Positions 1-64,000 of a DNA stretch of 64,000 nt are shown here, in pieces (the stretch's first letter is position 1; each line of letters opens with the position of its first letter). Source of the stretch: Phaeacidiphilus oryzae TH49 (GTDB lineage: Bacteria; Actinomycetota; Actinomycetes; Streptomycetales; Streptomycetaceae); assembly GCF_000744815.1 (NCBI RefSeq), contig NZ_JQMQ01000004.1, positions 62,001 to 126,000 on the forward strand. The letters run 5' to 3'. The translations under genes were made by a program, and so were the position numbers. The notes under the pieces are model-generated. The model did not search any database, was not told the DNA's origin, and saw only the letters and a list, made by a program, of their open reading frames with translations.

Positions 1-128
1 GCGGCGGGCTGGTCTTCTCCGCCCTGAGCAACACCTGCGCGATGGGCAACCTCCTCGGCCGGCTCCCCTTCAACCGCGGCACGGCGAGCTGCGACCTGGA
101 CACCACGCTCGCCGCGCTGAAGAGGTAG
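1..128 (+). CDS. C-terminal end of a rhodanese-like/DUF2892 membrane protein (partial)
   Basis: Only the last 41 codons are inside the window (frame from base 3, stop TAG at 126-128). The tail holds a hydrophobic stretch followed by NTCAMGNLLGRLPFNRG and ends CDLDTTLAAL. This resembles the C-terminus of actinobacterial rhodanese-like proteins that carry a DUF2892 (YgaP-like) membrane segment, where a conserved TCAM...LPYNR element follows the last membrane span. Such proteins handle sulfane sulfur at the membrane. The MFS gene starts 17 nt downstream, so the two may be co-transcribed. The family call rests on a short tail. Confidence 0.6.
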   Translation, partial: GGLVFSALSNTCAMGNLLGRLPFNRGTASCDLDTTLAALKR

Positions 129-145
129 CGGGGAACACGTCGACC

Positions 146-1411
146 ATGTCGACACCGCCCACACCGCCGATCGCGGCCTCCCTCGCGGCCCGGCCCGCCG
201 TGCGCCTCGGACTGCGGGCGAACCGTTCGCAGTTCACCCTCCTCGTCGTGGTCAACCTCTGCGTCGGCGGGCTGGTCGGCCTGGAACGGACCACCGTGCC
301 GCTGATCGGCACCGAGGTGTTCCGGCTGGCCGACGACCTCGCGGTCTTCTCCTTCATCGCCGCCTTCGGCGTCACCAAGGCGCTCACCAACCTGGCCGCG
401 GGCGCGCTCACGGCCAGGTTCCGGCGCAGGCGGCTGCTGCTGGCGGGCTGGCTGGCCGGCGTCCCGGTGCCCTTCGTGCTGGCCTGGGCGCCGTCCTGGG
501 GCTGGATCGTGGCGGCGAACGTGCTGCTCGGTCTCAACCAGGGGCTGGCCTGGTCGATGACGGTCAACATGAAGATCGACCTGGTCGGGCCGGCCCGCCG
601 GGGGCTGGCCACCGGGCTGAACGAGGCCGCCGGCTACACCGCCGTCGGCGCGACCGCCCTGGTCACCGGCTATCTCGCGACCGCTTACGGGCTGCGCCCC
701 GCCCCCGAACTCCTCGGCGTCCTCTTCCTGGCCGCCGGGCTCGGGCTCTCCCTGGTGGTCCGGGACACCGGCGCCCATGCGGCGCTCGAACTGGCCCGGC
801 ACGGCGGCCCGCCGGCCCGGCGTGCCGGGGCCGGCTTCGGCGCCGTCTTCGCCGAGACCTCCTGGCGCGACCGCTCGCTGCGCGGCGCCAGCCAGGCCGG
901 TCTTGTCAACAACCTCAACGACGGCCTCACCTGGGGCGTCTTCCCGCTGCTCTTCACCGGCCACGGGCTCGGCCTGGCCGCCGTCGGACTGATCAAGGGC
1001 CTGTACCCGATCCTGTGGGGTCTCGGCCAGGTGCCCACCGGCCACCTCGCGGACCGCGTCGGCCGCAAGCCCCTGATCGTCGCCGGCATGCTGGTGCAGT
1101 CCGCCGGCTTCGTCCTCGCCCTCGCGCTGATCGGCCATCCGCTCTTCGCCGGGATCGCCTCGGCGGTGCTCCTCGGTCTCGGCACCGCCATGGTCTACCC
1201 GGCCCTGCTGGCCTCGGTCTCCGACCACGCCCATCCCGCCCACCGGGCCAACGCCCTCGGCACGTACCGGTTCTGGCGGGACATCGGCTACGCCGCGGGC
1301 GCCGTGGTCGCCGGTCTGCTGGCCGACACCCTCGGGCTGGACGCGACCGTCATCGCCGCCGCCGCGCTGACCGCGGGCTCCGGGCTGCTCGCCGCCCGCT
1401 GGATCGTCTGA
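146..1411 (+). CDS. MFS transporter
   Basis: This is a 421-residue polytopic protein with about 12 hydrophobic spans and a size typical of the major facilitator superfamily. The sequence between spans 2 and 3 is basic (RFRRRRLLLAG), and the second half repeats the motif as GHLADRVGRKPLIVAG, the MFS loop signature. It should act in the cytoplasmic membrane as a proton-coupled exporter; the substrate cannot be read from the sequence. The ATG at 146 follows the rhodanese-like gene by 17 nt, which suggests an operon. Actinobacteria often pair such an MFS protein with a rhodanese-type protein, so a role in sulfur or metalloid handling is possible but unproven. Confidence 0.85.
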   Translation: MSTPPTPPIAASLAARPAVRLGLRANRSQFTLLVVVNLCVGGLVGLERTTVPLIGTEVFRLADDLAVFSFIAAFGVTKALTNLAAGALTARFRRRRLLLAGWLAGVPVPFVLAWAPSWGWIVAANVLLGLNQGLAWSMTVNMKIDLVGPARRGLATGLNEAAGYTAVGATALVTGYLATAYGLRPAPELLGVLFLAAGLGLSLVVRDTGAHAALELARHGGPPARRAGAGFGAVFAETSWRDRSLRGASQAGLVNNLNDGLTWGVFPLLFTGHGLGLAAVGLIKGLYPILWGLGQVPTGHLADRVGRKPLIVAGMLVQSAGFVLALALIGHPLFAGIASAVLLGLGTAMVYPALLASVSDHAHPAHRANALGTYRFWRDIGYAAGAVVAGLLADTLGLDATVIAAAALTAGSGLLAARWIV

Positions 1412-1624
1412 CGCCCGTCCCTCGACGCACCGAGCGCATGCCAATGGCACACGCCCCCGGAATCGCAACCGTAGCCGGGGAGGCTCGTTAGGGCTGGCAT
1501 AGCGCTGGGGCGGCCGGAGGCGGCGCGAGGGGAGCAGGAACGTTCCCTCGGGCCCGCGTCGCGGCGTTCCCCAGGTATGTGGCCTACCTGCCCTCGGTAC
1601 CGGACGCACGTCGCTGGAGCTGCC

Positions 1625-1885
1625 ATGACATCCGACCGCCCGACACCCCGCCCACCGCTGCACAAGCTGTTCGCGGTCTCCCGGGAGCTGGCCGACACCC
1701 TCGAACTCTGGGCCGAGGTGGCCGGCACCCGTACGGTCGGCCCCGGCGCCCGGTTGATCGTGCAGTTCGACCGGGCGGCCACGCTGGGCACGCCGACCCT
1801 GGTGATGGCCACCATCCCGCTCGGCCACGAGGCGGCCGCGCAGCTCACCGCCGTGGTCCGACAAGGCCTCGACCAGCTCGGCTGA
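1625..1885 (+). CDS. Small hypothetical protein (86 aa)
   Basis: I do not recognise a family. The ATG at 1625 was preferred over the GTG at 1577 because a GGAG box lies 6 nt upstream and the residues before it are low-complexity. The product is soluble, with no signal peptide or membrane span. Its predicted helix-strand pattern ends in an amphipathic helix (AAAQLTAVVRQGLDQLG). Its 3' end overlaps the 3' end of the convergent EamA gene by 41 nt. Codon use is typical for the genome, with position 3 almost all G/C, which supports real coding. Confidence 0.55.
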   Translation: MTSDRPTPRPPLHKLFAVSRELADTLELWAEVAGTRTVGPGARLIVQFDRAATLGTPTLVMATIPLGHEAAAQLTAVVRQGLDQLG

Positions 1886-2852
1886 TCCCGGGGTCGCCGC
1901 CGGCCTCGGTGACGGTGGCGGCCTCGGTGACGGTGGCGGGCCCGGCGCCGGTCCGCTGCGGCCGGCCCGGCAGGCAGGCCGCGCACGTGCCGGCCAGGAT
2001 CAGTCCGCAGCCGGCCCAGGCGGCGGGGGAGAGGCGCTCGTGCAGCGCCAGCACCCCGATCAGCGCCGCGGCCAGCGGTTCGGCTAGGCTGAGGGTCCCG
2101 GCCGTGGTGGCCCGGACCCGGCGGAGGCCCGCCGTGAAGAGCCGGTACGCCGCCGCGGTCGCGACCAGGCCGAGCCAGCCGACCAGGGCGAGGCCGCGGC
2201 CGTCGTGGACCGGCGCCGGGCCCGCGACCATCCAGGGCAGCAGCGGGACGGCCCCCGCCAGCAGCGAGATCGCGGACAGCGCGGGCAGGTCGGCGGCGGG
2301 GTTCGCGGTGGCCAGCCGCTTCGCGAAGACCGTGTACAGGCCGTAGCAGGCGCCCGCGGTCACGGCGAGGAGGAGGCCCAGCGGGTCCACCCGTGCCGCG
2401 CCCGGGGCGAGCAGCAGGGCGCAGCCGGCCACCGCCGCGACCGTCCCGGCGAGCCAGCCCGCGCCGGTCCGCTCGCCGGACACCCAGCGGGCGCACAGCC
2501 CCGTCGCGGCCGGCGCGGTGCCCAGCGCGATCACCGTGGCCAGGGCCGCCCCGGTGCGGGCCACCGAGGAGAGGAAGGCCGCCTGGTACAGCCCGGTCGA
2601 GAGGGCGCAGACCAGCAGCGGCCGCAGCACCGTCCGCAGCACGGCCCGGCTCGCGAGGGCCCGCAGCCGGCCCGGGCGGACGGTGAGCGCGGCCAGCGCC
2701 AGCCCGCCGACCAGCAGCCGCCAGCCGCCCAGCGCCACCGGGGAGAGGTCGCCGCCCGCGAGCAGCTGGGCGGGGCCCACGGTGCCCCACAGCACTGCCG
2801 CGCCGAGCACCAGGGCCATGCCGGCCGGGGTGCCGTTCCTTCGTGCATCCAT
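1845..2852 (-). CDS. EamA/DMT-family transporter
   Basis: This 335-residue protein consists of two repeats of about five hydrophobic spans each, the EamA (drug/metabolite transporter) layout. The first repeat begins ALVLGAAVLWGTVGPAQLL, a typical EamA start, and each half ends with a short basic tail. Members export amino acids or small metabolites across the cytoplasmic membrane. The ATG at 2852 was chosen because a TAnnnT hexamer (TAGTCT, 2861-2866) sits 8 nt upstream, which would give a leaderless or nearly leaderless transcript. The divergent Lrp/AsnC gene begins 64 nt away. That pairing is common for amino-acid exporters controlled by their own Lrp-type regulator, so an amino acid or analogue is the likely substrate. 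Confidence 0.85.
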   Translation of the reverse strand: MDARRNGTPAGMALVLGAAVLWGTVGPAQLLAGGDLSPVALGGWRLLVGGLALAALTVRPGRLRALASRAVLRTVLRPLLVCALSTGLYQAAFLSSVARTGAALATVIALGTAPAATGLCARWVSGERTGAGWLAGTVAAVAGCALLLAPGAARVDPLGLLLAVTAGACYGLYTVFAKRLATANPAADLPALSAISLLAGAVPLLPWMVAGPAPVHDGRGLALVGWLGLVATAAAYRLFTAGLRRVRATTAGTLSLAEPLAAALIGVLALHERLSPAAWAGCGLILAGTCAACLPGRPQRTGAGPATVTEAATVTEAGGDPGISRAGRGLVGPRR

Positions 2853-2897
2853 GGCCCGGGAGACTAGGCAGAACAGCAGGCCTGCGGGGCGACCGCC

Positions 2898-2915
2898 GTA
2901 TGTCGTTCGGCATAC
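2898..2915. promoter_or_regulatory. 18-bp imperfect palindrome, likely Lrp/AsnC operator
   Basis: The sequence has five-base arms GTATG and CATAC around a core whose CG pairs also match, so 12 of 18 positions obey the dyad. It lies between the divergent EamA and Lrp/AsnC genes, directly before the regulator ATG at 2917. The position fits autoregulation and control of the transporter. Function is inferred from symmetry and location only. Confidence 0.5.
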
Positions 2916-2916
2916 C

Positions 2917-3408
2917 ATGGATTTCGTGGAACTTGATGCGCTGGACCGGGCCCTGCTGCGGGAGCTGCAGAACGATGCCCGGCAGACCAACCGCGAGCTG
3001 GCCGCGAAGACCGGTGTCTCGCCGTCCACCTCGCTGGAGCGGGTCCGGCTGCTCCGCCGCCGGGGCGTGATCACCGGCTACCACGCGGTGCTCGACCTCG
3101 ACGCGGCCGGACGGCCGGTCCAGGCGCTGATCTCGGTCCGGATCCGCCCGCCGGCCCGTGCCGTCATCGAGGGCTTCCGGGAGTGGGCGGCCAGGCTGCC
3201 CGAGGTGATCGGCCTCTTCGTCACCTCCGGCACCCACGACTTCCTGATCCATGTGGCCGTGCCGAACGTGGACAGCGTCTACGCCTTCGTGATCGACCGG
3301 CTCACCGAGCGGCGCGAGGTCGCCGACGTGCAGACCACGATGGTCTACGAGCATGTGCAGACCCGCTGCGTGGAGCCGGCCGCGGCCGACCCGGCCCGGG
3401 CCGGCTAG
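2917..3408 (+). CDS. Lrp/AsnC family transcriptional regulator
   Basis: This 163-residue protein has the full Lrp/AsnC layout. An N-terminal winged helix-turn-helix starts ELDALDRALLRELQNDARQT, followed by the recognition segment GVSPSTSLERVRLLRRRGVI. A C-terminal RAM (ligand-binding) domain from about residue 75 includes the GxxD-like turn SGTHDFLIHVAV. It should bind DNA as an oligomer and respond to an amino acid. The ATG at 2917 starts the conserved domain almost at once. Its divergence from an EamA exporter, with a palindrome between them, suggests it controls that exporter and itself. Confidence 0.93.
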   Translation: MDFVELDALDRALLRELQNDARQTNRELAAKTGVSPSTSLERVRLLRRRGVITGYHAVLDLDAAGRPVQALISVRIRPPARAVIEGFREWAARLPEVIGLFVTSGTHDFLIHVAVPNVDSVYAFVIDRLTERREVADVQTTMVYEHVQTRCVEPAAADPARAG

Positions 3409-3488
3409 CTCGCGGCCGAACGGGTGGGCGGACCTCCGGGGCGGCGGCCGGATACCGAGATCAACGGGAAAGCGCGGACGATTCCGCC

Positions 3489-3494
3489 TAGGGT
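3489..3494 (+). promoter_or_regulatory. -10 hexamer of a leaderless gnd promoter
   Basis: TAGGGT matches the Streptomyces TANNNT -10 pattern and ends 7 nt before the ATG at 3502. Transcription would therefore start at or next to the start codon. No Shine-Dalgarno box is visible, which agrees with a leaderless mRNA. I saw no clear -35 element. Confidence 0.45.
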
Positions 3495-3501
3495 CGGCGC
3501 T

Positions 3502-4941
3502 ATGGCTGAGAAGGCGGAGATCGGTGTCACCGGACTCGCGGTGATGGGACGGAATCTGGCGCGCAACCTCGCTCGGCACGGGCACCGGGTCGCGGTGCAC
3601 AACCGGACCGAGGCGCGCACGCGGTCGCTGGTGGAGGAGTTCGGCTCGGAGGGCGACTTCCTCCCGGCCTACAGCGCCCAGGAGTTCGTGGACGCGCTGG
3701 AGCGCCCGCGGCGGCTGGTCGTCATGGTCAAGGCCGGCGGGCCCACGGACGCGGTGATCGAGGAGTTCGCCCCGCTGCTGGAGCCCGGGGACATGATCGT
3801 GGACGGCGGCAACGCCCATTACCTGGACACCCGGCGGCGGGAGAAGGCGCTCCGTGAGCGCGGCATCCACTTCGTGGGCACCGGGATCTCCGGCGGCGAG
3901 GAGGGCGCGCTGAACGGGCCGAGCATCATGCCCGGCGGGTCGGCGGAGTCCTGGGAGGCGCTCGGACCGCTGCTGACCGACATCGCGGCGGTCGCCGAGG
4001 GCGAGCCCTGCTGCAGCCACCTGGGCCCGGACGGCGCCGGGCACTTCGTCAAGATGGTCCACAACGGCATCGAGTACTCGGACATGCAGCTCATCGCCGA
4101 GGCCTACGACCTGCTGCGCAGCGGGCTGGGCAAGAAGCCGGCGGAGATCGCGGAGACCTTCCGGAAGTGGAACGAGGGGCGGCTGGACTCCTATCTGATC
4201 GAGATCACCACCGAGGTCCTCGCCCATACCGACGCCGACACCGGCAAGCCCTTCGTGGACATCGTGCTGGACCAGGCCGAGCAGAAGGGCACCGGCCGCT
4301 GGACCGTGCAGACCGCGCTGGACCTGGGCATCCCGGTGACCGGCATCGCCGAGGCGACCTTCGCCCGTTCGCTCTCCGGCAGCGCCGGGCTGCGCGAGGC
4401 GACCGAGGGGGTGCTGCCCGGCCCCGAACGGAAGGCGCTGACCGGGGCGGAGGCGGACGGCTTCGCCGACGCGATCGAGGAGGCGCTCTTCGCGTCCAAG
4501 ATCGTGGCCTACGCCCAGGGCTTCAACATGATCCAGGCCGGTTCCGCGGAGTACGACTGGAACATCGACCTGGGGGCGGTGGCCCGGCTGTGGCGGGGCG
4601 GCTGCATCATCCGCGCCCGCTTCCTGAACCGGATCACCGAGGCCTACGCCGAGGACCCGGCGCTGCCCACGCTGCTGACCGCGGACTACTTCCGGGACGC
4701 GCTGGCCGGCGCGCAGACCGGCTGGCGCCGGGTGGTGGCCGAGGCCGCCCGGCTGGGCATTCCGGCCCCGGGCTTCTCCAGCGCCCTGGCCTACTACGAC
4801 GGGCTGCGCGCGGCCCGCCTGCCGGCCGCCCTGATCCAGGGCCTGCGGGACTACTTCGGCGCCCACACCTACCACCGCACCGACCGCTCCGGGACCTTCC
4901 ACACCCTCTGGGGCGGCGACCGCACCGAGGTCGAGCCGTGA
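3502..4941 (+). CDS. gnd: 6-phosphogluconate dehydrogenase (decarboxylating)
   Basis: The 479-residue length fits the long, NADP-type 6PGDH found in enterobacteria and many actinomycetes. Visible signatures are the Rossmann start IGVTGLAVMGRNLARN with the NADP-selecting HNRT, the substrate loop FVGTGISGGEEGA, the HFVKMVHNGIEY helix carrying the catalytic Lys and Asn, and the C-terminal tail TYHRTDRSGTFHTLWGG. The enzyme converts 6-phosphogluconate to ribulose 5-phosphate, CO2 and NADPH in the pentose phosphate pathway. The ATG at 3502 was chosen because the conserved N-terminus starts there and a -10 hexamer sits just upstream. A strong hairpin follows the gene. Confidence 0.97.
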   Translation: MAEKAEIGVTGLAVMGRNLARNLARHGHRVAVHNRTEARTRSLVEEFGSEGDFLPAYSAQEFVDALERPRRLVVMVKAGGPTDAVIEEFAPLLEPGDMIVDGGNAHYLDTRRREKALRERGIHFVGTGISGGEEGALNGPSIMPGGSAESWEALGPLLTDIAAVAEGEPCCSHLGPDGAGHFVKMVHNGIEYSDMQLIAEAYDLLRSGLGKKPAEIAETFRKWNEGRLDSYLIEITTEVLAHTDADTGKPFVDIVLDQAEQKGTGRWTVQTALDLGIPVTGIAEATFARSLSGSAGLREATEGVLPGPERKALTGAEADGFADAIEEALFASKIVAYAQGFNMIQAGSAEYDWNIDLGAVARLWRGGCIIRARFLNRITEAYAEDPALPTLLTADYFRDALAGAQTGWRRVVAEAARLGIPAPGFSSALAYYDGLRAARLPAALIQGLRDYFGAHTYHRTDRSGTFHTLWGGDRTEVEP

Positions 4942-4986
4942 CCACCGGGTGATCGACCGGGTGACACCGGCTGAATCCCGGCCAAC

Positions 4987-5022
4987 CTCAGCCGCCCCCA
5001 AGCCATTTGGGAGGCGGCTGAG
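4987..5022 (+). terminator. Hairpin terminator after gnd
   Basis: The arms CTCAGCCGCC and GGCGGCTGAG, extended inward by CCAA/TTGG pairs, leave a short GCCA-type loop. The hairpin begins 45 nt after the gnd stop. No long T run follows, as is usual for streptomycete terminators. Confidence 0.7.
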
Positions 5023-5057
5023 TCGTTCTCGGGGCCCTGGGGCGGAAGCCGGGGTTC

Positions 5058-5067
5058 TATGTACATA
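5058..5067. promoter_or_regulatory. TATGTACATA palindrome upstream of the PE-PPE gene
   Basis: A perfect 10-bp palindrome lies about 80 nt upstream of the secreted hydrolase start, in a locally AT-richer stretch. It could be a regulator site or part of the promoter; no factor can be assigned. Confidence 0.3.
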
Positions 5068-5149
5068 CGCGTTCGCAAACACTACTGTGTGACGCGGACA
5101 GGACAGGGCACCGAGTCCTGCCGTCCAGCCACAGGGGGAACAGACCATC

Positions 5150-5926
5150 GTGAAGGCAATCAGCCTGGTTCGCCGTGCCGCCGCCGTCACCGCCTCGGCG
5201 GCGGCGCTCGCACTGACCGCCGCCGTCGCCCCGGCCACCGCTCACGCGGACGCTCCGGGCCACTACTACATCGAGGTCGGCGGCACTGGGGCCACGCCGC
5301 CGGCGCCGCACTGCACCTACTCCTACGACGCCGCGAACGGGGCACTCCGACTCGGCTCCGCCGCGATCCCGGTGTGCTACCCGGCCACCGCCGGACCGGT
5401 CATCGGCACCAGCGGTCCGCTGGTCGACCTCGGCAACGGTCAGGTGCACCCGGACGCACTGACGGCGCCGAGCTTCGACGCCAGCGTCCAGCAGGGCTAC
5501 CGGAACACGCTGAAGGCGGCCGAGGACACCTACCACGCCCATCCGAACGCGCGCATCACGATCACCGGCTACTCGCAGGGCGCACTGGTCGCGGACCAGG
5601 TGCTGCAGACCATCGCGCACGGCACCGACATCCCGAGCTCGCAGGTGGACGGCATGCTTTACGCCGACCCGATGCAGCCCGGCACCGGCCTCGGCACCCT
5701 CCTCCCCAAGGGGGTGGGCATTCCCGGCCTGATCACCTCGCCGGGCGCGGGGCCGGTCGACTTCGGCCGCATCCCGGTCGAGCGGTACTGCCTGACCGGC
5801 GACCCGATCTGCAATGTCACGCCCACCGACCTCGGAGGCTATGTCAGGCAGCACCCCCGCTACCCCACCGACGTCATCCCGCAGACCCTCGGCCGGGACG
5901 GCGGCAACGGCACCACCATGCTGTAG
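5150..5926 (+). CDS. Secreted PE-PPE domain serine hydrolase
   Basis: This 258-residue protein has a clear Sec signal peptide (about residues 1-34, cleavage near AHA-DAP). The mature part resembles the PE-PPE (alpha/beta hydrolase, cutinase-like) domain. The nucleophile elbow GYSQGA places the catalytic Ser at residue 142. Conserved features include ARITITGYSQGALVADQV and a later DPxxP-like segment (YADPMQPGTG). Two cysteine pairs fit an exported, disulfide-bonded enzyme. Family members cleave ester bonds in lipids or small esters. The GTG start at 5150 fits the signal peptide. The gene stands alone, between the gnd terminator and a long bidirectional hairpin. Confidence 0.8.
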   Translation: MKAISLVRRAAAVTASAAALALTAAVAPATAHADAPGHYYIEVGGTGATPPAPHCTYSYDAANGALRLGSAAIPVCYPATAGPVIGTSGPLVDLGNGQVHPDALTAPSFDASVQQGYRNTLKAAEDTYHAHPNARITITGYSQGALVADQVLQTIAHGTDIPSSQVDGMLYADPMQPGTGLGTLLPKGVGIPGLITSPGAGPVDFGRIPVERYCLTGDPICNVTPTDLGGYVRQHPRYPTDVIPQTLGRDGGNGTTML

Positions 5927-5943
5927 AGCCCACCGCCGGGTGA

Positions 5944-5993
5944 GGACGGGCCCCGGGAACCGGTCGACAGCGACCGGTTCCCGGGGCCCGTCC
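5944..5993. terminator. Long bidirectional terminator between convergent genes
   Basis: A perfect inverted repeat with 23-base arms (starting GGACGGGCCCCGGG) and a 4-nt loop lies between the convergent PE-PPE gene and the accE end. It can terminate both directions and forms the physical left edge of the biosynthetic cluster. Confidence 0.85.
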
Positions 5994-5996
5994 CGC

Positions 5997-6221
5997 TCAA
6001 CGGCGCCAGCTGGTGGGGGAGTGGTAGGGGGCGTCGCGCTCGGGCCTGGTCCAGCGGGGCCCGGACGGCGCCGGGCGGCCGGGATCCGGGCCGGTCCCGC
6101 CCGCGCGGGTGAGGAGCACCGCGGTCAGCGCGGCGAGCTCGTCCTCGGCGAGGCTGCCGCGCTCGACACGGATCAGCGGGCCGGATTCCGGCACGACGGT
6201 CACTGTCATGGTCACGGTCAT
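5997..6221 (-). CDS. Acyl-CoA carboxylase epsilon subunit
   Basis: This 74-residue protein has the compact layout of actinomycete AccE/PccE subunits: an N-terminal strand (PLIRVERGSLAEDELAAL) and helix, then a Pro-rich linker, and a C-terminal WxxRPER-like element (RWTRPERDAPYH). Epsilon subunits are small activators that bind the beta subunit and stimulate carboxylation. The ATG at 6221 lies 12 nt after the beta-subunit stop, so the two genes form an operon. The same SARP-type promoter should drive both, tying them to the neighbouring polyketide cluster. Confidence 0.85.
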   Translation of the reverse strand: MTVTMTVTVVPESGPLIRVERGSLAEDELAALTAVLLTRAGGTGPDPGRPAPSGPRWTRPERDAPYHSPTSWRR

Positions 6222-6233
6222 GGGCTGGGCTCC

Positions 6234-7796
6234 TCACTGCGGTGGGTTGCCGTGCTTGCGCTGGGGCAGGTCGGCGTGCTTGGTGCGCAGCATGTGCAGG
6301 GAGCGGATGAGGACCTCGCGGGTCTCGGCGGGGTCGATGACGTCGTCGACCAGTCCGCGTTCGGCCGCGTAGTAGGGGTGGATGAGCTCGGCCTTGTACT
6401 CCTTGACCATGCGCCGGCGCATGGCCGAGCCCGCCTCCGGACTCTCAGCGTCGGCGGCGGCGATCTGGCGGCGGAAGATGACGTTGGCGGCGCCCTCGGC
6501 GCCCATCACCGCGATCTCGTTGGTGGGCCAGGCGTAGGACAGGTCCGCGCCCACCGAGCGGGAGTCCATCACGATGTAGGCGCCGCCGTAGGCCTTGCGC
6601 AGGATCAGCGAGATCCGCGGGACGGTGGCGTTGCAGTAGGCGTACAGCAGCTTGGCGCCGTGCCGGATGATGCCGCCGTGCTCCTGGTCCACCCCGGGCA
6701 GGAAGCCGGGCACGTCCAGCAGGGTGAGGATGGGGATGTTGAAGGCGTCGCACATCTGCACGAAGCGGGCGGCCTTCTCGCTGGCGTTGATGTCCAGCAC
6801 CCCGGCCAGGGCCTGCGGCTGGTTGGCCACGATCCCCACCACCTGGCCGTCCATCCGGGCCAGGGCCACGATCACGTTGGTCGCCCAGCGCTCGTGGATC
6901 TCCAGGTACTCGCCCTCGTCCACCAGGGACTCGATCACCGCGCGCATGTCATAGGGCCGGTTGCCGTCCGCGGGCACCAGGTCCAGCAGGTCCTCGCAGC
7001 GCCGGCTCGCGGGGTCCTCGGTGACCTGCGCGGGCGGCATCTCCCGGTTGTTGGCCGGCAGCAGCGACAGGAGGTAGCGCACCTCCTCCAGGCAGGACTC
7101 CTCATCGTCGTAGGCGAAGTGGCACACCCCAGAGACCTCGGCATGCACGTCCGCGCCGCCCAGGCCGTTCTGGGAGACCTGCTCGCCGGTGACGGCCTGG
7201 ACCACGTCCGGGCCGGTGATGAACATCTGGCTGGTCTCGCGGACCATGAAGACGAAGTCGGTGAGCGCTGGGGAGTAGGCCGCGCCGCCCGCGCACGGGC
7301 CCAGCATCACCGAGATCTGCGGGATGACCCCGGAGGCCCTGGTGTTGCGCTGGAAGATCCCGCCGTAGCCGGCCAGCGCGGTCACGCCCTCCTGGATCCG
7401 GGCGCCGGCCCCGTCGTTGAGGGAGATCAGCGGCGCGCCCGCGGCGATGGCCATGTCCATGATCTTGTGGATCTTGGTGGCGTGGGCCTCGCCCAGCGCC
7501 CCGCCGAAGATCCGGAAGTCATGGGCGTAGACGAACACCGTCCGCCCGTGCACGGTCCCCCAGCCGGTGATCACCCCGTCGGTGTAGGGCTTCTTGTTCT
7601 CCAGCCCGAACCCCGAGGCCCGATGCCGCCGCAACGGCTCCACCTCGTTGAAGGACCCCTCGTCCAGCAACAACGCGATCCGCTCCCGCGCCGTCAGCTT
7701 GCCCTTGGCATGCTGCGCCTCGGTCGCCCTCTCACTCGGACCCGCCACAACCTGGTCCCTGATCCGGCCGAGTTCCTCGACCTGCTCGGTCAGCAT
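6234..7796 (-). CDS. Acyl-CoA carboxylase beta (carboxyltransferase) subunit
   Basis: This 520-residue biotin-dependent carboxyltransferase belongs to the PccB/AccB family. The N domain holds KGKLTARERIALLLDEGSF and the oxyanion turn LNDGAGARIQEGV. The C domain holds the GGAYIVM loop, with the second oxyanion turn RKAYGGAYIVMDSRSVGAD. It transfers CO2 from carboxybiotin to acetyl- or propionyl-CoA. The start was set at the ATG at 7796 because GAGGAG lies just upstream; an upstream in-frame start at 7841 has no such support. A SARP-type promoter at 7848-7890 points at this gene, which argues that it supplies extender units to the PKS. No biotin-carrier alpha subunit is nearby. The residue that selects acetyl versus propionyl was not resolved. 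Confidence 0.93.
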   Translation of the reverse strand: MLTEQVEELGRIRDQVVAGPSERATEAQHAKGKLTARERIALLLDEGSFNEVEPLRRHRASGFGLENKKPYTDGVITGWGTVHGRTVFVYAHDFRIFGGALGEAHATKIHKIMDMAIAAGAPLISLNDGAGARIQEGVTALAGYGGIFQRNTRASGVIPQISVMLGPCAGGAAYSPALTDFVFMVRETSQMFITGPDVVQAVTGEQVSQNGLGGADVHAEVSGVCHFAYDDEESCLEEVRYLLSLLPANNREMPPAQVTEDPASRRCEDLLDLVPADGNRPYDMRAVIESLVDEGEYLEIHERWATNVIVALARMDGQVVGIVANQPQALAGVLDINASEKAARFVQMCDAFNIPILTLLDVPGFLPGVDQEHGGIIRHGAKLLYAYCNATVPRISLILRKAYGGAYIVMDSRSVGADLSYAWPTNEIAVMGAEGAANVIFRRQIAAADAESPEAGSAMRRRMVKEYKAELIHPYYAAERGLVDDVIDPAETREVLIRSLHMLRTKHADLPQRKHGNPPQ

Positions 7797-7847
7797 CCGG
7801 CTCCTCGTCGCTCGGTGTTCCGCCGCGGACGGCCTCCGCACCCTCCG

Positions 7848-7890
7848 TCTCTACCGCCGCGGTCTTGAGGCCGACTCGAACGGCACTCAG
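7848..7890 (-). promoter_or_regulatory. SARP-type promoter of accB-accE
   Basis: Read on the minus strand, heptamers CTGAGTG (7884-7890), TCGAGTC (7873-7879) and TCAAGAC (7862-7868) step by exactly 11 nt. After 8 nt comes the hexamer TAGAGA (7848-7853). This is the known arrangement for ActII-ORF4/DnrI-type SARP binding, with direct heptamers at one helical turn and 8 nt from -10. The accB start is about 50 nt downstream. Confidence 0.65.
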
Positions 7891-7911
7891 GCCCGGTGCG
7901 CGCGCCGTCCG

Positions 7912-7954
7912 CCCAGCCGGATTTGAGCACCGCTCTAGGCCGCCCGGCCAGCAT
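7912..7954 (+). promoter_or_regulatory. SARP-type promoter of the O-methyltransferase operon
   Basis: Heptamers CCCAGCC (7912), TTGAGCA (7923) and TCTAGGC (7934) are spaced by 11 nt. After 8 nt comes CAGCAT (7949-7954). The three heptamers align one for one with those before the ketoreductase gene (CCGAGCG, TTGAGGT, TCTAGGT). The O-methyltransferase starts 50-56 nt downstream. Together with the accB promoter this forms a bidirectional control island. Confidence 0.65.
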
Positions 7955-8004
7955 CGGTTCCCAGAACGGAAGACCCGCGCCATCGGAATTGCGGCCGCAA
8001 AGGG

Positions 8005-9066
8005 ATGCAGATGACCATTGTCAGCAGTACTCCGCCGAGTGAATTCGAGGACACGAGCACCGCGGCGATCACCACACTGCGCGAGATCGCGTTGGCCGCC
8101 GCCGCGCCCGCGGCACTGCGGGCCGCCATCCGGACGGGCGTCGCCGACGCGGTCGGGGACGCCCCCGTCCCGCTGGACCGGCTGGCCAAGGAGCTGGCGG
8201 TGGACGCCGGAGTCCTCGGGCGGCTGCTGCTCAACCTGGAGCAGTACGGCGTCTTCGCCCGCACTCCGGACGGCTACACCCACACCGCGACCTCCCGGCT
8301 GCTACGCGAGGACGACCCGCACAGCCTGAAGTACTGGGTCCTGTGGGTCACCGAGCCGTGGGCCTGGGAATTGTGGCCGCATCTCGACGAGGCCGTCCGC
8401 AACACCGGGAAAAACCTCTTCGAGGAGAAATACGGCGCCGAATTCTTCGCCTACCTGCACAAGGAATGGCCGGATTCCACGGAGATCTTCAACCGGTCCC
8501 AGACCGAGCTGAGCCGGCTCACCTCGGCGGCACTGGCCGAGGCGCTGGACCTGTCCGGGGTGCGGACCCTGGCGGACGTCGGGGGCGGCCGCGGCTACAC
8601 GCTGTCCACCCTGCTGGAGGCGAACCCGGGGCTGCACGGCACCCTGGTCGACCTGCCGGCCGCCGTCGCCCACCCGGACCCGCGGCTCCGTCCCGGTGGC
8701 GCGCTGGCCTCCCGCTCCCGCGTGGTGGAGGGCGACTGCCTGCGGCGGATCCCGGTCGAGGCCGACGTCTACCTCTTCAAGAGCATCCTGGAGTGGGACG
8801 ACGAGCGGACCGTCACCGCGCTGCGGAACGCCGCCGAGGCCGCCCGTCCGGACAGCCGGATCCTGGTCGCCACCAACCTGGTCGACGACAGCCCGGAGAT
8901 CCGCTACGCCACCGGCATCGACCTCCTCTTCCTGCTGAACACCAACGGCCGCCGGCACACCAGGAGCGGCATCACCGGGCTGGTGGAGCGGGCCGGCCTG
9001 CGGGTCGAGGGGGTCAGCGCGGTCCGCCCCCTCCTCCACGTGGTCGAGGCCGCCGTCCGCCGCTGA
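8005..9066 (+). CDS. SAM-dependent O-methyltransferase
   Basis: This 353-residue enzyme is of the plant/bacterial O-methyltransferase type used on aromatic polyketides. An N-terminal dimerisation and winged-helix domain (about residues 20-110) precedes the Rossmann SAM domain. Motif I reads LADVGGGRGYTLSTLL, and an acidic strand (TLVDLPAAV) follows. The conserved segment YLFKSILEWDDERTVTALRNA lies where the catalytic His/Asp region usually is; an E-W-D is seen here rather than the common H-x-W-D. It probably methylates a phenolic hydroxyl of the polyketide. A second in-frame ATG at 8011 is an alternative start. It is the first gene of an eight-gene operon running to 17747. Confidence 0.88.
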   Translation: MQMTIVSSTPPSEFEDTSTAAITTLREIALAAAAPAALRAAIRTGVADAVGDAPVPLDRLAKELAVDAGVLGRLLLNLEQYGVFARTPDGYTHTATSRLLREDDPHSLKYWVLWVTEPWAWELWPHLDEAVRNTGKNLFEEKYGAEFFAYLHKEWPDSTEIFNRSQTELSRLTSAALAEALDLSGVRTLADVGGGRGYTLSTLLEANPGLHGTLVDLPAAVAHPDPRLRPGGALASRSRVVEGDCLRRIPVEADVYLFKSILEWDDERTVTALRNAAEAARPDSRILVATNLVDDSPEIRYATGIDLLFLLNTNGRRHTRSGITGLVERAGLRVEGVSAVRPLLHVVEAAVRR

Positions 9067-9080
9067 CCGAGGAGGCCAGG

Positions 9081-10346
9081 ATGACCACCCAGACCACGGC
9101 CCCGCCCGGGGCCGGAGCCGAGCACGACGCCAACGAGGCGCTGGCGGAGATCCTCTTCTCGCCCGAGGGCAGGATCGACCCGTACGCGCGCTACCACCGG
9201 CTGCGGGCCGCAGCGCCCGTCCACCGCAGTCCGATGGGGATGTGGGCGCTCACCCGCTACCAGGACGTCTTCGAGGCGCTGCGGGACAAGCGGGTCGGCA
9301 AGGACGTCCACGCCTTCCTGGCCGGCCGGTTCAGCGGGGAGTGGGAGCAGCACGCGGCCCTCCGCAGGCTGGCCTCCACCATGCTCTGGGCGAATCCGCC
9401 CGAGCACACCCGGATGCGCCGGATCGTCAATGCCGCCTTCACCAAGGAACGGGTGCTGCGGCACCGCGCGTTCGTCGAGCGGCGGGTGGCGGAACTGCTC
9501 CAGCCCTTCATCGAGGCCGGCGGCGGGGACATCTGCAACGACTTCTGCTATCTGCTGCCGATCAGCGTGGTCGCCGGCCTGGTCGGCGTCCCGCAGGAGG
9601 AGGCGCCGGGGCTGCGGGCGCCGATCCGGGACTTCCAGCGGACCTTCGAGCTGGGGATGACCGCGCTGGAACTGCGGGTGGCGGACGAGGCGGCGGAGTA
9701 CCTCGACGACTACTTCCGCGCCCTGGTGGCCCGGAAGCGGCGGGAACCCGGCGACGACCTCCTCTCCGCGCTGATCGCCGCCGAGGACGACGACCCGCTG
9801 GACGACGGCGAGTTGGCCGTCATGTGCCATATGCTCATCGCGGCCGGCTCGGAGACCGCCACCCACTTCCTCGACAACGGCATCCGGCTGTTCATCGAGC
9901 ACCCGGACCAGGCGGAGCTGGTCCGCCGCGACCCCGCCCTGCTGACCAGGGCGATCGAGGAGGTGCTCCGCTACGACCCGCCGGTGCACATCCTGCCCCG
10001 GACGGTCAGCGAGCCGCTGGAGGTGAACGGCCTGCGGATCCCGGCGGGCTCCCGGCTGATGCTGCTGATCGCGGCGGCCAACCGGGACCCCGAGCGGTTC
10101 ACCGACCCGGACGTCTTCGACGTCACCCGGGACCAGGGGATGTCCATCTCCTTCGGCGCCGGCATCCACGGCTGCCCCGGCTGGCGGCTGGCGCGACTGC
10201 AGGCGGAGGCCGTCTTCGGCACCCTGCTGCGCCGCTTCCCGCAGCTGGAGATCACCGAGCCGCCGCGCCCGCAGCCGCGGGTCACCCTGCCCGGCCTGGA
10301 GGCCCTCCGGGTACGGCTGGGCCCGGACGCGGGGGAGGTCCGATGA
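9081..10346 (+). CDS. Cytochrome P450
   Basis: This 421-residue P450 has the heme loop FGAGIHGCPG with the cysteine ligand at residue 365. It has an EVLR (ExxR) K-helix and a PERF meander. The I-helix reads AAGSETATH, so the acid-alcohol pair is Glu258-Thr259 instead of the usual Asp-Thr. Bacterial class I P450s take electrons from ferredoxin; no ferredoxin gene lies in the cluster. The enzyme should hydroxylate or couple the polyketide intermediate. The ATG at 9081 follows a GGAGG-type box and lies 14 nt after the methyltransferase stop. Its stop overlaps the SCP2-like start (ATGA). Confidence 0.95.
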   Translation: MTTQTTAPPGAGAEHDANEALAEILFSPEGRIDPYARYHRLRAAAPVHRSPMGMWALTRYQDVFEALRDKRVGKDVHAFLAGRFSGEWEQHAALRRLASTMLWANPPEHTRMRRIVNAAFTKERVLRHRAFVERRVAELLQPFIEAGGGDICNDFCYLLPISVVAGLVGVPQEEAPGLRAPIRDFQRTFELGMTALELRVADEAAEYLDDYFRALVARKRREPGDDLLSALIAAEDDDPLDDGELAVMCHMLIAAGSETATHFLDNGIRLFIEHPDQAELVRRDPALLTRAIEEVLRYDPPVHILPRTVSEPLEVNGLRIPAGSRLMLLIAAANRDPERFTDPDVFDVTRDQGMSISFGAGIHGCPGWRLARLQAEAVFGTLLRRFPQLEITEPPRPQPRVTLPGLEALRVRLGPDAGEVR

Positions 10347-10747
10347 CCACCGCCACGGCACTCCGCTTCCTCTCCGAGGCGTATCTGGCGGAGCTGGCGG
10401 GGCTCCCCCCGCAGCGGGGGCGGCCGGTGCCCGGGGTGGGCGCCCGGGTCGGCTTCCGGGTGCCGGACGCCCCCGAGGGGCCGGCCGAGTTCTCGCTGCT
10501 GGTCGAGGAGGGCCTGGTGGCGGGGACCGCTCGCGGCCTGCCCGCGGGCGCGGACCTGGAGATCACCGCGGCCTACCGCGACCTGGCGGAGTTCCAGGAG
10601 GGCAGCCTCCACGCCGCCACCGCCTTCGTCACCGGCCGGTTCGCGGTGACCGGTGACAAGGCCAAGCTGCTCGACCTGATGGTGGTGCTCCAGTCCGGGC
10701 GGTACCACGAGCACACCGCTGACCTGTGGGCCCGGACCACGCTGTGA
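10343..10747 (+). CDS. SCP2 sterol-binding domain protein
   Basis: This 134-residue protein shows the SCP2/sterol-carrier fold. Beta strands (GARVGFRVPD, FSLLVEEGLV) precede the conserved motif ADLEITAAYRDLAEFQEGS, and the ending FAVTGDKAKLLDLMVVLQ matches the family G(K)xxxDxxKLxxL element. Family members bind lipids or hydrophobic small molecules; several serve as carriers or ligand-binding partners. It overlaps the P450 stop by 4 nt (ATGA), so it is translationally coupled to an oxygenase. A role in holding or shuttling a hydrophobic aromatic intermediate is my inference. Confidence 0.75.
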   Translation: MTTATALRFLSEAYLAELAGLPPQRGRPVPGVGARVGFRVPDAPEGPAEFSLLVEEGLVAGTARGLPAGADLEITAAYRDLAEFQEGSLHAATAFVTGRFAVTGDKAKLLDLMVVLQSGRYHEHTADLWARTTL

Positions 10748-10776
10748 GGAACCAGGAACCAGGAACCAGGGAACCA
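10748..10776 (+). repeat. Tandem 7-nt repeat GGAACCA (four copies)
   Basis: Three exact GGAACCA units are followed by a one-base slip and a fourth unit, right after the SCP2-like stop and before the halogenase Shine-Dalgarno. It is noncoding and looks like replication slippage. Confidence 0.8.
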
Positions 10777-10798
10777 GGCACTGACAGGAGGACGAACG

Positions 10799-12043
10799 AT
10801 GCGCGGTGAGTACGACGTCGTCGTGGTGGGCGGAGGCCCCAGCGGCGCCACTGCCTCGGCGCTGCTGTCCATGTGGGGCCGGCGGGTGCTGCTGCTGGAG
10901 AAGGAGAAGTTCCCCCGCTACCACATCGGCGAGTCGCTGATCCCCGGGATCACCCCGGTCATCCAGGAGCTGGGCGCCACCAGCGCCCTGGAGGCCCTGG
11001 AGCCCCTGGGCGCCCAGCGGAAGAACGGCGTCACGCTGATCTGGGGCCCCAGCCCCGAGCCGTGGACCATCCGCTTCGACGAGATCGCCTCGGACGCCCC
11101 CGTCCGGGAGGCCGGCGCCCGCCCGTACGCCTACGAGGTGAAGCGGGCCGACTTCGACAACATGCTGCTGACCCACTCCCGCCGGGCCGGCACCACGGTG
11201 ATCGAGGAGGCCCACGTCCGCCAGCCGATCTTCGAGGGCGAGCGGTGCGTCGGCGTCCGGTACACCACCGGCAGCTCGGACGAGGCGGTCGACGTCCGGG
11301 CCCCGCTGGTGATCGACGCCTCGGGACAGGCCAAGCTGATGGGCCGGCGCTTCGGCAGCGTGGACTGGCACTCGGACCTGAAGAACCTCGCGGTGTGGAC
11401 CTACTACCAGGGCGGCAGCCGGCTCGACGGGGACGACGCCGGGAACATCGTGGTGGAGGCCTGCCCGCCGGGCTGGCTCTGGATGATCCCGTTCAGCGAC
11501 GGCACCTGCAGTGTGGGCTATGTCGCGCCCAGCGAGAGGTTCGCCACCTCGGAACTGCTCCCGGCGGACCTCCTCTACCGCCAGATCGGCGAGACCGCGC
11601 AGATCAGCAAGCTCCTCTCCGGCGCGGTGGAGGTCTCCCAGGTGCGCACGGCCAAGGACTGGTCGTACACCTGCGAGCGGATGAGCGGCCCCGGCTTCCT
11701 CCAGGTCGGCGACGCGGCGGCGTTCATCGACCCGCTGTTCTCCACCGGGGTGATGCTCGCCCTCAAGGGCGGCTCGCTGGCGGCGCACGCGGCGCACCGC
11801 GTCCTCGACGACCGGGACTCGGAGTCCCGGCTGCTGGAGTCCTACGAGAAGGAGTACCACGCGGTCCTGGACGTGGTGATCGACTTCGTCCGGTTCTTCT
11901 ACGACCAGAACAAGGAGGTCGAGGAGTACTTCGAGAAGGCCCGCGACCTGATCGACCCGGCGGACCTGCGGAAGGCCCGGGAGGACTTCATCGTCCTGGT
12001 CTCCGGGCTGGCCAAGGCGGTCGAGGGCTGGGAGCTCGCCTAG
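10799..12043 (+). CDS. Flavin-dependent halogenase-family oxidoreductase
   Basis: This 414-residue FAD protein starts with the dinucleotide motif VVVGGGPSG (Gly11-Gly16). It carries the HIGES element near residue 45 and the halogenase signature WxWxIP as W226-L-W228-M-I230-P231. A typical second FAD motif follows (FLQVGDAAAFIDPLFSTGVMLA). Its length is short compared with tryptophan halogenases (about 510-550 aa) and closer to halogenases acting on carrier-bound or phenolic substrates. WxWxIP also occurs in some non-halogenating relatives, so chlorination is likely but not certain. AGGAGG lies 7 nt before the ATG. A flavin reductase that could supply FADH2 is encoded at 30971-31555. Confidence 0.8.
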   Translation: MRGEYDVVVVGGGPSGATASALLSMWGRRVLLLEKEKFPRYHIGESLIPGITPVIQELGATSALEALEPLGAQRKNGVTLIWGPSPEPWTIRFDEIASDAPVREAGARPYAYEVKRADFDNMLLTHSRRAGTTVIEEAHVRQPIFEGERCVGVRYTTGSSDEAVDVRAPLVIDASGQAKLMGRRFGSVDWHSDLKNLAVWTYYQGGSRLDGDDAGNIVVEACPPGWLWMIPFSDGTCSVGYVAPSERFATSELLPADLLYRQIGETAQISKLLSGAVEVSQVRTAKDWSYTCERMSGPGFLQVGDAAAFIDPLFSTGVMLALKGGSLAAHAAHRVLDDRDSESRLLESYEKEYHAVLDVVIDFVRFFYDQNKEVEEYFEKARDLIDPADLRKAREDFIVLVSGLAKAVEGWELA

Positions 12044-12108
12044 GGGAGGCGGACATCCTCCCGGCCCCGACCCGCCCCTCGTCCACGAAAGGCTGGCAGA
12101 TCCCGACG

Positions 12109-13398
12109 ATGAACCAGACCGTGCCGGCGAGTGACGTCGACCCGTTCGCTCCCGAGGTCCTCGCCGATCCCTACCCGATGTACACGAGCCTGCGCGAGGC
12201 CGGCCCGCTCGTCTGGCTGGAGCGCTACGGGGTCTGGGCCTCCGCGCGGTACGCCACCGTGCGGGCGGCCGTCCTCGACCACGACACCTTCAGCTCCGCG
12301 ACCGGGGTCGGGCTCGCGGACCTGTCCCGCCGGCAGCCCGCCTCGGACCGGGACGCCGGAATGGCGGGCGGCGACCGGGAGGCCGGCTGGCGTACCCCCA
12401 GCCTGCTGCTGGAGCAGGACCCGCCGGACCACACCAGGGCCCGCCGGGTGGTCGGCTCCGTCCTCTCGCCGAGCGCGGTCCGGGCCAAGGCCGACGCGTG
12501 GGCGGCGGAGGCCGAGACCATGGTCCGCGCGCTGGTCGGCACCGGCGAGTTCGACGCGGTGAGCAGGCTGGCCCAGGAGTTCCCGCTGCGGCTCTTCGCG
12601 GACGCCGTCGGGCTGCCCCGGGAGGGCAGGGCGGAGCACCTGCTGCCCTTCGCGGACTTCGCCTTCAACGCCTTCGGCCCGCCCAACGAGCTCTTCCGCA
12701 AGTCGGTCTCCTCGGGGAACACCGCACTGCCCTGGGTGGTCCGGCACTGCTACCCCGACCGGCTGGACCCGGACGGCTGGGGCGCGCGGATCCACGCCCT
12801 GGCCCTCCGCGAGGGGTACAGCCGGGACGAGGGCGCGGTGCTGGTGCGCTCGCTGCTGGCCGCCGGGATCGACACCACGGTACGGTCCCTCGGCACGGTG
12901 CTGTGGCTGCTGGCCACCCACCCCGAGCAGTACGCGGAGCTGCGCGCCCGGCCGGAGCTGATCCGGCCGGCCTTCGACGAGGCGGTGCGCCTGGAGTCGC
13001 CGACCCGGATGTTCTTCCGCTCGGTCACCGCGGACACCGTCCTGGACGGGGTGGAGCTGCCCGCGGGCAGCCGGCTGCTGCTCCTCTTCGGGGCGGCCAA
13101 CCGGGACCCGCGCCGCTGGGACCGGCCGGAGGAGTTCGACATCACCCGCAGGTCCGGCGGCCATCTGGGCTTCGGGGTGGGCATCCACGCCTGCGTCGGG
13201 CGGATCGTCGCCTATCTGGAGGCGGAGGTCATGCTCCGGGCGCTGATCCGGTGGGCGCCCGTCCTGCGGGCCGGCGGACCGCCGCGCTGGCACCTCAACA
13301 ACACCATCCGGGGCCTGGCCGAGCTTCCGCTCACCCTGGCCTCCGGTGAAGAGACCGGCGGCAGCCGGCCGAACGGAGGAGACGATGGCCCGCACTGA
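12109..13398 (+). CDS. Cytochrome P450
   Basis: This 429-residue second P450 has a canonical I-helix, AAGIDTTVRS (Asp255-Thr256). The K-helix is EAVR, and the heme loop FGVGIHACVG places the cysteine ligand at residue 362. It is clearly distinct from the P450 at 9081, so the two probably act at different positions. Its N-terminal DPFAPEVLADPYPMYTSLREAGP is typical of bacterial CYPs. The start lies 65 nt after the halogenase-like gene without a clear promoter, so the operon continues. Its 3' end overlaps the next start by 14 nt. Confidence 0.95.
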   Translation: MNQTVPASDVDPFAPEVLADPYPMYTSLREAGPLVWLERYGVWASARYATVRAAVLDHDTFSSATGVGLADLSRRQPASDRDAGMAGGDREAGWRTPSLLLEQDPPDHTRARRVVGSVLSPSAVRAKADAWAAEAETMVRALVGTGEFDAVSRLAQEFPLRLFADAVGLPREGRAEHLLPFADFAFNAFGPPNELFRKSVSSGNTALPWVVRHCYPDRLDPDGWGARIHALALREGYSRDEGAVLVRSLLAAGIDTTVRSLGTVLWLLATHPEQYAELRARPELIRPAFDEAVRLESPTRMFFRSVTADTVLDGVELPAGSRLLLLFGAANRDPRRWDRPEEFDITRRSGGHLGFGVGIHACVGRIVAYLEAEVMLRALIRWAPVLRAGGPPRWHLNNTIRGLAELPLTLASGEETGGSRPNGGDDGPH

Positions 13399-14961
13399 CC
13401 CCTGGTGGTCCGGGCACGGCGGCTATGCCGCCCGGATCATGTCGGCACTGGCGGCGGAGCCGGACCGGACGGCCGTCCACTGGCGCGGCCGGGCGGTCGG
13501 CGCCGCCGACTTCGCCGGGGCGGTCACCGGCACCGCCCGGACCCTCCGCGAGCACGGGGTGGGCCCGGGCCGGGTGCTCGGCGTACTGGTCGCCCCGAAC
13601 AGCCCGGACATGCTCTCCGCCCGCTACGCCGCCCATCTGGTGGGCGCGGCGGTCTGCTATCTCCGCTCCACCAACGCCGGCTCCACCGGCCCGGTGCTCT
13701 CGGCGGACGAGCAGCTGCGGATCCTCCTCGACACCGGCGCCGCCGCCCTGCTGGCCGACGCCGAGAACGAGGAGCGGGCGCGGACCCTGGTGGAGCGGGC
13801 CCGCGGCCGGATCGCGCTGCTCGGCGCCGCCGAGGCGCGAAGCGTCCGGGAGGAGCCGGGCCCGGCGGCCGCCTGGGACCCGCCGGCGCCCGCCGTGATC
13901 GGCCTGACCAGTGGAAGCACCGGCCGTCCCAAGGGCATCCTGCTCTCCGCGCGCGGCTGGACCAGCCGGGTCGAGGCGGCGATGGCCTCCAGCACCCCGG
14001 GCGAGGAGGTCCGGATCCTGGTGGTCACCCCGCTCAGCCACACCGTCGGCCCGATGGCCGACGCGGTGCTCGCCTCCGGCGGCAGCGTGCTGCTCCATGA
14101 GCGGATGCGCCCGGAGGAGGTGCTGCGGGCCGTCGAGGAGCACCGCGTCACCCGCACCTACCTGGCCACCCCGCACGTCTACGAGCTGGCCGACCGCTAT
14201 CGGGCGGACGGCGGCGACCTGTCCTCGCTGCGGCAGGTGGTCTACGGCGGCTGCCCGGCCTCGCCCACCCGGATCGTCGAGGCGGCCGAGCTGCTGGGAC
14301 CCGTCCTGGTCCAGGGCTACGGCGCCAGCGAGAGCGGCCGGATGACCTTCCTCGGCCCCCACGACCACCTGGACCCGGAGACCGCCGGCACCGTGGGCCG
14401 CCCCTTCCCCGGCGTACGGATCAAGGTCTGCCGACCGGGCACCGACCAGGAGGCGCCGGCCGGCGAGACCGGTGAGGTCTGCGTCAGCTCCCCGCACCTG
14501 ATGGAGGGGTACTGGGGCGACCCGGCGCGTACCGCGCGGACCCTGCGCGGGGGCTGGTACCACACCGGCGACCTCGGCCATCTGGACGCCCAGGGCAGGC
14601 TGCACCTCCTCGGCCGGATCGCCGACGTGGTGAAGACCGAGGGGATCAAGGTCTATCCGGCGATCGTCGAGCGGGAGATCCTCCGGATGCCCGCGGTCGC
14701 CCAGGCGGCGGTCTACGGGGTCCGCGACGAGAGCGACATCGAACACGTCCATGCGGCGGTCGTGCCCCGAGCGGGCGCGCGCGTCACCGCCGAGGAAGTC
14801 CGCGACCGGGTCGGCGCGGCGCTGTCCGGGCTGCACGCGCCCGAGGAGGTGCTGCTGCTGGACGCGATGCCGCTCAGCACCTCGGGCAAGCCGGACCGCA
14901 GCCTGCTGCGCCGGAAGAGCAGTGCCCTGGTCGGAACCGCGTCCGGAAGGTGGTCCCAGAC

Positions 14962-14965
<4 letters not shown>
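13385..14965 (+). CDS. AMP-dependent ligase, probable C5N amide synthetase
   Basis: This 526-residue member of the ANL (acyl-CoA synthetase/adenylation) superfamily shows motifs LTSGSTGRPKG (A3), GYGASESGR (A5), YHTGDLG (A7) and STSGKPDRS with the A10 lysine at residue 502. Catalysis therefore looks intact. In C5N pathways (manumycin family, moenomycin) one ANL enzyme joins aminohydroxycyclopentenone to a carboxylate. This gene sits directly before the ALA synthase, with a 4-nt overlap, and a second ANL gene follows. I assign the amide-forming role to this copy because the other resembles classical acyl-CoA ligases more closely. The order of roles could be reversed. Confidence 0.72.
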
Positions 14966-16199
<1,234 letters not shown>

Positions 16200-16203
<4 letters not shown>

Positions 16204-17747
16204 TCTCGCTGGCCGCCGTGCTCGCCGAGACGGCGGCACGGCGTCCCGAGCATCCTGCGGTGGTCTTCGGTTCCGAGGTGCTGACCTACCGCCGGCTCTG
16301 GGAGGCGGCCCGGCGGTACGCCGCCGTGCTGGCCGGCCGCGGGATCACCGCGGGGGACCGGGTGGCCCTGCTGCTGGCCGACTCCCCGCACTTCCCGATG
16401 GCCTACTACGGGGCACTGGCTCTGGGGGCCACCGTGGTGCCGGTCAACACCCGGCTGAAGGCCGAGGAGATCGGCTATCTGCTGGGCGACTCCGGGGCGG
16501 CACTGCTGCTCTGCGAGGACCGGCTGCTGGCGGCGGGCGGAGAGGCCGCCCGGGCGGCCGGCACCGCGGTGCTGCCGTTGGGCGAGCTCGCCGCGCGCGC
16601 CCGGGAGGCCGTGCCGATCGGGCACTGGCTGCCGCGGGCGCCGGAGGACATCGCGGTGGTGCTCTACACCTCGGGCACCACGGGCCGGCCGAAGGGGGCC
16701 ATGCTCACCCATCTGGGGCTGGTCCTGAACATCACCGTCACCAGGGAGTCGCCGTTCGCCTTCGGCCCGGAGGACGTCCTCCTCGGGGCGCTTCCGCTGT
16801 CCCACACCTTCGGCCAGATCTGCGGGATGGGGGTCTGCTTCCGGGCCGGCGGCACCCTGGTGCTGATGCCCTCCTTCGAGGCGCAGCGGGCGGTGCGGCT
16901 GATGGCCGAGCAGCGCTGCACGGTCTTCATGGGGGTGCCGACGATGTACCACGCGCTGCTGGAGACCCGCGGCTCCCCGCGCCCCCGGCTGCTCCGCGCC
17001 TACTCCGGCGGCTCCGCGCTGCCGGTCAGGGTCCTGGAGGACTTCGAGCGGGAGTTCGGCTGCCCGGTCTACGAGGGCTACGGGATGACCGAGACCTCGC
17101 CGGTGATCGCCTACAACCAGCCCGGGGCGGTCCGCCGCCCCGGCACCGTGGGCCTCCCGGTCTGGGGGGTGGCGGCGGAGATCGCCCGGGCGGACCTCGA
17201 GGACCGCGTCGAGCTGCTGCCGGCGGGGGAGATCGGCGAGGTGGTGATCCGCGGGCACAATCTGATGGCCGGCTACCTGGGCCGGCCGGAGGCCACCGCG
17301 GCGGCCGTGGTGGACGGCTGGTTCCGCTCCGGCGACCTGGGCGTCAAGGAGGAGGACGGCTACCTCCGCATCGTGGACCGGAAGAAGGACATGGTGCTGC
17401 GGGGCGGCTACAACGTCTATCCACGGGAGATCGAGGAGGTCCTGCTGCGGCATCCGGCGGTGGCCGAGGCCTCGGTGATCGGCCTGCCCGACCCCCGGTA
17501 CGGGGAGGAGGTCTGCGCGGTGGTCCGGGCCGCGTCCGGTGCGACGGGCGGGCCCGAGCTGGGCGCCGACATCACCGCCTGGGCGCGGCAGCGGATGGCG
17601 GCGTACAAGTACCCGCGCCGGGTGGAGTTCGTCGACGCCTTCCCGGTCGGCGCCAGCGGCAAGGTGCTGAAGCGGGCACTGGTGGCCCGTTTCGCGGGCG
17701 GGAACGGCGGGTCCGGAACGGCGGTTCCGGATTCGACCGATCCTTGA
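16200..17747 (+). CDS. Acyl-CoA ligase, probable 5-aminolevulinate-CoA ligase
   Basis: This 515-residue ANL enzyme resembles FadD-type acyl-CoA ligases. Motifs are LYTSGTTGRPKG (A3), YEGYGMTETSP (A5), FRSGDLG (A7), the hinge DRKKDMVLRGGYNVYP (A8) and GASGKVLKR with the A10 lysine at residue 488. In known C5N routes such a ligase activates 5-aminolevulinate as its CoA ester, which cyclises to 2-amino-3-hydroxycyclopent-2-enone. The GTG at 16200 overlaps the ALAS stop (GTGA). The assignment rests on this three-gene context. It is the last gene of the operon; the BBE-like promoter overlaps its 3' end. Confidence 0.8.
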
Positions 17748-17764
17748 GTGCCCCCTGCCAGAGT
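17733..17764 (+). promoter_or_regulatory. SARP-type promoter of the BBE-like oxidase gene
   Basis: Heptamers TCGACCG (17733) and TTGAGTG (17744) are 11 nt apart. After 8 nt comes CAGAGT (17759-17764). The site overlaps the end of the upstream ligase gene. The oxidase ATG is 47 nt downstream. Confidence 0.6.
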
Positions 17765-17810
17765 TGCGGCCGTTCCCGAGTGGGAACCGTGTGAACTGGG
17801 GGAGGACACC

Positions 17811-19259
17811 ATGTCGTCCGTACACCTGAGCCGCCGGTCGGCTCTCAAGGCCCTGGGCGCGGGGGCCGCCGCGCTGGCGATCGGCGGCGGCCCGGCCGTC
17901 GGCGCGGCCCGCGCTGCCGGCGGAACCACCGCCGGCGACCTGCGCGCGGCGCTCGGCTCCAAGGTGCTGTTCCCGGGCGATCCGGACTACGACGCCGAGC
18001 GGGCCGCCTTCAACACCCTGATCACCCAGAGCCCCAACGCCATCGTCCTCGCGCAGACCGCGCAGGACGTGGCGACGGCGGTGCGGATCGGCGCCGGCGG
18101 GCTCGGCTGGCCGATCGCGGTGCAGGCGACCGGGCACGGCATCTGCGTGCCCGCCGACGGCGCCCTGCTGATCAACATGCGCGAGCTGAACGGCGTCACG
18201 GTGAACTCCGCGGCCCGGACCGCGCGGATCTCGGGCGGCGCCAAGTGGAAGGACGTCCTCGCCGTCTCGGCGCCGCTGGGGCTGCTCCCGCCGGTCGGCT
18301 CCACCTCGGACGTGGGCGCCACCGGCTACATCGGCGGGGGAGGGGTGCCGGTCATCGGCCGGACCTACGGCTTCGCCTCGGACCGGGTGCGCTCGATCGA
18401 GCTGGTCGCCCCGGACGGGCGGCAGCTGTGCCTGTCCCCCTACCAGCACGCCGACCTGTTCTGGGCGGTGCGCGGCGGCGGCAGCAACTTCGGCGCCGTC
18501 ACCTCCTTCGAGATCGACCTGCTGCCGGCCACCACGGTGTACGCCGGCGGGCTGGTCTTCCCGGCCGCGACCGCGGCCCAGGCCTACCAGCAGTACGTGG
18601 CCTGGACCGCCACCGCCTCGGACCGGATCACCTCGGTCGCCTCCTTCGTCCACCGGCCCACCGTGGAGGCGCTGAGCATCGAGGTGGTCTACCTGGGCTC
18701 GGCGGCCGACGGCGCGGCCGAGATCGCCCCGCTGCGGGCTCTGGGCCCGGCCACCGACTCCGTCGCCGAGGTGCCGATCGCGCTGATGGACAGCATCTTC
18801 AACGTGCCGGCCACCCCCAGTGCCAGCGTCGCCTCCGGGGCCCTGATCGGGGCTCTGGACCCCTCCGGGATCGATCTGGTCTTCGGCACCCTGGGCTTCC
18901 AGGACTCCACCGTCCCGTCCGGGGTGCTGGAGGTGCGCCAGCTGGGCGGGGCCTTCGGGAGGCAGCCGGCCGCGCCCAGCGCCGTCGGCAACCGGGACGC
19001 GGACTTCCTGCTCTTCCTCAACAACCCGGTGCCCACGCCGGCCCAGGCCGCCGCGATCGAGCAGTGGCAGCAGGACGCGCTGGCCCGGCTGGCGCCGGTG
19101 CTGACCGGGAAGACCGTGCCGACCTTCCTGGGCACGCTGGACACCACCGCCCAGGAGGTGAGCACCGCGTACACGGCGACCGACTGGTCGCGGCTGCGGC
19201 AGCTCAAGCAGGCCTACGACCCGGCGAACCTGTTCCGGATCAACCACAACATCCGCTGA
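17811..19259 (+). CDS. Tat-exported FAD-linked (BBE-like) oxidoreductase
   Basis: This 482-residue protein has a twin-arginine signal, SRRSALK (residues 7-13), with a hydrophobic Ala/Gly segment after it. The PCMH FAD-binding domain follows, with QATGHG in which His109 is the likely 8-alpha attachment site. It continues with GGGGVPVIGRTYGFASD and ends in the berberine-bridge tail YDPANLFRINHNI. No cysteine is seen at the usual second FAD linkage position, so single covalent attachment is expected. Related streptomycete enzymes oxidise or reshape late polyketide intermediates outside the membrane. The ATG at 17811 follows GGGGGAGG; a GTG at 17748 is in frame but would bury the Tat motif. Confidence 0.85.
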   Translation: MSSVHLSRRSALKALGAGAAALAIGGGPAVGAARAAGGTTAGDLRAALGSKVLFPGDPDYDAERAAFNTLITQSPNAIVLAQTAQDVATAVRIGAGGLGWPIAVQATGHGICVPADGALLINMRELNGVTVNSAARTARISGGAKWKDVLAVSAPLGLLPPVGSTSDVGATGYIGGGGVPVIGRTYGFASDRVRSIELVAPDGRQLCLSPYQHADLFWAVRGGGSNFGAVTSFEIDLLPATTVYAGGLVFPAATAAQAYQQYVAWTATASDRITSVASFVHRPTVEALSIEVVYLGSAADGAAEIAPLRALGPATDSVAEVPIALMDSIFNVPATPSASVASGALIGALDPSGIDLVFGTLGFQDSTVPSGVLEVRQLGGAFGRQPAAPSAVGNRDADFLLFLNNPVPTPAQAAAIEQWQQDALARLAPVLTGKTVPTFLGTLDTTAQEVSTAYTATDWSRLRQLKQAYDPANLFRINHNIR

Positions 19260-19342
19260 CCGGGGCGGTCCGCCCCGGCTGAGCACGGCCCGGCGGAGGC
19301 GCGGTCGGCGGAGGTGCGGTCGGCGGAGGCGTCGCCCGCGTC

Positions 19343-19933
19343 TCAGCCGGCCGGCCTCCGCCCGGCCTCGCCGCGTACCCCGTCGAGCGCCAGCTCCAGG
19401 TGGCGGCGCCAGTCGGAGCCGCCCACCGGCCGGAAGTACATGGTGGCCATCACCCCGCGGGTGAGCAGCGGGAAGTCGGCGTAGCCGAAGTCCGCGCGGA
19501 GCGCCCCGGCGGCGACGGCGCGCTCGATGATCCGGGTGACGATCTCGCCGAACTCGGCCTTCTGCCGCTCCAGGCCCTCCCACTCGATGTCCCCGGCGCC
19601 CATCAGGGCGAGCTGGAAGCTGGCGTCGCCGTCGGCCGCCTCCAGATAGCTGCGCAGGGCGGTCTCGAAGGCCTCTCCCGGGTCCTCGATCCGCTCGGCG
19701 GCGCGGGCCAGGTCGGCCATCCCCTCGTAGCGCTCCCGGACCATCGCGGTGAAGAGCGCCTGCTTGCTCGGGAAGTGCCGGTAGAGGGTGCCGATCCCCA
19801 GGCCGCAGTGCGCGGCGATCTCCTCCATCTGGGCCTCGCGGCCGCGGAGGGCGAACAGCTCCCGCGCGGAGGCCATGATCCGCGCGCGGTTGCGGCGGGC
19901 GTCGGCGCGCAGCGGTCGTTCGGTCTCAGGCAT
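19343..19933 (-). CDS. TetR family transcriptional repressor
   Basis: This 196-residue protein has an N-terminal TetR helix-turn-helix. It starts with the basic helix RADARRNRARIMASARELF, and the recognition part reads CGLGIGTLYRHFPSKQALF. The C-terminal ligand-binding domain is helical and resembles the family with SbtR-like C-termini (YADFPLLTRGVMATMYF). It is divergent from the NmrA-like reductase, with 115 nt between them and a perfect operator in the gap. It probably represses the reductase and itself until an intermediate or product binds. No SARP heptamers precede it. Confidence 0.92.
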   Translation of the reverse strand: MPETERPLRADARRNRARIMASARELFALRGREAQMEEIAAHCGLGIGTLYRHFPSKQALFTAMVRERYEGMADLARAAERIEDPGEAFETALRSYLEAADGDASFQLALMGAGDIEWEGLERQKAEFGEIVTRIIERAVAAGALRADFGYADFPLLTRGVMATMYFRPVGGSDWRRHLELALDGVRGEAGRRPAG

Positions 19934-19959
19934 CGCTCGGCAATCGGATCCGGGGCGGA

Positions 19960-19989
19960 TTGACAAACGGAACCTTAGTTCACTATCGT
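19960..19989 (+). promoter_or_regulatory. -35/-10 promoter of the NmrA-like reductase gene
   Basis: A consensus TTGACA (19960-19965), an 18-nt spacer and TATCGT (19984-19989) point toward the reductase. This is the best sigma-70-type promoter in the cluster and differs from the SARP-dependent ones, which lack a good -35. Confidence 0.65.
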
Positions 19990-20003
19990 CCTGGAGACAA
20001 GAC

Positions 20004-20023
20004 GGAAGCGGACTTCCGCTTCC
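20004..20023. promoter_or_regulatory. 20-bp perfect palindromic TetR operator
   Basis: The arms GGAAGCGGA and TCCGCTTCC are exactly complementary around a 2-nt centre. The site begins 14 nt after the -10 hexamer, so a bound repressor would block transcription start or early elongation. It lies between the TetR gene and its divergent neighbour. Confidence 0.75.
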
Positions 20024-20048
20024 TATTGGCTTCTGCCTGGAGGTCTCC

Positions 20049-20930
20049 GTGCTCGTCATCACCGCTCCCACCGGCCAGATCGGCCGGCAGGTCCTGGAGA
20101 AGGTGCTCGAAGGAAACCAGCCGGTCCGGGTGGTGGTCCGCGACCCCGGCAGACTGCCGCAGCCGGTCCGTGAGCGGGTCGAGGTGGTCCAGGGGACGCA
20201 CTCCGACCCGGCGGTGCTGTCCGAGGCCTTCGCCGGCGCCGACACGGTCTTCTGGCTGGTGCCGCCGGACGTCCGCGCCGAGAGCGTGGAGGGCCATGTG
20301 CTGGGCTTCACCCGCCCGGCCTGCGACGCGATCAAGGACCAGGGCGTCCGGCGCGTGGTGGGGATCTCCACCCTGGGCCGCGGCCTGGCCAAGAACGCCG
20401 GCCAGGTGTCCGCCGCACTGGCCATGGACGACCTGATCGAGGCGACCGGTGTGGCCTACCGGGCGCTCCGGATGCCCGGCTTCATGGAGAACATGCTCCA
20501 GCAGGTGATGCCGCTGAAGGCCCAGGGGATGTTCTTCACCACCGTGGCCCTCGACCACAAGCTGCCCACCTGCGCCACCCGGGACATCGCCGGCAAGGCG
20601 GCAGGGCTGCTGCTGGACGACTCCTGGAGCGGGCAGGGCAGTGTGCCGGTGCTCGGCCCCGAGGACCTCTCGCCCGAGGACCAGGCCCGGATCATGACCG
20701 AGGTGCTCGGCCGCCCGGTCCGCGCCCAGCGGGTGCCCAGTGACGGCTATCTGGCCAACCTGACCCGGAACGGCATCGCCCCCGGCTGGGCCCGCGGGCT
20801 GGTCGACATGGCCACCGCGGTCGAGGAGCAGAACATCTACAACGCCGAGCCCCGCACTCCGGAGAACACCACCCCCACCACCTTCCGGCAGTGGTGCGAG
20901 GAGGTGCTCAAGCCCGCCTTCCTGAGCTGA
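20049..20930 (+). CDS. NmrA-like NAD(P)-binding reductase
   Basis: This 293-residue atypical SDR of the NmrA/HSCARG type starts at once with the nucleotide motif VITAPTGQIGRQVLE. The family segments GADTVFWLVPPDV and RVVGISTLGRG follow, together with a substrate region (RMPGFMENMLQQ). No YxxxK catalytic pair is evident, as in many NmrA-like proteins, so it may reduce a quinone or act as a redox sensor. The GTG at 20049 is preferred, with GGAGG upstream. It is transcribed alone from a TTGACA promoter with a TetR operator, and a strong terminator follows. Related genes occur in aromatic polyketide clusters. Confidence 0.82.
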   Translation: MLVITAPTGQIGRQVLEKVLEGNQPVRVVVRDPGRLPQPVRERVEVVQGTHSDPAVLSEAFAGADTVFWLVPPDVRAESVEGHVLGFTRPACDAIKDQGVRRVVGISTLGRGLAKNAGQVSAALAMDDLIEATGVAYRALRMPGFMENMLQQVMPLKAQGMFFTTVALDHKLPTCATRDIAGKAAGLLLDDSWSGQGSVPVLGPEDLSPEDQARIMTEVLGRPVRAQRVPSDGYLANLTRNGIAPGWARGLVDMATAVEEQNIYNAEPRTPENTTPTTFRQWCEEVLKPAFLS

Positions 20931-20951
20931 GTCGGCAGCGCCGAGGGCAGT

Positions 20952-20987
20952 GGGGCGCCCGGCCGGAGTGATCCGGCCGGGCGCCCC
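20952..20987 (+). terminator. Hairpin terminator after the NmrA-like gene
   Basis: Perfect 16-base arms (GGGGCGCCCGGCCGGA and its complement) with a GTGA loop are followed by TTGCGTTT. The next gene is convergent, so the hairpin may serve both directions. Confidence 0.8.
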
Positions 20988-21029
20988 TTGCGTTTCCGGC
21001 CTCGCCGGATGGGCCCGCGAGGCCGCCGG

Positions 21030-21458
21030 TCAGTCGTACTCGACCCGGCGCGAGCGGGTGAGGAGGCGGCCGTCCGCCTCCTCGACCAGGAGGTCGTGCA
21101 TCACGCAGCTGACGAAGACCGGCGGCTCGCCCGGGCGGACCTTGACCACCAGGCAGTACGCCGTCGCCCGCAGGCCGCCGCCGTCCGCCTGGCGCAGGTC
21201 GATCATGTTGACGAAGTGCCGCCGCTGCATGGGGTCGTCGGCGAACCGGCGGTGGAAGTCGGTGAGGTCCTCGACGATCCCCTCCCGGGTGCGGGCCGGG
21301 GTGCGGTCGGGGGTGTGGGCGAACTCCGCGTCCTCGGTGAAGGTGTCGGCGTAGCCGCGGATGTCGCGGCCGTCCAGCAGCTGCATCTGCGCCGCGTAGA
21401 AGCGCTGGACGCGGGGGTAGGCGGTGTCGAGGTCGATTCGGGCCGGAACTGTGGTCAT
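21030..21458 (-). CDS. NTF2/SnoaL-like protein
   Basis: This 142-residue protein shows the NTF2-like alpha+beta cone fold: a helical start (YPRVQRFYAAQMQLLDGRDIRGYADTF cut by a turn), then TEDAEFAHTP, and strands carrying HFVNMIDLRQADGGG and LLTRSRRVEYD. Small proteins of this type in aromatic polyketide clusters (SnoaL and ActVI-ORFA-like) act as cyclases, isomerases or accessory factors for pyran-ring formation. The catalytic residue cannot be assigned from sequence alone. It is transcribed alone from a SARP-type promoter that is back to back with that of the PKS operon, which supports pathway membership. Confidence 0.75.
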   Translation of the reverse strand: MTTVPARIDLDTAYPRVQRFYAAQMQLLDGRDIRGYADTFTEDAEFAHTPDRTPARTREGIVEDLTDFHRRFADDPMQRRHFVNMIDLRQADGGGLRATAYCLVVKVRPGEPPVFVSCVMHDLLVEEADGRLLTRSRRVEYD

Positions 21459-21505
21459 CGGCGCCTCCGTTCGGTTCGTGGCCGGCGCGGTCTCGTCGCC
21501 GGCCC

Positions 21506-21537
21506 AGTCTCGGCGCCGCCGCTAGAACATCGGTCGA
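21506..21537 (-). promoter_or_regulatory. SARP-type promoter of the SnoaL-like gene
   Basis: On the minus strand, TCGACCG (21531-21537) and TCTAGCG (21520-21526) are 11 nt apart. After 8 nt comes GAGACT (21506-21511). It lies about 50 nt before the ATG at 21458. Confidence 0.6.
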
Positions 21538-21559
21538 GAGCGGCCGCCCGGCGCGGCGG

Positions 21560-21602
21560 CCGAGCGCGTCTTGAGGTGCCTTCTAGGTGGCCTGGTTACG
21601 TT
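21560..21602 (+). promoter_or_regulatory. SARP-type promoter of the ketoreductase/PKS operon
   Basis: Heptamers CCGAGCG (21560), TTGAGGT (21571) and TCTAGGT (21582) step by 11 nt. After exactly 8 nt comes TACGTT (21597-21602), a full TANNNT hexamer. This is the best match in the window to the known SARP promoter layout. The ketoreductase ATG is 36 nt downstream. Confidence 0.72.
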
Positions 21603-21637
21603 GATCGCGATCCAGGACAGTCAGGAAGGGGAAGCGG

Positions 21638-22429
21638 ATGACCACGGCCGCAGACGCACAGCCGGTCGCCCTCGTCACCGGCGCCACCCGCGGGATCGGG
21701 CTGGAGATCGCCCGGATGCTGGCCGGGCGCGGTACCGCGGTGTACCTCTGCTCGCGCGACCACGAGGAGGCGGTGGCGACCGCCAAGGAGCTCCGGCGGC
21801 AGGGCGGCACCGCCGACGGGTGCGGCTGCGACGTGCGGTCGCCGGAGCAGATCCGCCGGCTGGTCGAGGGGGCGGTGGCCCGGTTCGGCCCGCTGGACAT
21901 CCTGGTCAACAACGCCGGCCGGCCGGGCGGCGGGGAGACCGCGCGGATCGACGACGAGCTCTGGTGCGATGTCATCGAGACCAACCTCAACAGTGTCTTC
22001 CGCGTCACCAGGGAGGCACTGACCACCGGCGGGATGCTCGGCCGGGGCAGCGGCCGGATCGTCAACATCGCCTCCACCGGCGGGAAGCAGGGCGTGGTGC
22101 ACGCCACCCCGTACTCGGCGTCCAAGCACGGGGTGGTGGGCTTCACCAAGGCCCTGGGCCTGGAACTGGCCAGGACCGGGATCACCGTGAACGCGGTCTG
22201 CCCGGGCTTCGTCGAGACGCCCATGGCCGAGCAGGTACGCGGGCACTACGCCGGCATCTGGGGGGTGGACGAGGCCGAGGCGCACGCCCGGATCACCGCC
22301 CGCGTCCCGATCGGCCGCTATGTGGAGCCCGGCGAGGTGGCCGCCATGGTGGAGTACCTGATCGGCCCCGGAGCGGCGGCCGTCACCGCGCAGGCGCTCA
22401 ACGTCTGCGGCGGCCTCGGAAACTACTGA
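21638..22429 (+). CDS. Polyketide ketoreductase (ActIII-type SDR)
   Basis: This 263-residue classical SDR has the cofactor motif GATRGIG (from residue 16), NNAG, and the catalytic pair Tyr159-Lys163 in YSASK. The C-terminal part resembles C9-ketoreductases of aromatic PKSs (GFVETPMAEQVRGHYAGIW and ITARVPIGRYVEPGEVAAMV). It should reduce the C9 ketone of the nascent poly-beta-ketone with NADPH, which directs first-ring formation. It heads a long operon containing the minimal PKS. GGAAGGGG lies 6 nt before the ATG. Confidence 0.93.
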   Translation: MTTAADAQPVALVTGATRGIGLEIARMLAGRGTAVYLCSRDHEEAVATAKELRRQGGTADGCGCDVRSPEQIRRLVEGAVARFGPLDILVNNAGRPGGGETARIDDELWCDVIETNLNSVFRVTREALTTGGMLGRGSGRIVNIASTGGKQGVVHATPYSASKHGVVGFTKALGLELARTGITVNAVCPGFVETPMAEQVRGHYAGIWGVDEAEAHARITARVPIGRYVEPGEVAAMVEYLIGPGAAAVTAQALNVCGGLGNY

Positions 22430-22446
22430 GAAGGGCGGCTCCCGAG

Positions 22447-23589
22447 ATGCCGAGCATCGCACCGCCGGCCACCGGCGCCGGATCGCTGATGGCCCAGTGC
22501 CTCTACTACCTCCCGCGTCTGATGTTCCTCAACACCCGCTATGCCCCGCAGACCCACTGGGGCGACGTCGCCATGGTGCTGCGCTCCTTCCCGGAGGGCA
22601 GTGGGGACGTCGGCACCCCGGAGTTCTGGGCGGCCTGGCAGGCCGGCTGGATCGCCCAGGGCGAGCGGTACGCCGCCCAGGCCGCCCGCTCGACCACCGC
22701 GGCCGGGCGGATCCGCGCCGAGCGCGGGGCGTCGGTCAGCTACCACTGGTCCGAGTTCATGGACTTCGGCGACCGGCGGCGCAAGCTCCGGCTGCGCGGC
22801 GAGGTCCGCGAGCACTTCCTGCGCAGCCTGGACGGCGCCGGCCTCGACCTCGCCCACGGGGAGGTGCGGCTGGACGGCGGCCTCCAGGCACCGTACTGGC
22901 TGATCCGGCCGCCCGCGCGGGGCGCCGGGGACGGCCCGGTGCCCTGCGTCCTGATGTCCAACGGCCTGGACTCGATGACCGAGGTGGAGGTGCTCGCGCT
23001 GGCCGAGCCCTATCTGGAGCGCGGGATCGCGGCGCTCCTCTTCGAGGCCCCCGGCCAGGGCATCCAGGTCGGCCAGACCCCGCTGCTGCTGGAGCTGGAG
23101 ACGGTGGTCGCCGAGCTGGTCGAGGTGCTGCGCCGGGAGCCGGGGATCGCGGCCGACCGGCTGGCCTTCTTCGGGATCAGCTTCGGTGGCTACTTCACCC
23201 TGCGGATCGCCCAGCGGCTGGGCTCGCTCTTCCGCTGCCTGGTGAACCTGTCCGGAGGTCCGCGGGTCGCCCCCTTCGACGGGCTGCCGCGCCGGCTGAA
23301 GGACGACTTCCGGTTCGTCCTCGCCTGCGGGGAGCCGGTGGACATGCAGGCCCGCTTCGACGCGCTGGAACTGGACCCGGCCGACCGGCCCGGGGCCCCC
23401 GTGCTGAGCGTCCACGGCGACCGGGACGACATCTTCCCGCTCGCCGGGATGCGGGAGCTGGACCGGGCCTGGGGGGAGCGGCACCGGCTCGTGGTCCACG
23501 AGGGCGAGGCCCACATCTGCCCGAACCTGGTCAACCTGTGGAGCACCGACGCGGCCGACTGGGTCGCCGACCGGCTCGGGCAGGCGTAG
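22447..23589 (+). CDS. Alpha/beta hydrolase
   Basis: This 380-residue protein has a helical N-terminal cap region and a hydrolase core from about residue 150. The nucleophile elbow FFGISFGGYF places Ser245. The acid lies near SVHGDRDDIFPL and the His near VVHEGEAHICPNLVNLW. The layout resembles FrsA/DUF1100-like and 2,6-dihydroxypseudooxynicotine hydrolase-like enzymes, some of which cleave C-C bonds. In this operon it could act as a thioesterase, an editing hydrolase or a C-C hydrolase on the polyketide; sequence alone does not decide. It lies 17 nt after the ketoreductase. Confidence 0.8.
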   Translation: MPSIAPPATGAGSLMAQCLYYLPRLMFLNTRYAPQTHWGDVAMVLRSFPEGSGDVGTPEFWAAWQAGWIAQGERYAAQAARSTTAAGRIRAERGASVSYHWSEFMDFGDRRRKLRLRGEVREHFLRSLDGAGLDLAHGEVRLDGGLQAPYWLIRPPARGAGDGPVPCVLMSNGLDSMTEVEVLALAEPYLERGIAALLFEAPGQGIQVGQTPLLLELETVVAELVEVLRREPGIAADRLAFFGISFGGYFTLRIAQRLGSLFRCLVNLSGGPRVAPFDGLPRRLKDDFRFVLACGEPVDMQARFDALELDPADRPGAPVLSVHGDRDDIFPLAGMRELDRAWGERHRLVVHEGEAHICPNLVNLWSTDAADWVADRLGQA

Positions 23590-23611
23590 CCGGGCGAGCG
23601 AGGGAGCGCAC

Positions 23612-24087
23612 ATGCAGGCCCAGCAGGGCATCGGCGACCGGGAACTGCTCGGTCCCTGGCGGCTGACGTCGCACTACTTCCTCGAGCCGGACGGCTCGAC
23701 CGGGCCCGGCCCGTGCGGAGAGCGGGCCGAGGGACTACTGATCTACGAGGCGCACGGATACATGTCCGCCGCGCTGATGGCCGGCGCCGGCTCCGGGGCC
23801 GGCTCCGGGCCGCGGTGCCGTACCTGGGCTACTCCGGGCGCTGGCGGGTGGCCGGCGACCGGCTCGTCCACCGCGTCGCCGTCGGCTCCCACGCCCGGGT
23901 GGTGGGCACCGAGCAGATCCGGGAGGCCCGGCTGGAGGGGGACCGGCTGACCCTGCGCGAGAGCCTGGGCGCGGGCCGGTACCTGGTACTGGAGTGGCGG
24001 CGGGCCGAACCGGCCGCGGCCGCGATGGCTGGTGAGGAGAGGACCATGCAGAGGAACGGCTTCGAGACCACCGGGGGCGGCAGGTGA
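23612..24087 (+). pseudogene. Lipocalin-like domain protein, frameshifted
   Basis: The first part, from ATG 23612, reads GPWRLTSHYFLEPDGSTGPG and LLIYEAHGYMSAALM, the start of the lipocalin-like domain (about 140 aa). The rest of the domain is in another frame: YLGYSGRWRVAGDRLVHRV, then VVGTEQIREARLEGDRLTLRE, ending at 24087. Joining them needs one extra base, best placed at the GGG run 23807-23809 (a fourth G restores the frame). The stop overlaps the KS-alpha GTG start (GTGA), as expected for a coupled gene. Such small proteins bind hydrophobic ligands and are often found in polyketide clusters. Whether the break is real or a sequencing error is open. Confidence 0.75.
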
Positions 24088-25352
24088 GCCGCCGGGTGGC
24101 GATCACCGGACTGGGCGTACGGGCGCCCGGGGGAGCGGGCCGGGACGCGTTCTGGCGGCTCCTCTCCGAGGGACGCACGGCGACCCGGCGGATCTCCTTC
24201 TTCGACCCCTCCCCGTACCGCTCCCAGGTGGCCGCCGAGGTGGACTTCGACGCCGCCGCGGAGGGCCTGACGCCCCGGGAGGTCCGGCGGATGGACCGGG
24301 CCACCCAGTTCGCGGTGGTCTGCGCCCGGGAGGCGGTGGCCGACAGCGGGCTCGACCCGGCGGCACTGCCGCCGCACCGGGTCGGGGTGAGCCTGGGCAG
24401 TGCGGTCGCCGCCGCCACCAGCCTGGAGCAGGAGTACCTGGTGCTCTCGGACTCCGGCAGGCGCTGGGAGATGACGCCTGAGCACCTCTCCCCGCACATG
24501 TTCGACTACATGATCCCCAGCATCATGCCGGCCGAGATCGCCTGGGCGGTCGGCGCCGAGGGGCCGGTGGCGATGGTGTCCAACGGCTGCACCTCGGGGC
24601 TGGACTCGGTCGGCCACGCCGCCGCGCTGATCCGGGAGGGCAGCGCGGACGTCATGGTGGCGGGCGCCGCGGACACCCCGATCACCCCGATCGTGGTGGC
24701 CAGCTTCGACGCGATCAAGGCCACCACGACCTACAACGACGACCCGGAGCACGCCTCCCGGCCCTTCGACGGCACCCGCAACGGCTTCGTCCTGGCCGAG
24801 GGCGCGGCGATGTTCGTCCTGGAGGACCTGGCGGCCGCCCAGCGGCGGGGGGCGCATGTCTACGCCGAGATCGGCGGGTACGCCACCCGCTGCAACGCCT
24901 ACCACATGACCGGCCTCAAGGCGGACGGCCGGGAGATGACCGAGGCGATCAGGGCCGCCCTGGACCAGGCCAGGCTGGACCCCACCGCGGTGGACTACGT
25001 CAACGCCCACGGCTCCGGCACCAAGCAGAACGACCGGCACGAGACCGCGGCCTTCAAGCGCAGCCTGGGCGAGCACGCCTACCGCACCCCGGTCAGCTCG
25101 ATCAAGTCCATGGTCGGCCACTCGCTGGGGGCGATCGGCTCGGTGGAGATCGCCGCCTCGCTGCTGGCGATCGAGCGGCAGCTCGTGCCGCCGACCGCCA
25201 ACCATCAGGTCAGGGACCCCGAGTGCGATCTGGACTATGTGCCGAGGGAGGCCAGGGAGCACCGCACCGACACCGTGCTGACGGTCGGCAGCGGCTTCGG
25301 AGGCTTCCAGAGCGCGATGGTGCTCGGCAGGGTGAAGGAGCGGGCGGCATGA
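24084..25352 (+). CDS. Type II PKS ketosynthase alpha
   Basis: This 422-residue KS has the active-site Cys169 in [10 protein letters not shown], the same number as in the actinorhodin KS. The catalytic histidines are in [12 protein letters not shown] and [12 protein letters not shown]. It forms a heterodimer with the chain length factor and catalyses decarboxylative condensations of malonyl-ACP. The overall match is to aromatic type II KS enzymes rather than FabF. The GTG at 24084 overlaps the stop of the lipocalin-like gene, and its stop overlaps the next ATG. Confidence 0.97.
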
Positions 25353-26578
25353 GTGTGATCACCGGTGTGGGCGTGGTCGCGCCGAACGGTGTGGGCGTCA
25401 AGGAGTTCTGGGCCGCGACACTGTCCGGCCGGGGTGGCATCGGCGAGCTCGACCGCTTCGACACCGCGGGGCTGCCCGCCCGGCTGGCCGGGCAGGTCGC
25501 CCTGGAGGCGGCGCAGTACCTGCCCAGCCGGCTGCTGCCGCAGACCGACGTGTCCACCAGGATGGCACTGATCGCCGCACAGGCCGCGATCGAGGACGCC
25601 GAGCTGGACACCGAGGCCACCACCGACTACGACATGGGCGTGGTGACCGCCAACGCCTCCGGCGGCTTCGCGTTCACCCACCGCGAGTTCAACAAGCTGT
25701 GGTCGCGCGGCTCCCAGCACGTCAGCGCCTACGAGTCGTTCGCCTGGTTCTACGCGGTCAACACCGGCCAGATCTCCATCCGGCACGGGATGCGGGGCCC
25801 GGGCTGCGCGCTGGTCGCGGAGCAGGCCGGGGGGCTCGACGCGCTCGGCCAGGCCCGGCGCGGCCTCCGGGCCGGCACGCCGGTGATGGTGGCCGGCGGT
25901 GTGGACTCGGCCCTCGACCCCTGGGGCTGGGTCTCCCACCTCTCCAGCGGCCGGGTCAGCACCGACCCCGACCCCCGCACCGCGTACCGGCCCTTCGACG
26001 GCCGGGCCGGCGGCTACGTCCCCGGTGAGGGGGGCGCGATCTGCGTACTGGAGGACGCCGCGGCGGCCCGCGCCCGGGGCGCCACCGGCTACGGCGAACT
26101 CGCCGGGTACGCCGCCACCTTCGACCCCCCGCCGGACAGCGGGCGCCCGCCGGGGCTCCGCCGGGCCGCCGAACTCGCCCTGGCGGACGCCGGGGTCGCG
26201 GCGGAGGAGGTGGACGTGGTCTACGCCGACGCGGCCGGCGTCCCCGAGCTGGACCGGGCCGAGGCCCAGGCGATCCGGGAGGTCTTCGGGAACCGGCGGG
26301 TGCCGGTCACCGCGCCCAAGGCGCTCACCGGCCGGCTGTTCTCCGGCGGCGGGCCGCTGGACGTGGTGTGCGCCCTGATGAGCATGCGGGAGCGGGTGAT
26401 CCCGCCGACCTTCGGCACCGCCTCGGTACCCGACGCGTACGGGATCGACCTGGTGACCGGCGAGCCGCGGGAGGCCCGGGTGGAGACCGCCCTGGTGCTG
26501 GCCCGGGGGCGCTGGGGCTTCAACTCGGCCGTAGTCCTCAAGGGCGCGCGGCCCGGCGGAGGAGGAGAGCGACTGTGA
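25349..26578 (+). CDS. Type II PKS chain length factor (KS beta)
   Basis: This 409-residue KS homologue has the catalytic Cys replaced by Gln159 in [12 protein letters not shown], the hallmark of a chain length factor. The second catalytic His is also lost ([12 protein letters not shown] where KS-alpha has VNAHGSGT). It pairs with KS-alpha and sets chain length. The gating residues that separate octaketide from longer chains could not be judged without an alignment. The ATG overlaps the KS-alpha stop (ATGA), which ensures equal synthesis. Confidence 0.96.
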
Positions 26579-26616
26579 GCGGCAACCGGACGACGAGCGA
26601 GCGGAAGGGTGACGGC

Positions 26617-26859
26617 ATGGACATCGACCAGCTGCGCGGAATACTGATCGCCTGCGCGGGCGGGGAGGACAACGAGGCGCTGCACGGCGAGATCGCCGAC
26701 CTCTCCTTCGAGGACCTCGGCTACGACTCGCTGGCCCTGATCGAGACCGCGGCCCGGCTGAAGCTGGACCACGGGGTGGACATCCCGGACGAGCTGATCA
26801 CCGAGGTCGGCACGCCCGCCGAGCTGCTGAAGCTGGTCAACGAGCGGATCGCGGCCTGA
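26617..26859 (+). CDS. Polyketide acyl carrier protein
   Basis: This 80-residue ACP has the phosphopantetheine Ser38 in DLGYDSLALIETAARL, the sequence typical of aromatic type II ACPs. The chain begins MDIDQLRGILIACAGG, and the rest is acidic and helical. The ATG at 26617 was chosen because it starts the conserved helix and has GGAAGGG upstream; an in-frame GTG at 26575 overlaps the chain length factor stop (GTGA) and would add 14 residues. It completes the minimal PKS. No malonyl transferase is in the cluster, so the fatty acid enzyme probably loads it. Confidence 0.95.
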   Translation: MDIDQLRGILIACAGGEDNEALHGEIADLSFEDLGYDSLALIETAARLKLDHGVDIPDELITEVGTPAELLKLVNERIAA

Positions 26860-26861
26860 CC

Positions 26862-27791
26862 ATGCCCATCTCGATGACCCACACCCGGCTGGTGGCGGCA
26901 CCGGCCGAGGACATCTACCGGATCATCGCCGACGTGACCCTCTGGCCGGTGGTCTTCGGCCCGACCGTGGACGTACGGCACCTGGCGCGCTCCGAGCGCT
27001 CCGAGCGGTTCCAGCTGTGGGCGGTGGTCGGCGGAGAGGTGAACACCTGGATCTCCCGGCGGGAGCTCGATCCGGTGGCCCGCACGGTGGAGTTCCGGCA
27101 GGAGCGCACCCATCCGCCGATCACCGCGATGGCCGGCCGGTGGTCCCTGCAGCCCCTGCGGGACGGCCGCACCGAGGTACGGCTCGACCACGCCTTCTCG
27201 GTGGCGGACGCCGGGGCCGAGGCGACGATCAGGGCGGCGGTGGACCGCAACAGCGCCGAGGAGCTGGCCGCGCTGGGGCGGATCGCCGAGCTCGGCCACC
27301 CCGTCGACCGGGTGGTCGACACCTTCTCGGACACCGTGCTGGTCAAGGGCTCCCCCGAGGAGGCATACGAGTTCATCCGGCGCAGCGACCTGTGGCCGGG
27401 CCGGCTGCCCCATGTGGCCAGGGTCGACCTCGTCGAGGACGCCGCCGGGGTGCAGCGGATGGAGATGGACACCGTCACCGGCGACGGCGCCGCGCACACC
27501 ACCAGGTCCGTCCGGATCTGCCGGGGCCCCTCGGAGATCGCCTACAAGCAGCTGCTGCCGCCCACCATGCTGCTCGGCCACAGCGGCCGCTGGACGTTCA
27601 CCGCGGTGGACGCCGGCGCCCGGGTCACCGCGACCCACACCGTGGCGATCGACCCCGCCGCCGCCCGCGAGGCGCTGGGCGGGGAGCGCGGCCTGGACGA
27701 GGTCCGCGAGCACCTGCGCGCGGCCCTCGGCGGCAACACCCGGGCCACCCTGGCCAAGGCCGGCGCCTTCGCGGCCGAGAGCCTCCACTGA
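26862..27791 (+). CDS. Di-domain aromatase/cyclase (ActVII-type)
   Basis: This 309-residue protein has two SRPBCC (START-like) domains, about residues 1-150 and 155-309, each starting with the strand/helix pattern seen in APAEDIYRIIADVTLWPVVF and SPEEAYEFIRRSDLWPGRLP. Di-domain enzymes of this length accompany C9-reduced polyketides and carry out first-ring cyclisation/aromatisation (C7-C12). The presence of a C9-ketoreductase fits this. It starts 2 nt after the ACP stop, so translation is coupled. This enzyme is the main reason to call the PKS aromatic rather than polyene-type. Confidence 0.92.
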   Translation: MPISMTHTRLVAAPAEDIYRIIADVTLWPVVFGPTVDVRHLARSERSERFQLWAVVGGEVNTWISRRELDPVARTVEFRQERTHPPITAMAGRWSLQPLRDGRTEVRLDHAFSVADAGAEATIRAAVDRNSAEELAALGRIAELGHPVDRVVDTFSDTVLVKGSPEEAYEFIRRSDLWPGRLPHVARVDLVEDAAGVQRMEMDTVTGDGAAHTTRSVRICRGPSEIAYKQLLPPTMLLGHSGRWTFTAVDAGARVTATHTVAIDPAAAREALGGERGLDEVREHLRAALGGNTRATLAKAGAFAAESLH

Positions 27792-27809
27792 CCCGGACCG
27801 GGAGCGGAG

Positions 27810-29108
27810 ATGAATGCCCGTCAGCTGGACTGGACCACGACCGTGGTGATCGCCGACGTCGCGGTCATCCTCCTGGCGGGCGTGCTCCTCGCCGGGCTGG
27901 CCAGACGGGTGCGGCAGCCGCCCGTGGTGGCCGAGCTGCTGGCCGGCGTCGCCCTCGGCCCCAGCCTGCTGGGGCTGCTGCCCGGACACCTGAGCAGCCG
28001 CCTCTTCCCGGAGGCGGGACGCCCCTTCCTCTCCGTCCTCTCCCAGCTCGGCATTCTGCTCTTCATGTTCCTGATCGGCTGGGAGTTCAACCGGGACATG
28101 CTGCGCGGGCGGCTGCGGGGGACCGTCCTGTCGGTGTCGCTCTCCTCGCTGGCACTGCCGTTCGCCGGCGGGGTCGCGCTGGCACTGGCGCTGTACGGGC
28201 AGCACGACCGGGTCGGCGGGCAGCACGTCGGGCGGACCGCCTTCGTGCTGTACGTCGGGACGGCGGTGTCCATCACCGCCTTCCCGGTGCTGGCCCGGTT
28301 CCTGGTGGACTCGGGGCTCGGCGGGACCAGGGTCGGCGGACTGGCCCTGGCCAGTGCGGCGGTCTGCGACGCCCTGTCCTGGCTGCTGCTGGCCGCGGTG
28401 GTGGCGGTGGCCCAGGCGGCGGGTCCGGCCGGGCTGCTGCGGACCGCCGCGGAGCTGGCCGGCTATCTGCTGGTCGTCCTCCTCGCGGTCCGGCCGGCCC
28501 TGCGGGCCCTCGTCCGGCGGTGGGACGGGCGGCCACGGCAGGCGGCCCTGGCCGCGCCGGTCGCGGCGGGGGTGCTCCTCTCCGCCGCCGCCACCTCCTG
28601 GCTGGGGATCCACGCCATCTTCGGCGCCTTCCTCTTCGGCTGCGTGATGCCGCGCGAGCCGCTGGAGCCGCTCATCCGGCAGGTACGGGTGCCGCTGGAG
28701 CAGGTCAGCCGGCTGCTGCTGCCGGTCTTCTTCATCCAGGTCGGCCTCTCGGTGGACATCCGCTCGCTGAGCGGCGGCGACCTGCTGGCGGGGGCCGCGA
28801 TCACCGCGGTGGCCTGCGCCGGGAAGCTGCTGGGGGCCGTGCTCCCGGCCCGGCTCACCGGCCTGGGCTGGCGGGAGGCCGGGCGGCTGGGCGCGCTGAT
28901 GAACATGCGCGGCCTCACCGAGCTGATCGTCCTCCAGGTGGGCGCCGCGCTGGGCGTCCTGGACGACCGGCTCTACACCCTCATGGTGCTGATGGCCCTG
29001 GCGACCACCGCCGCCACCGGCCTTTTCGTCCGGCACCGGCCGCCGGAGAGCCGTCGTCCCCCGGAGCGGACCGGGGACCCGGCGGAACCGGCATCGCTGT
29101 CCCTCTGA
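27810..29108 (+). CDS. CPA2-type cation/proton antiporter
   Basis: This 432-residue membrane protein has about 12 spans and belongs to the Na+/H+ exchanger (CPA2, KefB-like) family. Typical segments are PPVVAELLAGVALGPSLLG near the N-terminus, FMFLIGWEF, and the late GxMNMRGLTEL element (GALMNMRGLTELIVLQVG). It lacks a C-terminal TrkA-N domain. Antiporters of this kind recur in actinomycete natural product clusters and may give self-protection or support export. It lies 18 nt after the aromatase/cyclase, inside the PKS operon. Confidence 0.9.
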   Translation: MNARQLDWTTTVVIADVAVILLAGVLLAGLARRVRQPPVVAELLAGVALGPSLLGLLPGHLSSRLFPEAGRPFLSVLSQLGILLFMFLIGWEFNRDMLRGRLRGTVLSVSLSSLALPFAGGVALALALYGQHDRVGGQHVGRTAFVLYVGTAVSITAFPVLARFLVDSGLGGTRVGGLALASAAVCDALSWLLLAAVVAVAQAAGPAGLLRTAAELAGYLLVVLLAVRPALRALVRRWDGRPRQAALAAPVAAGVLLSAAATSWLGIHAIFGAFLFGCVMPREPLEPLIRQVRVPLEQVSRLLLPVFFIQVGLSVDIRSLSGGDLLAGAAITAVACAGKLLGAVLPARLTGLGWREAGRLGALMNMRGLTELIVLQVGAALGVLDDRLYTLMVLMALATTAATGLFVRHRPPESRRPPERTGDPAEPASLSL

Positions 29109-29133
29109 CCCTGTCATCCCTCTGGGAGGAAGA

Positions 29134-30836
29134 ATGCTCGACCGGCACAGCTGCGATGTGGCCGTCCTCGGCGGCGGCCTCGCCGGCCTGACCCTCGCCA
29201 TCCAGCTCCGCAGGGCGCGCCCCGGCACCGAGGTGGTCGTCCTGGACAAGCGCTCCGGGCTCGCCCCCGAGGCCGCGTTCAAGGTCGGCGAGTCGACCGT
29301 GCCCACAGGGGCGCACTACCTGGCCGAGGTGGTCGGGATGAAGGACCACCTGGACGCCTGCCATCTGCAGAAGAACGGGCTGCGGTTCTTCCAGCCCGCG
29401 GGGGACAACCGCGACCTCACCCACCGCATCGAGCTGGGCTCGGTCGACTTCCCGGTGCACGTCAACTACCAGATCGACCGCGGCCGGTTCGAGAACGAGC
29501 TCACCCGCACCGCCCTCGACCTGGGCGCCGACCTGCGGCAGGGCTGCGAGGTGCGGGAGGTCGAACTGCGGCCCGGCGGAGGCCACTCGATCACCTACGC
29601 CCAGGGCGGCCGGGAGCACGGCCTGGAGGCCCGCTGGCTGGTGGACGCCGCCGGCAGGGCCGGGGTGGTCAAGCGCCGCCTGGGCATCGGCCGGGAGGTC
29701 GCCCACACCATCAACGCCTCCTGGTTCCGGCTGGCCGGCGGCATCGACCTGGAGGAGTGGGGCGCGGACAACCCGGAGTGGCTGTCCCGGATGCGCCGGC
29801 CCGGCATCCGGCAGTTCAGCACCAACCACCTGATGGGGGACGGGTACTGGGTCTGGCTCATCCCCCTCGGCTCGGACCACATCAGCATCGGCATCTGCGC
29901 CGACCCCCGCCTCCACCCCTACCAGGAGATCAGCGACTTCGACCGGGCGCTGGACTGGCTGCGCCGGCACGAACCGCAGCTGGCCGAGGCGGTGGCCGGG
30001 CGGACCGGGGACGTCGCGGACTTCCTCAGCGTCCGCGACTTCGCCTTCGGCGTCGAGCGGGTCTACTCGCCGGACCGCTGGGCCCTGGTCGGCGAGGCGG
30101 GCGCGTTCGCGGACGCCTTCTACTCGCCGGGCTCGGACCTGATCGGCTACGGCAACACCGCCACCACCGACCTGGTCACCCGCGACCTGGCCGGGGAGGA
30201 CATCGCCGAACGGCTGGACTTCTACAACGACTTCCACCTGCGGACCTTCGAGTTCGTGCTGGCCAAGGTGGAGGACCACTACCCGGCCTTCGGCAACCCG
30301 GTCGTCATGGTGCCCAAGCTGGGCTGGGACCGGACGCTCAACCACTTCGGCATCGTGCTGCTCTTCGTGCAGAACCGGTTCGACCACGACTTCCTCCGGA
30401 CCGTCCGGCCGGACCTGGAGAAGCTGTACGCCCTCAACGACCGGGTGCAGCAGCTCTTCCGGGACTGGAACCTGCTGGAGCGGGCGGCCGCCCCCGGCCC
30501 GGCCCCGCCCACGCCACCGCCAAGGCGGTCCGGGACAGCGCCACCGCGCTGGTCGGGAAGTACACCGACGAGGAGCTCAGGGCGGCCATCGCGCGCAATG
30601 TGGAGGTGGCCGAGGCGATGGCGGTGGGGCTCTTCCACCGGGCGGCCCGCAACCTCGCCGACCGCCCGGGGCCCGAGGTGCCGGTCAATCCGTACGCGGT
30701 GAGCCTGCGGCGGGGGTACTGGGCGGCGGACGGGCTCTTCGACGGAGACGTGCGGCTCACCCTCGCCCAGGCCGACGAGATCGCCGAGGGGCTCGCGGGG
30801 CTGTTCGCCGACCCGCTGCTGGCCGAGGCGGCCTGA
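29134..30836 (+). pseudogene. Second halogenase-family flavoprotein, frameshifted near the C-terminus
   Basis: From ATG 29134 the product has the FAD motif LGGGLAGL (Gly13-Gly18), VGEST, and the halogenase signature WxWxIP as W239-V-W241-L-I243-P244. The first frame loses its logic after residue 452 (FRDWNLLERAAAP) and turns Pro/Arg-rich. The real C-terminus is in another frame (TAKAVRDSATALVGKYTDEE to LFADPLLAEAA, stop at 30836). One missing C in the CCCCC run 30491-30495 explains it and would give about 567 residues, a good length for tryptophan-halogenase-like enzymes. If the shift is real, the last 115 or so residues are lost. Substrate is unknown. It is the last gene of the PKS operon. 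Confidence 0.78.
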
Positions 30837-30854
30837 GCGCCCGCGGCACACGAT

Positions 30855-30904
30855 CCGACCCCCTGGCCCGAGCCGGTCGTCGCCGGCTCGGGCCAGGGGG
30901 TCGG
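30855..30904 (+). terminator. Strong hairpin at the end of the PKS operon
   Basis: Perfect 22-base arms (beginning CCGACCCCCTGG) with a 6-nt loop start 19 nt after the stop at 30836. The next gene is convergent, so it probably terminates both operons. Confidence 0.85.
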
Positions 30905-30970
30905 TGGCGTGTCCTGGGGCGGGCCGGCGCCCTCATCCCGCGCCGGTGCCCTCACCCCCGTGCGGCTCCC

Positions 30971-31555
30971 TCATCCCGCGTACGGCTGCCTCGCCCGGGC
31001 GTCCGCGAGCGCGCGGGCCCACCAGGCGAGCTGGTCGAGCATCAGCTTGGCGGCGGTGCGGCAGCCCGCTGCGTCCGCCGGGCTGCCGTCCGGGCCGAAG
31101 CGGTCCCGCGGGCCGTGGAAGCTCAGCCCGTCCCGCATCGAGACCGCGTGGAGCTCGGCGAAGACCTGCCGGAGCTGCTCGGCCGCGCGGATGCCGCCCG
31201 ACCGCCCGCCGTAGGTCACGAAGGCCACCGGCTTCGCCTGCCATTGCCGATGATTCCAGTCGATGGCGATTTTCAGCAGGGCGGGGAAACTGTGGTTGTA
31301 TTCCGGAGTCACGACGACGAAGGCGTCCGCGCGGTCGAGCCGGGCGCCCAGGAGTTCCGCGGTCTCCCGTACCGGGGGTGCCGGGGACAGTTCCGGAACC
31401 GGCGGGAGCTGCCAATCCGAGAGATCGATCCTGTCCACCTCGAATGGGCTCGCGTCGGCCGCGGTCCGCTGGAACCAGTCGGCGATCGCGGCCCCGGTCC
31501 TGCTGGTCGAGGAACAGGAGACCAGGATCGCCAGACGCAGTGCGCTCGTCATCAT
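30971..31555 (-). CDS. NAD(P)H-dependent FMN reductase
   Basis: This 194-residue flavodoxin-like reductase has an N-terminal FMN phosphate loop (ILVSCSSTSRTG), the family core VVVTPEYNHSFPALLKIAIDW and VTYGGRSGGIRAAEQL. It reduces free flavin with NAD(P)H. In this cluster it would supply FADH2 or FMNH2 to the two halogenase-like proteins. The first two codons are both ATG (31555 and 31552). It lies 101 nt downstream of the SARP gene on the same strand, with a weaker SARP-type site in the gap, so it may have its own promoter. Confidence 0.9.
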   Translation of the reverse strand: MMTSALRLAILVSCSSTSRTGAAIADWFQRTAADASPFEVDRIDLSDWQLPPVPELSPAPPVRETAELLGARLDRADAFVVVTPEYNHSFPALLKIAIDWNHRQWQAKPVAFVTYGGRSGGIRAAEQLRQVFAELHAVSMRDGLSFHGPRDRFGPDGSPADAAGCRTAAKLMLDQLAWWARALADARARQPYAG

Positions 31556-31619
31556 TCTCTCTCCTCGGGACTTTCCGTGCGGCCACGGGATCGCGGAATC
31601 GCGCTTCGGGCGCTTTTCC

Positions 31620-31650
31620 AGTGTCCCCGCGGCTCTCCAGGCGGACTCGA
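31620..31650 (-). promoter_or_regulatory. Possible SARP-type promoter of the flavin reductase
   Basis: On the minus strand TCGAGTC (31644-31650) and TGGAGAG (31633-31639) are 11 nt apart, but the hexamer GACACT (31620-31625) follows after 7 nt rather than 8. It is weaker than the other six sites. Confidence 0.35.
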
Positions 31651-31656
31651 GGCCGG

Positions 31657-32442
31657 CTAACTGCTGACCAGGATCTCCTGGTGAATCCGCCTGGCCTCGG
31701 GAGAGGGCTCGAGGCCGAGTTCCTCGTCCAGCACCCGGCGCAGCTGGTGGTACACGTTCAGCGCCTCGCTGCGCCGGCCGGAGCGGTGCAGCGCCTGCAT
31801 CAGCCGGACGTGGAAGGACTCGTGGAGGTGGTGGGTGGCCACCAGCGCCCGGAGCTCGCCGACCAGCTCGCGGTGGCGGTTGTTGGCGAGGTCGGCCTCG
31901 ATCCGCAGCGAGACCGCCTCCAGCCGCTGCTCCTCAAGGAAGACGGAGAGGCCCTGCAGGAAGGGGCCGTGGACGATGTCCGCCGGGAGCGGGCCGCGCC
32001 ACAGCTCCAGGGAGGCCCGGAGCTGCTCGGCGGCGACCGCCGGCTCGCCCTGGTCCAGACTGCTCCGCCCCTGTTCCAGAAGGCGCTGAAAGGTGAACAC
32101 GTCAACGTTGTCACGCGGGACCGCGAGGAGGTAGCCGCCCGGCCGGGTGGTGAGCGGCTGGGGACGCTGCGGGCCGTGGAAAGTGCGCCGGAAAAGCTTG
32201 CGCAGCTGATATACATAGGTCTGCACGATTGTCTTCACGGTACGCGGCGGACCATAGGGCCAGAGTTCGTCTATCAACTGCTCGGTGCTGACCATCGTAT
32301 TGGCGTTCACGGCGAGCATGGCGAGGACCTGGCGAAGTTTCACCGCGGTCACCTGGAAGGGCGGATCTTCTGCGGGTCTGCCGAGCGGGGGAGTTATTTC
32401 TAATGGTCCGAGAAGGCTGATCCTGATCTGGTCGCTGATCAT
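31657..32442 (-). CDS. SARP family pathway activator
   Basis: This 261-residue protein is the size of ActII-ORF4/DnrI. It has the OmpR-like winged helix (about residues 8-100; QVTAVKLRQVLAMLAVNANT, TVKTIVQTYVYQLRKLF, TRPGGYLL) and then the bacterial transcriptional activation domain (about 105-255), ending GLEPSPEARRIHQEIL. It recruits RNA polymerase at heptamer repeats. Codon 14 is TTA (32401-32403), so translation should depend on the bldA leucyl-tRNA and come late in development. The ATG at 32442 has GGGGAG 8 nt upstream; longer in-frame starts lack this. Matching heptamer promoters occur at six places in the cluster. Confidence 0.95.
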   Translation of the reverse strand: MISDQIRISLLGPLEITPPLGRPAEDPPFQVTAVKLRQVLAMLAVNANTMVSTEQLIDELWPYGPPRTVKTIVQTYVYQLRKLFRRTFHGPQRPQPLTTRPGGYLLAVPRDNVDVFTFQRLLEQGRSSLDQGEPAVAAEQLRASLELWRGPLPADIVHGPFLQGLSVFLEEQRLEAVSLRIEADLANNRHRELVGELRALVATHHLHESFHVRLMQALHRSGRRSEALNVYHQLRRVLDEELGLEPSPEARRIHQEILVSS

Positions 32443-32496
32443 TCCTGATCTCCCCGTGGTGTGCTGCACTCTGGTTGTGAACGCTACCCGAAGCCG

Positions 32497-32550
32497 GTCG
32501 CTTTGCAAACCCCGGGGCGGATGGGTCGCATGTGCGCGATTCAAAGCGAC
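32497..32550. promoter_or_regulatory. Inverted repeat upstream of the SARP gene
   Basis: GTCGCTTTG (32497-32505) and CAAAGCGAC (32542-32550) are perfect complements 36 nt apart, located 55-108 nt upstream of the SARP start. The centres are about four helical turns apart, which would suit two repressor or activator half-sites. The controlling factor is unknown. Confidence 0.45.
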
Positions 32551-32576
32551 TTGCCGGGATTGTCCGATGCGTTAAC

Positions 32577-32593
32577 CGGAATTTTTCATTCCG
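32577..32593. promoter_or_regulatory. AT-rich 17-bp palindrome in the SARP/ActIV intergenic region
   Basis: CGGAAT and ATTCCG flank TTTTC in the most AT-rich stretch of the cluster (about 32570-32640). This stretch probably contains the SARP promoter; the palindrome may be a regulator site. Confidence 0.35.
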
Positions 32594-32677
32594 ATTCGCC
32601 TCTCGGTTTATTTCAATTCCAAGACATTTTTTCCGGGAACTTTCCGCGGTCCTCGGGCGTCCTTGGACCGCACCGGC

Positions 32678-32720
32678 TCGATGCGCGCTTGAGCGGGGAT
32701 CGAGTGGAGAACGCCAGGGT
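32678..32720 (+). promoter_or_regulatory. SARP-type promoter of the ActIV-like gene, leaderless
   Basis: Heptamers TCGATGC (32678), TTGAGCG (32689) and TCGAGTG (32700) step by 11 nt. After 8 nt comes CAGGGT (32715-32720). The ATG lies 6 nt after the hexamer, so the transcript would start at the start codon. No Shine-Dalgarno box is visible, in agreement. Confidence 0.68.
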
Positions 32721-32726
32721 CGCCGC

Positions 32727-33653
32727 ATGCGCACATTCACCGGGGAACCCCGGCTGGCGGAGGTAGCCGACGGGGTGCACGCGTTCCTCCAGCCGGACGG
32801 GGGCTGGTGCCTGAACAACGCGGGACTGATCGCCGCCGAGACCGGCCCGGTGCTCATCGACACCGCCGCCACCGAGGCCAGGGCCGGGCTGCTGCGCCGG
32901 CTCGTCCTCGACGCCACCGGCGGGGTGCCGCCGGCGCTGCTCGTCAACACCCACGCCCACGGCGACCACACCTTCGGCAACGCGGCCTTCCCCGAGGCGC
33001 TGGTGGCCGGCCACGAGCGGACCCGCCAGGAGGCCGAGGCGGTCGGACTCCACCTCACCGGGCTGTGGCCGGAGGTGGAGTGGGGCCGGGTGGAGCTGGT
33101 CCTGCCCCAGCTGACCTTCACCGGGCCAATCACCCTGCGGCTCGGCCGGCACCAGGCCGAACTCCACTCCTTCGGGCCCGCCCACAGCGGTTGCGACACC
33201 GTCGTCTGGCTGCCCCGGGAGCGGGTGCTCTTCACCGGTGACCTGGTGATGTCGGGGGTGACCCCGTTCGTCCTCACCGGCTCGGTGAGCGGCCTCCGGG
33301 CCGCCGTGGGCGAGCTGCGCTCCCTCGACCCGCTGACCGTCGTCCCGGGCCACGGGCCGGTGGGCGGGCCGGAACTCCTCGACGAGACCGAGCGCTACCT
33401 GGACTGGCTGACGGACACCGCGCGGGCCGGCCTCGCCGCCGGGCTGCCGCCGCTGGCCGCCGCCCGCCGGGCCGATCCGGCCGACTTCGCCGCCCTCCTG
33501 GACGGCGAACGCCTCGTCCCCAACCTCCACCGCGCCTACGAGGACCTGTCCGGCCCCCCGGGAGGCGCCGGCGGTCCGTCCCGGGCCCCGGTGGACCGGC
33601 TCTTCGCCGAGATGGTGGAGCTCCACGGGGGCCTGCCCGCCTGCCACGCCTAG
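32727..33653 (+). CDS. MBL-fold cyclase/thioesterase (ActIV-like)
   Basis: This 308-residue metallo-beta-lactamase-fold hydrolase has the zinc motif THAHGDH (His76, His78, Asp80, His81), GPAHSGCDTVVWLPRERVLFTGDLVMSG and VVPGHGPVGGPE. This pattern, including HxHxDH and the late GDxVMSGVTPF, matches the second-ring cyclase/thioesterase of actinorhodin biosynthesis (ActIV) as I remember it. ActIV-type enzymes close the second ring and release the bicyclic intermediate from ACP as a free acid. A free carboxylate is just what a C5N amide synthetase would need. The gene is away from the PKS operon but has a SARP-type promoter. It is the last gene of the cluster. Confidence 0.88.
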   Translation: MRTFTGEPRLAEVADGVHAFLQPDGGWCLNNAGLIAAETGPVLIDTAATEARAGLLRRLVLDATGGVPPALLVNTHAHGDHTFGNAAFPEALVAGHERTRQEAEAVGLHLTGLWPEVEWGRVELVLPQLTFTGPITLRLGRHQAELHSFGPAHSGCDTVVWLPRERVLFTGDLVMSGVTPFVLTGSVSGLRAAVGELRSLDPLTVVPGHGPVGGPELLDETERYLDWLTDTARAGLAAGLPPLAAARRADPADFAALLDGERLVPNLHRAYEDLSGPPGGAGGPSRAPVDRLFAEMVELHGGLPACHA

Positions 33654-33683
33654 CGGCGGGTGCGCCCTCCCGAGCGGCCCGGG

Positions 33684-35758
<2,075 letters not shown>

Positions 35759-35843
35759 GTCCTCACGCTAGGGCCGCGACCGGAACCCCGCCTTCGATGG
35801 ACCGCCGGAGGCGGGTCGCCGCGTCCCGTCCGACACTCGGATC

Positions 35844-36932
35844 ATGGACCTTCCCGTGATGCCACCCGTGAAGCCGATGCTGGCCAAGACCGCGGCACGG
35901 ATCCCGCCCGGCATGCAGTACGAGGCCAAGTGGGACGGTTTCCGGGCGATCGTCCACCGGGACGGGCCGGAGATCGTGATCGGCAGCCGCAACGGCAAGC
36001 CGCTCAACCGCTACTTCCCCGAGCTGGAGGCCGCGCTGCTGGACCGGCTGCCGCAGCGCTGCGTGCTGGACGGCGAGATCATCATCGCCCTGGGGGAGCG
36101 GCTCGACTTCGACGCCCTCCAGGAGCGGATCCACCCCGCGGCGTCGCGGGTGCGACTGCTGGCCGAGCGGACCCCGGCCTCCTTCGTCGCCTTCGACCTG
36201 CTGGCCCTGGGGGACGCGGCGCTGCTGGACACCCCGATGGCCGAACGCCGGGCCCAGCTGGAGGAGGCCCTGGCCGGCGTCGAACCACCGGTCCACCTGG
36301 GGCCGGTGACCACCGACCGCTCGGTGGCCGAGGACTGGTTCGACCGCTTCGAGGGCGCCGGTCTGGACGGGATCGTGGCCAAGGCGCTGGATCTGCCCTA
36401 CCGCCCCGACCAGCGGCTGATGGTCAAGATCAAGCACGAGCGGACCGCCGACTGCGTCCTCGCCGGCTACCGCGAGCACAAGAGCGGACCGGTGATCGGC
36501 TCCCTGCTGCTCGGGCTGTACGACGCGGACGGCCGGCTCCAGCACGTGGGGGTGTGCGCCGCGTTCCCGATGAGCCGCCGCCGGGAGCTGATGGCGGAGC
36601 TGGCGCCGCTGCGGATGACCGATCCGAGCGGCCACCCGTGGTCCGACTGGCGCAACGAGGAGGCCCACGCCGGCGACCGGCTGCCCGGCGGGCCGAGCCG
36701 CTGGACCGGCGACCGCAACCTGGAGTGGACTCCGCTGCGGCCCGAGCGGGTCTGCGAGGTCGCCTACGACCACATGCAGGGCGACCGCTTCCGGCACACC
36801 ACCCGCTTCCGGCGCTGGCGGCCCGACCGGGACCCGCAGAGCTGCACCTATGCCCAGCTGGAGGAGCCGGTCGGCTACGACCTGGAGAGCGTCCTCGGCG
36901 GCGGCGGGGACGGCGGCGGGAGCGGCGGCTGA
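35844..36932 (+). CDS. ATP-dependent DNA ligase (LigC-like)
   Basis: This 362-residue ligase has the nucleotidyl-transfer motif YEAKWDGFRAI (Lys29 takes the AMP), the later motif LDGEIIIALG (III), FDLLALGD (IIIa), LDGIVAKALDLPY (IV) and MVKIKHERTADCVLAGYR (V). A C-terminal OB domain follows (about 215-340). It seals breaks using ATP and, with the adjacent LigD polymerase, is part of an end-joining module. The Gly-rich C-terminus (GGGGDGGGSGG) is a low-complexity tail encoded by GGC repeats. Confidence 0.93.
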   Translation: MDLPVMPPVKPMLAKTAARIPPGMQYEAKWDGFRAIVHRDGPEIVIGSRNGKPLNRYFPELEAALLDRLPQRCVLDGEIIIALGERLDFDALQERIHPAASRVRLLAERTPASFVAFDLLALGDAALLDTPMAERRAQLEEALAGVEPPVHLGPVTTDRSVAEDWFDRFEGAGLDGIVAKALDLPYRPDQRLMVKIKHERTADCVLAGYREHKSGPVIGSLLLGLYDADGRLQHVGVCAAFPMSRRRELMAELAPLRMTDPSGHPWSDWRNEEAHAGDRLPGGPSRWTGDRNLEWTPLRPERVCEVAYDHMQGDRFRHTTRFRRWRPDRDPQSCTYAQLEEPVGYDLESVLGGGGDGGGSGG

Positions 36933-37036
36933 GCGGCGGCTGAGCGGCGGGCCGGCCGTCGCGATGACGATGGACCTGGGGCGGGGGCTGTGCCAGAGTG
37001 AGCGCGCCGGCCGTTCCTCCTGGGGGTGTGGTGGTG

Positions 37037-37405
37037 ATGCGGGATCGTCTGCGGGGCTGGCCGCAGTTCGCGGCCTGGGTGGTGGTCGGGGCGGCATGGG
37101 TGACCGGGCTGCTGGGGGTCCTCTCGATCGGGCTTCTCGTCCTGCCGCTCGCGGCGCTCGGCACGGCGCTGCTGCTGTGGCGGCGGGCGACCGCCGGTGC
37201 GCCCGGCGCCCTCTCCGGGGCGGGGCTCGCGCTCCTCTATGTCGCCTATCTGAACCGCGGCGGGCCGGGGACGGTCTGCACCGCGACCGCGGGCGGGACC
37301 GACTGCCTGGACGAGTGGAGCCCGTGGCCCTGGCTCGCGGCCGGCGTCGCGGTGGCGGTGGCCGGGGCCGTTCTCTTCGTCACCCTGCGCGCCCGGGCGC
37401 GCTGA
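37037..37405 (+). CDS. Small membrane protein (hypothetical)
   Basis: This is a 122-residue protein with four likely membrane spans and a basic C-terminus. A short loop between spans 3 and 4 contains two cysteines (TVCTATAGGTDCLDEW). I do not recognise a function; many streptomycetes carry similar short polytopic proteins. The ATG at 37037 is preceded by two in-frame GTG codons with GGGGG nearby; an upstream GTG at 36998 would add 13 residues, so the start is uncertain. It ends 21 nt before the convergent XRE gene. Confidence 0.55.
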   Translation: MRDRLRGWPQFAAWVVVGAAWVTGLLGVLSIGLLVLPLAALGTALLLWRRATAGAPGALSGAGLALLYVAYLNRGGPGTVCTATAGGTDCLDEWSPWPWLAAGVAVAVAGAVLFVTLRARAR

Positions 37406-37426
37406 GCCCGGCGCGGGTGGGCGCGC

Positions 37427-38320
37427 TCACCGCTCCGGGGCGGTCGCATCCCCTCGCTCTCCGGCCCGTTCGGCCCGCTGGGTGGCGGCCCATGCGGTGA
37501 GGAGGCGGAGGGAGTCGTGCTCCGGGGCGCCGGGGGCCGCGCTGTAGGCGGTCAGGGTGAGGCCGGGCTGGGCGGGCAGCTCCATGGCGTCGAAGTCGAG
37601 GGTGAGCTCGCCGACGGCGGGGTGCCGGAAGGACTTGCGGCCGGTGTGGTGGAGCCGCACGTCGTGCTTGGCCCAGGCGATCCGGAACTCCTCGCTGCGG
37701 GTGACCAACTCGCCGATCAGGCCGGCCAGTTCGGCGTCCTGCGGGGCCCGCCCCGCCTCGGTGCGGAGCAGGGAGACGGTGGTGTGGACGGCGGTCTCCC
37801 ACTCCGGGTAGAAGTCGCGGCCCTCCGGGGTGAGGAACTGGGCGCGGGCCAGGTTCGTGGTCGTCGCGTCGGGGCTCGGGAAGAGCGGCTCGTAGAGGGC
37901 GCGGCCGAGCTCGTTGGTGGCCAGGACGTCCAGCCGGCCGTTGCGGATGAAGGCGGGGGAATCCGTCATGGACGCCAGGACCCGCAGGACGCTGTCCGGG
38001 ACGGGGCCGGGCTGCCGCGGGCGCCGGGTGGGGCGGCGGGCGGCGGCGCGGGCCAGGTCGTAGAGGTGGGCGCGCTCGGCGTCGTCGAGCTGGAGGGCGT
38101 TGGCGACGGCGTCCAGCACCTCCTCGGAGGCACCGGCGAGCCGGCCGCGCTCCAGGCGGATGTAGTAGTCGATGCTGACGCCGGCGAGCAGGGCGACCTC
38201 CTCGCGGCGCAGTCCGGGGACGCGCCGGTTGCCGCCGTAGGCGGGCAGCCCGGCCTGCTGGGGGCTGATCCGGGCGCGGCGGGAGGCGAGGAACTCGCGG
38301 ATGTCGCTCTGGGTGCTCAC
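37427..38320 (-). CDS. XRE-family regulator with MmyB-like ligand domain
   Basis: This 297-residue regulator has an N-terminal helix-turn-helix (RVPGLRREEVALLAGVSIDYY, then RLERGR). The C-terminal domain (from about residue 105) is typical of MmyB-like actinomycete proteins, with FIRNGRLDVLATNELGRALY and DFYPEWETAVHTTVSLLR. This PAS-like domain binds hydrophobic ligands. Members usually control an adjacent dehydrogenase or efflux gene; here the neighbour is a class II aldolase on the same strand. A GTG start is used, with GGAGGGG just upstream. Confidence 0.93.
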   Translation of the reverse strand: MSTQSDIREFLASRRARISPQQAGLPAYGGNRRVPGLRREEVALLAGVSIDYYIRLERGRLAGASEEVLDAVANALQLDDAERAHLYDLARAAARRPTRRPRQPGPVPDSVLRVLASMTDSPAFIRNGRLDVLATNELGRALYEPLFPSPDATTTNLARAQFLTPEGRDFYPEWETAVHTTVSLLRTEAGRAPQDAELAGLIGELVTRSEEFRIAWAKHDVRLHHTGRKSFRHPAVGELTLDFDAMELPAQPGLTLTAYSAAPGAPEHDSLRLLTAWAATQRAERAGERGDATAPER

Positions 38321-38375
38321 CCCTCCAGGCTAGGCCGGGTGATCGGAAGGTGCGGACGCGGATCCGGCGCGGGGA

Positions 38376-39182
38376 TCAGTCGAAGAGGTCGGGGTCCGAC
38401 GCGGTTATCTGGTCCCAGAGCGGTTGGGCCTGGAACCAGCCTGCCTGGTGGGTGCCGACCTGGCCCCGGGTGATCAGCGCGGTCTCCCGGTCGATCGACT
38501 TCGGCGTACCGGCGGCCATCGCCAGCAGCTGGGCCTGGCAGGAGCGTTCCATGGTGACGAACCACCAGACCGCCTCGGCGACGGAGTGGCCGACCGTCAG
38601 CAGGCCGTGGTTCTGGAGGATCACGGCCTTGTTGCCGCCGAGCGCCGCCCCGATCCGCCGGCCCTCCTCCAGGTCGTTGACGACGCCTCGGTAGTCGCTG
38701 TAGAGGGAGTGGTCCTCGAAGAAGGCGCAGGCGTCCTGGGTGAGCGGGTCCAGCAGGATGCCGAGGCTGGAGAAGGCCTTTCCGTGGACGGAGTGGGCGT
38801 GGGCGGCGGCGATCGCGTCCGGGCGGGCCGCGTGCACCTGGGAGTGGATGACGAAGGCGGCCCGGTTCACCGGGCGGTCGCCGTGCAGCAGATTGCCCTC
38901 GTGGTCGACCAGGATCAGGTCCGAGGCCTTGATCTGGCTGAAGCTCATCCCGAACGGGTTCACCCAGAACCACCGGGGGTTCTCCGGATCGCGCGCGGTG
39001 ATGTGGCCCGCGACCCCCTCGGAGAAGCCGAACCTGCCGAACAGCCGGAAGCCGGCGGCGAGTTGCTCCTTGCGGTAGCGCCGTTCCGCCTCGATCGAGT
39101 CGAAGACGGGCGGCCTGGGGATGCTGACGTCCACGGGGGCCGGGCCCTTGGCGGCGGGGCCCACGGCGGTGGTGTCGGACAT
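38376..39182 (-). CDS. Class II aldolase/adducin family protein
   Basis: This 268-residue protein shows the class II aldolase fold: GVAGHITARDPENP near the N-terminus, the zinc-binding histidines in AHAHSVHGKAFSSLG, and QNHGLLTVGHSVAEAVWWF. The catalytic Glu of true fuculose-phosphate aldolases was not clearly found. Related actinobacterial proteins are used in degradation or in adducin-like roles. GAAGGAG lies 9 nt before the ATG. It is followed, 55 nt downstream on the same strand, by the XRE regulator. Confidence 0.85.
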   Translation of the reverse strand: MSDTTAVGPAAKGPAPVDVSIPRPPVFDSIEAERRYRKEQLAAGFRLFGRFGFSEGVAGHITARDPENPRWFWVNPFGMSFSQIKASDLILVDHEGNLLHGDRPVNRAAFVIHSQVHAARPDAIAAAHAHSVHGKAFSSLGILLDPLTQDACAFFEDHSLYSDYRGVVNDLEEGRRIGAALGGNKAVILQNHGLLTVGHSVAEAVWWFVTMERSCQAQLLAMAAGTPKSIDRETALITRGQVGTHQAGWFQAQPLWDQITASDPDLFD

Positions 39183-39487
39183 GGGGTCTGACGCTCCTTC
39201 TCGCGGGGAGGGAGGGCGAGGGGCCCGGCGGAGATACTGGAACCCCGTTCGGTTCTACTCGAAGCCGCCGCCGAAGACAAGATCGCGGGCTCGCGGCCAG
39301 GAGGCACCGCGACTCCGGGGTGGCCGGGGTTCCTGGCCGCTGGATTCTTCGCCGCCGGATTCTTCGCCGCTGGATTCTTCGGCAAGCTCGTTCGGGGAGG
39401 GAGGGCGGGGATTAGAGTGGTGCGGCGTGGTCGGGGGGACTGCGTGGGTTCGGTCGGCCGGTGCCCGCCGGGGGGGCGGGTGGGGCG
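39183..39487. other. Noncoding gap between aldolase and MFS genes
   Basis: This 305-nt divergent intergenic region should hold promoters for both neighbours. Apart from a 15-nt repeat array at 39336-39380, I see no gene, RNA or clear -35/-10 pair in it. Confidence 0.5.
39336..39380 (+). repeat. Three tandem copies of a 15-nt unit
   Basis: The unit GCCGCTGGATTCTTC is repeated three times; the middle copy has one change (T to C). It lies about 110 nt before the MFS start, in noncoding DNA that is less GC-rich than its surroundings. Slippage-generated. Confidence 0.85.
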
Positions 39488-40906
39488 GTGAGTGGAGGTT
39501 CGGCCGTGTATCTCGCAGACCGGGCGGCGGCCCGGGGGCCCGGGCTGCCGGGTGGGGGCGGACGCGAGCGGCGGGGGGCGCTGGGCAGCGGCGCTGCGAC
39601 CGTGTTCGCGCTGGGCGCGGTCAGTCTGGTCACCGATGTCTCCTCGGAGATGGTGACCGCCGTTCTTCCGCTGTACCTGGTCGTCGGGCTGGGAGTGAGT
39701 CCGCTCGGGTTCGGTGTGCTGGACGGGGTGTACAACGGGGTCGGCGCACTGGTGCAGTTGACGGGCGGTCACCTCGCCGACCGGGTGCGCAGCCACAAGC
39801 TGGTGGCCGGGGTCGGGTACGGGCTCTCCGCGCTCTGCAAGCCGCTGCTCCTGCTGGTGCACAGCCTCGGCCCGATCGGGGCCGTGCTGGCCCTGGAACG
39901 CACCGGAAAGGGGCTGCGCACCGCTCCCCGGGACGCGCTGATCTCGCTCTCCGTGCCGCCCGAGCGCCGGGGGCGGGCCTTCGGGCTGCACCGCGCGATG
40001 GACACCACGGGCGCGCTCCTCGGCCCGCTGTCCGCCTTTCTGATCCTGCGGGCCGCGACCGGGGGCTATGACGCGGTCTTCGGGGTGAGCGGCTGTGTCG
40101 CCGTGCTGGGCGTGCTGGTGCTGGTGCTCTTCGTCCCGGGCCGGAGCCGCGGCGGGGCGGCCCCGGGGCCGGGTGAGCGCATTCAACTGCGGGATGTGCC
40201 AGGGCTGTTGAGGGTCCGGCGGCTGCGGGCGCTGGCGGTCTGCGCGGCGCTGCTGGGGCTGACCACGGTGAGCGACGCCTTCGTGTATCTGCTGCTGCAG
40301 CGCAGGACCGGGATCGGCCAGCAGTGGTTCACCCTCCTCCCGCTCGGCACTGCGGCGGTCTTCCTGCTGCTCGCGATGCCCTTCGGGGCGCTGGCGGACC
40401 GGTGGGGGCGCCGGGGGGTGTTCCTCGCCGGGCACGCCGGACTGCTGTGCGCGTACGGGCTGCTGCTGTGGGCGCCCGGCGGCACGGGCGCCGGCCTGGC
40501 CCGGCCGGTGCTGCCCGCGCTGGTACTGGCGCTGCACGGCGGGTTCTACGCCGCCACCGACGGGGTGCTCCCCGCGGCGGTCGCGGACGTGGCCCCGGAG
40601 CGGCTGCGGGCCAGTGGGCTGGCGCTGGTCGGAAGCGGGCAGGCGCTGGCCCGGTTCGGCTGCTCGCTGGGCTTCGGTGCGCTCTGGACGGCCTGGGGGG
40701 ACGGTGTCGCGCTGGGAGTCTCGGCGATCGGCCTGGCGGTCTGTGCGGCCGTTGCGGGGGTGGTGCTGCGCGGAGACGGGCGCGGGAAGGGGAGCGGGAA
40801 CGGGGCTGGGCTCGGGAGCGGGAACGGGGCCGGGCGCGGGAGCGGGATCGGGGTCGAGAAGGCCGACGGGAACGGGGAAGCAGGGGGAGGGGGCGGGGAG
40901 CCGTGA
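39488..40906 (+). CDS. MFS transporter
   Basis: This 472-residue MFS protein has about 12 spans. Family loops include GGHLADRVRSHKLVAGVGYG and FGALADRWGRRGVFLAGH, and ALERTGKGLRTAPRDALIS lies between spans. It resembles the subfamily that starts with VTDVSSEMVTAVLPLYLV, found in many bacteria as putative exporters. The C-terminal tail (about 40 residues) is a Gly-rich low-complexity stretch encoded by 24-nt tandem repeats. The GTG at 39488 is assumed; a second GTG at 39506 is possible. Its stop overlaps the next GTG (GTGA). Confidence 0.85.
   Translation: MSGGSAVYLADRAAARGPGLPGGGGRERRGALGSGAATVFALGAVSLVTDVSSEMVTAVLPLYLVVGLGVSPLGFGVLDGVYNGVGALVQLTGGHLADRVRSHKLVAGVGYGLSALCKPLLLLVHSLGPIGAVLALERTGKGLRTAPRDALISLSVPPERRGRAFGLHRAMDTTGALLGPLSAFLILRAATGGYDAVFGVSGCVAVLGVLVLVLFVPGRSRGGAAPGPGERIQLRDVPGLLRVRRLRALAVCAALLGLTTVSDAFVYLLLQRRTGIGQQWFTLLPLGTAAVFLLLAMPFGALADRWGRRGVFLAGHAGLLCAYGLLLWAPGGTGAGLARPVLPALVLALHGGFYAATDGVLPAAVADVAPERLRASGLALVGSGQALARFGCSLGFGALWTAWGDGVALGVSAIGLAVCAAVAGVVLRGDGRGKGSGNGAGLGSGNGAGRGSGIGVEKADGNGEAGGGGGEP
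40790..40861 (+). repeat. 24-nt G-rich tandem repeats in the MFS tail
   Basis: Two units beginning GGGAGCGGGAACGGGGC (40790-40813 and 40814-40837) are followed by a third degenerate copy. Each is 8 codons, so copy changes keep the frame. The G runs could form quadruplex DNA. Confidence 0.8.
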
Positions 40907-41943
40907 GGTCGCCTACGGAGTTGAGCGCGCGGGGCCGGCTGCTGGTGCTGGCGGTCGGGGTACTGCTGCTGGCGGGGGTGGGCACGGGGCTGGTGGTGCA
41001 CGCGGCCTCGCGGGCGGCGGGCCGGGACCGGGCCGATCCGGGCGCCCCGGTGGTCCGGGAGGGCGGGGTCACGCTCGGCCGGTCCGGCCGCCTGTTCTTC
41101 CGCTCGATGGAGCCGGGCCCGCACAGCGACGAGATCGTCTCCGTGCCGGCCGCGGACCCGGGGGCCGTACGCACCGGCTCCGGGCTGCGCTGCCTGCGGT
41201 TCTACGCGGCGGCCGGCACCGGGATCTGCCTCCGGGCGGACACGGGGCTGCTGCAGTCCGGGGGCCGGGTGCTGATCCTGGACTCCGCGCTGCGGGTGCG
41301 GCGCAGCCTGCCGTACTCCGGCATCCCCAGCCGGGCCCGGGTCTCGCCGAGCGGGCACCTCGTCGCCTGGACGGTCTTCGTCTCCGGCGACTCCTACGCC
41401 GTGGGGGCCTTCTCCACGCGTACGTCCATCCTGGACACCAGGACCGGCCGGCAGGCTCCGAGCCTGGAGGGGTTCGGCATCGAGCTGGACGGCAGGCCGT
41501 ACCACGCGGCGGACGCCAACTTCTGGGGCGTGACCTTCGCCCGCGACGACGACACCTTCTACGCGACCCTCGGCACCCGGAACCGGACCTACCTGGTGCG
41601 CGGCTCGCTCTCCCGACGGACCGTCAGGACGCTCGCCGAGAACGTGGAATGCCCGTCGCTGTCGCCGGACGGCACCCGGATCGCGTTCAAGAAGCGGGTG
41701 CTGCCGGGGGCCTCGCTGTGGCACGAGTACGTCCTCGACCTGCGCACCCTGCGGGAGACCCCGCTCGCGGAGCGGCGGAGCGTGGACGACCAGGCGGAGT
41801 GGCTGGACGACGCGACGATCGCCTACGCCCTGCCGGGGCAGGGCACCACCGACCGCACCGACCTGTGGGCCGTCCCGGCGGACGGGCGGGGCGCGCCCCG
41901 GCTGCTCGCCCGGGGCGGGGCCTCGCCGTCGCTGCTGCGCTGA
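40903..41943 (+). CDS. Membrane-anchored TolB-like beta-propeller protein
   Basis: This 346-residue protein has one N-terminal membrane anchor (about residues 13-35) and an extracytoplasmic part with repeats like TolB/PD40 blades: ARVSPSGHLVAWTVF, CPSLSPDGTRIAFKKRV and a DLWAVPADG ending. It is a structural or binding protein at the cell surface; no catalytic motif is seen. It is coupled to the MFS gene by a GTGA overlap, so the two may work together, perhaps as an exporter and a periplasm-side partner. The ligand is unknown. Confidence 0.8.
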   Translation: MRSPTELSARGRLLVLAVGVLLLAGVGTGLVVHAASRAAGRDRADPGAPVVREGGVTLGRSGRLFFRSMEPGPHSDEIVSVPAADPGAVRTGSGLRCLRFYAAAGTGICLRADTGLLQSGGRVLILDSALRVRRSLPYSGIPSRARVSPSGHLVAWTVFVSGDSYAVGAFSTRTSILDTRTGRQAPSLEGFGIELDGRPYHAADANFWGVTFARDDDTFYATLGTRNRTYLVRGSLSRRTVRTLAENVECPSLSPDGTRIAFKKRVLPGASLWHEYVLDLRTLRETPLAERRSVDDQAEWLDDATIAYALPGQGTTDRTDLWAVPADGRGAPRLLARGGASPSLLR

Positions 41944-41945
41944 GC

Positions 41946-42668
41946 TCAGCCGTCGGTGGTCCCGCCCGCCTCCGTCAGTACGCCGTTCCGCTCGTGATAG
42001 CGGGCGCCGGTGGCCGGGCACTGCCAGGTGCCCGGCTCCCCGGGGAGTTCCGCTAGGCGGACGCCGGCCCGGCCGACCCAGCCGATCCGGCGTGCGGGCA
42101 CCCCCGCGACCAGTGCGAAGTCCGGGACGTCCCGGGTGACCACCGCGCCCGCGGCGACCAGTGCCCAGCGGCCCACCCGCACCGGGGCCACGCAGACCGA
42201 GCGCGCGCCCAGCGCGGCGCCCTCGCCGACCAGGACGGCCACCGGCTGCCAGTCGCCCTCGCCCTTGCGGCTCCCGTCGGGGGAGACCGCGCGGGGGTGG
42301 TGGTCGTTGGTGAGGACGGCGGCCGGGCCCACGAAGACGCCGTCCCCGAGCTCGGCGGGCTCGTAGACCAGCGCGTAGTTCTGCAGTTTGACGTGGTGTC
42401 CGATGCGGACGCCGGGCCCGACGTAGGCGCCCCGGCCGACATTGCAGCCCCGGCCGAGGGTGGCCCGCTCGCGGATCTGGGCCAGATCCCAGATCGCGGT
42501 GCCCTCGCCGAGGCGGGCGGTCGGGTCGACCTGGGCGGTGGGCTGGATCCGGGCCGCGGCGGGTTGGCCGGTCTGGCGGGGGTCTTCCTGAACGGGCCGT
42601 GCCTTTATGGGTTGTGCCTCCACGGGCTGTGCCTTTATGGGTTGTGCCTCCACGGGCTGTGCCTCCAC
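41946..42668 (-). CDS. Hexapeptide-repeat N-acetyltransferase (WbpD-like)
   Basis: This 240-residue left-handed beta-helix acyltransferase has repeats such as GRGCNVGRGAYVGPGVRIG and the catalytic region VLTNDHHPRAVSP. It resembles WbpD-type enzymes, which acetylate the 3-amino group of UDP-2-acetamido-3-amino sugars. The N-terminal 27 residues are a repetitive QP(V/I)-rich segment encoded by 15-nt tandem repeats. GGAGG lies 5-6 nt before the GTG start at 42668. It fits a pathway with the Gfo/Idh oxidoreductase, a DegT aminotransferase and the UDP-GlcNAc 2-epimerase in the same locus. Confidence 0.85.
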   Translation of the reverse strand: MEAQPVEAQPIKAQPVEAQPIKARPVQEDPRQTGQPAAARIQPTAQVDPTARLGEGTAIWDLAQIRERATLGRGCNVGRGAYVGPGVRIGHHVKLQNYALVYEPAELGDGVFVGPAAVLTNDHHPRAVSPDGSRKGEGDWQPVAVLVGEGAALGARSVCVAPVRVGRWALVAAGAVVTRDVPDFALVAGVPARRIGWVGRAGVRLAELPGEPGTWQCPATGARYHERNGVLTEAGGTTDG

Positions 42669-42675
42669 GGGTTCC
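42601..42675 (-). repeat. 15-nt tandem repeats at the 5' end of the acyltransferase gene
   Basis: Five 15-nt units alternate between GCCTTTATGGGTTGT and GCCTCCACGGGCTGT (plus-strand reading). They encode five-residue repeats of the type EAQPV/KAQPI, and the array runs through the GTG start. The unit is a multiple of three. Confidence 0.9.
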
Positions 42676-42679
42676 TCCG

Positions 42680-43582
42680 TCAGTTCGGGAGCCGGTCCCG
42701 CCGGCTACGGCTGCTCTCGTCCCGCAGCCAGGTACCGAAGTCCCCGCTGCGGATGGGCTGTCGGGCTCGGCGGCGGGCGACCGCCGCGGCGGCGAGGAAG
42801 ACCAGGACGCCGGGGAGGAGGGCCGGATCGGCGCGGAGCAGGGCGAACAGGTCCGCCGGCCGGGTCCGCGCGGAGGGCGCTTCGGTGCGCTGCTCCAACT
42901 GCTCCAGCTGCTCCAACTGCGCGGTGGAGGTGGCGGCGCGGACCCGGCGGTTGATCAGGTCCCGCCAGGTGCGCGGTGGCTGGATCCGGACGCGGGCCGC
43001 CGGCACCACCCGCCGCTCCTCCGGGGCGAAGGCCAGCGAGGCGGCGAGGTCGTCGGCCATCAGCGGGGGCAGCGCGGCGAGGCGCGCGTGCCCGGCCTCC
43101 GTGACCGCGATGACCCCGCGGCCGAAGAGGCCCCGCCGGACCTCGGGCAGGCGCTGCCACACGCGGTAATACGCGCGCACCGGCCAGCCGCAGCCGTTCA
43201 ACGGAATATCACGTTCCGGCGCGACGGCCAGAACGGCGGGCGAATGATCGGAAAGAACCTGCGTCAGGGATCGGACATCCGAGGGGGACAGCAGGACATC
43301 TGCGTCCACGTACAACCGGGGAAAGGATTTCACCTCCGCGTCGCCCGCCCTGAGCGCCTCGTGCTTGGAAGGAACCGGTATCTCCACCACCCGCACCCGA
43401 GCCCCTCGGGCGGCTGCGACCTGCGCTGTTCCGTCCGTGCAGCCGTTGCACACGACCACGATCTCCAGCGGCTCCGGGTCGCCGGGTATTTCGGCGCCCG
43501 GGCCGTCAGCGGCCAGAAGTGAATCAAGAAGCGGTCCGATGACCTGTGCCTCGTTGTGCGCCGGAATCACCATACTCGTCAC
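42680..43582 (-). CDS. Family 2 glycosyltransferase
   Basis: This 300-residue GT-A enzyme begins MVIPAHNEAQVIGPLL. It has the nucleotide-sugar site IVVVCNGCTDGTAQVA and the metal-binding acidic triad in RLYVDADVLLS. A hydrophobic segment near the C-terminus (ALLPGVLVFLAAAAVA) may associate with the membrane. It contains a LEQLEQLEQ stretch from 9-nt repeats (42891-42917). It should transfer a sugar during assembly of the polysaccharide; donor and acceptor are unknown. The gap of 11 nt to the acyltransferase downstream suggests one operon. Confidence 0.88.
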   Translation of the reverse strand: MTSMVIPAHNEAQVIGPLLDSLLAADGPGAEIPGDPEPLEIVVVCNGCTDGTAQVAAARGARVRVVEIPVPSKHEALRAGDAEVKSFPRLYVDADVLLSPSDVRSLTQVLSDHSPAVLAVAPERDIPLNGCGWPVRAYYRVWQRLPEVRRGLFGRGVIAVTEAGHARLAALPPLMADDLAASLAFAPEERRVVPAARVRIQPPRTWRDLINRRVRAATSTAQLEQLEQLEQRTEAPSARTRPADLFALLRADPALLPGVLVFLAAAAVARRRARQPIRSGDFGTWLRDESSRSRRDRLPN

Positions 43583-43827
43583 GGCAGCAGTATCGCGCGG
43601 ACTTCCGTCACATCATCGAATACTTCGCTCGGTAGTTCCCACGATTGACTTCCGTGGTCTAGATTGTTGCCGCCCGCCTGCTGTGGATGGTGTGTGAAGA
43701 ACATACACATGCCGTCCGCATCGGCCGGGGCGGTACGTGCGAGATGTGCGAGTGCGATGGGGCGGGGCCGGCGGCGGGGGGAACTGCCGACGGGGTTCGC
43801 GCACTTCGAACACCCTGGGGGGAAGGC

Positions 43828-45279
43828 ATGGCCGTTGGGCCGGTCACGCATGTGCGCCACACCGTGGCACAGGGGCGGGCGGGGAGCCGCCGCCGGCGCT
43901 GGGAGCGGAGTTACCGGTTCCACCTGCTGGCTGCGGACGGAACCGCCGCGCTGCTGGCCGCGCTCGCCATCCACGCCGCCTACGGCCGCTGGGCGGTGGT
44001 CCTGGGACTGCCGCCGGCCTGGATCGCGGTGCTGTACGGCTATCGGGCCTACGACCGGGCGGCGCTGGGTCTCGGCAGCGAGGAGTACCGCCGGGTGCTG
44101 CGCGGCGCCGTCGCACTGCCCGCGCTGTCGGCGCTGGCCTACTGGACACTGCTGCACGACTCCCGGCTGCTCCACGACATGATGCTGGCGGCGGCGCCGA
44201 CGGCCGGGATCGCCCTGCTGGTGCGGTTTCTGATCCGGCGTCGGCTGCACTGGCGGTGGGGGCGCGGCCGGGACCGGAACCCGACCCTCCTGGTCGGTCC
44301 ATCCGGCAGCGTGGTCGAGCTGATGACCGTGCTGCGGCGGGGCGGAGCCCAGGAGTTGACCGTGGCCGGGGCCTGCCTCACCGATCCGCACAACGCCGCG
44401 GCGGTCACCGAGCTCGGCGTTCCGGTGGTCGGCGGTGTGGGCGGCGTCGCCGAGGTGGCGGACGCCATCGGCGCCACCGGGAGCAGCGTCGTCGTGGTGC
44501 TTCCGGCCCCGGAGATCGACGCCGCGGCGCTGATCCGGCTCTCCTGGAGCGCGGCGGCCGAGGGGGCCGACTTCCTGCTGATGCCGGCGGCGGCCGAGGT
44601 GGCCGCCTCGCGGCTGGTGGTGCGGCCGCACAACGGGGTGCCCCTGCTGCACGTCCGGGCGCCCCGGCTGTCCAACATCCCGCGGCTGCCCAAGGAGTTG
44701 GCGGAACGACTGCTGGCCGCCGTGCTGCTGCTGGTGTTCGCCCCGCTGATGCTGGTGGTGGCGCTGGTGGTCAGGCTCGACAGCGCGGGGCCGGCGCTGT
44801 TCCGGCAGCGGCGGGTCGGCCGGTACGGCGAGCAGTTCACCATGCTCAAGTTCCGGACCATGCGGGAGGACGCGACCGAGCACCGGGCGGAGCTCGACGC
44901 CCTCAACCAGAACGCCGACGGGCTGCTCTTCAAGGTGCGGCAGGACCCGCGGATCACGCGGGTGGGCTCCGCGCTGCGGCGGTACTCCATCGACGAGCTG
45001 CCGCAGCTCCTCAACGTCCTCGGCGGCCATATGTCGCTGGTCGGTCCCCGCCCCTCCTTACCTGAGGAGGCGGACGCGTACACCCACGAGATCCGGCGCC
45101 GACTGCTGGTCAAACCCGGGCTCACCGGGTTATGGCAGGTCAGCGGCCGTTCGGATCTCCCCTGGGACGAGGCCGTCCGCCTCGATCTGAGCTATGTGGA
45201 CAACTGGTCGCTGGTGCTCGACCTGACCATCCTGCTGCGCACGGGCCCAGCCGTGGCACGCGGAAGGGGGGCCTACTGA
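43828..45279 (+). CDS. Priming sugar-phosphate transferase (polyprenyl glycosylphosphotransferase)
   Basis: This 483-residue enzyme of the WbaP/CpsE type has four or five N-terminal spans, a central Rossmann-like CoA-binding-type region (TLLVGPSGSVVEL), and a C-terminal catalytic domain. That domain shows ALFRQRRVGRYGEQFTMLKF, SIDELPQLLNVLGGHMSLVG and KPGLTGLWQVSGRSD. It loads the first sugar-1-phosphate onto undecaprenyl phosphate and so starts repeat-unit assembly. The ATG at 43828 has GGGGGGAAGG before it; a GTG at 43687 would add 47 atypical residues. Two TTA codons (45058-45060 and 45130-45132) make translation bldA-dependent. No ORF is seen in the 245 nt upstream of this start. Confidence 0.92.
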   Translation: MAVGPVTHVRHTVAQGRAGSRRRRWERSYRFHLLAADGTAALLAALAIHAAYGRWAVVLGLPPAWIAVLYGYRAYDRAALGLGSEEYRRVLRGAVALPALSALAYWTLLHDSRLLHDMMLAAAPTAGIALLVRFLIRRRLHWRWGRGRDRNPTLLVGPSGSVVELMTVLRRGGAQELTVAGACLTDPHNAAAVTELGVPVVGGVGGVAEVADAIGATGSSVVVVLPAPEIDAAALIRLSWSAAAEGADFLLMPAAAEVAASRLVVRPHNGVPLLHVRAPRLSNIPRLPKELAERLLAAVLLLVFAPLMLVVALVVRLDSAGPALFRQRRVGRYGEQFTMLKFRTMREDATEHRAELDALNQNADGLLFKVRQDPRITRVGSALRRYSIDELPQLLNVLGGHMSLVGPRPSLPEEADAYTHEIRRRLLVKPGLTGLWQVSGRSDLPWDEAVRLDLSYVDNWSLVLDLTILLRTGPAVARGRGAY

Positions 45280-45280
45280 G

Positions 45281-46456
45281 ATGCCCGGCAACCGAGTCGA
45301 GGGAGCGGTCGGGAGCGCGGCCGAGAGAGCGGTCGAGAGAACGGTCAGGAGAGCGGTCGGGACGGCGAAGGACGCGGGCGGGGAGAAGGGGCCGCTCGGG
45401 GTGGCCGTGATCGGGGCCGGGTACTGGGGACCCAACCTGGTCCGCAACTTCCAGTCCTCGCCCGCCTTCCGCCTGAAGTGGGTCTGCGACCTGGACGAGG
45501 AGCGCGCTCGCCGGGCGCTGGGCGGCTACTCCACGGTCGGCGCGACCGCGGACTACCCGGCGGTGCTGGCCGACCCCTCGGTCCACGCGGTGGCGGTGGC
45601 CACGCCGGCCGGCACCCATCTGGACGTCGCCCTGGCGGCGCTCCGGGCCGGCAAGCACGTCCTGGTGGAGAAGCCGCTCGCGGCCACCTACGCCGACGGG
45701 CGCCGCCTGGTGGCCGAGGCGGAGGCCCGCGGGCTGGTGCTGATGTGCGACCACACCTACTGCTACACCCCGGCGGTGGGCCGGATCCGGGAGCTCGTCC
45801 ACTCCGGGGAGCTGGGCGAGGTGCACTTCGTGGACTCGGTCCGGATCAACCTGGGGCTGGTCCAGAAGGACATCGACGTCCTGTGGGACCTGGCCCCGCA
45901 CGACCTGTCCATCCTGGACTTCATCCTGCCCGCGAACGTCGAGCCGGTCGCGGTGGCCGCGCACGGCGCCGACCCGATCGGCGCCGGGCAGGCCTGCGTC
46001 GCCTACCTCACCCTGCAGTTGAGCACCGGCGCGATCGCCCACGTCCACGTCAACTGGCTCTCGCCGACCAAGGTGCGGACCACGCTGGTCGGCGGCGCCA
46101 AGCGCACCCTGCTCTGGGACGACCTCAACCCGGCCCAGCGGGTGGCCGTCTTCGACCGCGGCGTCGACCTGGCCTCGCCGGCCGAACTCGGCGCCGAGGA
46201 GCGGCGGGACGCGCTGGTCTCGTACCGCAGCGGCGACATGGTCGCGCCCGCGCTGGGCGAGAAGGAGGCCCTGCGCGGCATGGTCGAGGAGTTCGCCGGG
46301 GCGATCCGGGAGCGGCGGGCGCCGCTCACCGACGGCTGGTCCGGACTGCGGGTGCTGGACATCCTGGAGGCGGCCTCGCGCAGCCTCGCCTTCCACGGCG
46401 CGGTCGTCGGACTGCGCACCGATCGGCACGACGAACCGGCAGGGGCTGAACGTTGA
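45281..46456 (+). CDS. Gfo/Idh/MocA family sugar oxidoreductase (WbpB-like)
   Basis: This 391-residue NAD-dependent enzyme has the nucleotide-binding motif VAVIGAGYWGPN (from about residue 41) and the family catalytic segment HVLVEKPLA. The conserved region VLWDLAPHDLSIL lies in the C-terminal domain. WbpB-like members oxidise C3 of UDP-N-acetylglucosaminuronate. An unusual N-terminal extension of about 35 residues is encoded by 12-nt repeats. It starts 1 nt after the transferase stop, so the genes are coupled. The next gene overlaps its end (TTGA). Confidence 0.9.
   Translation: MPGNRVEGAVGSAAERAVERTVRRAVGTAKDAGGEKGPLGVAVIGAGYWGPNLVRNFQSSPAFRLKWVCDLDEERARRALGGYSTVGATADYPAVLADPSVHAVAVATPAGTHLDVALAALRAGKHVLVEKPLAATYADGRRLVAEAEARGLVLMCDHTYCYTPAVGRIRELVHSGELGEVHFVDSVRINLGLVQKDIDVLWDLAPHDLSILDFILPANVEPVAVAAHGADPIGAGQACVAYLTLQLSTGAIAHVHVNWLSPTKVRTTLVGGAKRTLLWDDLNPAQRVAVFDRGVDLASPAELGAEERRDALVSYRSGDMVAPALGEKEALRGMVEEFAGAIRERRAPLTDGWSGLRVLDILEAASRSLAFHGAVVGLRTDRHDEPAGAER
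45304..45363 (+). repeat. Five 12-nt tandem repeats at the 5' end of the Gfo/Idh gene
   Basis: Units resemble AGCGGTCGGGAG with one to three changes each. They encode an Ala/Glu/Arg/Val-rich N-terminal extension outside the Rossmann domain, and copy changes would keep the frame. Confidence 0.85.
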
Positions 46457-47499
46457 GCGGTAGCGGTAGCAGCGTACGGGGCAAGCGGATCCTGGTCACC
46501 GGGGGAGCGGGCACCATCGGCTCCACCCTGGTCGACCTGCTGGCGGAGCACGGGGCGGGGGAGATCCGGGTCCTGGACAACCTGGTGCGCGGGCGGCGGC
46601 GGAACCTGGAGGCGGCGCTGGCGAGCGGCGCCGCCCGGCTGATCGAGGGCGACATCCGGGACCGGGACACGGTGCGCGCCGCCACCGAGGGCGCGGACCT
46701 GGTCTTCCACCTGGCGGCGATCCGGATCACGCAGTGCGCGGAGGAGCCCCGGCTGGCCAACGAGGTGCTGGTGGACGGCACCTTCAACGTCCTGGAGGCG
46801 GCGGCGGAGGCGGGCGTCGGAAAGGTCGTGGCCTCGTCCTCGGCCTCGGTCTACGGCCTCGCGGACACCTTCCCGACCGACGAGGACCACCACCCGTACC
46901 GGAACGACACCTTCTACGGGGCCGCGAAGGCCTTCAACGAGGGGATGCTGCGCAGCTTCCACGCCATGTACGGGCTGGACTACCTGGCGCTGCGCTACTT
47001 CAACGTCTACGGCCCCCGGATGGACATCCACGGCCTCTACACCGAGGTGCTGATCCGCTGGATGGAGCGGATCGAGGCCGGCGAGCCGCCGCTGATCCTC
47101 GGCGACGGCACCCAGACCATGGACTTCGTCGACGTCCGGGACATCGCGCGGGCCAATCTGCTGGCCGCCGAGTCCGGGCTGACCGACGAGGTCTTCAACG
47201 TCGCCTGCGGGGTCGAGACCAGTCTGCGCGAACTCGCCCTGGCCCTGCTGGCCACGATGGGGGCGGAGGGCCTGGAGCCGGTGCACGGCCCGGCGCGGGC
47301 GGTGAACGGGGTGACCCGGCGGCTCGCGGACACCCGCCGGGCGGCCGAACGCCTGGGCTTCCGGGCGGAGATCGACCTGCGGCGGGGGCTGCGGGACCTG
47401 GTGGACTGGTGGCGCGCCGAACGGGCGGAGGACGCCGGGCGGGCCGAGCCGCTTGAGCCGGCCGAGCCCGCCGAGCGGGTCGCCGGGGCCGCGCGGTGA
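46453..47499 (+). CDS. NAD-dependent nucleotide-sugar epimerase/dehydratase
   Basis: This 348-residue extended SDR has ILVTGGAGTIGS near residue 13, then VFHLAAIRITQC, ASSSASVYG, and the catalytic Tyr155 and Lys159 in YGAAK. It resembles UDP-glucose/GlcNAc 4-epimerases and related decarboxylating enzymes; the exact sugar is undecided. A TTG start at 46453 overlaps the stop of the oxidoreductase; no better start exists near the Rossmann motif. The last 20 or so residues are Glu/Pro/Ala repeats. The stop overlaps the next GTG. Confidence 0.87.
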   Translation: MSGSGSSVRGKRILVTGGAGTIGSTLVDLLAEHGAGEIRVLDNLVRGRRRNLEAALASGAARLIEGDIRDRDTVRAATEGADLVFHLAAIRITQCAEEPRLANEVLVDGTFNVLEAAAEAGVGKVVASSSASVYGLADTFPTDEDHHPYRNDTFYGAAKAFNEGMLRSFHAMYGLDYLALRYFNVYGPRMDIHGLYTEVLIRWMERIEAGEPPLILGDGTQTMDFVDVRDIARANLLAAESGLTDEVFNVACGVETSLRELALALLATMGAEGLEPVHGPARAVNGVTRRLADTRRAAERLGFRAEIDLRRGLRDLVDWWRAERAEDAGRAEPLEPAEPAERVAGAAR

Positions 47500-48656
47500 G
47501 CGCCGCCCCCGTGCCCGCGCAGCTGGGCCGCATCCCCGTGATGAAGCCCTGGCTGGGCGAGGAGGAGGCCGCCGCGGCGGCCGAGGCGGTGGCCTCCGGC
47601 TGGGTCGCCCAGGGGCCGCGGGTCGCCGAGTTCGAGCGGGCCTTCGCCGCCCGGGTCGGCGCCGCCCACGGGATCGCGGTGAGTTCCTGCACCGCCGCCC
47701 TCCACCTCGGCCTGGTCGCGCTCGGGATCGGCCCGGGGGACGAGGTGGTGGTGCCCTCGCTCTCCTTCATCGCCACCGCGAACGTGGTCCGCTACGTCGG
47801 CGCCCGGCCGGTCTTCGCCGAGGTCGAGGCGGCCACCGGCAACCTGACCGCGGAGACCGCCGAGGCCGTGCGCACCGCCAGGACCCGGGCGGTGATCCTG
47901 GTCCACCAGGGCGGCGTGCCCGCGGACGCGGAGGCCTTGCGGGCCTACTGCGCCCGGCACGGCCTGCTGCTCCTGGAAGACGCCGCCTGCGCGGCCGGCT
48001 CCACCCTGCGCGGCCGCCCGGTCGGGGCCGGTGCGGCCCTGGCCGCCTGGTCCTTCCACCCCCGCAAGCTGCTGACCACCGGTGAGGGCGGGATGCTCAC
48101 CACGGACGACCCGGCGTGCGCCGAGCGGCTGCGCCGGCTGCGCGAGCACGGGATGGACGTCTCGGCCGCGCAACGGCATCTGAGCCGCACGCCCGTCCTG
48201 GAGCGCTATACCGAACTGGGTTTCAACTACCGGATGACGGACATCCAGGCCGCCGTCGGCCTGGTCCAACTCGCCAAGCTGGACGCCATGGTGGCCCGGC
48301 GCCGGGAGCTGGCGGCCGGGTACCGGGAGCGCCTGCGCGCGCTGCCCGGCCTGGTCGCGATCGACGACCCGCCGTACGGGGAGTCCAACTTCCAGTCCTA
48401 CTGGGTGCTGCCGGAGGAGGGCCGGCCGGGCGGCCGGGACCGGCTGCTGGCGGCGCTGGCCGAGGCCGGGATCTCCGCCCGGCGCGGGATCATGGCCGCC
48501 CATCTGGAGCCGGCCTACGCCGGGCACCCCTCCGTGCCGCTGCCGGTCACCGAGCGGATCACCCGGGACTCGCTGATCCTTCCGCTCTTCCACACCATGA
48601 CCGGCGAGGAGCAGGACCGGGTGGTCGAGGTGCTCCGCCGGGAGGCCGGCCGATGA
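47496..48656 (+). CDS. DegT/DnrJ/EryC1/StrS aminotransferase
   Basis: This 386-residue PLP-dependent sugar aminotransferase shows GIAVSSCTAALHLGL, VVVPSLSFIATANVV, EDAACAAGS, the PLP lysine in FHPRKLLTTGEGGM (Lys191), and NYRMTDIQAAVGLVQL. It transfers an amino group to a keto-sugar nucleotide; the preceding oxidoreductase or epimerase may make its substrate. The GTG at 47496 overlaps the epimerase stop (GTGA), and its own stop overlaps the next ATG. Confidence 0.94.
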   Translation: MSAAPVPAQLGRIPVMKPWLGEEEAAAAAEAVASGWVAQGPRVAEFERAFAARVGAAHGIAVSSCTAALHLGLVALGIGPGDEVVVPSLSFIATANVVRYVGARPVFAEVEAATGNLTAETAEAVRTARTRAVILVHQGGVPADAEALRAYCARHGLLLLEDAACAAGSTLRGRPVGAGAALAAWSFHPRKLLTTGEGGMLTTDDPACAERLRRLREHGMDVSAAQRHLSRTPVLERYTELGFNYRMTDIQAAVGLVQLAKLDAMVARRRELAAGYRERLRALPGLVAIDDPPYGESNFQSYWVLPEEGRPGGRDRLLAALAEAGISARRGIMAAHLEPAYAGHPSVPLPVTERITRDSLILPLFHTMTGEEQDRVVEVLRREAGR

Positions 48657-49345
48657 CCCCGCTGCTGATCGTCGGCGCCGGGGGCTTCGCCCGGGAGGCG
48701 GCCCAGGCGGTGCTCGCCGCCGGGAGCCATGGGAGCCACGGGAGCCACACCCTGCTCGGGCACCTGGACGACGATCCCGCGCTGCACGGCCGCGAGGTGG
48801 ACGGCGTCCCGGTGCTGGGACCGCCGGAGCTGGTACATGATCTGACGGAGAGTCAGGTAGTGGTCTGCGTGGGCAGCCCCCGGGCGTACGCGTCCCGGGC
48901 CCGGCTGGTCCGGCGGCTTGACCTGCCCGAGTCGCGGTATGCGACGGTGCTGCATCCGAGCGCGGCGGTGTCCGCGAGCAGCACCGTCGGCGCGGGCTCG
49001 GTCCTCCTCGCGCACTGCGTGCTGACCGCGGCGGTGCGCCTAGGGCGGCACACCGCGGTGATGCCGCACACCGTCCTCACCCATGACGACGTGGTGGGCG
49101 AGTACGCCACCCTGGCCTCCGGCGTGCGGCTCGGCGGCGGGGTGCGGATCGGGCGCGGCGCCTATCTGGGCGCCGGCGCGCTGGTCCGGGAGTACACGAC
49201 GATCGGCGACTGGTCGCTGGTCGGTACCGGGAGCGCGGTGCTGGGCGACGTGCCACCGGGCGAGGTCTGGGTCGGCAGCCCGGCGCGCCGGCTGCGCGCG
49301 GCGGCCGCCGGCGAACTGCGGGAACTGGCGGCCGGACATGTCTGA
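48653..49345 (+). CDS. NeuD/PglD-family sugar O/N-acetyltransferase
   Basis: This 230-residue protein has an N-terminal Rossmann-like subdomain (LLIVGAGGFAREAAQAVL) and a C-terminal left-handed beta-helix with hexapeptide repeats (VGAGSVLLAHCVLTAAVRLG, YATLASGVRLGGGVRIGRG). This is the PglD/NeuD layout, which acetylates amino sugars such as UDP-4-amino sugars. Its position directly between two DegT aminotransferases supports an amino-sugar role. A GSHGSHGSH stretch near residue 25 comes from 9-nt repeats (48722-48748). Confidence 0.9.
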   Translation: MTPLLIVGAGGFAREAAQAVLAAGSHGSHGSHTLLGHLDDDPALHGREVDGVPVLGPPELVHDLTESQVVVCVGSPRAYASRARLVRRLDLPESRYATVLHPSAAVSASSTVGAGSVLLAHCVLTAAVRLGRHTAVMPHTVLTHDDVVGEYATLASGVRLGGGVRIGRGAYLGAGALVREYTTIGDWSLVGTGSAVLGDVPPGEVWVGSPARRLRAAAAGELRELAAGHV

Positions 49346-49382
49346 GCCGGCCCACCGGGGGCGAACGAACGGGGGAGACCGT

Positions 49383-50537
49383 ATGGATGCGATGGATCGG
49401 GCAGGCCGGAGGAGCGGGACGGCCGAGGGGGTTCCACTGGTGGACCTGGCCGCGGCACACGCCGAGGTGGCCGAGGCGGTACGCGCCGGGTTCGACCGGG
49501 TTCTGGACGGCACCGCCTTCATCGGCGGCGAGGAGGTACGGGAGTTCGAGCGCGAGTACGCGCGCTTCTCCGGCCTGGCGCACTGCGTGGGCGTGGCGAA
49601 CGGCACCGACGCCGTCGAACTGGCCCTCCGGGCGAGCGGAGTGCGGCCGGGGGACGAGGTGGTGCTGCCCGCGAACACCTTCATCGCCACCGCGGGCGCG
49701 GCGGCCCGGGCGGGCGCCCGCCCGGTGCTGGTGGACTGCCTGCCGGACAGCTATCTGATCGACCCCCAGCAGGCGCTGGACGCGGTCGGGCCGGCCACCC
49801 GCGCGGTGGTCCCGGTCCACCTCTACGGGCAGTGCGCCGCCGCGGCCGAGCTCGCCGCCCGGCTCCCGCAGCGGGTACGGGTGGTGGAGGACGCGGCGCA
49901 GAGCCAGGGCGCCAGCCGGGACGGCCGCCCGCCGGGCCGCGGCGGGATCGCGGCCACCAGCTTCTACCCGGGCAAGAACCTGGGCGCCTACGGCGACGCC
50001 GGGGCGGTGCTCACCGACGACGCCGAACTCGCCGACCGGGTACGGCTGCTGGCCAACCACGGCAGCCGCAGCAAGTACCTCCATGAGGCGGCCGGCTTCA
50101 ACAGCCGGCTGGACGCCCTGCAGGCGGTCGTGCTGCGGGCCAAGCTGGAGCGGCTGGCCGAGGGGAACGCGGCCCGCCGGGACGCCGCCGCCCGCTACCA
50201 CCTGCTGCTCGCCGAACTCGCCGAGGCCGGAAGGGTGGTGCGGCCGGTCGCGGCCGAGGGCAACGTCCACGTCTGGCACCTCTATGTGCTGCGCGTGCCG
50301 GGCGCGGACCGGGACGCGGTGGTCGGCAAGCTCAACGCGGCCGGGCTGGGCGCGGCCGTCCACTACCCGGTGCCGATCCACCGCACCCCCGCCTTCGCCG
50401 AACTCGGGTACGGGCCGGGCGCGTTCCCGCATGCCGAGCGGGCGGCGGGGGAGATCCTGTCGCTGCCGCTCTTCCCGCAGATCCGCGCGGACCAGCAGGA
50501 GCAGGTCGTCCGCGCGCTCACCGAAGCCCTGGGTTGA
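49383..50537 (+). CDS. DegT/DnrJ/EryC1/StrS aminotransferase
   Basis: This is a second PLP-dependent sugar aminotransferase, 384 residues. Motifs are CVGVANGTDAVELALRA, VVLPANTFIATAGAA, VVPVHLYGQCA, EDAAQSQGA, the PLP lysine in FYPGKNLGAYGD (Lys198), and FNSRLDALQAVVLRAKL. The GKNLGAxGDAG form resembles enzymes for 3-amino sugars (WbpE, FdtB types). It differs clearly from the copy at 47496, so two different amino sugars or positions are likely. GGGGGAGA lies before the ATG. Confidence 0.94.
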   Translation: MDAMDRAGRRSGTAEGVPLVDLAAAHAEVAEAVRAGFDRVLDGTAFIGGEEVREFEREYARFSGLAHCVGVANGTDAVELALRASGVRPGDEVVLPANTFIATAGAAARAGARPVLVDCLPDSYLIDPQQALDAVGPATRAVVPVHLYGQCAAAAELAARLPQRVRVVEDAAQSQGASRDGRPPGRGGIAATSFYPGKNLGAYGDAGAVLTDDAELADRVRLLANHGSRSKYLHEAAGFNSRLDALQAVVLRAKLERLAEGNAARRDAAARYHLLLAELAEAGRVVRPVAAEGNVHVWHLYVLRVPGADRDAVVGKLNAAGLGAAVHYPVPIHRTPAFAELGYGPGAFPHAERAAGEILSLPLFPQIRADQQEQVVRALTEALG

Positions 50538-50551
50538 CGGAGGCGGCCACG

Positions 50552-53500
50552 ATGACGACACCCCGCCGAGGCCGGCGCCCGACCCGGTCGCCGCGCACCC
50601 TGCTGACCCTCCTCGTCCTCGCGCTCGCCGCGGCCGTGCTGCCCTCCCTCGGGACCGCCCGCGCGGCCACCGACCCCTGCGGCTCCGGCTCCAACCCGGT
50701 GGTGTGCGAGAACTCGAAGGCCGGCACGCCGATGTCGGACTGGTTCTCGCCCAACGCCTACGGGAACGTCGAGGGCTTCACCACCCAGCAGAGCGTGCGG
50801 CCCGGGGACACCGTGCAGTTCAAGGTCCAGTCGCCGATCCCGTACCACGTGGAGGTCTACCGCCTCGGCTGGTACGGCGGGGACGGCGCCCGGGAGATGT
50901 CCACGGCGGCCCAGGCCTCCGCCACCTACCCGGCCAACTTCACCAAGGACGGCACGGTCAACGGCACCCCGGACGACAAGGTCACCGACGGGGTGCCCGA
51001 CGGCAAGGCGCTCAGCTGCGACAAGGACACCTCCACCGGACTGGTGGACTGCGGGAACTGGCCGGTCACCGCGACCTGGACGGTGCCCGCGGACGCCGTC
51101 TCCGGCCTGTACATCGCCAACCTGGACCAGACCGACGGCAACGGCGTGATGCCGTACCCCTTCGTGGTGCGGAACGACGGCAGCCACTCCGACATCGTGG
51201 TGCAGACCTCCGACCAGACCTGGCAGGCGTACAACCAGTGGGGCGGGGCCAGCCTCTACCAGGGCGACGGACCGGCCCCGGACGGGCGGGCCTACGCGGT
51301 CAGCTACAACCGGCCGCTGGACATCGGCGGCGACAACGGCGTCTACGGCTCCGAGTTCGAGATGATCTCCTGGCTGGAGCGGAACGGATACGACGTCAGC
51401 TACCTGTCCGGGGAGGACGTCTCGGCCCGGGGTTCCCTGCTGCTGAACCACAGGATGTACATGTCCCAGGGCCATGACGAGTACTGGACCCAGGACCAGT
51501 ACAACAACGTCCTGGCCGCCCGCAAGGCCGGTGTGGAGGAGGGCTTCTTCAGCGGCAACGAGGTCTCCTGGAAGACCCGCTTCGCGCCCAGCATCGACGG
51601 CACCTCCACCGCCGACCGGACGCTGGTCTGCTACAAGGAGACCAAGCTGGAACTCTCCCAGCCGGACGGGGTGCCCGACCCCAGCGGGATCTGGACCGGG
51701 ACCTGGATGGACCCGGCCAGCACCGAGGGCGGGAAGCTGCCCTACCAGCCGCAGAACCTCCTCACCGGCTCGATGTTCCAGGTGAACGGCTACCGCAGCG
51801 ACTCCATCACGGTCCCCGCGGTCTACGCCCCGATGCGGCTGTGGCGGAACACCTCGGTGGCCAGGCTGACGGCGGGTCAGACCGCCACCTTCCCGGCCGG
51901 GACGCTCGGCTACGAATGGGACAGCGACCTCGCCGACGCGACCAGACCCACCGGCGAGATCGACCTCTCCTCCACCACGCTGGACATCACGGACGGCAAG
52001 TACCGCCTGGACTGGGGGAACACCTACGGCAACGGCACCGCCACCCACAACCTGGTGGAGTTCCGCGACCAGAGCTCGCACGCGCTGGTCTTCGGCACCG
52101 GAACCGTCCAGTGGTCCTGGGGGCTGACCAACGTGCCGACCGCCGACCCGTCCTCGGCGGTGGTCACCGCGGACTCCCGGATGCAGCAGGCCACCGTCAA
52201 CATCCTGGCGGACATGGGCGTCCAGCCGCTGACCCTGCAGTCGGGGCTGGTCGCCACGACCGCGTCCACCGACACCACCGGGCCGACCGTCACGGTGACC
52301 AGTCCGAGCGCGAACAGCACCGTCCCCGCGCTGCGTCAGATCACCGTCACCGGCACGGCCGCCGACACCGGCGGCGGCACGGTGGCCCGGGTCGAGGTCT
52401 CCACGGACGGCGGCAGCACCTGGCACGCCGCCACCGGGCTGGCCTCCTGGACCTACACCTGGGCGCCGACCAGCACCGGGGCCCAGCAGATCGAGGTGCG
52501 GGCGGTCGACGACAGCGTCAACATCGGCGCCGTCACCACGGTCCCGCTCACCGTCGGCCCGCAGCAGTGCCCGTGCACGGTCTTTCCGGCCACCGCCACC
52601 CCCGGAACCTCCAACTCCGGGGACGGCAGCGCGGTGGAGCTCGGCGTCAAGATCCGCAGCAGCGTGCCCGGCACGATCACCGGCATCCGCTTCTACAAGG
52701 ACGCCGCCAACACCGGCACCCACACCGGCAGCCTCTGGTCCGGCAGCGGCCAGCGCCTGGCCACCGGCACCTTCACCAACGAGACCGCCTCCGGCTGGCA
52801 GCAGCTGAACTTCGCCTCGCCGGTGCCGGTCAAGGCCAACACCACCTATATCGCCTCCTACTACGCGCCGAACGGCGGATACTCCTACGACAGCGGGTAC
52901 TTCACCGGCAAGTCCGCCGGCCTGGCCCCGCTCACCGCCCTGCAGAGCGGCACCGACGGAGCCGACGGCGTCTACCACTACGGCAGCGGCGGCGGCTTCC
53001 CCGGCACCGGCTCCGCCGAGGGCAGCAACTACTGGGTGGACGCCGTGCTGGACACCTCGACCAGCAGCACCGTCCCGCCCGCGGTCACCTCGACCTCCCC
53101 GGCCGCCGGGGCGACCGGGGTGGCGATCACCGCCCCGCTCACCGCGAACTTCAGCGAGGCCGTGGACAGCGGCTCGCTCACCTTCACCCTCAAGGACGCC
53201 AACGGGGCCGCCGTCCCCGGGAGCGTCGCGCTCGGCGGCACCGGGAACTCCGCCGTCTTCACCCCCTCCACCCAACTCGCCCTGAAAACCTCGTACACGG
53301 CCTCCGTCCAGGCCACCGACCTGTGGGGCAACACCATGTCCGCGCCCACCACCTGGACGTTCACCACCAGCGCGACCCCGCCGGCGGTCAGCTGCCCCTG
53401 CGGGCTGTGGAACTCGACCACCGTACCGACCGCCACTGACATCGCGGACGATGCCAACCCGGTGGAGCTGGGCACCCGCTTCCAGTCGGCCGTCAGCGGC

Positions 53501-53941
53501 TACGTCACCGGGGTCACCTTCTACAAGGGGACCGGCGACACCGGCACCCACACCGGCAGCCTCTGGTCGGCCGACGGCACCCGGCTGGCCACCGGGACCT
53601 TCACCAACGAGACCTCCTACGGCTGGCAGACGCTGACCTTCGCCACCCCGGTCGCGATCAGCGCCGGCACCCCCTACGTGGTCTCGTACCACGCCCCGAA
53701 CGGCAACTACGCGGCCGACACCGGGTACTTCGCGAGCTCGCACACGGCCTATCCGCTCACCGCGACCGCGGACGGCAGCGGGGGAGCCAACGGGGTGTAC
53801 GCCTACGGGACCGCCTCGGCCTTCCCGACCAGCAGCTCGGAGTCGACCAACTACTGGGTGGGCCCGGTCTTCAGCACCAGCGCCCCCGCCGCGGCGCCGA
53901 CCGCCGGCGCCACCTCCGAGCCGATGGAGGCCGGTCCATGA
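50552..53941 (+). CDS. Large secreted protein with DMFase-like and two DUF4082 domains
   Basis: This 1129-residue protein has a Sec signal peptide (to about residue 38). A region resembling the C-terminal part of N,N-dimethylformamidase large subunit (about 45-560) contains YLSGEDVSARGSLLLNHRM and SQGHDEYWTQDQYNNV. An Ig-like domain follows (about 575-665), then DUF4082 (671-830), an Ig-like Big_5 type (840-940) and a second DUF4082 (946-1110). It is probably a cell-surface or matrix protein made with the polysaccharide; enzymatic activity is uncertain. GGAGG precedes the ATG at 50552. Its stop overlaps the next ATG (ATGA). Confidence 0.8.
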   Translation: MTTPRRGRRPTRSPRTLLTLLVLALAAAVLPSLGTARAATDPCGSGSNPVVCENSKAGTPMSDWFSPNAYGNVEGFTTQQSVRPGDTVQFKVQSPIPYHVEVYRLGWYGGDGAREMSTAAQASATYPANFTKDGTVNGTPDDKVTDGVPDGKALSCDKDTSTGLVDCGNWPVTATWTVPADAVSGLYIANLDQTDGNGVMPYPFVVRNDGSHSDIVVQTSDQTWQAYNQWGGASLYQGDGPAPDGRAYAVSYNRPLDIGGDNGVYGSEFEMISWLERNGYDVSYLSGEDVSARGSLLLNHRMYMSQGHDEYWTQDQYNNVLAARKAGVEEGFFSGNEVSWKTRFAPSIDGTSTADRTLVCYKETKLELSQPDGVPDPSGIWTGTWMDPASTEGGKLPYQPQNLLTGSMFQVNGYRSDSITVPAVYAPMRLWRNTSVARLTAGQTATFPAGTLGYEWDSDLADATRPTGEIDLSSTTLDITDGKYRLDWGNTYGNGTATHNLVEFRDQSSHALVFGTGTVQWSWGLTNVPTADPSSAVVTADSRMQQATVNILADMGVQPLTLQSGLVATTASTDTTGPTVTVTSPSANSTVPALRQITVTGTAADTGGGTVARVEVSTDGGSTWHAATGLASWTYTWAPTSTGAQQIEVRAVDDSVNIGAVTTVPLTVGPQQCPCTVFPATATPGTSNSGDGSAVELGVKIRSSVPGTITGIRFYKDAANTGTHTGSLWSGSGQRLATGTFTNETASGWQQLNFASPVPVKANTTYIASYYAPNGGYSYDSGYFTGKSAGLAPLTALQSGTDGADGVYHYGSGGGFPGTGSAEGSNYWVDAVLDTSTSSTVPPAVTSTSPAAGATGVAITAPLTANFSEAVDSGSLTFTLKDANGAAVPGSVALGGTGNSAVFTPSTQLALKTSYTASVQATDLWGNTMSAPTTWTFTTSATPPAVSCPCGLWNSTTVPTATDIADDANPVELGTRFQSAVSGYVTGVTFYKGTGDTGTHTGSLWSADGTRLATGTFTNETSYGWQTLTFATPVAISAGTPYVVSYHAPNGNYAADTGYFASSHTAYPLTATADGSGGANGVYAYGTASAFPTSSSESTNYWVGPVFSTSAPAAAPTAGATSEPMEAGP
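52710..52740 (+). repeat. 31-nt exact repeat, copy 1 (first DUF4082 domain)
   Basis: An exact 31-nt match to 53538-53568 (start ACACCGGCACCCACACC) lies at equivalent positions of the two DUF4082 domains; the surrounding 100 nt are also very similar. This indicates recent duplication or gene conversion. Confidence 0.85.
53538..53568 (+). repeat. 31-nt exact repeat, copy 2 (second DUF4082 domain)
   Basis: This is the partner of 52710-52740, 828 nt (276 codons) downstream. Recombination between the copies would delete one DUF4082 and the Ig-like domain in frame. Confidence 0.85.
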
Positions 53942-55029
53942 GCAGCGCCCTCAGCATGAGCAGCGCCGTCAGCAAGAGCAGCGTCAGCGTCGTGATCCCC
54001 TGCTACCGCTACGGGCGATTCCTGCCCGACTGCGTCCGCAGCGTGCTGGACGAGCAACCGGGCCTGGACGTCCGGGTGCTGATCATCGACGACGCCTCCC
54101 CGGACGACTCGGCCGCCGTCGCCCGCCGGCTGGCCGCCGAGGACCCGCGGATCGAGGTCCGGGTGCACGACGCCAACCGCGGCCATATCGCCACCTACAA
54201 CGAGGGCTTGCTGGACTGGGCGAAGGGCGACTACACGGTCCTCCTCTCGGCCGACGACCGGCTGGTCCCGGGCGCCCTGCTGCGGGCCGCCGCGCTCCTC
54301 GACGCCCACCCCGAGGTGGGCTTCTGCTACGGCCGCCCACTGCACTTCCGGCACGGCGGCCCGCTGCCCCCGGCCCGCACCAGGAGCAGCGGCTCCCGGG
54401 TCTACCCGGGGCGCTGGTGGCTGGAGCGGCGCTTCCGGGAGGGCACCGGCTGCATCACCTCACCCGAGGTGGTGGTCCGCACCAGCCTTCAGCGGGCGGT
54501 CGGCGGCTACGACCCCGCGCTGCCGCACGCCGGCGACATCGAGATGTGGATGCGGCTCGCCGCCCACGCCGACGTCGGCTATGTGCGCGGCGCCGACCAG
54601 GCGTACTACCGGGTGCACGGCGCCAACATGTCCCGCACGGACTTCGGCGGGCAGCTCGACGACCTGCGGCAGCGCCGGGCCGCGTACGACGCGGTGCTCG
54701 ACCGCTGCGCCGAACGGCTGCCCGGGGCGGGCGGCCTGGCCCTCCTGGCGCACACCCGGCTGGCCCGGTACGCGCTGCGCCGGGCGTACCGCGCGTACGA
54801 CCGGGGCCGCACGGCCGAGGTGCCGGTGGACGAGCTGGTCGCCTTCGCCCGGGACTGCCTCCCGCTGACCGGGGCGGTGGAACGGCTCCCCGAGTACCGC
54901 GCGCTGCGGCTGCGCAGGCGGATCGGCCCGCGGGCGATGCCGTACCTCCAGCCGCTGCTGCTCTCGCCGGTGCGGGACCGGGCCCGGGAGTGGCTGTGGT
55001 GGCAGTCCTGGAAGCGGCGCGGGCTGTGA
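53938..55029 (+). CDS. Family 2 glycosyltransferase
   Basis: This 363-residue GT-A enzyme has VSVVIPCYRYGRFLPDCV, VLIIDDASPDDSAAVA and the acidic metal site LLSADDRLVPG. The substrate-pocket element HAGDIEMWMRLAAHADVGYV is typical of GT2 members in actinomycete polysaccharide loci. The first 15 residues are a Ser-rich repeat (18-nt units at 53938-53955 and 53956-53973), and the second unit carries an alternative ATG. It is translationally coupled to the secreted protein (ATGA). Donor and acceptor are unknown. Confidence 0.88.
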   Translation: MSSALSMSSAVSKSSVSVVIPCYRYGRFLPDCVRSVLDEQPGLDVRVLIIDDASPDDSAAVARRLAAEDPRIEVRVHDANRGHIATYNEGLLDWAKGDYTVLLSADDRLVPGALLRAAALLDAHPEVGFCYGRPLHFRHGGPLPPARTRSSGSRVYPGRWWLERRFREGTGCITSPEVVVRTSLQRAVGGYDPALPHAGDIEMWMRLAAHADVGYVRGADQAYYRVHGANMSRTDFGGQLDDLRQRRAAYDAVLDRCAERLPGAGGLALLAHTRLARYALRRAYRAYDRGRTAEVPVDELVAFARDCLPLTGAVERLPEYRALRLRRRIGPRAMPYLQPLLLSPVRDRAREWLWWQSWKRRGL

Positions 55030-55043
55030 GGTCCGCAGGGGGG

Positions 55044-55661
55044 TCATCGGCTCCGGCGGCGGAGCAGCAGCCGGTCCGTCCACAACGCGGCCAGCACCCC
55101 GCCCACCGCGCCGAGGAGCCCGACGCCGATCAGCCCGCGGCTGCGGCTGCCGACGACCAGCGCCGCGCTCGGCGTCACCACCACCGAGCTGCTCATCCGG
55201 GCGGACGCCGGTATCCGCTGGGCGTCCTGAAGCAGCGTCAGATGCCGCTGGAAGACGGTGACGATCCGGCGCACCATGGTGTTCGCCGCACTCGGATCCG
55301 GCAGCTCCGAGGCCACCTCCAGGGAGGGGATGAGGTACTTCGGCGTGGCGCTGGTCCCGCTGTTGCGCGGAGTCAGCCGGTAGGAGCCGGACACCCCGGC
55401 CGCCCGCAGCTCCGCCTGACCGGCGGGGGACTGGAGCTGCTGGACGATCGAGTAGGAGACCGTGGCCAGCGAGGGCTGGAGGTTGGCCAGCCGGTTCGGC
55501 TGGCCGCCGGTGGCCGGCGGCTCCACCACGATCACCGCCGAGCTCTGGTAGCGCCCGGAGGGCCGGAGCACGTGGTACGCCCCGGCGGCGGTCAGCAGCA
55601 GCGCGATCAGCAGCACGTACCAGCGGCGGAGCAGGGCGGCGACGAGGGCCTCGGGCGACAC
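55044..55661 (-). CDS. Wzz-like chain-length/polysaccharide co-polymerase protein
   Basis: This 205-residue protein has the Wzz topology: two membrane spans (about 14-33 and 175-195) around an extracytoplasmic domain. Key features are the start ALLRRWYVLLIALLLTAAGAY and the SSAVIVVEPP strand. It lacks a kinase domain. Such proteins regulate polymer length or export. A GTG start at 55661 follows GGAGG. It is divergent from the Wzz-Wzy fusion gene, 95 nt away, and convergent with the GT2 gene. Confidence 0.8.
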   Translation of the reverse strand: MSPEALVAALLRRWYVLLIALLLTAAGAYHVLRPSGRYQSSAVIVVEPPATGGQPNRLANLQPSLATVSYSIVQQLQSPAGQAELRAAGVSGSYRLTPRNSGTSATPKYLIPSLEVASELPDPSAANTMVRRIVTVFQRHLTLLQDAQRIPASARMSSSVVVTPSAALVVGSRSRGLIGVGLLGAVGGVLAALWTDRLLLRRRSR

Positions 55662-55756
55662 GGTGCCTCCTTCCGTCGGAACCGATACTCTCAGCGGAAG
55701 CCGTTCTGTGCCGATGGTTTGCCCAGAACGTGCAGAAAGCGTGAGGGGGCGGGGCG

Positions 55757-57748
55757 TTGAGCCTGGGGGAGATCTGCGCGGTCCTGCGCAGGCGCTGGTA
55801 CCTCGTGCTGCCGTTCACCCTCCTCGGCCTGCTGGCGGGCGGGTACCTCTACCGGACGGTCCCGGTCTCCTACCAGTCGCAGAGCTCTGTCGCGCTGCTG
55901 GACTCCACCGGGGTGGCCGGGCTGGCGCCGACCTTCGGCAACCCGATCTCCAACGCCGGCGGCGCCCTGGTGGTCACCGCCGACGTGCTGATCAGGACGA
56001 TCGACTCGGACGACGCCGCCCGCGCCCTCCACAACCTGGGCGTCACCGACCGGTACACCGCCGGGTTCGCCGCCGACACCTCGGGACCGCTGCTCACCCT
56101 GACCGTGACCGGCGCCGACCGCTCCCGGGTGCTCCGCGAGACGGACGCCCTCACCGGCTTCGCCGCCCAGCAGTTGACGGCCCTGCAGACCGCGAGCGGG
56201 GTCCCGACCGGCTACGCGGTCCGGTCGGCGCCGGTGGTGCTGCCGCAGCAGCCGGTGCCGCAGTCCAAGAGCAGGTACCAGGACGTCGCGGGGGCGGTGA
56301 TCCTCGGCGCGGTGGCAGGCTTCCTCCTCACCTTCGTCGCGGAGGCGATCGCCCTCGCGCGGGGCCGGCGGCGGGGCGAGGGGCGGGGCGGGGCGGCTCC
56401 CGGGCCGCAGCCGCCCTCGGGCCGGCGGATCGACGCCACGACGGTACTCACCGGCTACCTCGCGCTGGCCCTCTTCATCCCCTCCAACCTCGCCCTGCCC
56501 GCCCTCGGCGGGGTCGGCACCCCGGCCAACGTCTTCGCGCTGCTCGGGCTGCTCTGGTACCTCGCCACCTGGCTCGCCGGGCGGATCACCCCGCCGCCCG
56601 GCACCCGGGGCCCCCGGATCGCGGTCTGCGTGCTGGCCGGAGCCGTGCTGCTGGGCTATGTCGCGGACGCCGCCCGGGGCAGCTCCCACGAGGAACTCCT
56701 GGGCGCCGACCGGGGGTTGATCGGGCTGCTGGTCTGGGTCGGGCTGATCGTCCTCAGCTCGGCGGGCGTCCAGCGCCGCGATCGGCTGGACCTGCTGATG
56801 CGCCGGCTGGTGCTGCTCGGCACGGTGGTCGCGGCCATCGGCTACTACGACTTCTTCAGCGCCTCCAACATCGCCGACTCGATCCACATCCCCGGCCTCC
56901 ACACCAGCGTCACCGGCATCGAGGCGATGGACCGCGGCTCGTTCACCCGCCCGCGCTCCACCACCGCCCAGCCGCTGGAGTTCGGCGGGATGCTGGCGAT
57001 CCTGCTGCCCTTCGCGATTCAGCAGGCCCTCGACCCGGTCCGCCGGCACCAGCACGTGCTGCGCCGCTGGGCGCCGGCCGCGGTGATGGGCGGGGCGCTG
57101 CCGCTGACCGTCTCCCGGACCTCGATCATCGGCGCCGCCGTGGTCGTGCTGGTCATGGTGCCGCGCTGGAAGCCGCAGCGGCGGTGGACCGCGCTCGGGC
57201 TGATCGCGGGCTCCCTGGCGGGCTTCAAGGTGCTGGTGCCCGGGCTGCTCGGCACCATCGGCACCCTCTTCTCCAGCTTCCTCTCCAACTCCGACAGCAG
57301 CACCCAGGCGCGCACCGTGAAGTACGCCGAGGTGCTGCCGTACCTGGCCCAACGGCCGCTCTTCGGGCGGGGGTTCGGCACCTTCACCCCCGACCTGTAC
57401 TTCTTCACCGACAACCAGTACATGCTGAGCGCGGTCGAGCTCGGCGCGGTCGGGGTGCTGGCGCTGCTGGTGCTCTTCGCCTCCGGCATCCACAGCGGGG
57501 GTGCGCTGCGCCGGCTCGCCCGGACCGAGCGGGACCGCGAGCTCGGGCAGGCCTTCTTCGCCTCCGCGCTGGTCGCGATGGTGATCAGCGCGACCTTCGA
57601 CGCGCTCAGCTTCCCGATGTTCGCCGGGGTCTTCTTCCTGATCCTGGGCGCGGGCGGCGGCTACCTCGGCTTCGCCCGGCGCGCGGCGGCGGCCGGCGCC
57701 GACACCGTGCCGGCCGTGCCCGACCGATCCGTCCTGCTGGAGGCCTGA
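55757..57748 (+). CDS. Wzz-Wzy fusion: co-polymerase N-terminus with O-antigen polymerase/ligase C-terminus
   Basis: This 663-residue protein joins two functions. Residues 1-205 form a Wzz-like part: EICAVLRRRWYLVLPFTLLG, SQSSVALLDS, a periplasmic helix region, and a second span near 180-200. Residues 225-645 have about ten spans and the O-antigen ligase/Wzy pattern: RPRSTTAQPLEFGGMLAIL, LPLTVSRTSIIGA, a long loop with LAQRPLFGRGFGTF and the following PDLYFFTDNQY. Polymerisation and length control would be physically linked. A TTG start at 55757 is preceded by a weak GGGGCGG; the conserved Wzz part begins at this codon. It overlaps the next ATG (TGATG). Confidence 0.82.
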   Translation: MSLGEICAVLRRRWYLVLPFTLLGLLAGGYLYRTVPVSYQSQSSVALLDSTGVAGLAPTFGNPISNAGGALVVTADVLIRTIDSDDAARALHNLGVTDRYTAGFAADTSGPLLTLTVTGADRSRVLRETDALTGFAAQQLTALQTASGVPTGYAVRSAPVVLPQQPVPQSKSRYQDVAGAVILGAVAGFLLTFVAEAIALARGRRRGEGRGGAAPGPQPPSGRRIDATTVLTGYLALALFIPSNLALPALGGVGTPANVFALLGLLWYLATWLAGRITPPPGTRGPRIAVCVLAGAVLLGYVADAARGSSHEELLGADRGLIGLLVWVGLIVLSSAGVQRRDRLDLLMRRLVLLGTVVAAIGYYDFFSASNIADSIHIPGLHTSVTGIEAMDRGSFTRPRSTTAQPLEFGGMLAILLPFAIQQALDPVRRHQHVLRRWAPAAVMGGALPLTVSRTSIIGAAVVVLVMVPRWKPQRRWTALGLIAGSLAGFKVLVPGLLGTIGTLFSSFLSNSDSSTQARTVKYAEVLPYLAQRPLFGRGFGTFTPDLYFFTDNQYMLSAVELGAVGVLALLVLFASGIHSGGALRRLARTERDRELGQAFFASALVAMVISATFDALSFPMFAGVFFLILGAGGGYLGFARRAAAAGADTVPAVPDRSVLLEA

Positions 57749-58746
57749 TGCCCGCGCCCATAGAGCCCGCCGACCTTGCCCCCGCCCCCGCCACCGCCCC
57801 CGCCGACTCCGTCGCACCCGCCCGGGTGGCCGTCCTGGTGGTCAGCTGGAACAGCGCCACCGTGCTCCCCGGCTTCCTGGCCGCGCTCCCGGAGGGGATG
57901 GCCGGGCTGGACTGGCGGCTGGTGGTGGCCGACAACGACTCCGCCGACGGCAGCGCCGAGCTGGTCCGCCGGCTGGCCCCGGAGGCGGTCGTGGTGCGGA
58001 CCGGCCGCAACGCCGGCTACGCGGCCGGGATCAACGCGGCCCTGGACGCCGCCGAGAGACCGCCGGGCGGCTTGGACGCGGTCCTGGTCTGCAACCCCGA
58101 CATCCGGATGGCCCCCGGCTGCGGGGCGGCCCTGGTCGGCGCCCTCGGCCCCGGGGTCGGGATCACCGCGCCGCTGCTGCGCGAGGCGGACGGCCGTACC
58201 CTGGTCCACTCGCTGCGCCGGGAGCCCAGCCTCGGCCGGGCCCTCGGCGAGGCGCTGATCGGCAACCGCCGGGCGGGCCGCTTCCCGCGCTGGGGCGAGC
58301 TGGTCACCGACCCCGCCGCGTACACCCGGCGGGGCCGCGCCGACTGGGCCACCGGGGCGCTGCTCGCCATCTCCAGGGACTGCCTGGACGCCTGCGGCCG
58401 GTGGGACGAGTCCTTCTTCCTCTACTCCGAGGAGACCGAGTACTGCCTGCGGGCCCGGGACGCCGGCTACGCCACCGTCTTCGAACCCGCCGCCTCGGCC
58501 CGGCATCTGGGCGGCGAATCGCGGACCTCCCCCCGGCTGTGGACCCTCCTCACCCTCAACCGGGTGCTTCTCTACGGCCGCCGGCACGGCCCCGCGGCCA
58601 CGACCGCGTTCCGGGGCGCGGTCCTGCTGCGCGAGCTCTCCCGCGCGCTCCTCGGCCGGGCGCCCAGCCGGGCCGCGGCGACGGCGCTGCTGGGCCTGCA
58701 CCACCTGGGGGCGCGGAGACTCAGCCCGCCGGCCGCCAGTCGGTGA
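57748..58746 (+). CDS. Family 2 glycosyltransferase (rhamnosyltransferase-like)
   Basis: This 332-residue GT2 has VLVVSWNSATVLPGFL, LVVADNDSADGSAELV, VLVCNPDIRMAPG and the late WDESFFLYSEETEYCLRARD. That C-terminal DE(x)F(F)xYxEExD/EY motif is typical of WbbL-type rhamnosyltransferases. An N-terminal extension of about 25 residues is Ala/Pro-rich. It is coupled to the fusion gene by TGATG. Its 3' end overlaps the convergent GT2 gene by 26 nt. Confidence 0.9.
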   Translation: MPAPIEPADLAPAPATAPADSVAPARVAVLVVSWNSATVLPGFLAALPEGMAGLDWRLVVADNDSADGSAELVRRLAPEAVVVRTGRNAGYAAGINAALDAAERPPGGLDAVLVCNPDIRMAPGCGAALVGALGPGVGITAPLLREADGRTLVHSLRREPSLGRALGEALIGNRRAGRFPRWGELVTDPAAYTRRGRADWATGALLAISRDCLDACGRWDESFFLYSEETEYCLRARDAGYATVFEPAASARHLGGESRTSPRLWTLLTLNRVLLYGRRHGPAATTAFRGAVLLRELSRALLGRAPSRAAATALLGLHHLGARRLSPPAASR

Positions 58747-59533
58747 AGAAGCTCTCGGGGTTGACCAGATAGCGGACGGTCACCCGGGGCAGGTGGCCGA
58801 CCGTGCGCCGGCGGCTGTAGCGGCGGATCAACTCCCAGTCCTCGCGCGGCAGCACGGAGGGCGTGCGGCGCAGCCGGCTGAAGCGGAGGGCCCGGTCGCG
58901 GCGGGCCACGAAGGCGTTGGTGTCCAGGAATGACTCGTGTGCCGCCCGACGCCGGTCGAAGGGGACGGAGAGGACGTCCAGCGCGCTGCCGTCCGGGCGG
59001 ATCCGGCGCAGCGCGGTGTAGACGGCGTCCGGCCCGCCCGGGGCGTCCAGCACGGCGAGCGCCCGCTCCAGGTGGTCCGGCTCCCAGAGGTTGTCGTCGT
59101 CCAGGAAGGCCACGTACCGGGAGTCGGTCAGCCGGATGCCGACGTTCCTGACCACCCCCGCCACCCCGGTGTTGCGGCTCAGCCGCACGGCGAAGAGCCG
59201 GTCGTCGGCGGGGAGTTCGGGCAGCCCGGCGCCGTCGTCGACGACCATCACCACCTGGTCGCGGACGGTCTGCCCCAGCGCGGAGCGGACCGCCCGCAGC
59301 AGCTGCTCCGGGCGGCGGTGGGTGGCGATCACCGTGGCCACCCGCGCGGACGGCCGGCCCACCAGCGCCGCGCACCGCCGCGTCTCGGCGTTCTCCACGC
59401 GCAGCAGCCGCAGCGCCGAGGGGGCCAGCAGCAGCTTGTTCCTGGCCTCGAAGAGCACCAGCCAGCCGAAGCGGCGCTTCAGCGGTTCCCAGAGCGCGCG
59501 GAGGGGTCGGTCGATCAGTCGACGTATCGTCAT
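58721..59533 (-). CDS. Family 2 glycosyltransferase
   Basis: This 270-residue GT2 has VATVIATHRRPEQLLRAV (from about residue 66), VVMVVDDGAG, VGIRLTDSRYVAFLDDDN (the metal DxD) and LPREDWELIRRYS. An N-terminal region of about 60 residues precedes the GT-A core. It begins 10 nt after the end of the beta-helix gene on the same strand, in an operon with the Wzx-like and Wzz-like genes. Sugar specificity is unknown. Confidence 0.88.
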   Translation of the reverse strand: MTIRRLIDRPLRALWEPLKRRFGWLVLFEARNKLLLAPSALRLLRVENAETRRCAALVGRPSARVATVIATHRRPEQLLRAVRSALGQTVRDQVVMVVDDGAGLPELPADDRLFAVRLSRNTGVAGVVRNVGIRLTDSRYVAFLDDDNLWEPDHLERALAVLDAPGGPDAVYTALRRIRPDGSALDVLSVPFDRRRAAHESFLDTNAFVARRDRALRFSRLRRTPSVLPREDWELIRRYSRRRTVGHLPRVTVRYLVNPESFFTDWRPAG

Positions 59534-59542
59534 AGCGCTCTC

Positions 59543-60627
59543 TCAGGGCGGGGGTTCGGGAAGGACCGGTGTGCCGTCCGGACGGCGGTTGCCGTACCAG
59601 GCGTTGCCCGCGCCGGAGCCGTTCCAGGCGGCCACCGGCCCGTAGCCGCCCACGCCGGGGTGGTACTGCTCGGAGAAGACGTTGCCGGTGACCTGGACGC
59701 GGGTCGCGCCGGGCCCGCCCCCGTACAGCGCGTAGGCCCCGCCGGCCAGCCAGTTGTCGGCGACCACGGTGTCCGTCACCGGGGCGGAGTCGGCGAAGAG
59801 GCCGACGCTCGCCGAGGCGCCCTGGTCGAGGGGGGTCGGGTTGAGGAGGGTGTTGTGGCGGACGGTCAGCCGGCCCGAGCCGCCGCCGTCGCTGATCACC
59901 GCGTCGGTGTGCTGCCACTGGCCGCTCTGGTTGCGGAACGGCACCAGGTCGTGGACGTAGTCGTCGTGGAGGTCGCCCTGACCGGTGGAGAGGGCGTTGC
60001 CGAAGACCGAGACGTCGCTCCAGCCGACCTCGATCGGGCCGTCGCCCATGTTCGAGACCGCGTAGTCCTCGCCGCCGTTGTCCGGGCCCCGACCAGGGAG
60101 GGCGGTGACGGTGTCGTGGAGCACCCGCAGGTTCCGGTGCCCGGCGCGGAGGTTGACGCCCCACCAGTTGGCCGAGGTGATCCGGCTGTCCACGACGGTG
60201 ACGTCGTCGGCGTAGACGTCCAGCGAGCCGGTCAGGTCCCAGCCCCGGATCACCACGCCGTTCTGCCGGATCTCGAGGTTTCCGGACCGGCGGACGAGCG
60301 GGGTCGCACGCGGGCCGGTGCTGCGCGCGTCGGGGAACCCGCAGACCCCGGGGGAGCCGCAGGGCGGGGGCGGCGCGGACGCGTGCGAGGCGGCGCGCGG
60401 GCCGCGTGGGTGGCCGAGGCCGCGGGTGTGCGTCCCGGCGCGGCGGGCGTGCGCCCCGGCTCCGCCGGCGAGCCCGCGCTGCTGGACGCCCCGGGCGGCG
60501 CGCTCCCGGCGCGCGCGGCCGGGCCCGGCCCGCCGCCACCCGGCGCGCCACAGGCGGCAAGCGCCACCAGCAGGAACACGGCCAGTGCGTGGGCCCGGCC
60601 GCGGGCCCGGCCCCCGCGCCAGCTCAC
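59543..60627 (-). pseudogene. Beta-helix lipoprotein, frameshifted between signal/linker and domain
   Basis: The GTG start at 60627 gives a lipoprotein signal (HALAVFLLVALAAC, lipobox LAAC) and an Ala/Pro/Ser-rich linker, but this frame stops at 60250. The conserved right-handed beta-helix domain lies in the next frame: CGSPGVCGFPDARSTGP, then SGNLEIRQNGVVIRGWD, SRITSANWWGVNLRAG and VVADNWLAGGAYAL, ending at 59543. No start codon exists upstream in the second frame, so one gene with a one-base loss between about 60365 and 60445 is the simplest reading. The family includes polysaccharide-binding or -cleaving proteins. GTGA overlap with the flippase stop supports the start. Confidence 0.72.
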
Positions 60628-62111
60628 CCCTCCTCCTCGGCGATCCGCCGCCGCGACGGACGCAATCGCCGCGACCAGCTCCGCGACCAGCCCCGCGACC
60701 GACGCCACGGCAGTACGCCCGCCGCGTACCCGGCCGTCGCCAGCCCCCCGATCGCGGCCAGCGTCACGTTCCCCTCGCCCAGGCCGTGTTCGAGACCGAA
60801 CACCACCGCCGCCATCAGCGCCCCCGCGAGGAACGGGCGTGCGCACGCCCGCGCCACCGCGCCCAGGCCGATCCCGCCCCGGCGCAGCGCCAGCAGGAAC
60901 GCCGGGACCACCAGGCCTCCGGCGACCAGCACATGACCCGCCGCCACCCCGACGATCCCGTGCGTCCTGGCCCCGGCCACCAGCACCGGGACCAGCGCGA
61001 TCAGCCACAGCCCCTGCACCGCAAGCAGCGAGCGCCGCCGCCCGGCCGCGACCAGGCAGTCGTACGCGAGCTCGGCGCCGATCCGGACCAGGCCGAGGGC
61101 CATCAGCCAGGGCAGCGCCCGGGCGGCGGGCAGCCAGCGCACCCCATACACCGTGCCGACCACCGGCCCGGCCAGCACCGCGAGGAGGACGCACAGCGGG
61201 ACCGTCCCCGCCATCAGCACCCCGAGCGCCCGCCCGAAGCCGGCGGAGAGCGCCTGCGGGGTGGCCGCCAGCCGGGAGAAGCCCGCGAAGGAGACCCGGC
61301 GGGCCGCCTCCGAGATGATCCGCACCGGCCAGCCGGAGATGTTGAAGGCGAGGACGTAGAACCCGAGGGCGACCTTGCCCATGGTCGCGCCGACCACCAT
61401 GGTGTCCACGTTCACCACGCCGAGGGCCAGCAGGCTGGCCCCGGCCAGCGGGAGGCCGAACTTCAGCAACTCCCGTGCCTGCGCCCCGTCCCAGCCGAAC
61501 CGCAGGGTCCCCGGGGCGGCCAGGCAGCAGCCGCCCAGGGCGGCGAGGTTGCCCGCGACCGACCCCCAGGCGAAGCTCATCGCGCCATGCCCGCGGAAGG
61601 CCAGCAGCAGCGTGACGCCGGTGCTCACCACGAAGTTGAGGGCGTCCACGGCCATCCGCCGCCCCTGCGCGAACTCCCGGGTCAGGCAGCCCGCGGGCAC
61701 CTGCGCCAGCCCGTCCAGCACCACGCACAGGCACATCACCCGCAGCACACCGGAGGCGTCCGGCGAGCCCATCGTCCGGGCCACCAGCGGGGAGACGGCG
61801 AACACCCCGGCGTACAGCAGGCAGCTGGAGAGGGTGCACAGGGTCAGCACGGTCGGCGCGAACCGCCGCACGTCCCCCTCCCAGCGGACGATCGCCAGGC
61901 TGACGCCGAGCTCGTTGGCGGAGAGCAGCACCAGCAGCACCGTCTGCGCCATCCCGTAGACGCCCCAGGCGGCGGGCCCGAGCGCGAACCGGGCCAGCAC
62001 GATCCCGGCGGCGAAGTTCCCCAGCCGGATCACCACGGTGTTGACCAGGCTCCACCGCGCGGCGACCCGCACCCGGCTCCGCAGCGTCGTCGCGGCCTCG
62101 GGCCCGCTCAC
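60624..62111 (-). CDS. Wzx-like flippase (polysaccharide biosynthesis/MATE-like)
   Basis: This 495-residue membrane protein has 12-14 spans in the PST/Wzx pattern. The conserved start is WSLVNTVVIRLGNFAAGIVLAR, with an early LGPAAWGVYGMAQTV, AFNISGWPVRIISEAARRV and AGPVVGTVYGVRWLPA. It flips lipid-linked repeat units across the membrane for the Wzy polymerase. The GTG at 62111 is preferred because GGGAG lies 7 nt upstream and it avoids a 56-nt overlap with the Wzz-like gene; an ATG at 62192 is also in frame. The last residues (RRSRGWSRSWSRRLRPSRRR) are a basic tail. Confidence 0.88.
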   Translation of the reverse strand: MSGPEAATTLRSRVRVAARWSLVNTVVIRLGNFAAGIVLARFALGPAAWGVYGMAQTVLLVLLSANELGVSLAIVRWEGDVRRFAPTVLTLCTLSSCLLYAGVFAVSPLVARTMGSPDASGVLRVMCLCVVLDGLAQVPAGCLTREFAQGRRMAVDALNFVVSTGVTLLLAFRGHGAMSFAWGSVAGNLAALGGCCLAAPGTLRFGWDGAQARELLKFGLPLAGASLLALGVVNVDTMVVGATMGKVALGFYVLAFNISGWPVRIISEAARRVSFAGFSRLAATPQALSAGFGRALGVLMAGTVPLCVLLAVLAGPVVGTVYGVRWLPAARALPWLMALGLVRIGAELAYDCLVAAGRRRSLLAVQGLWLIALVPVLVAGARTHGIVGVAAGHVLVAGGLVVPAFLLALRRGGIGLGAVARACARPFLAGALMAAVVFGLEHGLGEGNVTLAAIGGLATAGYAAGVLPWRRSRGWSRSWSRRLRPSRRRIAEEEG

Positions 62112-62136
62112 CGGGCGGCTCCCGGCTGACGGATCG

Positions 62137-62814
62137 TCAGGCGTCCGCGTCGACCGGAACCGGCTCCCGCCGGGGACGGGAGCCGACGACATGCCGGCCC
62201 CGCGGCGGTCCCGCCGCCGACCGCCGCCTCGCCTCGACGAAGAACGTCGCCACCAGGCTCAGCACCAGCCCGGCCAGCGCCGCCAGCACCAGGTACTCGA
62301 TCCGGGTCTTGGTCTGCGCCACCGGTGCCTGCGGCGGGACGATGACGGTCATCCGTATCATCGCGGCGGGCGGCACCGACTGCTGGGTCTGGAACTCCCG
62401 CAGGCGCTCGGCCGCGTAGTCGGTGAGCAGCCGGTCCGCGCTCAGCACCCGGCTCCGGTCGGAACCGCTGGTGGTGAGCCAGAGCAGCGGCCCCTGCGCG
62501 TTGTCCGCGATCTTCGCCTGGTAACCCCCGGTCAGTCCACGGGACTTGAGCTCGGCCGCCGAGCCGTCGGAGCCCAGCGCCCGAGCCAGGCTGTCGGCCA
62601 TCCCGGTGAGCGAGACCTGCGTGCTGAGGAAGGGATTGCCGTCGAAAGCGGCCGTCGCCTTCTGCGAGTTGAGCAGTTCCACCGTACTCTGCGACTGGTA
62701 CTTCGCGGGCAGCAGCACCTGCAGCCCCACCGCCAGCACCGCGGTGAGCAGCAGCCCCGGCACCAGGACGTACCAGCGCCGGCGCATCACCCGCCAGATC
62801 TCCGCGAGATCCAT
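62137..62814 (-). CDS. Wzz-like chain length determinant
   Basis: This 225-residue protein begins MDLAEIWRVMRRRWYVLVPG and has two membrane spans (about 16-36 and 180-202) around an extracytoplasmic domain with SQSTVELLNSQ. It closely parallels the Wzz part of the fusion protein at 55757 (shared start pattern and SGSDRSRVL versus TGADRSRVL), so the two derive from duplication. The ATG at 62814 follows GGGGGG; a longer start at 62871 lacks such support. No kinase domain is present. Confidence 0.87.
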   Translation of the reverse strand: MDLAEIWRVMRRRWYVLVPGLLLTAVLAVGLQVLLPAKYQSQSTVELLNSQKATAAFDGNPFLSTQVSLTGMADSLARALGSDGSAAELKSRGLTGGYQAKIADNAQGPLLWLTTSGSDRSRVLSADRLLTDYAAERLREFQTQQSVPPAAMIRMTVIVPPQAPVAQTKTRIEYLVLAALAGLVLSLVATFFVEARRRSAAGPPRGRHVVGSRPRREPVPVDADA

Positions 62815-62886
62815 GGCATCCCCCCTTGCGCCCCGCCCCACACCGGCCGTGACAATCGAGCCTACCCACAACCACTGACATCGCAG

Positions 62887-64000
62887 TCACCCGCGCGCGC
62901 TCCCCGCCGCGCCCGGCGTCTCCGGCCCCGTGGGATCCGCCGTCGCAGCCGGATCCGCCACCGTTGCTGGGGCCACCATCGCCGTCGCAGCCGGCTCCGC
63001 CACCGCCACCGCGACCCCCGTCGGCCGCAGCCGTTCCCGGGCCGTCCCGCCCTCGCCCAGTACCCGGGCGATCCGCTCGCCGGCCCGTCCGTCCCACAGC
63101 GCGGGCCGGCGCGGCTCCGGGGGATCGTCCAGCACCCGGCGGACGATCCGCACGATCCGGTCCGGTTCGCGTCCGGCCAGCACGTTGGTGCCCTCCTCTA
63201 CGGTGATCGGCCGCTCGGTGTTCTCCCGCAGCGTCACGCAGGGCACCCCGAGCGCGGTGGTCTCCTCCTGCACCCCGCCCGAGTCGGTGAGCACCAGCCG
63301 CGCCGAGGCCTGGAGGGCGAGGAAGTCCAGGTATCCGGCGGGCGGGATCACCCGCACCCCGCCCGGGACGCCCAGCTCGGCCAGCCGCCCGGCTGCCCGG
63401 GGATGAGCGGGCAGCACCAGCGGGCAGTCCGCCGCCACCTCGCCCAGTGCCTTCAGCAGACCGCCCAGCACCTGCGGATCGTCCACGTTCGCCGGCCGGT
63501 GGAGGGTCACCAGGCCGTAGCCGCCGGGTTCGAGGCCGTACCGGTCCAGCGCGCCGGAGCGCCGGGCCCGGTCCAGATTGGCGCGCAGGGTGTCGATCAT
63601 GACGTTGCCGACCAGATGGACCTGGTCCGCCCGGTACCCCTCGGCGCGCAGGTTCCGCACCGCGTCGGGGGAGGGGGCGAAGAGGTAGTCGCTGATCCGG
63701 TCGGTGGCCACCCGGTTGACCTCCTCCGGCATGGACCAGTCCCGGCTGCGCAGCCCGGCCTCCACATGCGCCAGCAGCGCACCGGACTTGGCCGCGACCA
63801 GCGCGCAGGCCAGGGTCGAGTTGGTGTCCCCGACCACCACCACGACCTGCGGGTCGAGCTCCGCGAGGAGCGGCTCGAAGGCGGTCATGATCCGTGCGGT
63901 CTGCTCGGCGTGGCTGCCGGACCCGGCGCCGAGGAAGTGGTCCGGCGGTCTGATCCCGAGGTCCCGGAAGAACACGTCGTTCATGGCCTCGTCGTAGTGC
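62887..64000 (-). CDS. UDP-N-acetylglucosamine 2-epimerase (partial, cut by window edge)
   Basis: The non-hydrolysing 2-epimerase (WecB/WbpI family) runs off the right edge; the first visible residues are HYDEAMNDVFF. Visible motifs are VVVGDTNSTLACALVA, HVEAGLRSRDWSMPEEVNRV, VTLHRPANVDDP, VLTDSGGVQEETTALGVPC and TLRENTERPITVEEGTN. It makes UDP-ManNAc or the 2,3-diamino uronate epimer, which fits the WbpB/D/E-like enzymes nearby. The C-terminal tail of about 50 residues is Ala/Pro/Val-rich, outside the conserved domain, and contains a 26-nt direct repeat. Confidence 0.93.
   Translation of the reverse strand, partial: HYDEAMNDVFFRDLGIRPPDHFLGAGSGSHAEQTARIMTAFEPLLAELDPQVVVVVGDTNSTLACALVAAKSGALLAHVEAGLRSRDWSMPEEVNRVATDRISDYLFAPSPDAVRNLRAEGYRADQVHLVGNVMIDTLRANLDRARRSGALDRYGLEPGGYGLVTLHRPANVDDPQVLGGLLKALGEVAADCPLVLPAHPRAAGRLAELGVPGGVRVIPPAGYLDFLALQASARLVLTDSGGVQEETTALGVPCVTLRENTERPITVEEGTNVLAGREPDRIVRIVRRVLDDPPEPRRPALWDGRAGERIARVLGEGGTARERLRPTGVAVAVAEPAATAMVAPATVADPAATADPTGPETPGAAGSARG
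62938..63005 (-). repeat. 26-nt direct repeat in the epimerase tail
   Basis: Two copies starting CGCCGTCGCAGCCGG (plus-strand 62938-62963 and 62980-63005) differ at one base and are 42 nt (14 codons) apart. They encode the low-complexity C-terminus. Confidence 0.8.

Follow-up and report, generated by a model that had tools for sequence, protein, structure and literature searches.

SARP operators are described as heptameric direct repeats that overlap the -35 region (PMC10972967), and PimR binding is described as requiring two repeats at minimum (PMC5930380). In the operators of the DnrI, ActII-ORF4, and FdmR1 type, three heptameric direct repeats lie upstream of the target genes, as PMC10972967 sets out. 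A link between a SARP and carboxylase supply may be found in Streptomyces coelicolor, for which PMC8062868 reports that loss of the SARP CpkO lowered AccA1/AccA2 and CpkK and left AccB/AccE generally unchanged; the coelimycin AccA1 and AccA2 are four residues apart (PMC8062868, PMC6667686). The same organism has AccB2/AccE2, which were recovered with AccA1 and AccA2 and were active when reconstituted with alpha (PMC13118682), so that an extra beta/epsilon pair can, by that account, work with a shared alpha subunit; the terms "SARP," "gene cluster," and "conversion" are absent from the main text of that paper. Gene conversion has been described between homologous modular PKS/NRPS genes of one genome (PMC11915812), and PMC11195616 mentions it solely in the title of a reference about modular PKS. 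Among the papers listed in literature searches, no title or abstract opening describes conversion between a cluster accB and a housekeeping accB.

The locus described here lies in a window of 64,000 nucleotides, by which we mean the whole stretch of DNA analyzed. Like the coelimycin (cpk) locus, it has duplicate carboxylase subunits in an apparently SARP-controlled polyketide cluster, and coelimycin is the precedent for SARP-linked carboxylase supply, an arrangement of a known kind. Whereas the near-identical copy in the coelimycin system is the alpha subunit, the cluster here holds beta and epsilon only; the coelimycin PKS is of type I. The CpkO sites are stated to be unknown in PMC6667686, whereas arrays are visible here. 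In contrast to the DnrI, ActII-ORF4, and FdmR1 systems, two outward-facing arrays share a single gap, and the gene served by one of the two resembles those of primary metabolism. Unlike the modular PKS/NRPS case, the conversion proposed here would pair a gene of the cluster with a carboxylase gene that apparently belongs to primary metabolism. Overall, we give a probability of about 75% to the reading that divergent SARP promoters drive accBE and the O-methyltransferase (O-MT) gene and so raise malonyl-CoA together with the PKS, and that the body of accB has been gene converted.

The gene cluster and its regulator

We took the cluster, which has a type II PKS, to extend from accE (5997) to about 33.7 kb, a length of roughly 28 kb. 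Its rightward part starts with genes for the O-MT, an SCP2-like protein, a flavin halogenase-like enzyme, and two AMP-ligases. Further genes encode an aminotransferase, a BBE oxidase, NmrA-like and SnoaL-like proteins, a ketoreductase, KS-alpha, and the chain length factor, and the distal genes encode a cyclase, an antiporter, an oxygenase, an FMN reductase, the SARP, and a metallo-beta-lactamase-fold enzyme (Table 1). The SARP has an N-terminal Trans_reg_C winged helix with the BTAD after it, and EmbR and AfsR are its solved relatives. It is the only small SARP found, the genome's three other BTAD matches lying in frames of more than 1,000 residues. The gnd gene (3424-4941) was considered as a cluster-borne duplicate of a primary-metabolism gene and was rejected, as it is the sole full-length match in the genome.

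Table 1. Features of the accBE/O-MT region and of the cluster, in window coordinates
Feature	Position	Strand	Remarks
accE, epsilon subunit	5997..6221	-	74 aa; Pfam ACC_epsilon PF13822
accB, carboxyltransferase beta subunit	6234..7796	-	AccB type; Ile408
Main tract shared with the other accB, proposed gene conversion tract	6450..7752	-	1298/1303 bases (0.996); 5 mismatches
-10-like TAGAGA	7853-7848	-	8 nt past last accB-side heptamer
Left-facing array, accB side	7890-7884, 7879-7873, 7868-7862	-	Three heptamers; 11-nt period
Right-facing array, O-MT side	7912..7940	+	Weak unit 7912-7918; clear units 7923-7929 and 7934-7940
-10-like CAGCAT	7949-7954	+	8 nt past last O-MT-side heptamer
O-methyltransferase	8005..9066	+	Heads rightward run; second ATG 8011 a possible start
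SARP-type array before ketoreductase/KS run	21560..21588	+	8 nt, then TACGTT 21597-21602
KS-alpha and chain length factor, type II PKS	24084..26578	+	
SARP-type array before FMN reductase	31633..31661	-	Abuts 3' end of SARP gene
Small SARP regulator	31657..32544	-	Trans_reg_C and BTAD; ATG 32442 possibly the true start
SARP-type array, SARP/metallo-beta-lactamase-fold gap	32678..32706	+	Start of downstream gene taken as ATG 32727

Divergent heptamer arrays between accB and the O-MT gene

Small SARPs recognize heptamers with the consensus TCGAGNN, the last repeat being about 8 nt from the -10 element. We scored arrays with a loose matrix on this heptamer. The 208 nt that separate accB (ATG 7796) from the O-MT gene contain two divergent SARP-type arrays, one facing each gene. 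The left array reads, on the minus strand, CTGAGTG, TCGAGTC, and TCAAGAC with the spacers ccgt and ggcc, followed after 8 nt by TAGAGA; the right array reads, on the plus strand, a weak CCCAGCC and the clear units TTGAGCA and TCTAGGC, followed after 8 nt by CAGCAT. Both arrays thus have the build of small-SARP operators (direct-repeat heptamers, 4-nt spacers, and an 11-nt period), and each -10-like hexamer agrees with TATAAT at three of six positions, with the same 8-nt spacing on either side. The interval 7848-7954 is exactly the span from one hexamer to the other.

The sequence-only reading had placed one heptamer array pointing left and one pointing right within these 107 nt, and mapping and shuffling confirm it. 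Array scores peak at a period of 11 on both strands, the next-best periods on the minus strand being 15 (14.3 with two units and 15.3 with three) and 13 (14.2 with three units). Among 5,000 dinucleotide shuffles of the gap, one equaled the left array (three units), nine equaled the right array (two units), and none equaled both. When all 64 kb of the window were shuffled 60 times, the best score averaged 14.7 and reached 19.8 at the highest; by this standard the left array (score 18.4) was within chance on its own, so that its significance comes from position. At a threshold of 14, the 27.7-kb cluster has 13 array matches, overlapping and off-register matches being counted apart, and 12 of these fall in, or at the borders of, four intergenic gaps: accB/O-MT, SnoaL-like/ketoreductase, FMN reductase/SARP 3' end, and SARP/metallo-beta-lactamase fold, this last one provided that the gene on its right begins with ATG 32727. 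The remaining match (15409, minus strand) is intragenic. At this threshold, no array occurs in the 36.2 kb of window sequence that flank the cluster or in 52.5 kb scanned elsewhere in the genome.

The looseness of the matrix, the one whole-window shuffle of 60 that attained 19.8, and the match inside a gene are what would be expected if the arrays were chance matches in G+C-rich DNA. However, the remaining high scorers all lie in cluster gaps, with none in the 88.7 kb of control DNA, and the arrays are conserved in relatives (see below). A chance origin is rejected on position and conservation, for which single-array scores alone would not suffice, and we regard it as extremely improbable. Since arrays of the same build stand in four gaps and are absent from the control DNA, and since the cluster has a SARP gene of its own, shared control of accBE and the PKS genes, as proposed from the sequence at the outset, is probably the best reading.

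A simple consensus scan of positions 5850-8100 detected no sigma-70-like promoter and no terminator; the former result fits, weakly, a requirement for an activator. Between the convergent accE and cutinase-like genes lies a 50-nt stretch (5944-5993) that is 92% self-complementary and is likely a two-way terminator without a T run. At the other end of the cluster, the bases of the array at 32678-32706 give a score on either strand, the other strand aiming at the SARP gene itself. The metallo-beta-lactamase-fold gene there looks leaderless, its ATG coming 6 nt after a -10-like CAGGGT.

Conservation of the arrays in related clusters

Twelve relatives of the O-MT locus were compared, comprising nine loci and three of four further genomes (G239, locus L027, was omitted because its O-MT sequence is the same as that of L010). 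Arrays scoring at least 13 occur upstream of the O-MT homologue at 10 of the 12 loci (the exceptions are L007 and L014), and in 6 of the 12 the array is followed after 8 nt by CAGCAT or CACCAT. Upstream of KS-alpha, arrays are present at all six loci scanned, with scores of 18.0 to 22.8 and the same gap to the -10 element. Several further cluster genes in the relatives lack arrays, among them the NmrA-like genes (0/5) and the metallo-beta-lactamase-fold genes (0/3).

In none of the relatives does accB adjoin the O-MT gene, and the accB genes of the related clusters L013 and L026 have no array directly upstream. Opposite-strand arrays scoring at least 13 lie upstream of the O-MT gene at 4 of the 12 loci (L010, L011, L012, and L015), some of them perhaps just the back of the forward array. 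Conservation of the divergent architecture as such was rejected, because accB is next to the O-MT gene in none of the relatives. The O-MT half is old in this cluster type, and accBE probably joined the O-MT gene in this lineage, because the relatives lack accB there.

This pattern bears on a narrower interpretation, in which SARP control is genuine on the O-MT side alone, the array facing accB arose by accident, and a different, constitutive promoter drives accBE. It would agree with the O-MT array being the conserved half and with the accB half having no orthologue for comparison. The accB-side array is, however, the stronger one, with three units at exact spacing and a score that was so rarely equaled in the gap shuffles, and the scan around accBE offered no sigma-70-like promoter for constitutive expression. 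We consider this interpretation rather doubtful and favor control of both sides by the SARP.

Carboxylase subunits and the proposed supply of malonyl-CoA

The accB product has a full-length carboxyl transferase domain; among solved structures, the beta chain of an acetyl-CoA carboxylase is nearest to it, and the epsilon gene accE is directly downstream. We take the position that separates acetyl from propionyl preference to be that of PccB 422 in S. coelicolor, with Ile and Asp as the alternatives. The equivalent position 408 is Ile in all 107 AccB copies compared, the window copy included, and Asp in the genome's own PccB-like protein (L003). The alignment against AccB and PccB that had been suggested for reading this preference thus places the subunit in the acetyl-CoA type; Ile408 makes malonyl-CoA the likely main product, and propionyl-CoA specificity was judged unlikely on the same residue. 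The S. coelicolor acetyl-CoA carboxylase is described as accepting propionyl- and butyryl-CoA too (PMC13118682).

Biotin carboxylase folds are encoded at 10 places in the genome, none of them near the window, and the contig itself has just one, a weak fragment at a distance of about 320 kb. This genome-wide survey bears out the earlier remark that no alpha subunit is nearby. Since there is none locally, the alpha subunit has to come from elsewhere, as had also been proposed; the candidates are the loci C5:672791, next to the gene of the PccB-like protein, and C5:4470997. The cluster AccB and AccE may assemble with such a housekeeping alpha and carboxylate acetyl-CoA.

In the mechanism that we propose from the sequence, the cluster SARP would bind both direct-repeat arrays, each of which is next to a poor -10 element, and would recruit RNA polymerase outward, to the left for accB-accE and to the right for the O-MT gene and the tailoring genes that follow. 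The two subunits AccB and AccE would then join the housekeeping biotin-carrying alpha subunit and increase acetyl-CoA carboxylase capacity, and through this effect on flux the supply of malonyl-CoA would rise together with the PKS. The sequence-only reading went further in holding that malonyl-CoA would be raised only when the polyketide is made. This overstates the case: the second accB of the genome has no array and should supply malonyl-CoA at other times. The cluster may be said to recruit building-block supply with an enzyme that is nearly the everyday one, only its switch being different. For yield engineering, this predicts that SARP overexpression would lift accBE too and that the housekeeping alpha may then become limiting.

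Mosaic identity of accB

The genome's second accB, at C5:4778740, is 98% identical in protein to the cluster copy. The upstream DNA of the two copies (identity, 0.48) and accB codons 1 to 14 (0.47) are dissimilar, and the main shared tract begins beyond them (Table 1). A patch that is not shared (6449-6424), with a 15-nt length difference, interrupts the shared sequence, after which 185 of 190 bases (0.974) are identical over 6423-6234, so that the conversion tract probably continues there. At the base level, accE has identities to the other accE of 0.55 at its start, 0.92 in its core, and 0.65 at its end, where 37 of 106 bases mismatch. The accE core (6180-6103) is 92% identical to the other accE and its flanks are not; it may be either another small patch of conversion or a motif that is conserved.

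To compare accE among loci, we used a simple rule that gave a candidate at 37 of 73 loci, of which 35 were used after L059 and L076 were dropped. The window pair has identities of 0.991 for accB and, in protein, 0.571 for accE, whereas in the eight other pairs whose accB identity exceeds 0.96, accE is at 0.89 or higher (six of these eight are among four related loci). One intragenomic pair, L030/L060 of G029, has the same pattern as the window pair, with 0.959 for accB and 0.385 for accE. A near-identical accB body beside a diverged accE argues for gene conversion and against plain recent duplication. In a quick tree, both accB copies of the genome are sisters (support, 100) inside a clade that has 54 of the 55 housekeeping-like copies, which suggests that the donor was probably of the housekeeping type and gives the likely direction of transfer. 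Pfam had no match to three reading frames adjacent to the other accB, so the housekeeping role of that gene is assigned by similarity. A run test within the gene gave a P value of 0.32 for the window pair, because the body is uniformly near identical, and the case for conversion in this pair is therefore carried by the sharp borders and by accE.

The sister relationship, together with the generally faster divergence of epsilon than of beta subunits, would also be consistent with a recent duplication of the whole of accBE, followed by rapid change in accE and with no conversion. Against this, the accB body has only 5 mismatches in 1,303 bases compared with 37 in 106 at the accE end, the upstream DNA is unrelated, and the eight other pairs with similar accB have all kept accE alike. 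We consider duplication alone unlikely. The preferred reading is that the genome's other accB overwrote the coding body of the cluster accB by intragenomic gene conversion, and that the promoter, the first codons, and most of the epsilon partner would have remained cluster specific.

The presence within a biosynthetic cluster of a second, nearly identical copy of a gene that is likely essential could also point to self-resistance, in which the product would inhibit acetyl-CoA carboxylase and the second beta subunit, possibly by gene dose, would protect the producer. Beyond the N terminus, however, the protein differences amount to a short insertion and its edge (450-457) and residues 461 and 472, many genomes of the family have additional copies of accB (see below), and a type II KS or a chain length factor is in view of 15 of 51 secondary accB loci, which fits supply better. 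With so few differences between the two copies, self-resistance was judged very unlikely.

Secondary accB copies in the family

Among 121 family genomes, an accB that passes the threshold is present in at least 104, and at least 60 have two or more, counted among the matches listed. Secondary copies were picked by hand among the matches listed (E values up to 1e-230), so the survey leans to similar copies, and the duplicates L059, L049, and L046 were left out. "Housekeeping" refers to the best-scoring copy per genome and not to synteny; G029 has two copies so labeled. The run test used 374 variable third positions and 62 intragenomic accB pairs from 38 genomes, with a cutoff of P ≤0.005. Conversion-like tracts were found in 20 of the 62 pairs (15 of the 38 genomes), compared with 2 of 400 random intergenome pairs; the controls were run at 300 and then at 1,000 permutations and the pairs at 1,000, and the outcome was unchanged. 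Seventeen of the significant pairs join a housekeeping-like and a secondary copy (14 genomes), and three are between secondary copies. The longest exact accB run, 1,505 bases between L107 and L070 of G044, could equally well reflect a fresh duplication or a near-perfect conversion.

Homologues of KS-alpha, of the chain length factor, or of a SARP are in view at 25 of the 51 secondary loci (flanks of up to 9 kb), and cluster genes are in view of 8 of the 19 secondary copies that belong to significant pairs. We consider it somewhat more probable than its opposite that secondary accB genes across the family, including those in biosynthetic clusters, evolve together with the housekeeping accB, conversion having repeatedly overwritten parts of their catalytic bodies while promoters and epsilons stayed distinct and an alpha-matched beta was kept. 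If so, a cluster would rewire only the timing of the beta subunit, the window would be an almost complete case, and the SARP arrays in the window would sit on an unconverted promoter. As the mosaics in accB suggest, conversion between primary and specialized metabolism may be favored where a partner subunit is shared, and accB trees, if used for tracing cluster genes, can mislead.

Arrays scoring at least 13 precede 3 of the 51 secondary accB genes (L076, L082, and L084), all three of which have a SARP gene at a distance of about 3 kb or less, versus 0 of 55 housekeeping-like accB genes. This enrichment is not significant (Fisher P = 0.11), and the median array scores are opposite in direction (2.9 for secondary and 4.4 for housekeeping-like copies); the counts are suggestive and do not prove a trend. 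At L082 (G092, 8281-16151), a SARP gene and accB have antiporter and phosphoglucose isomerase genes close by, the second of these being one more gene of primary metabolism. At L076 (G101, 3564-11086), accB is right behind the SARP gene, and genes for YcaO, an oxidase, and a carrier protein are near.
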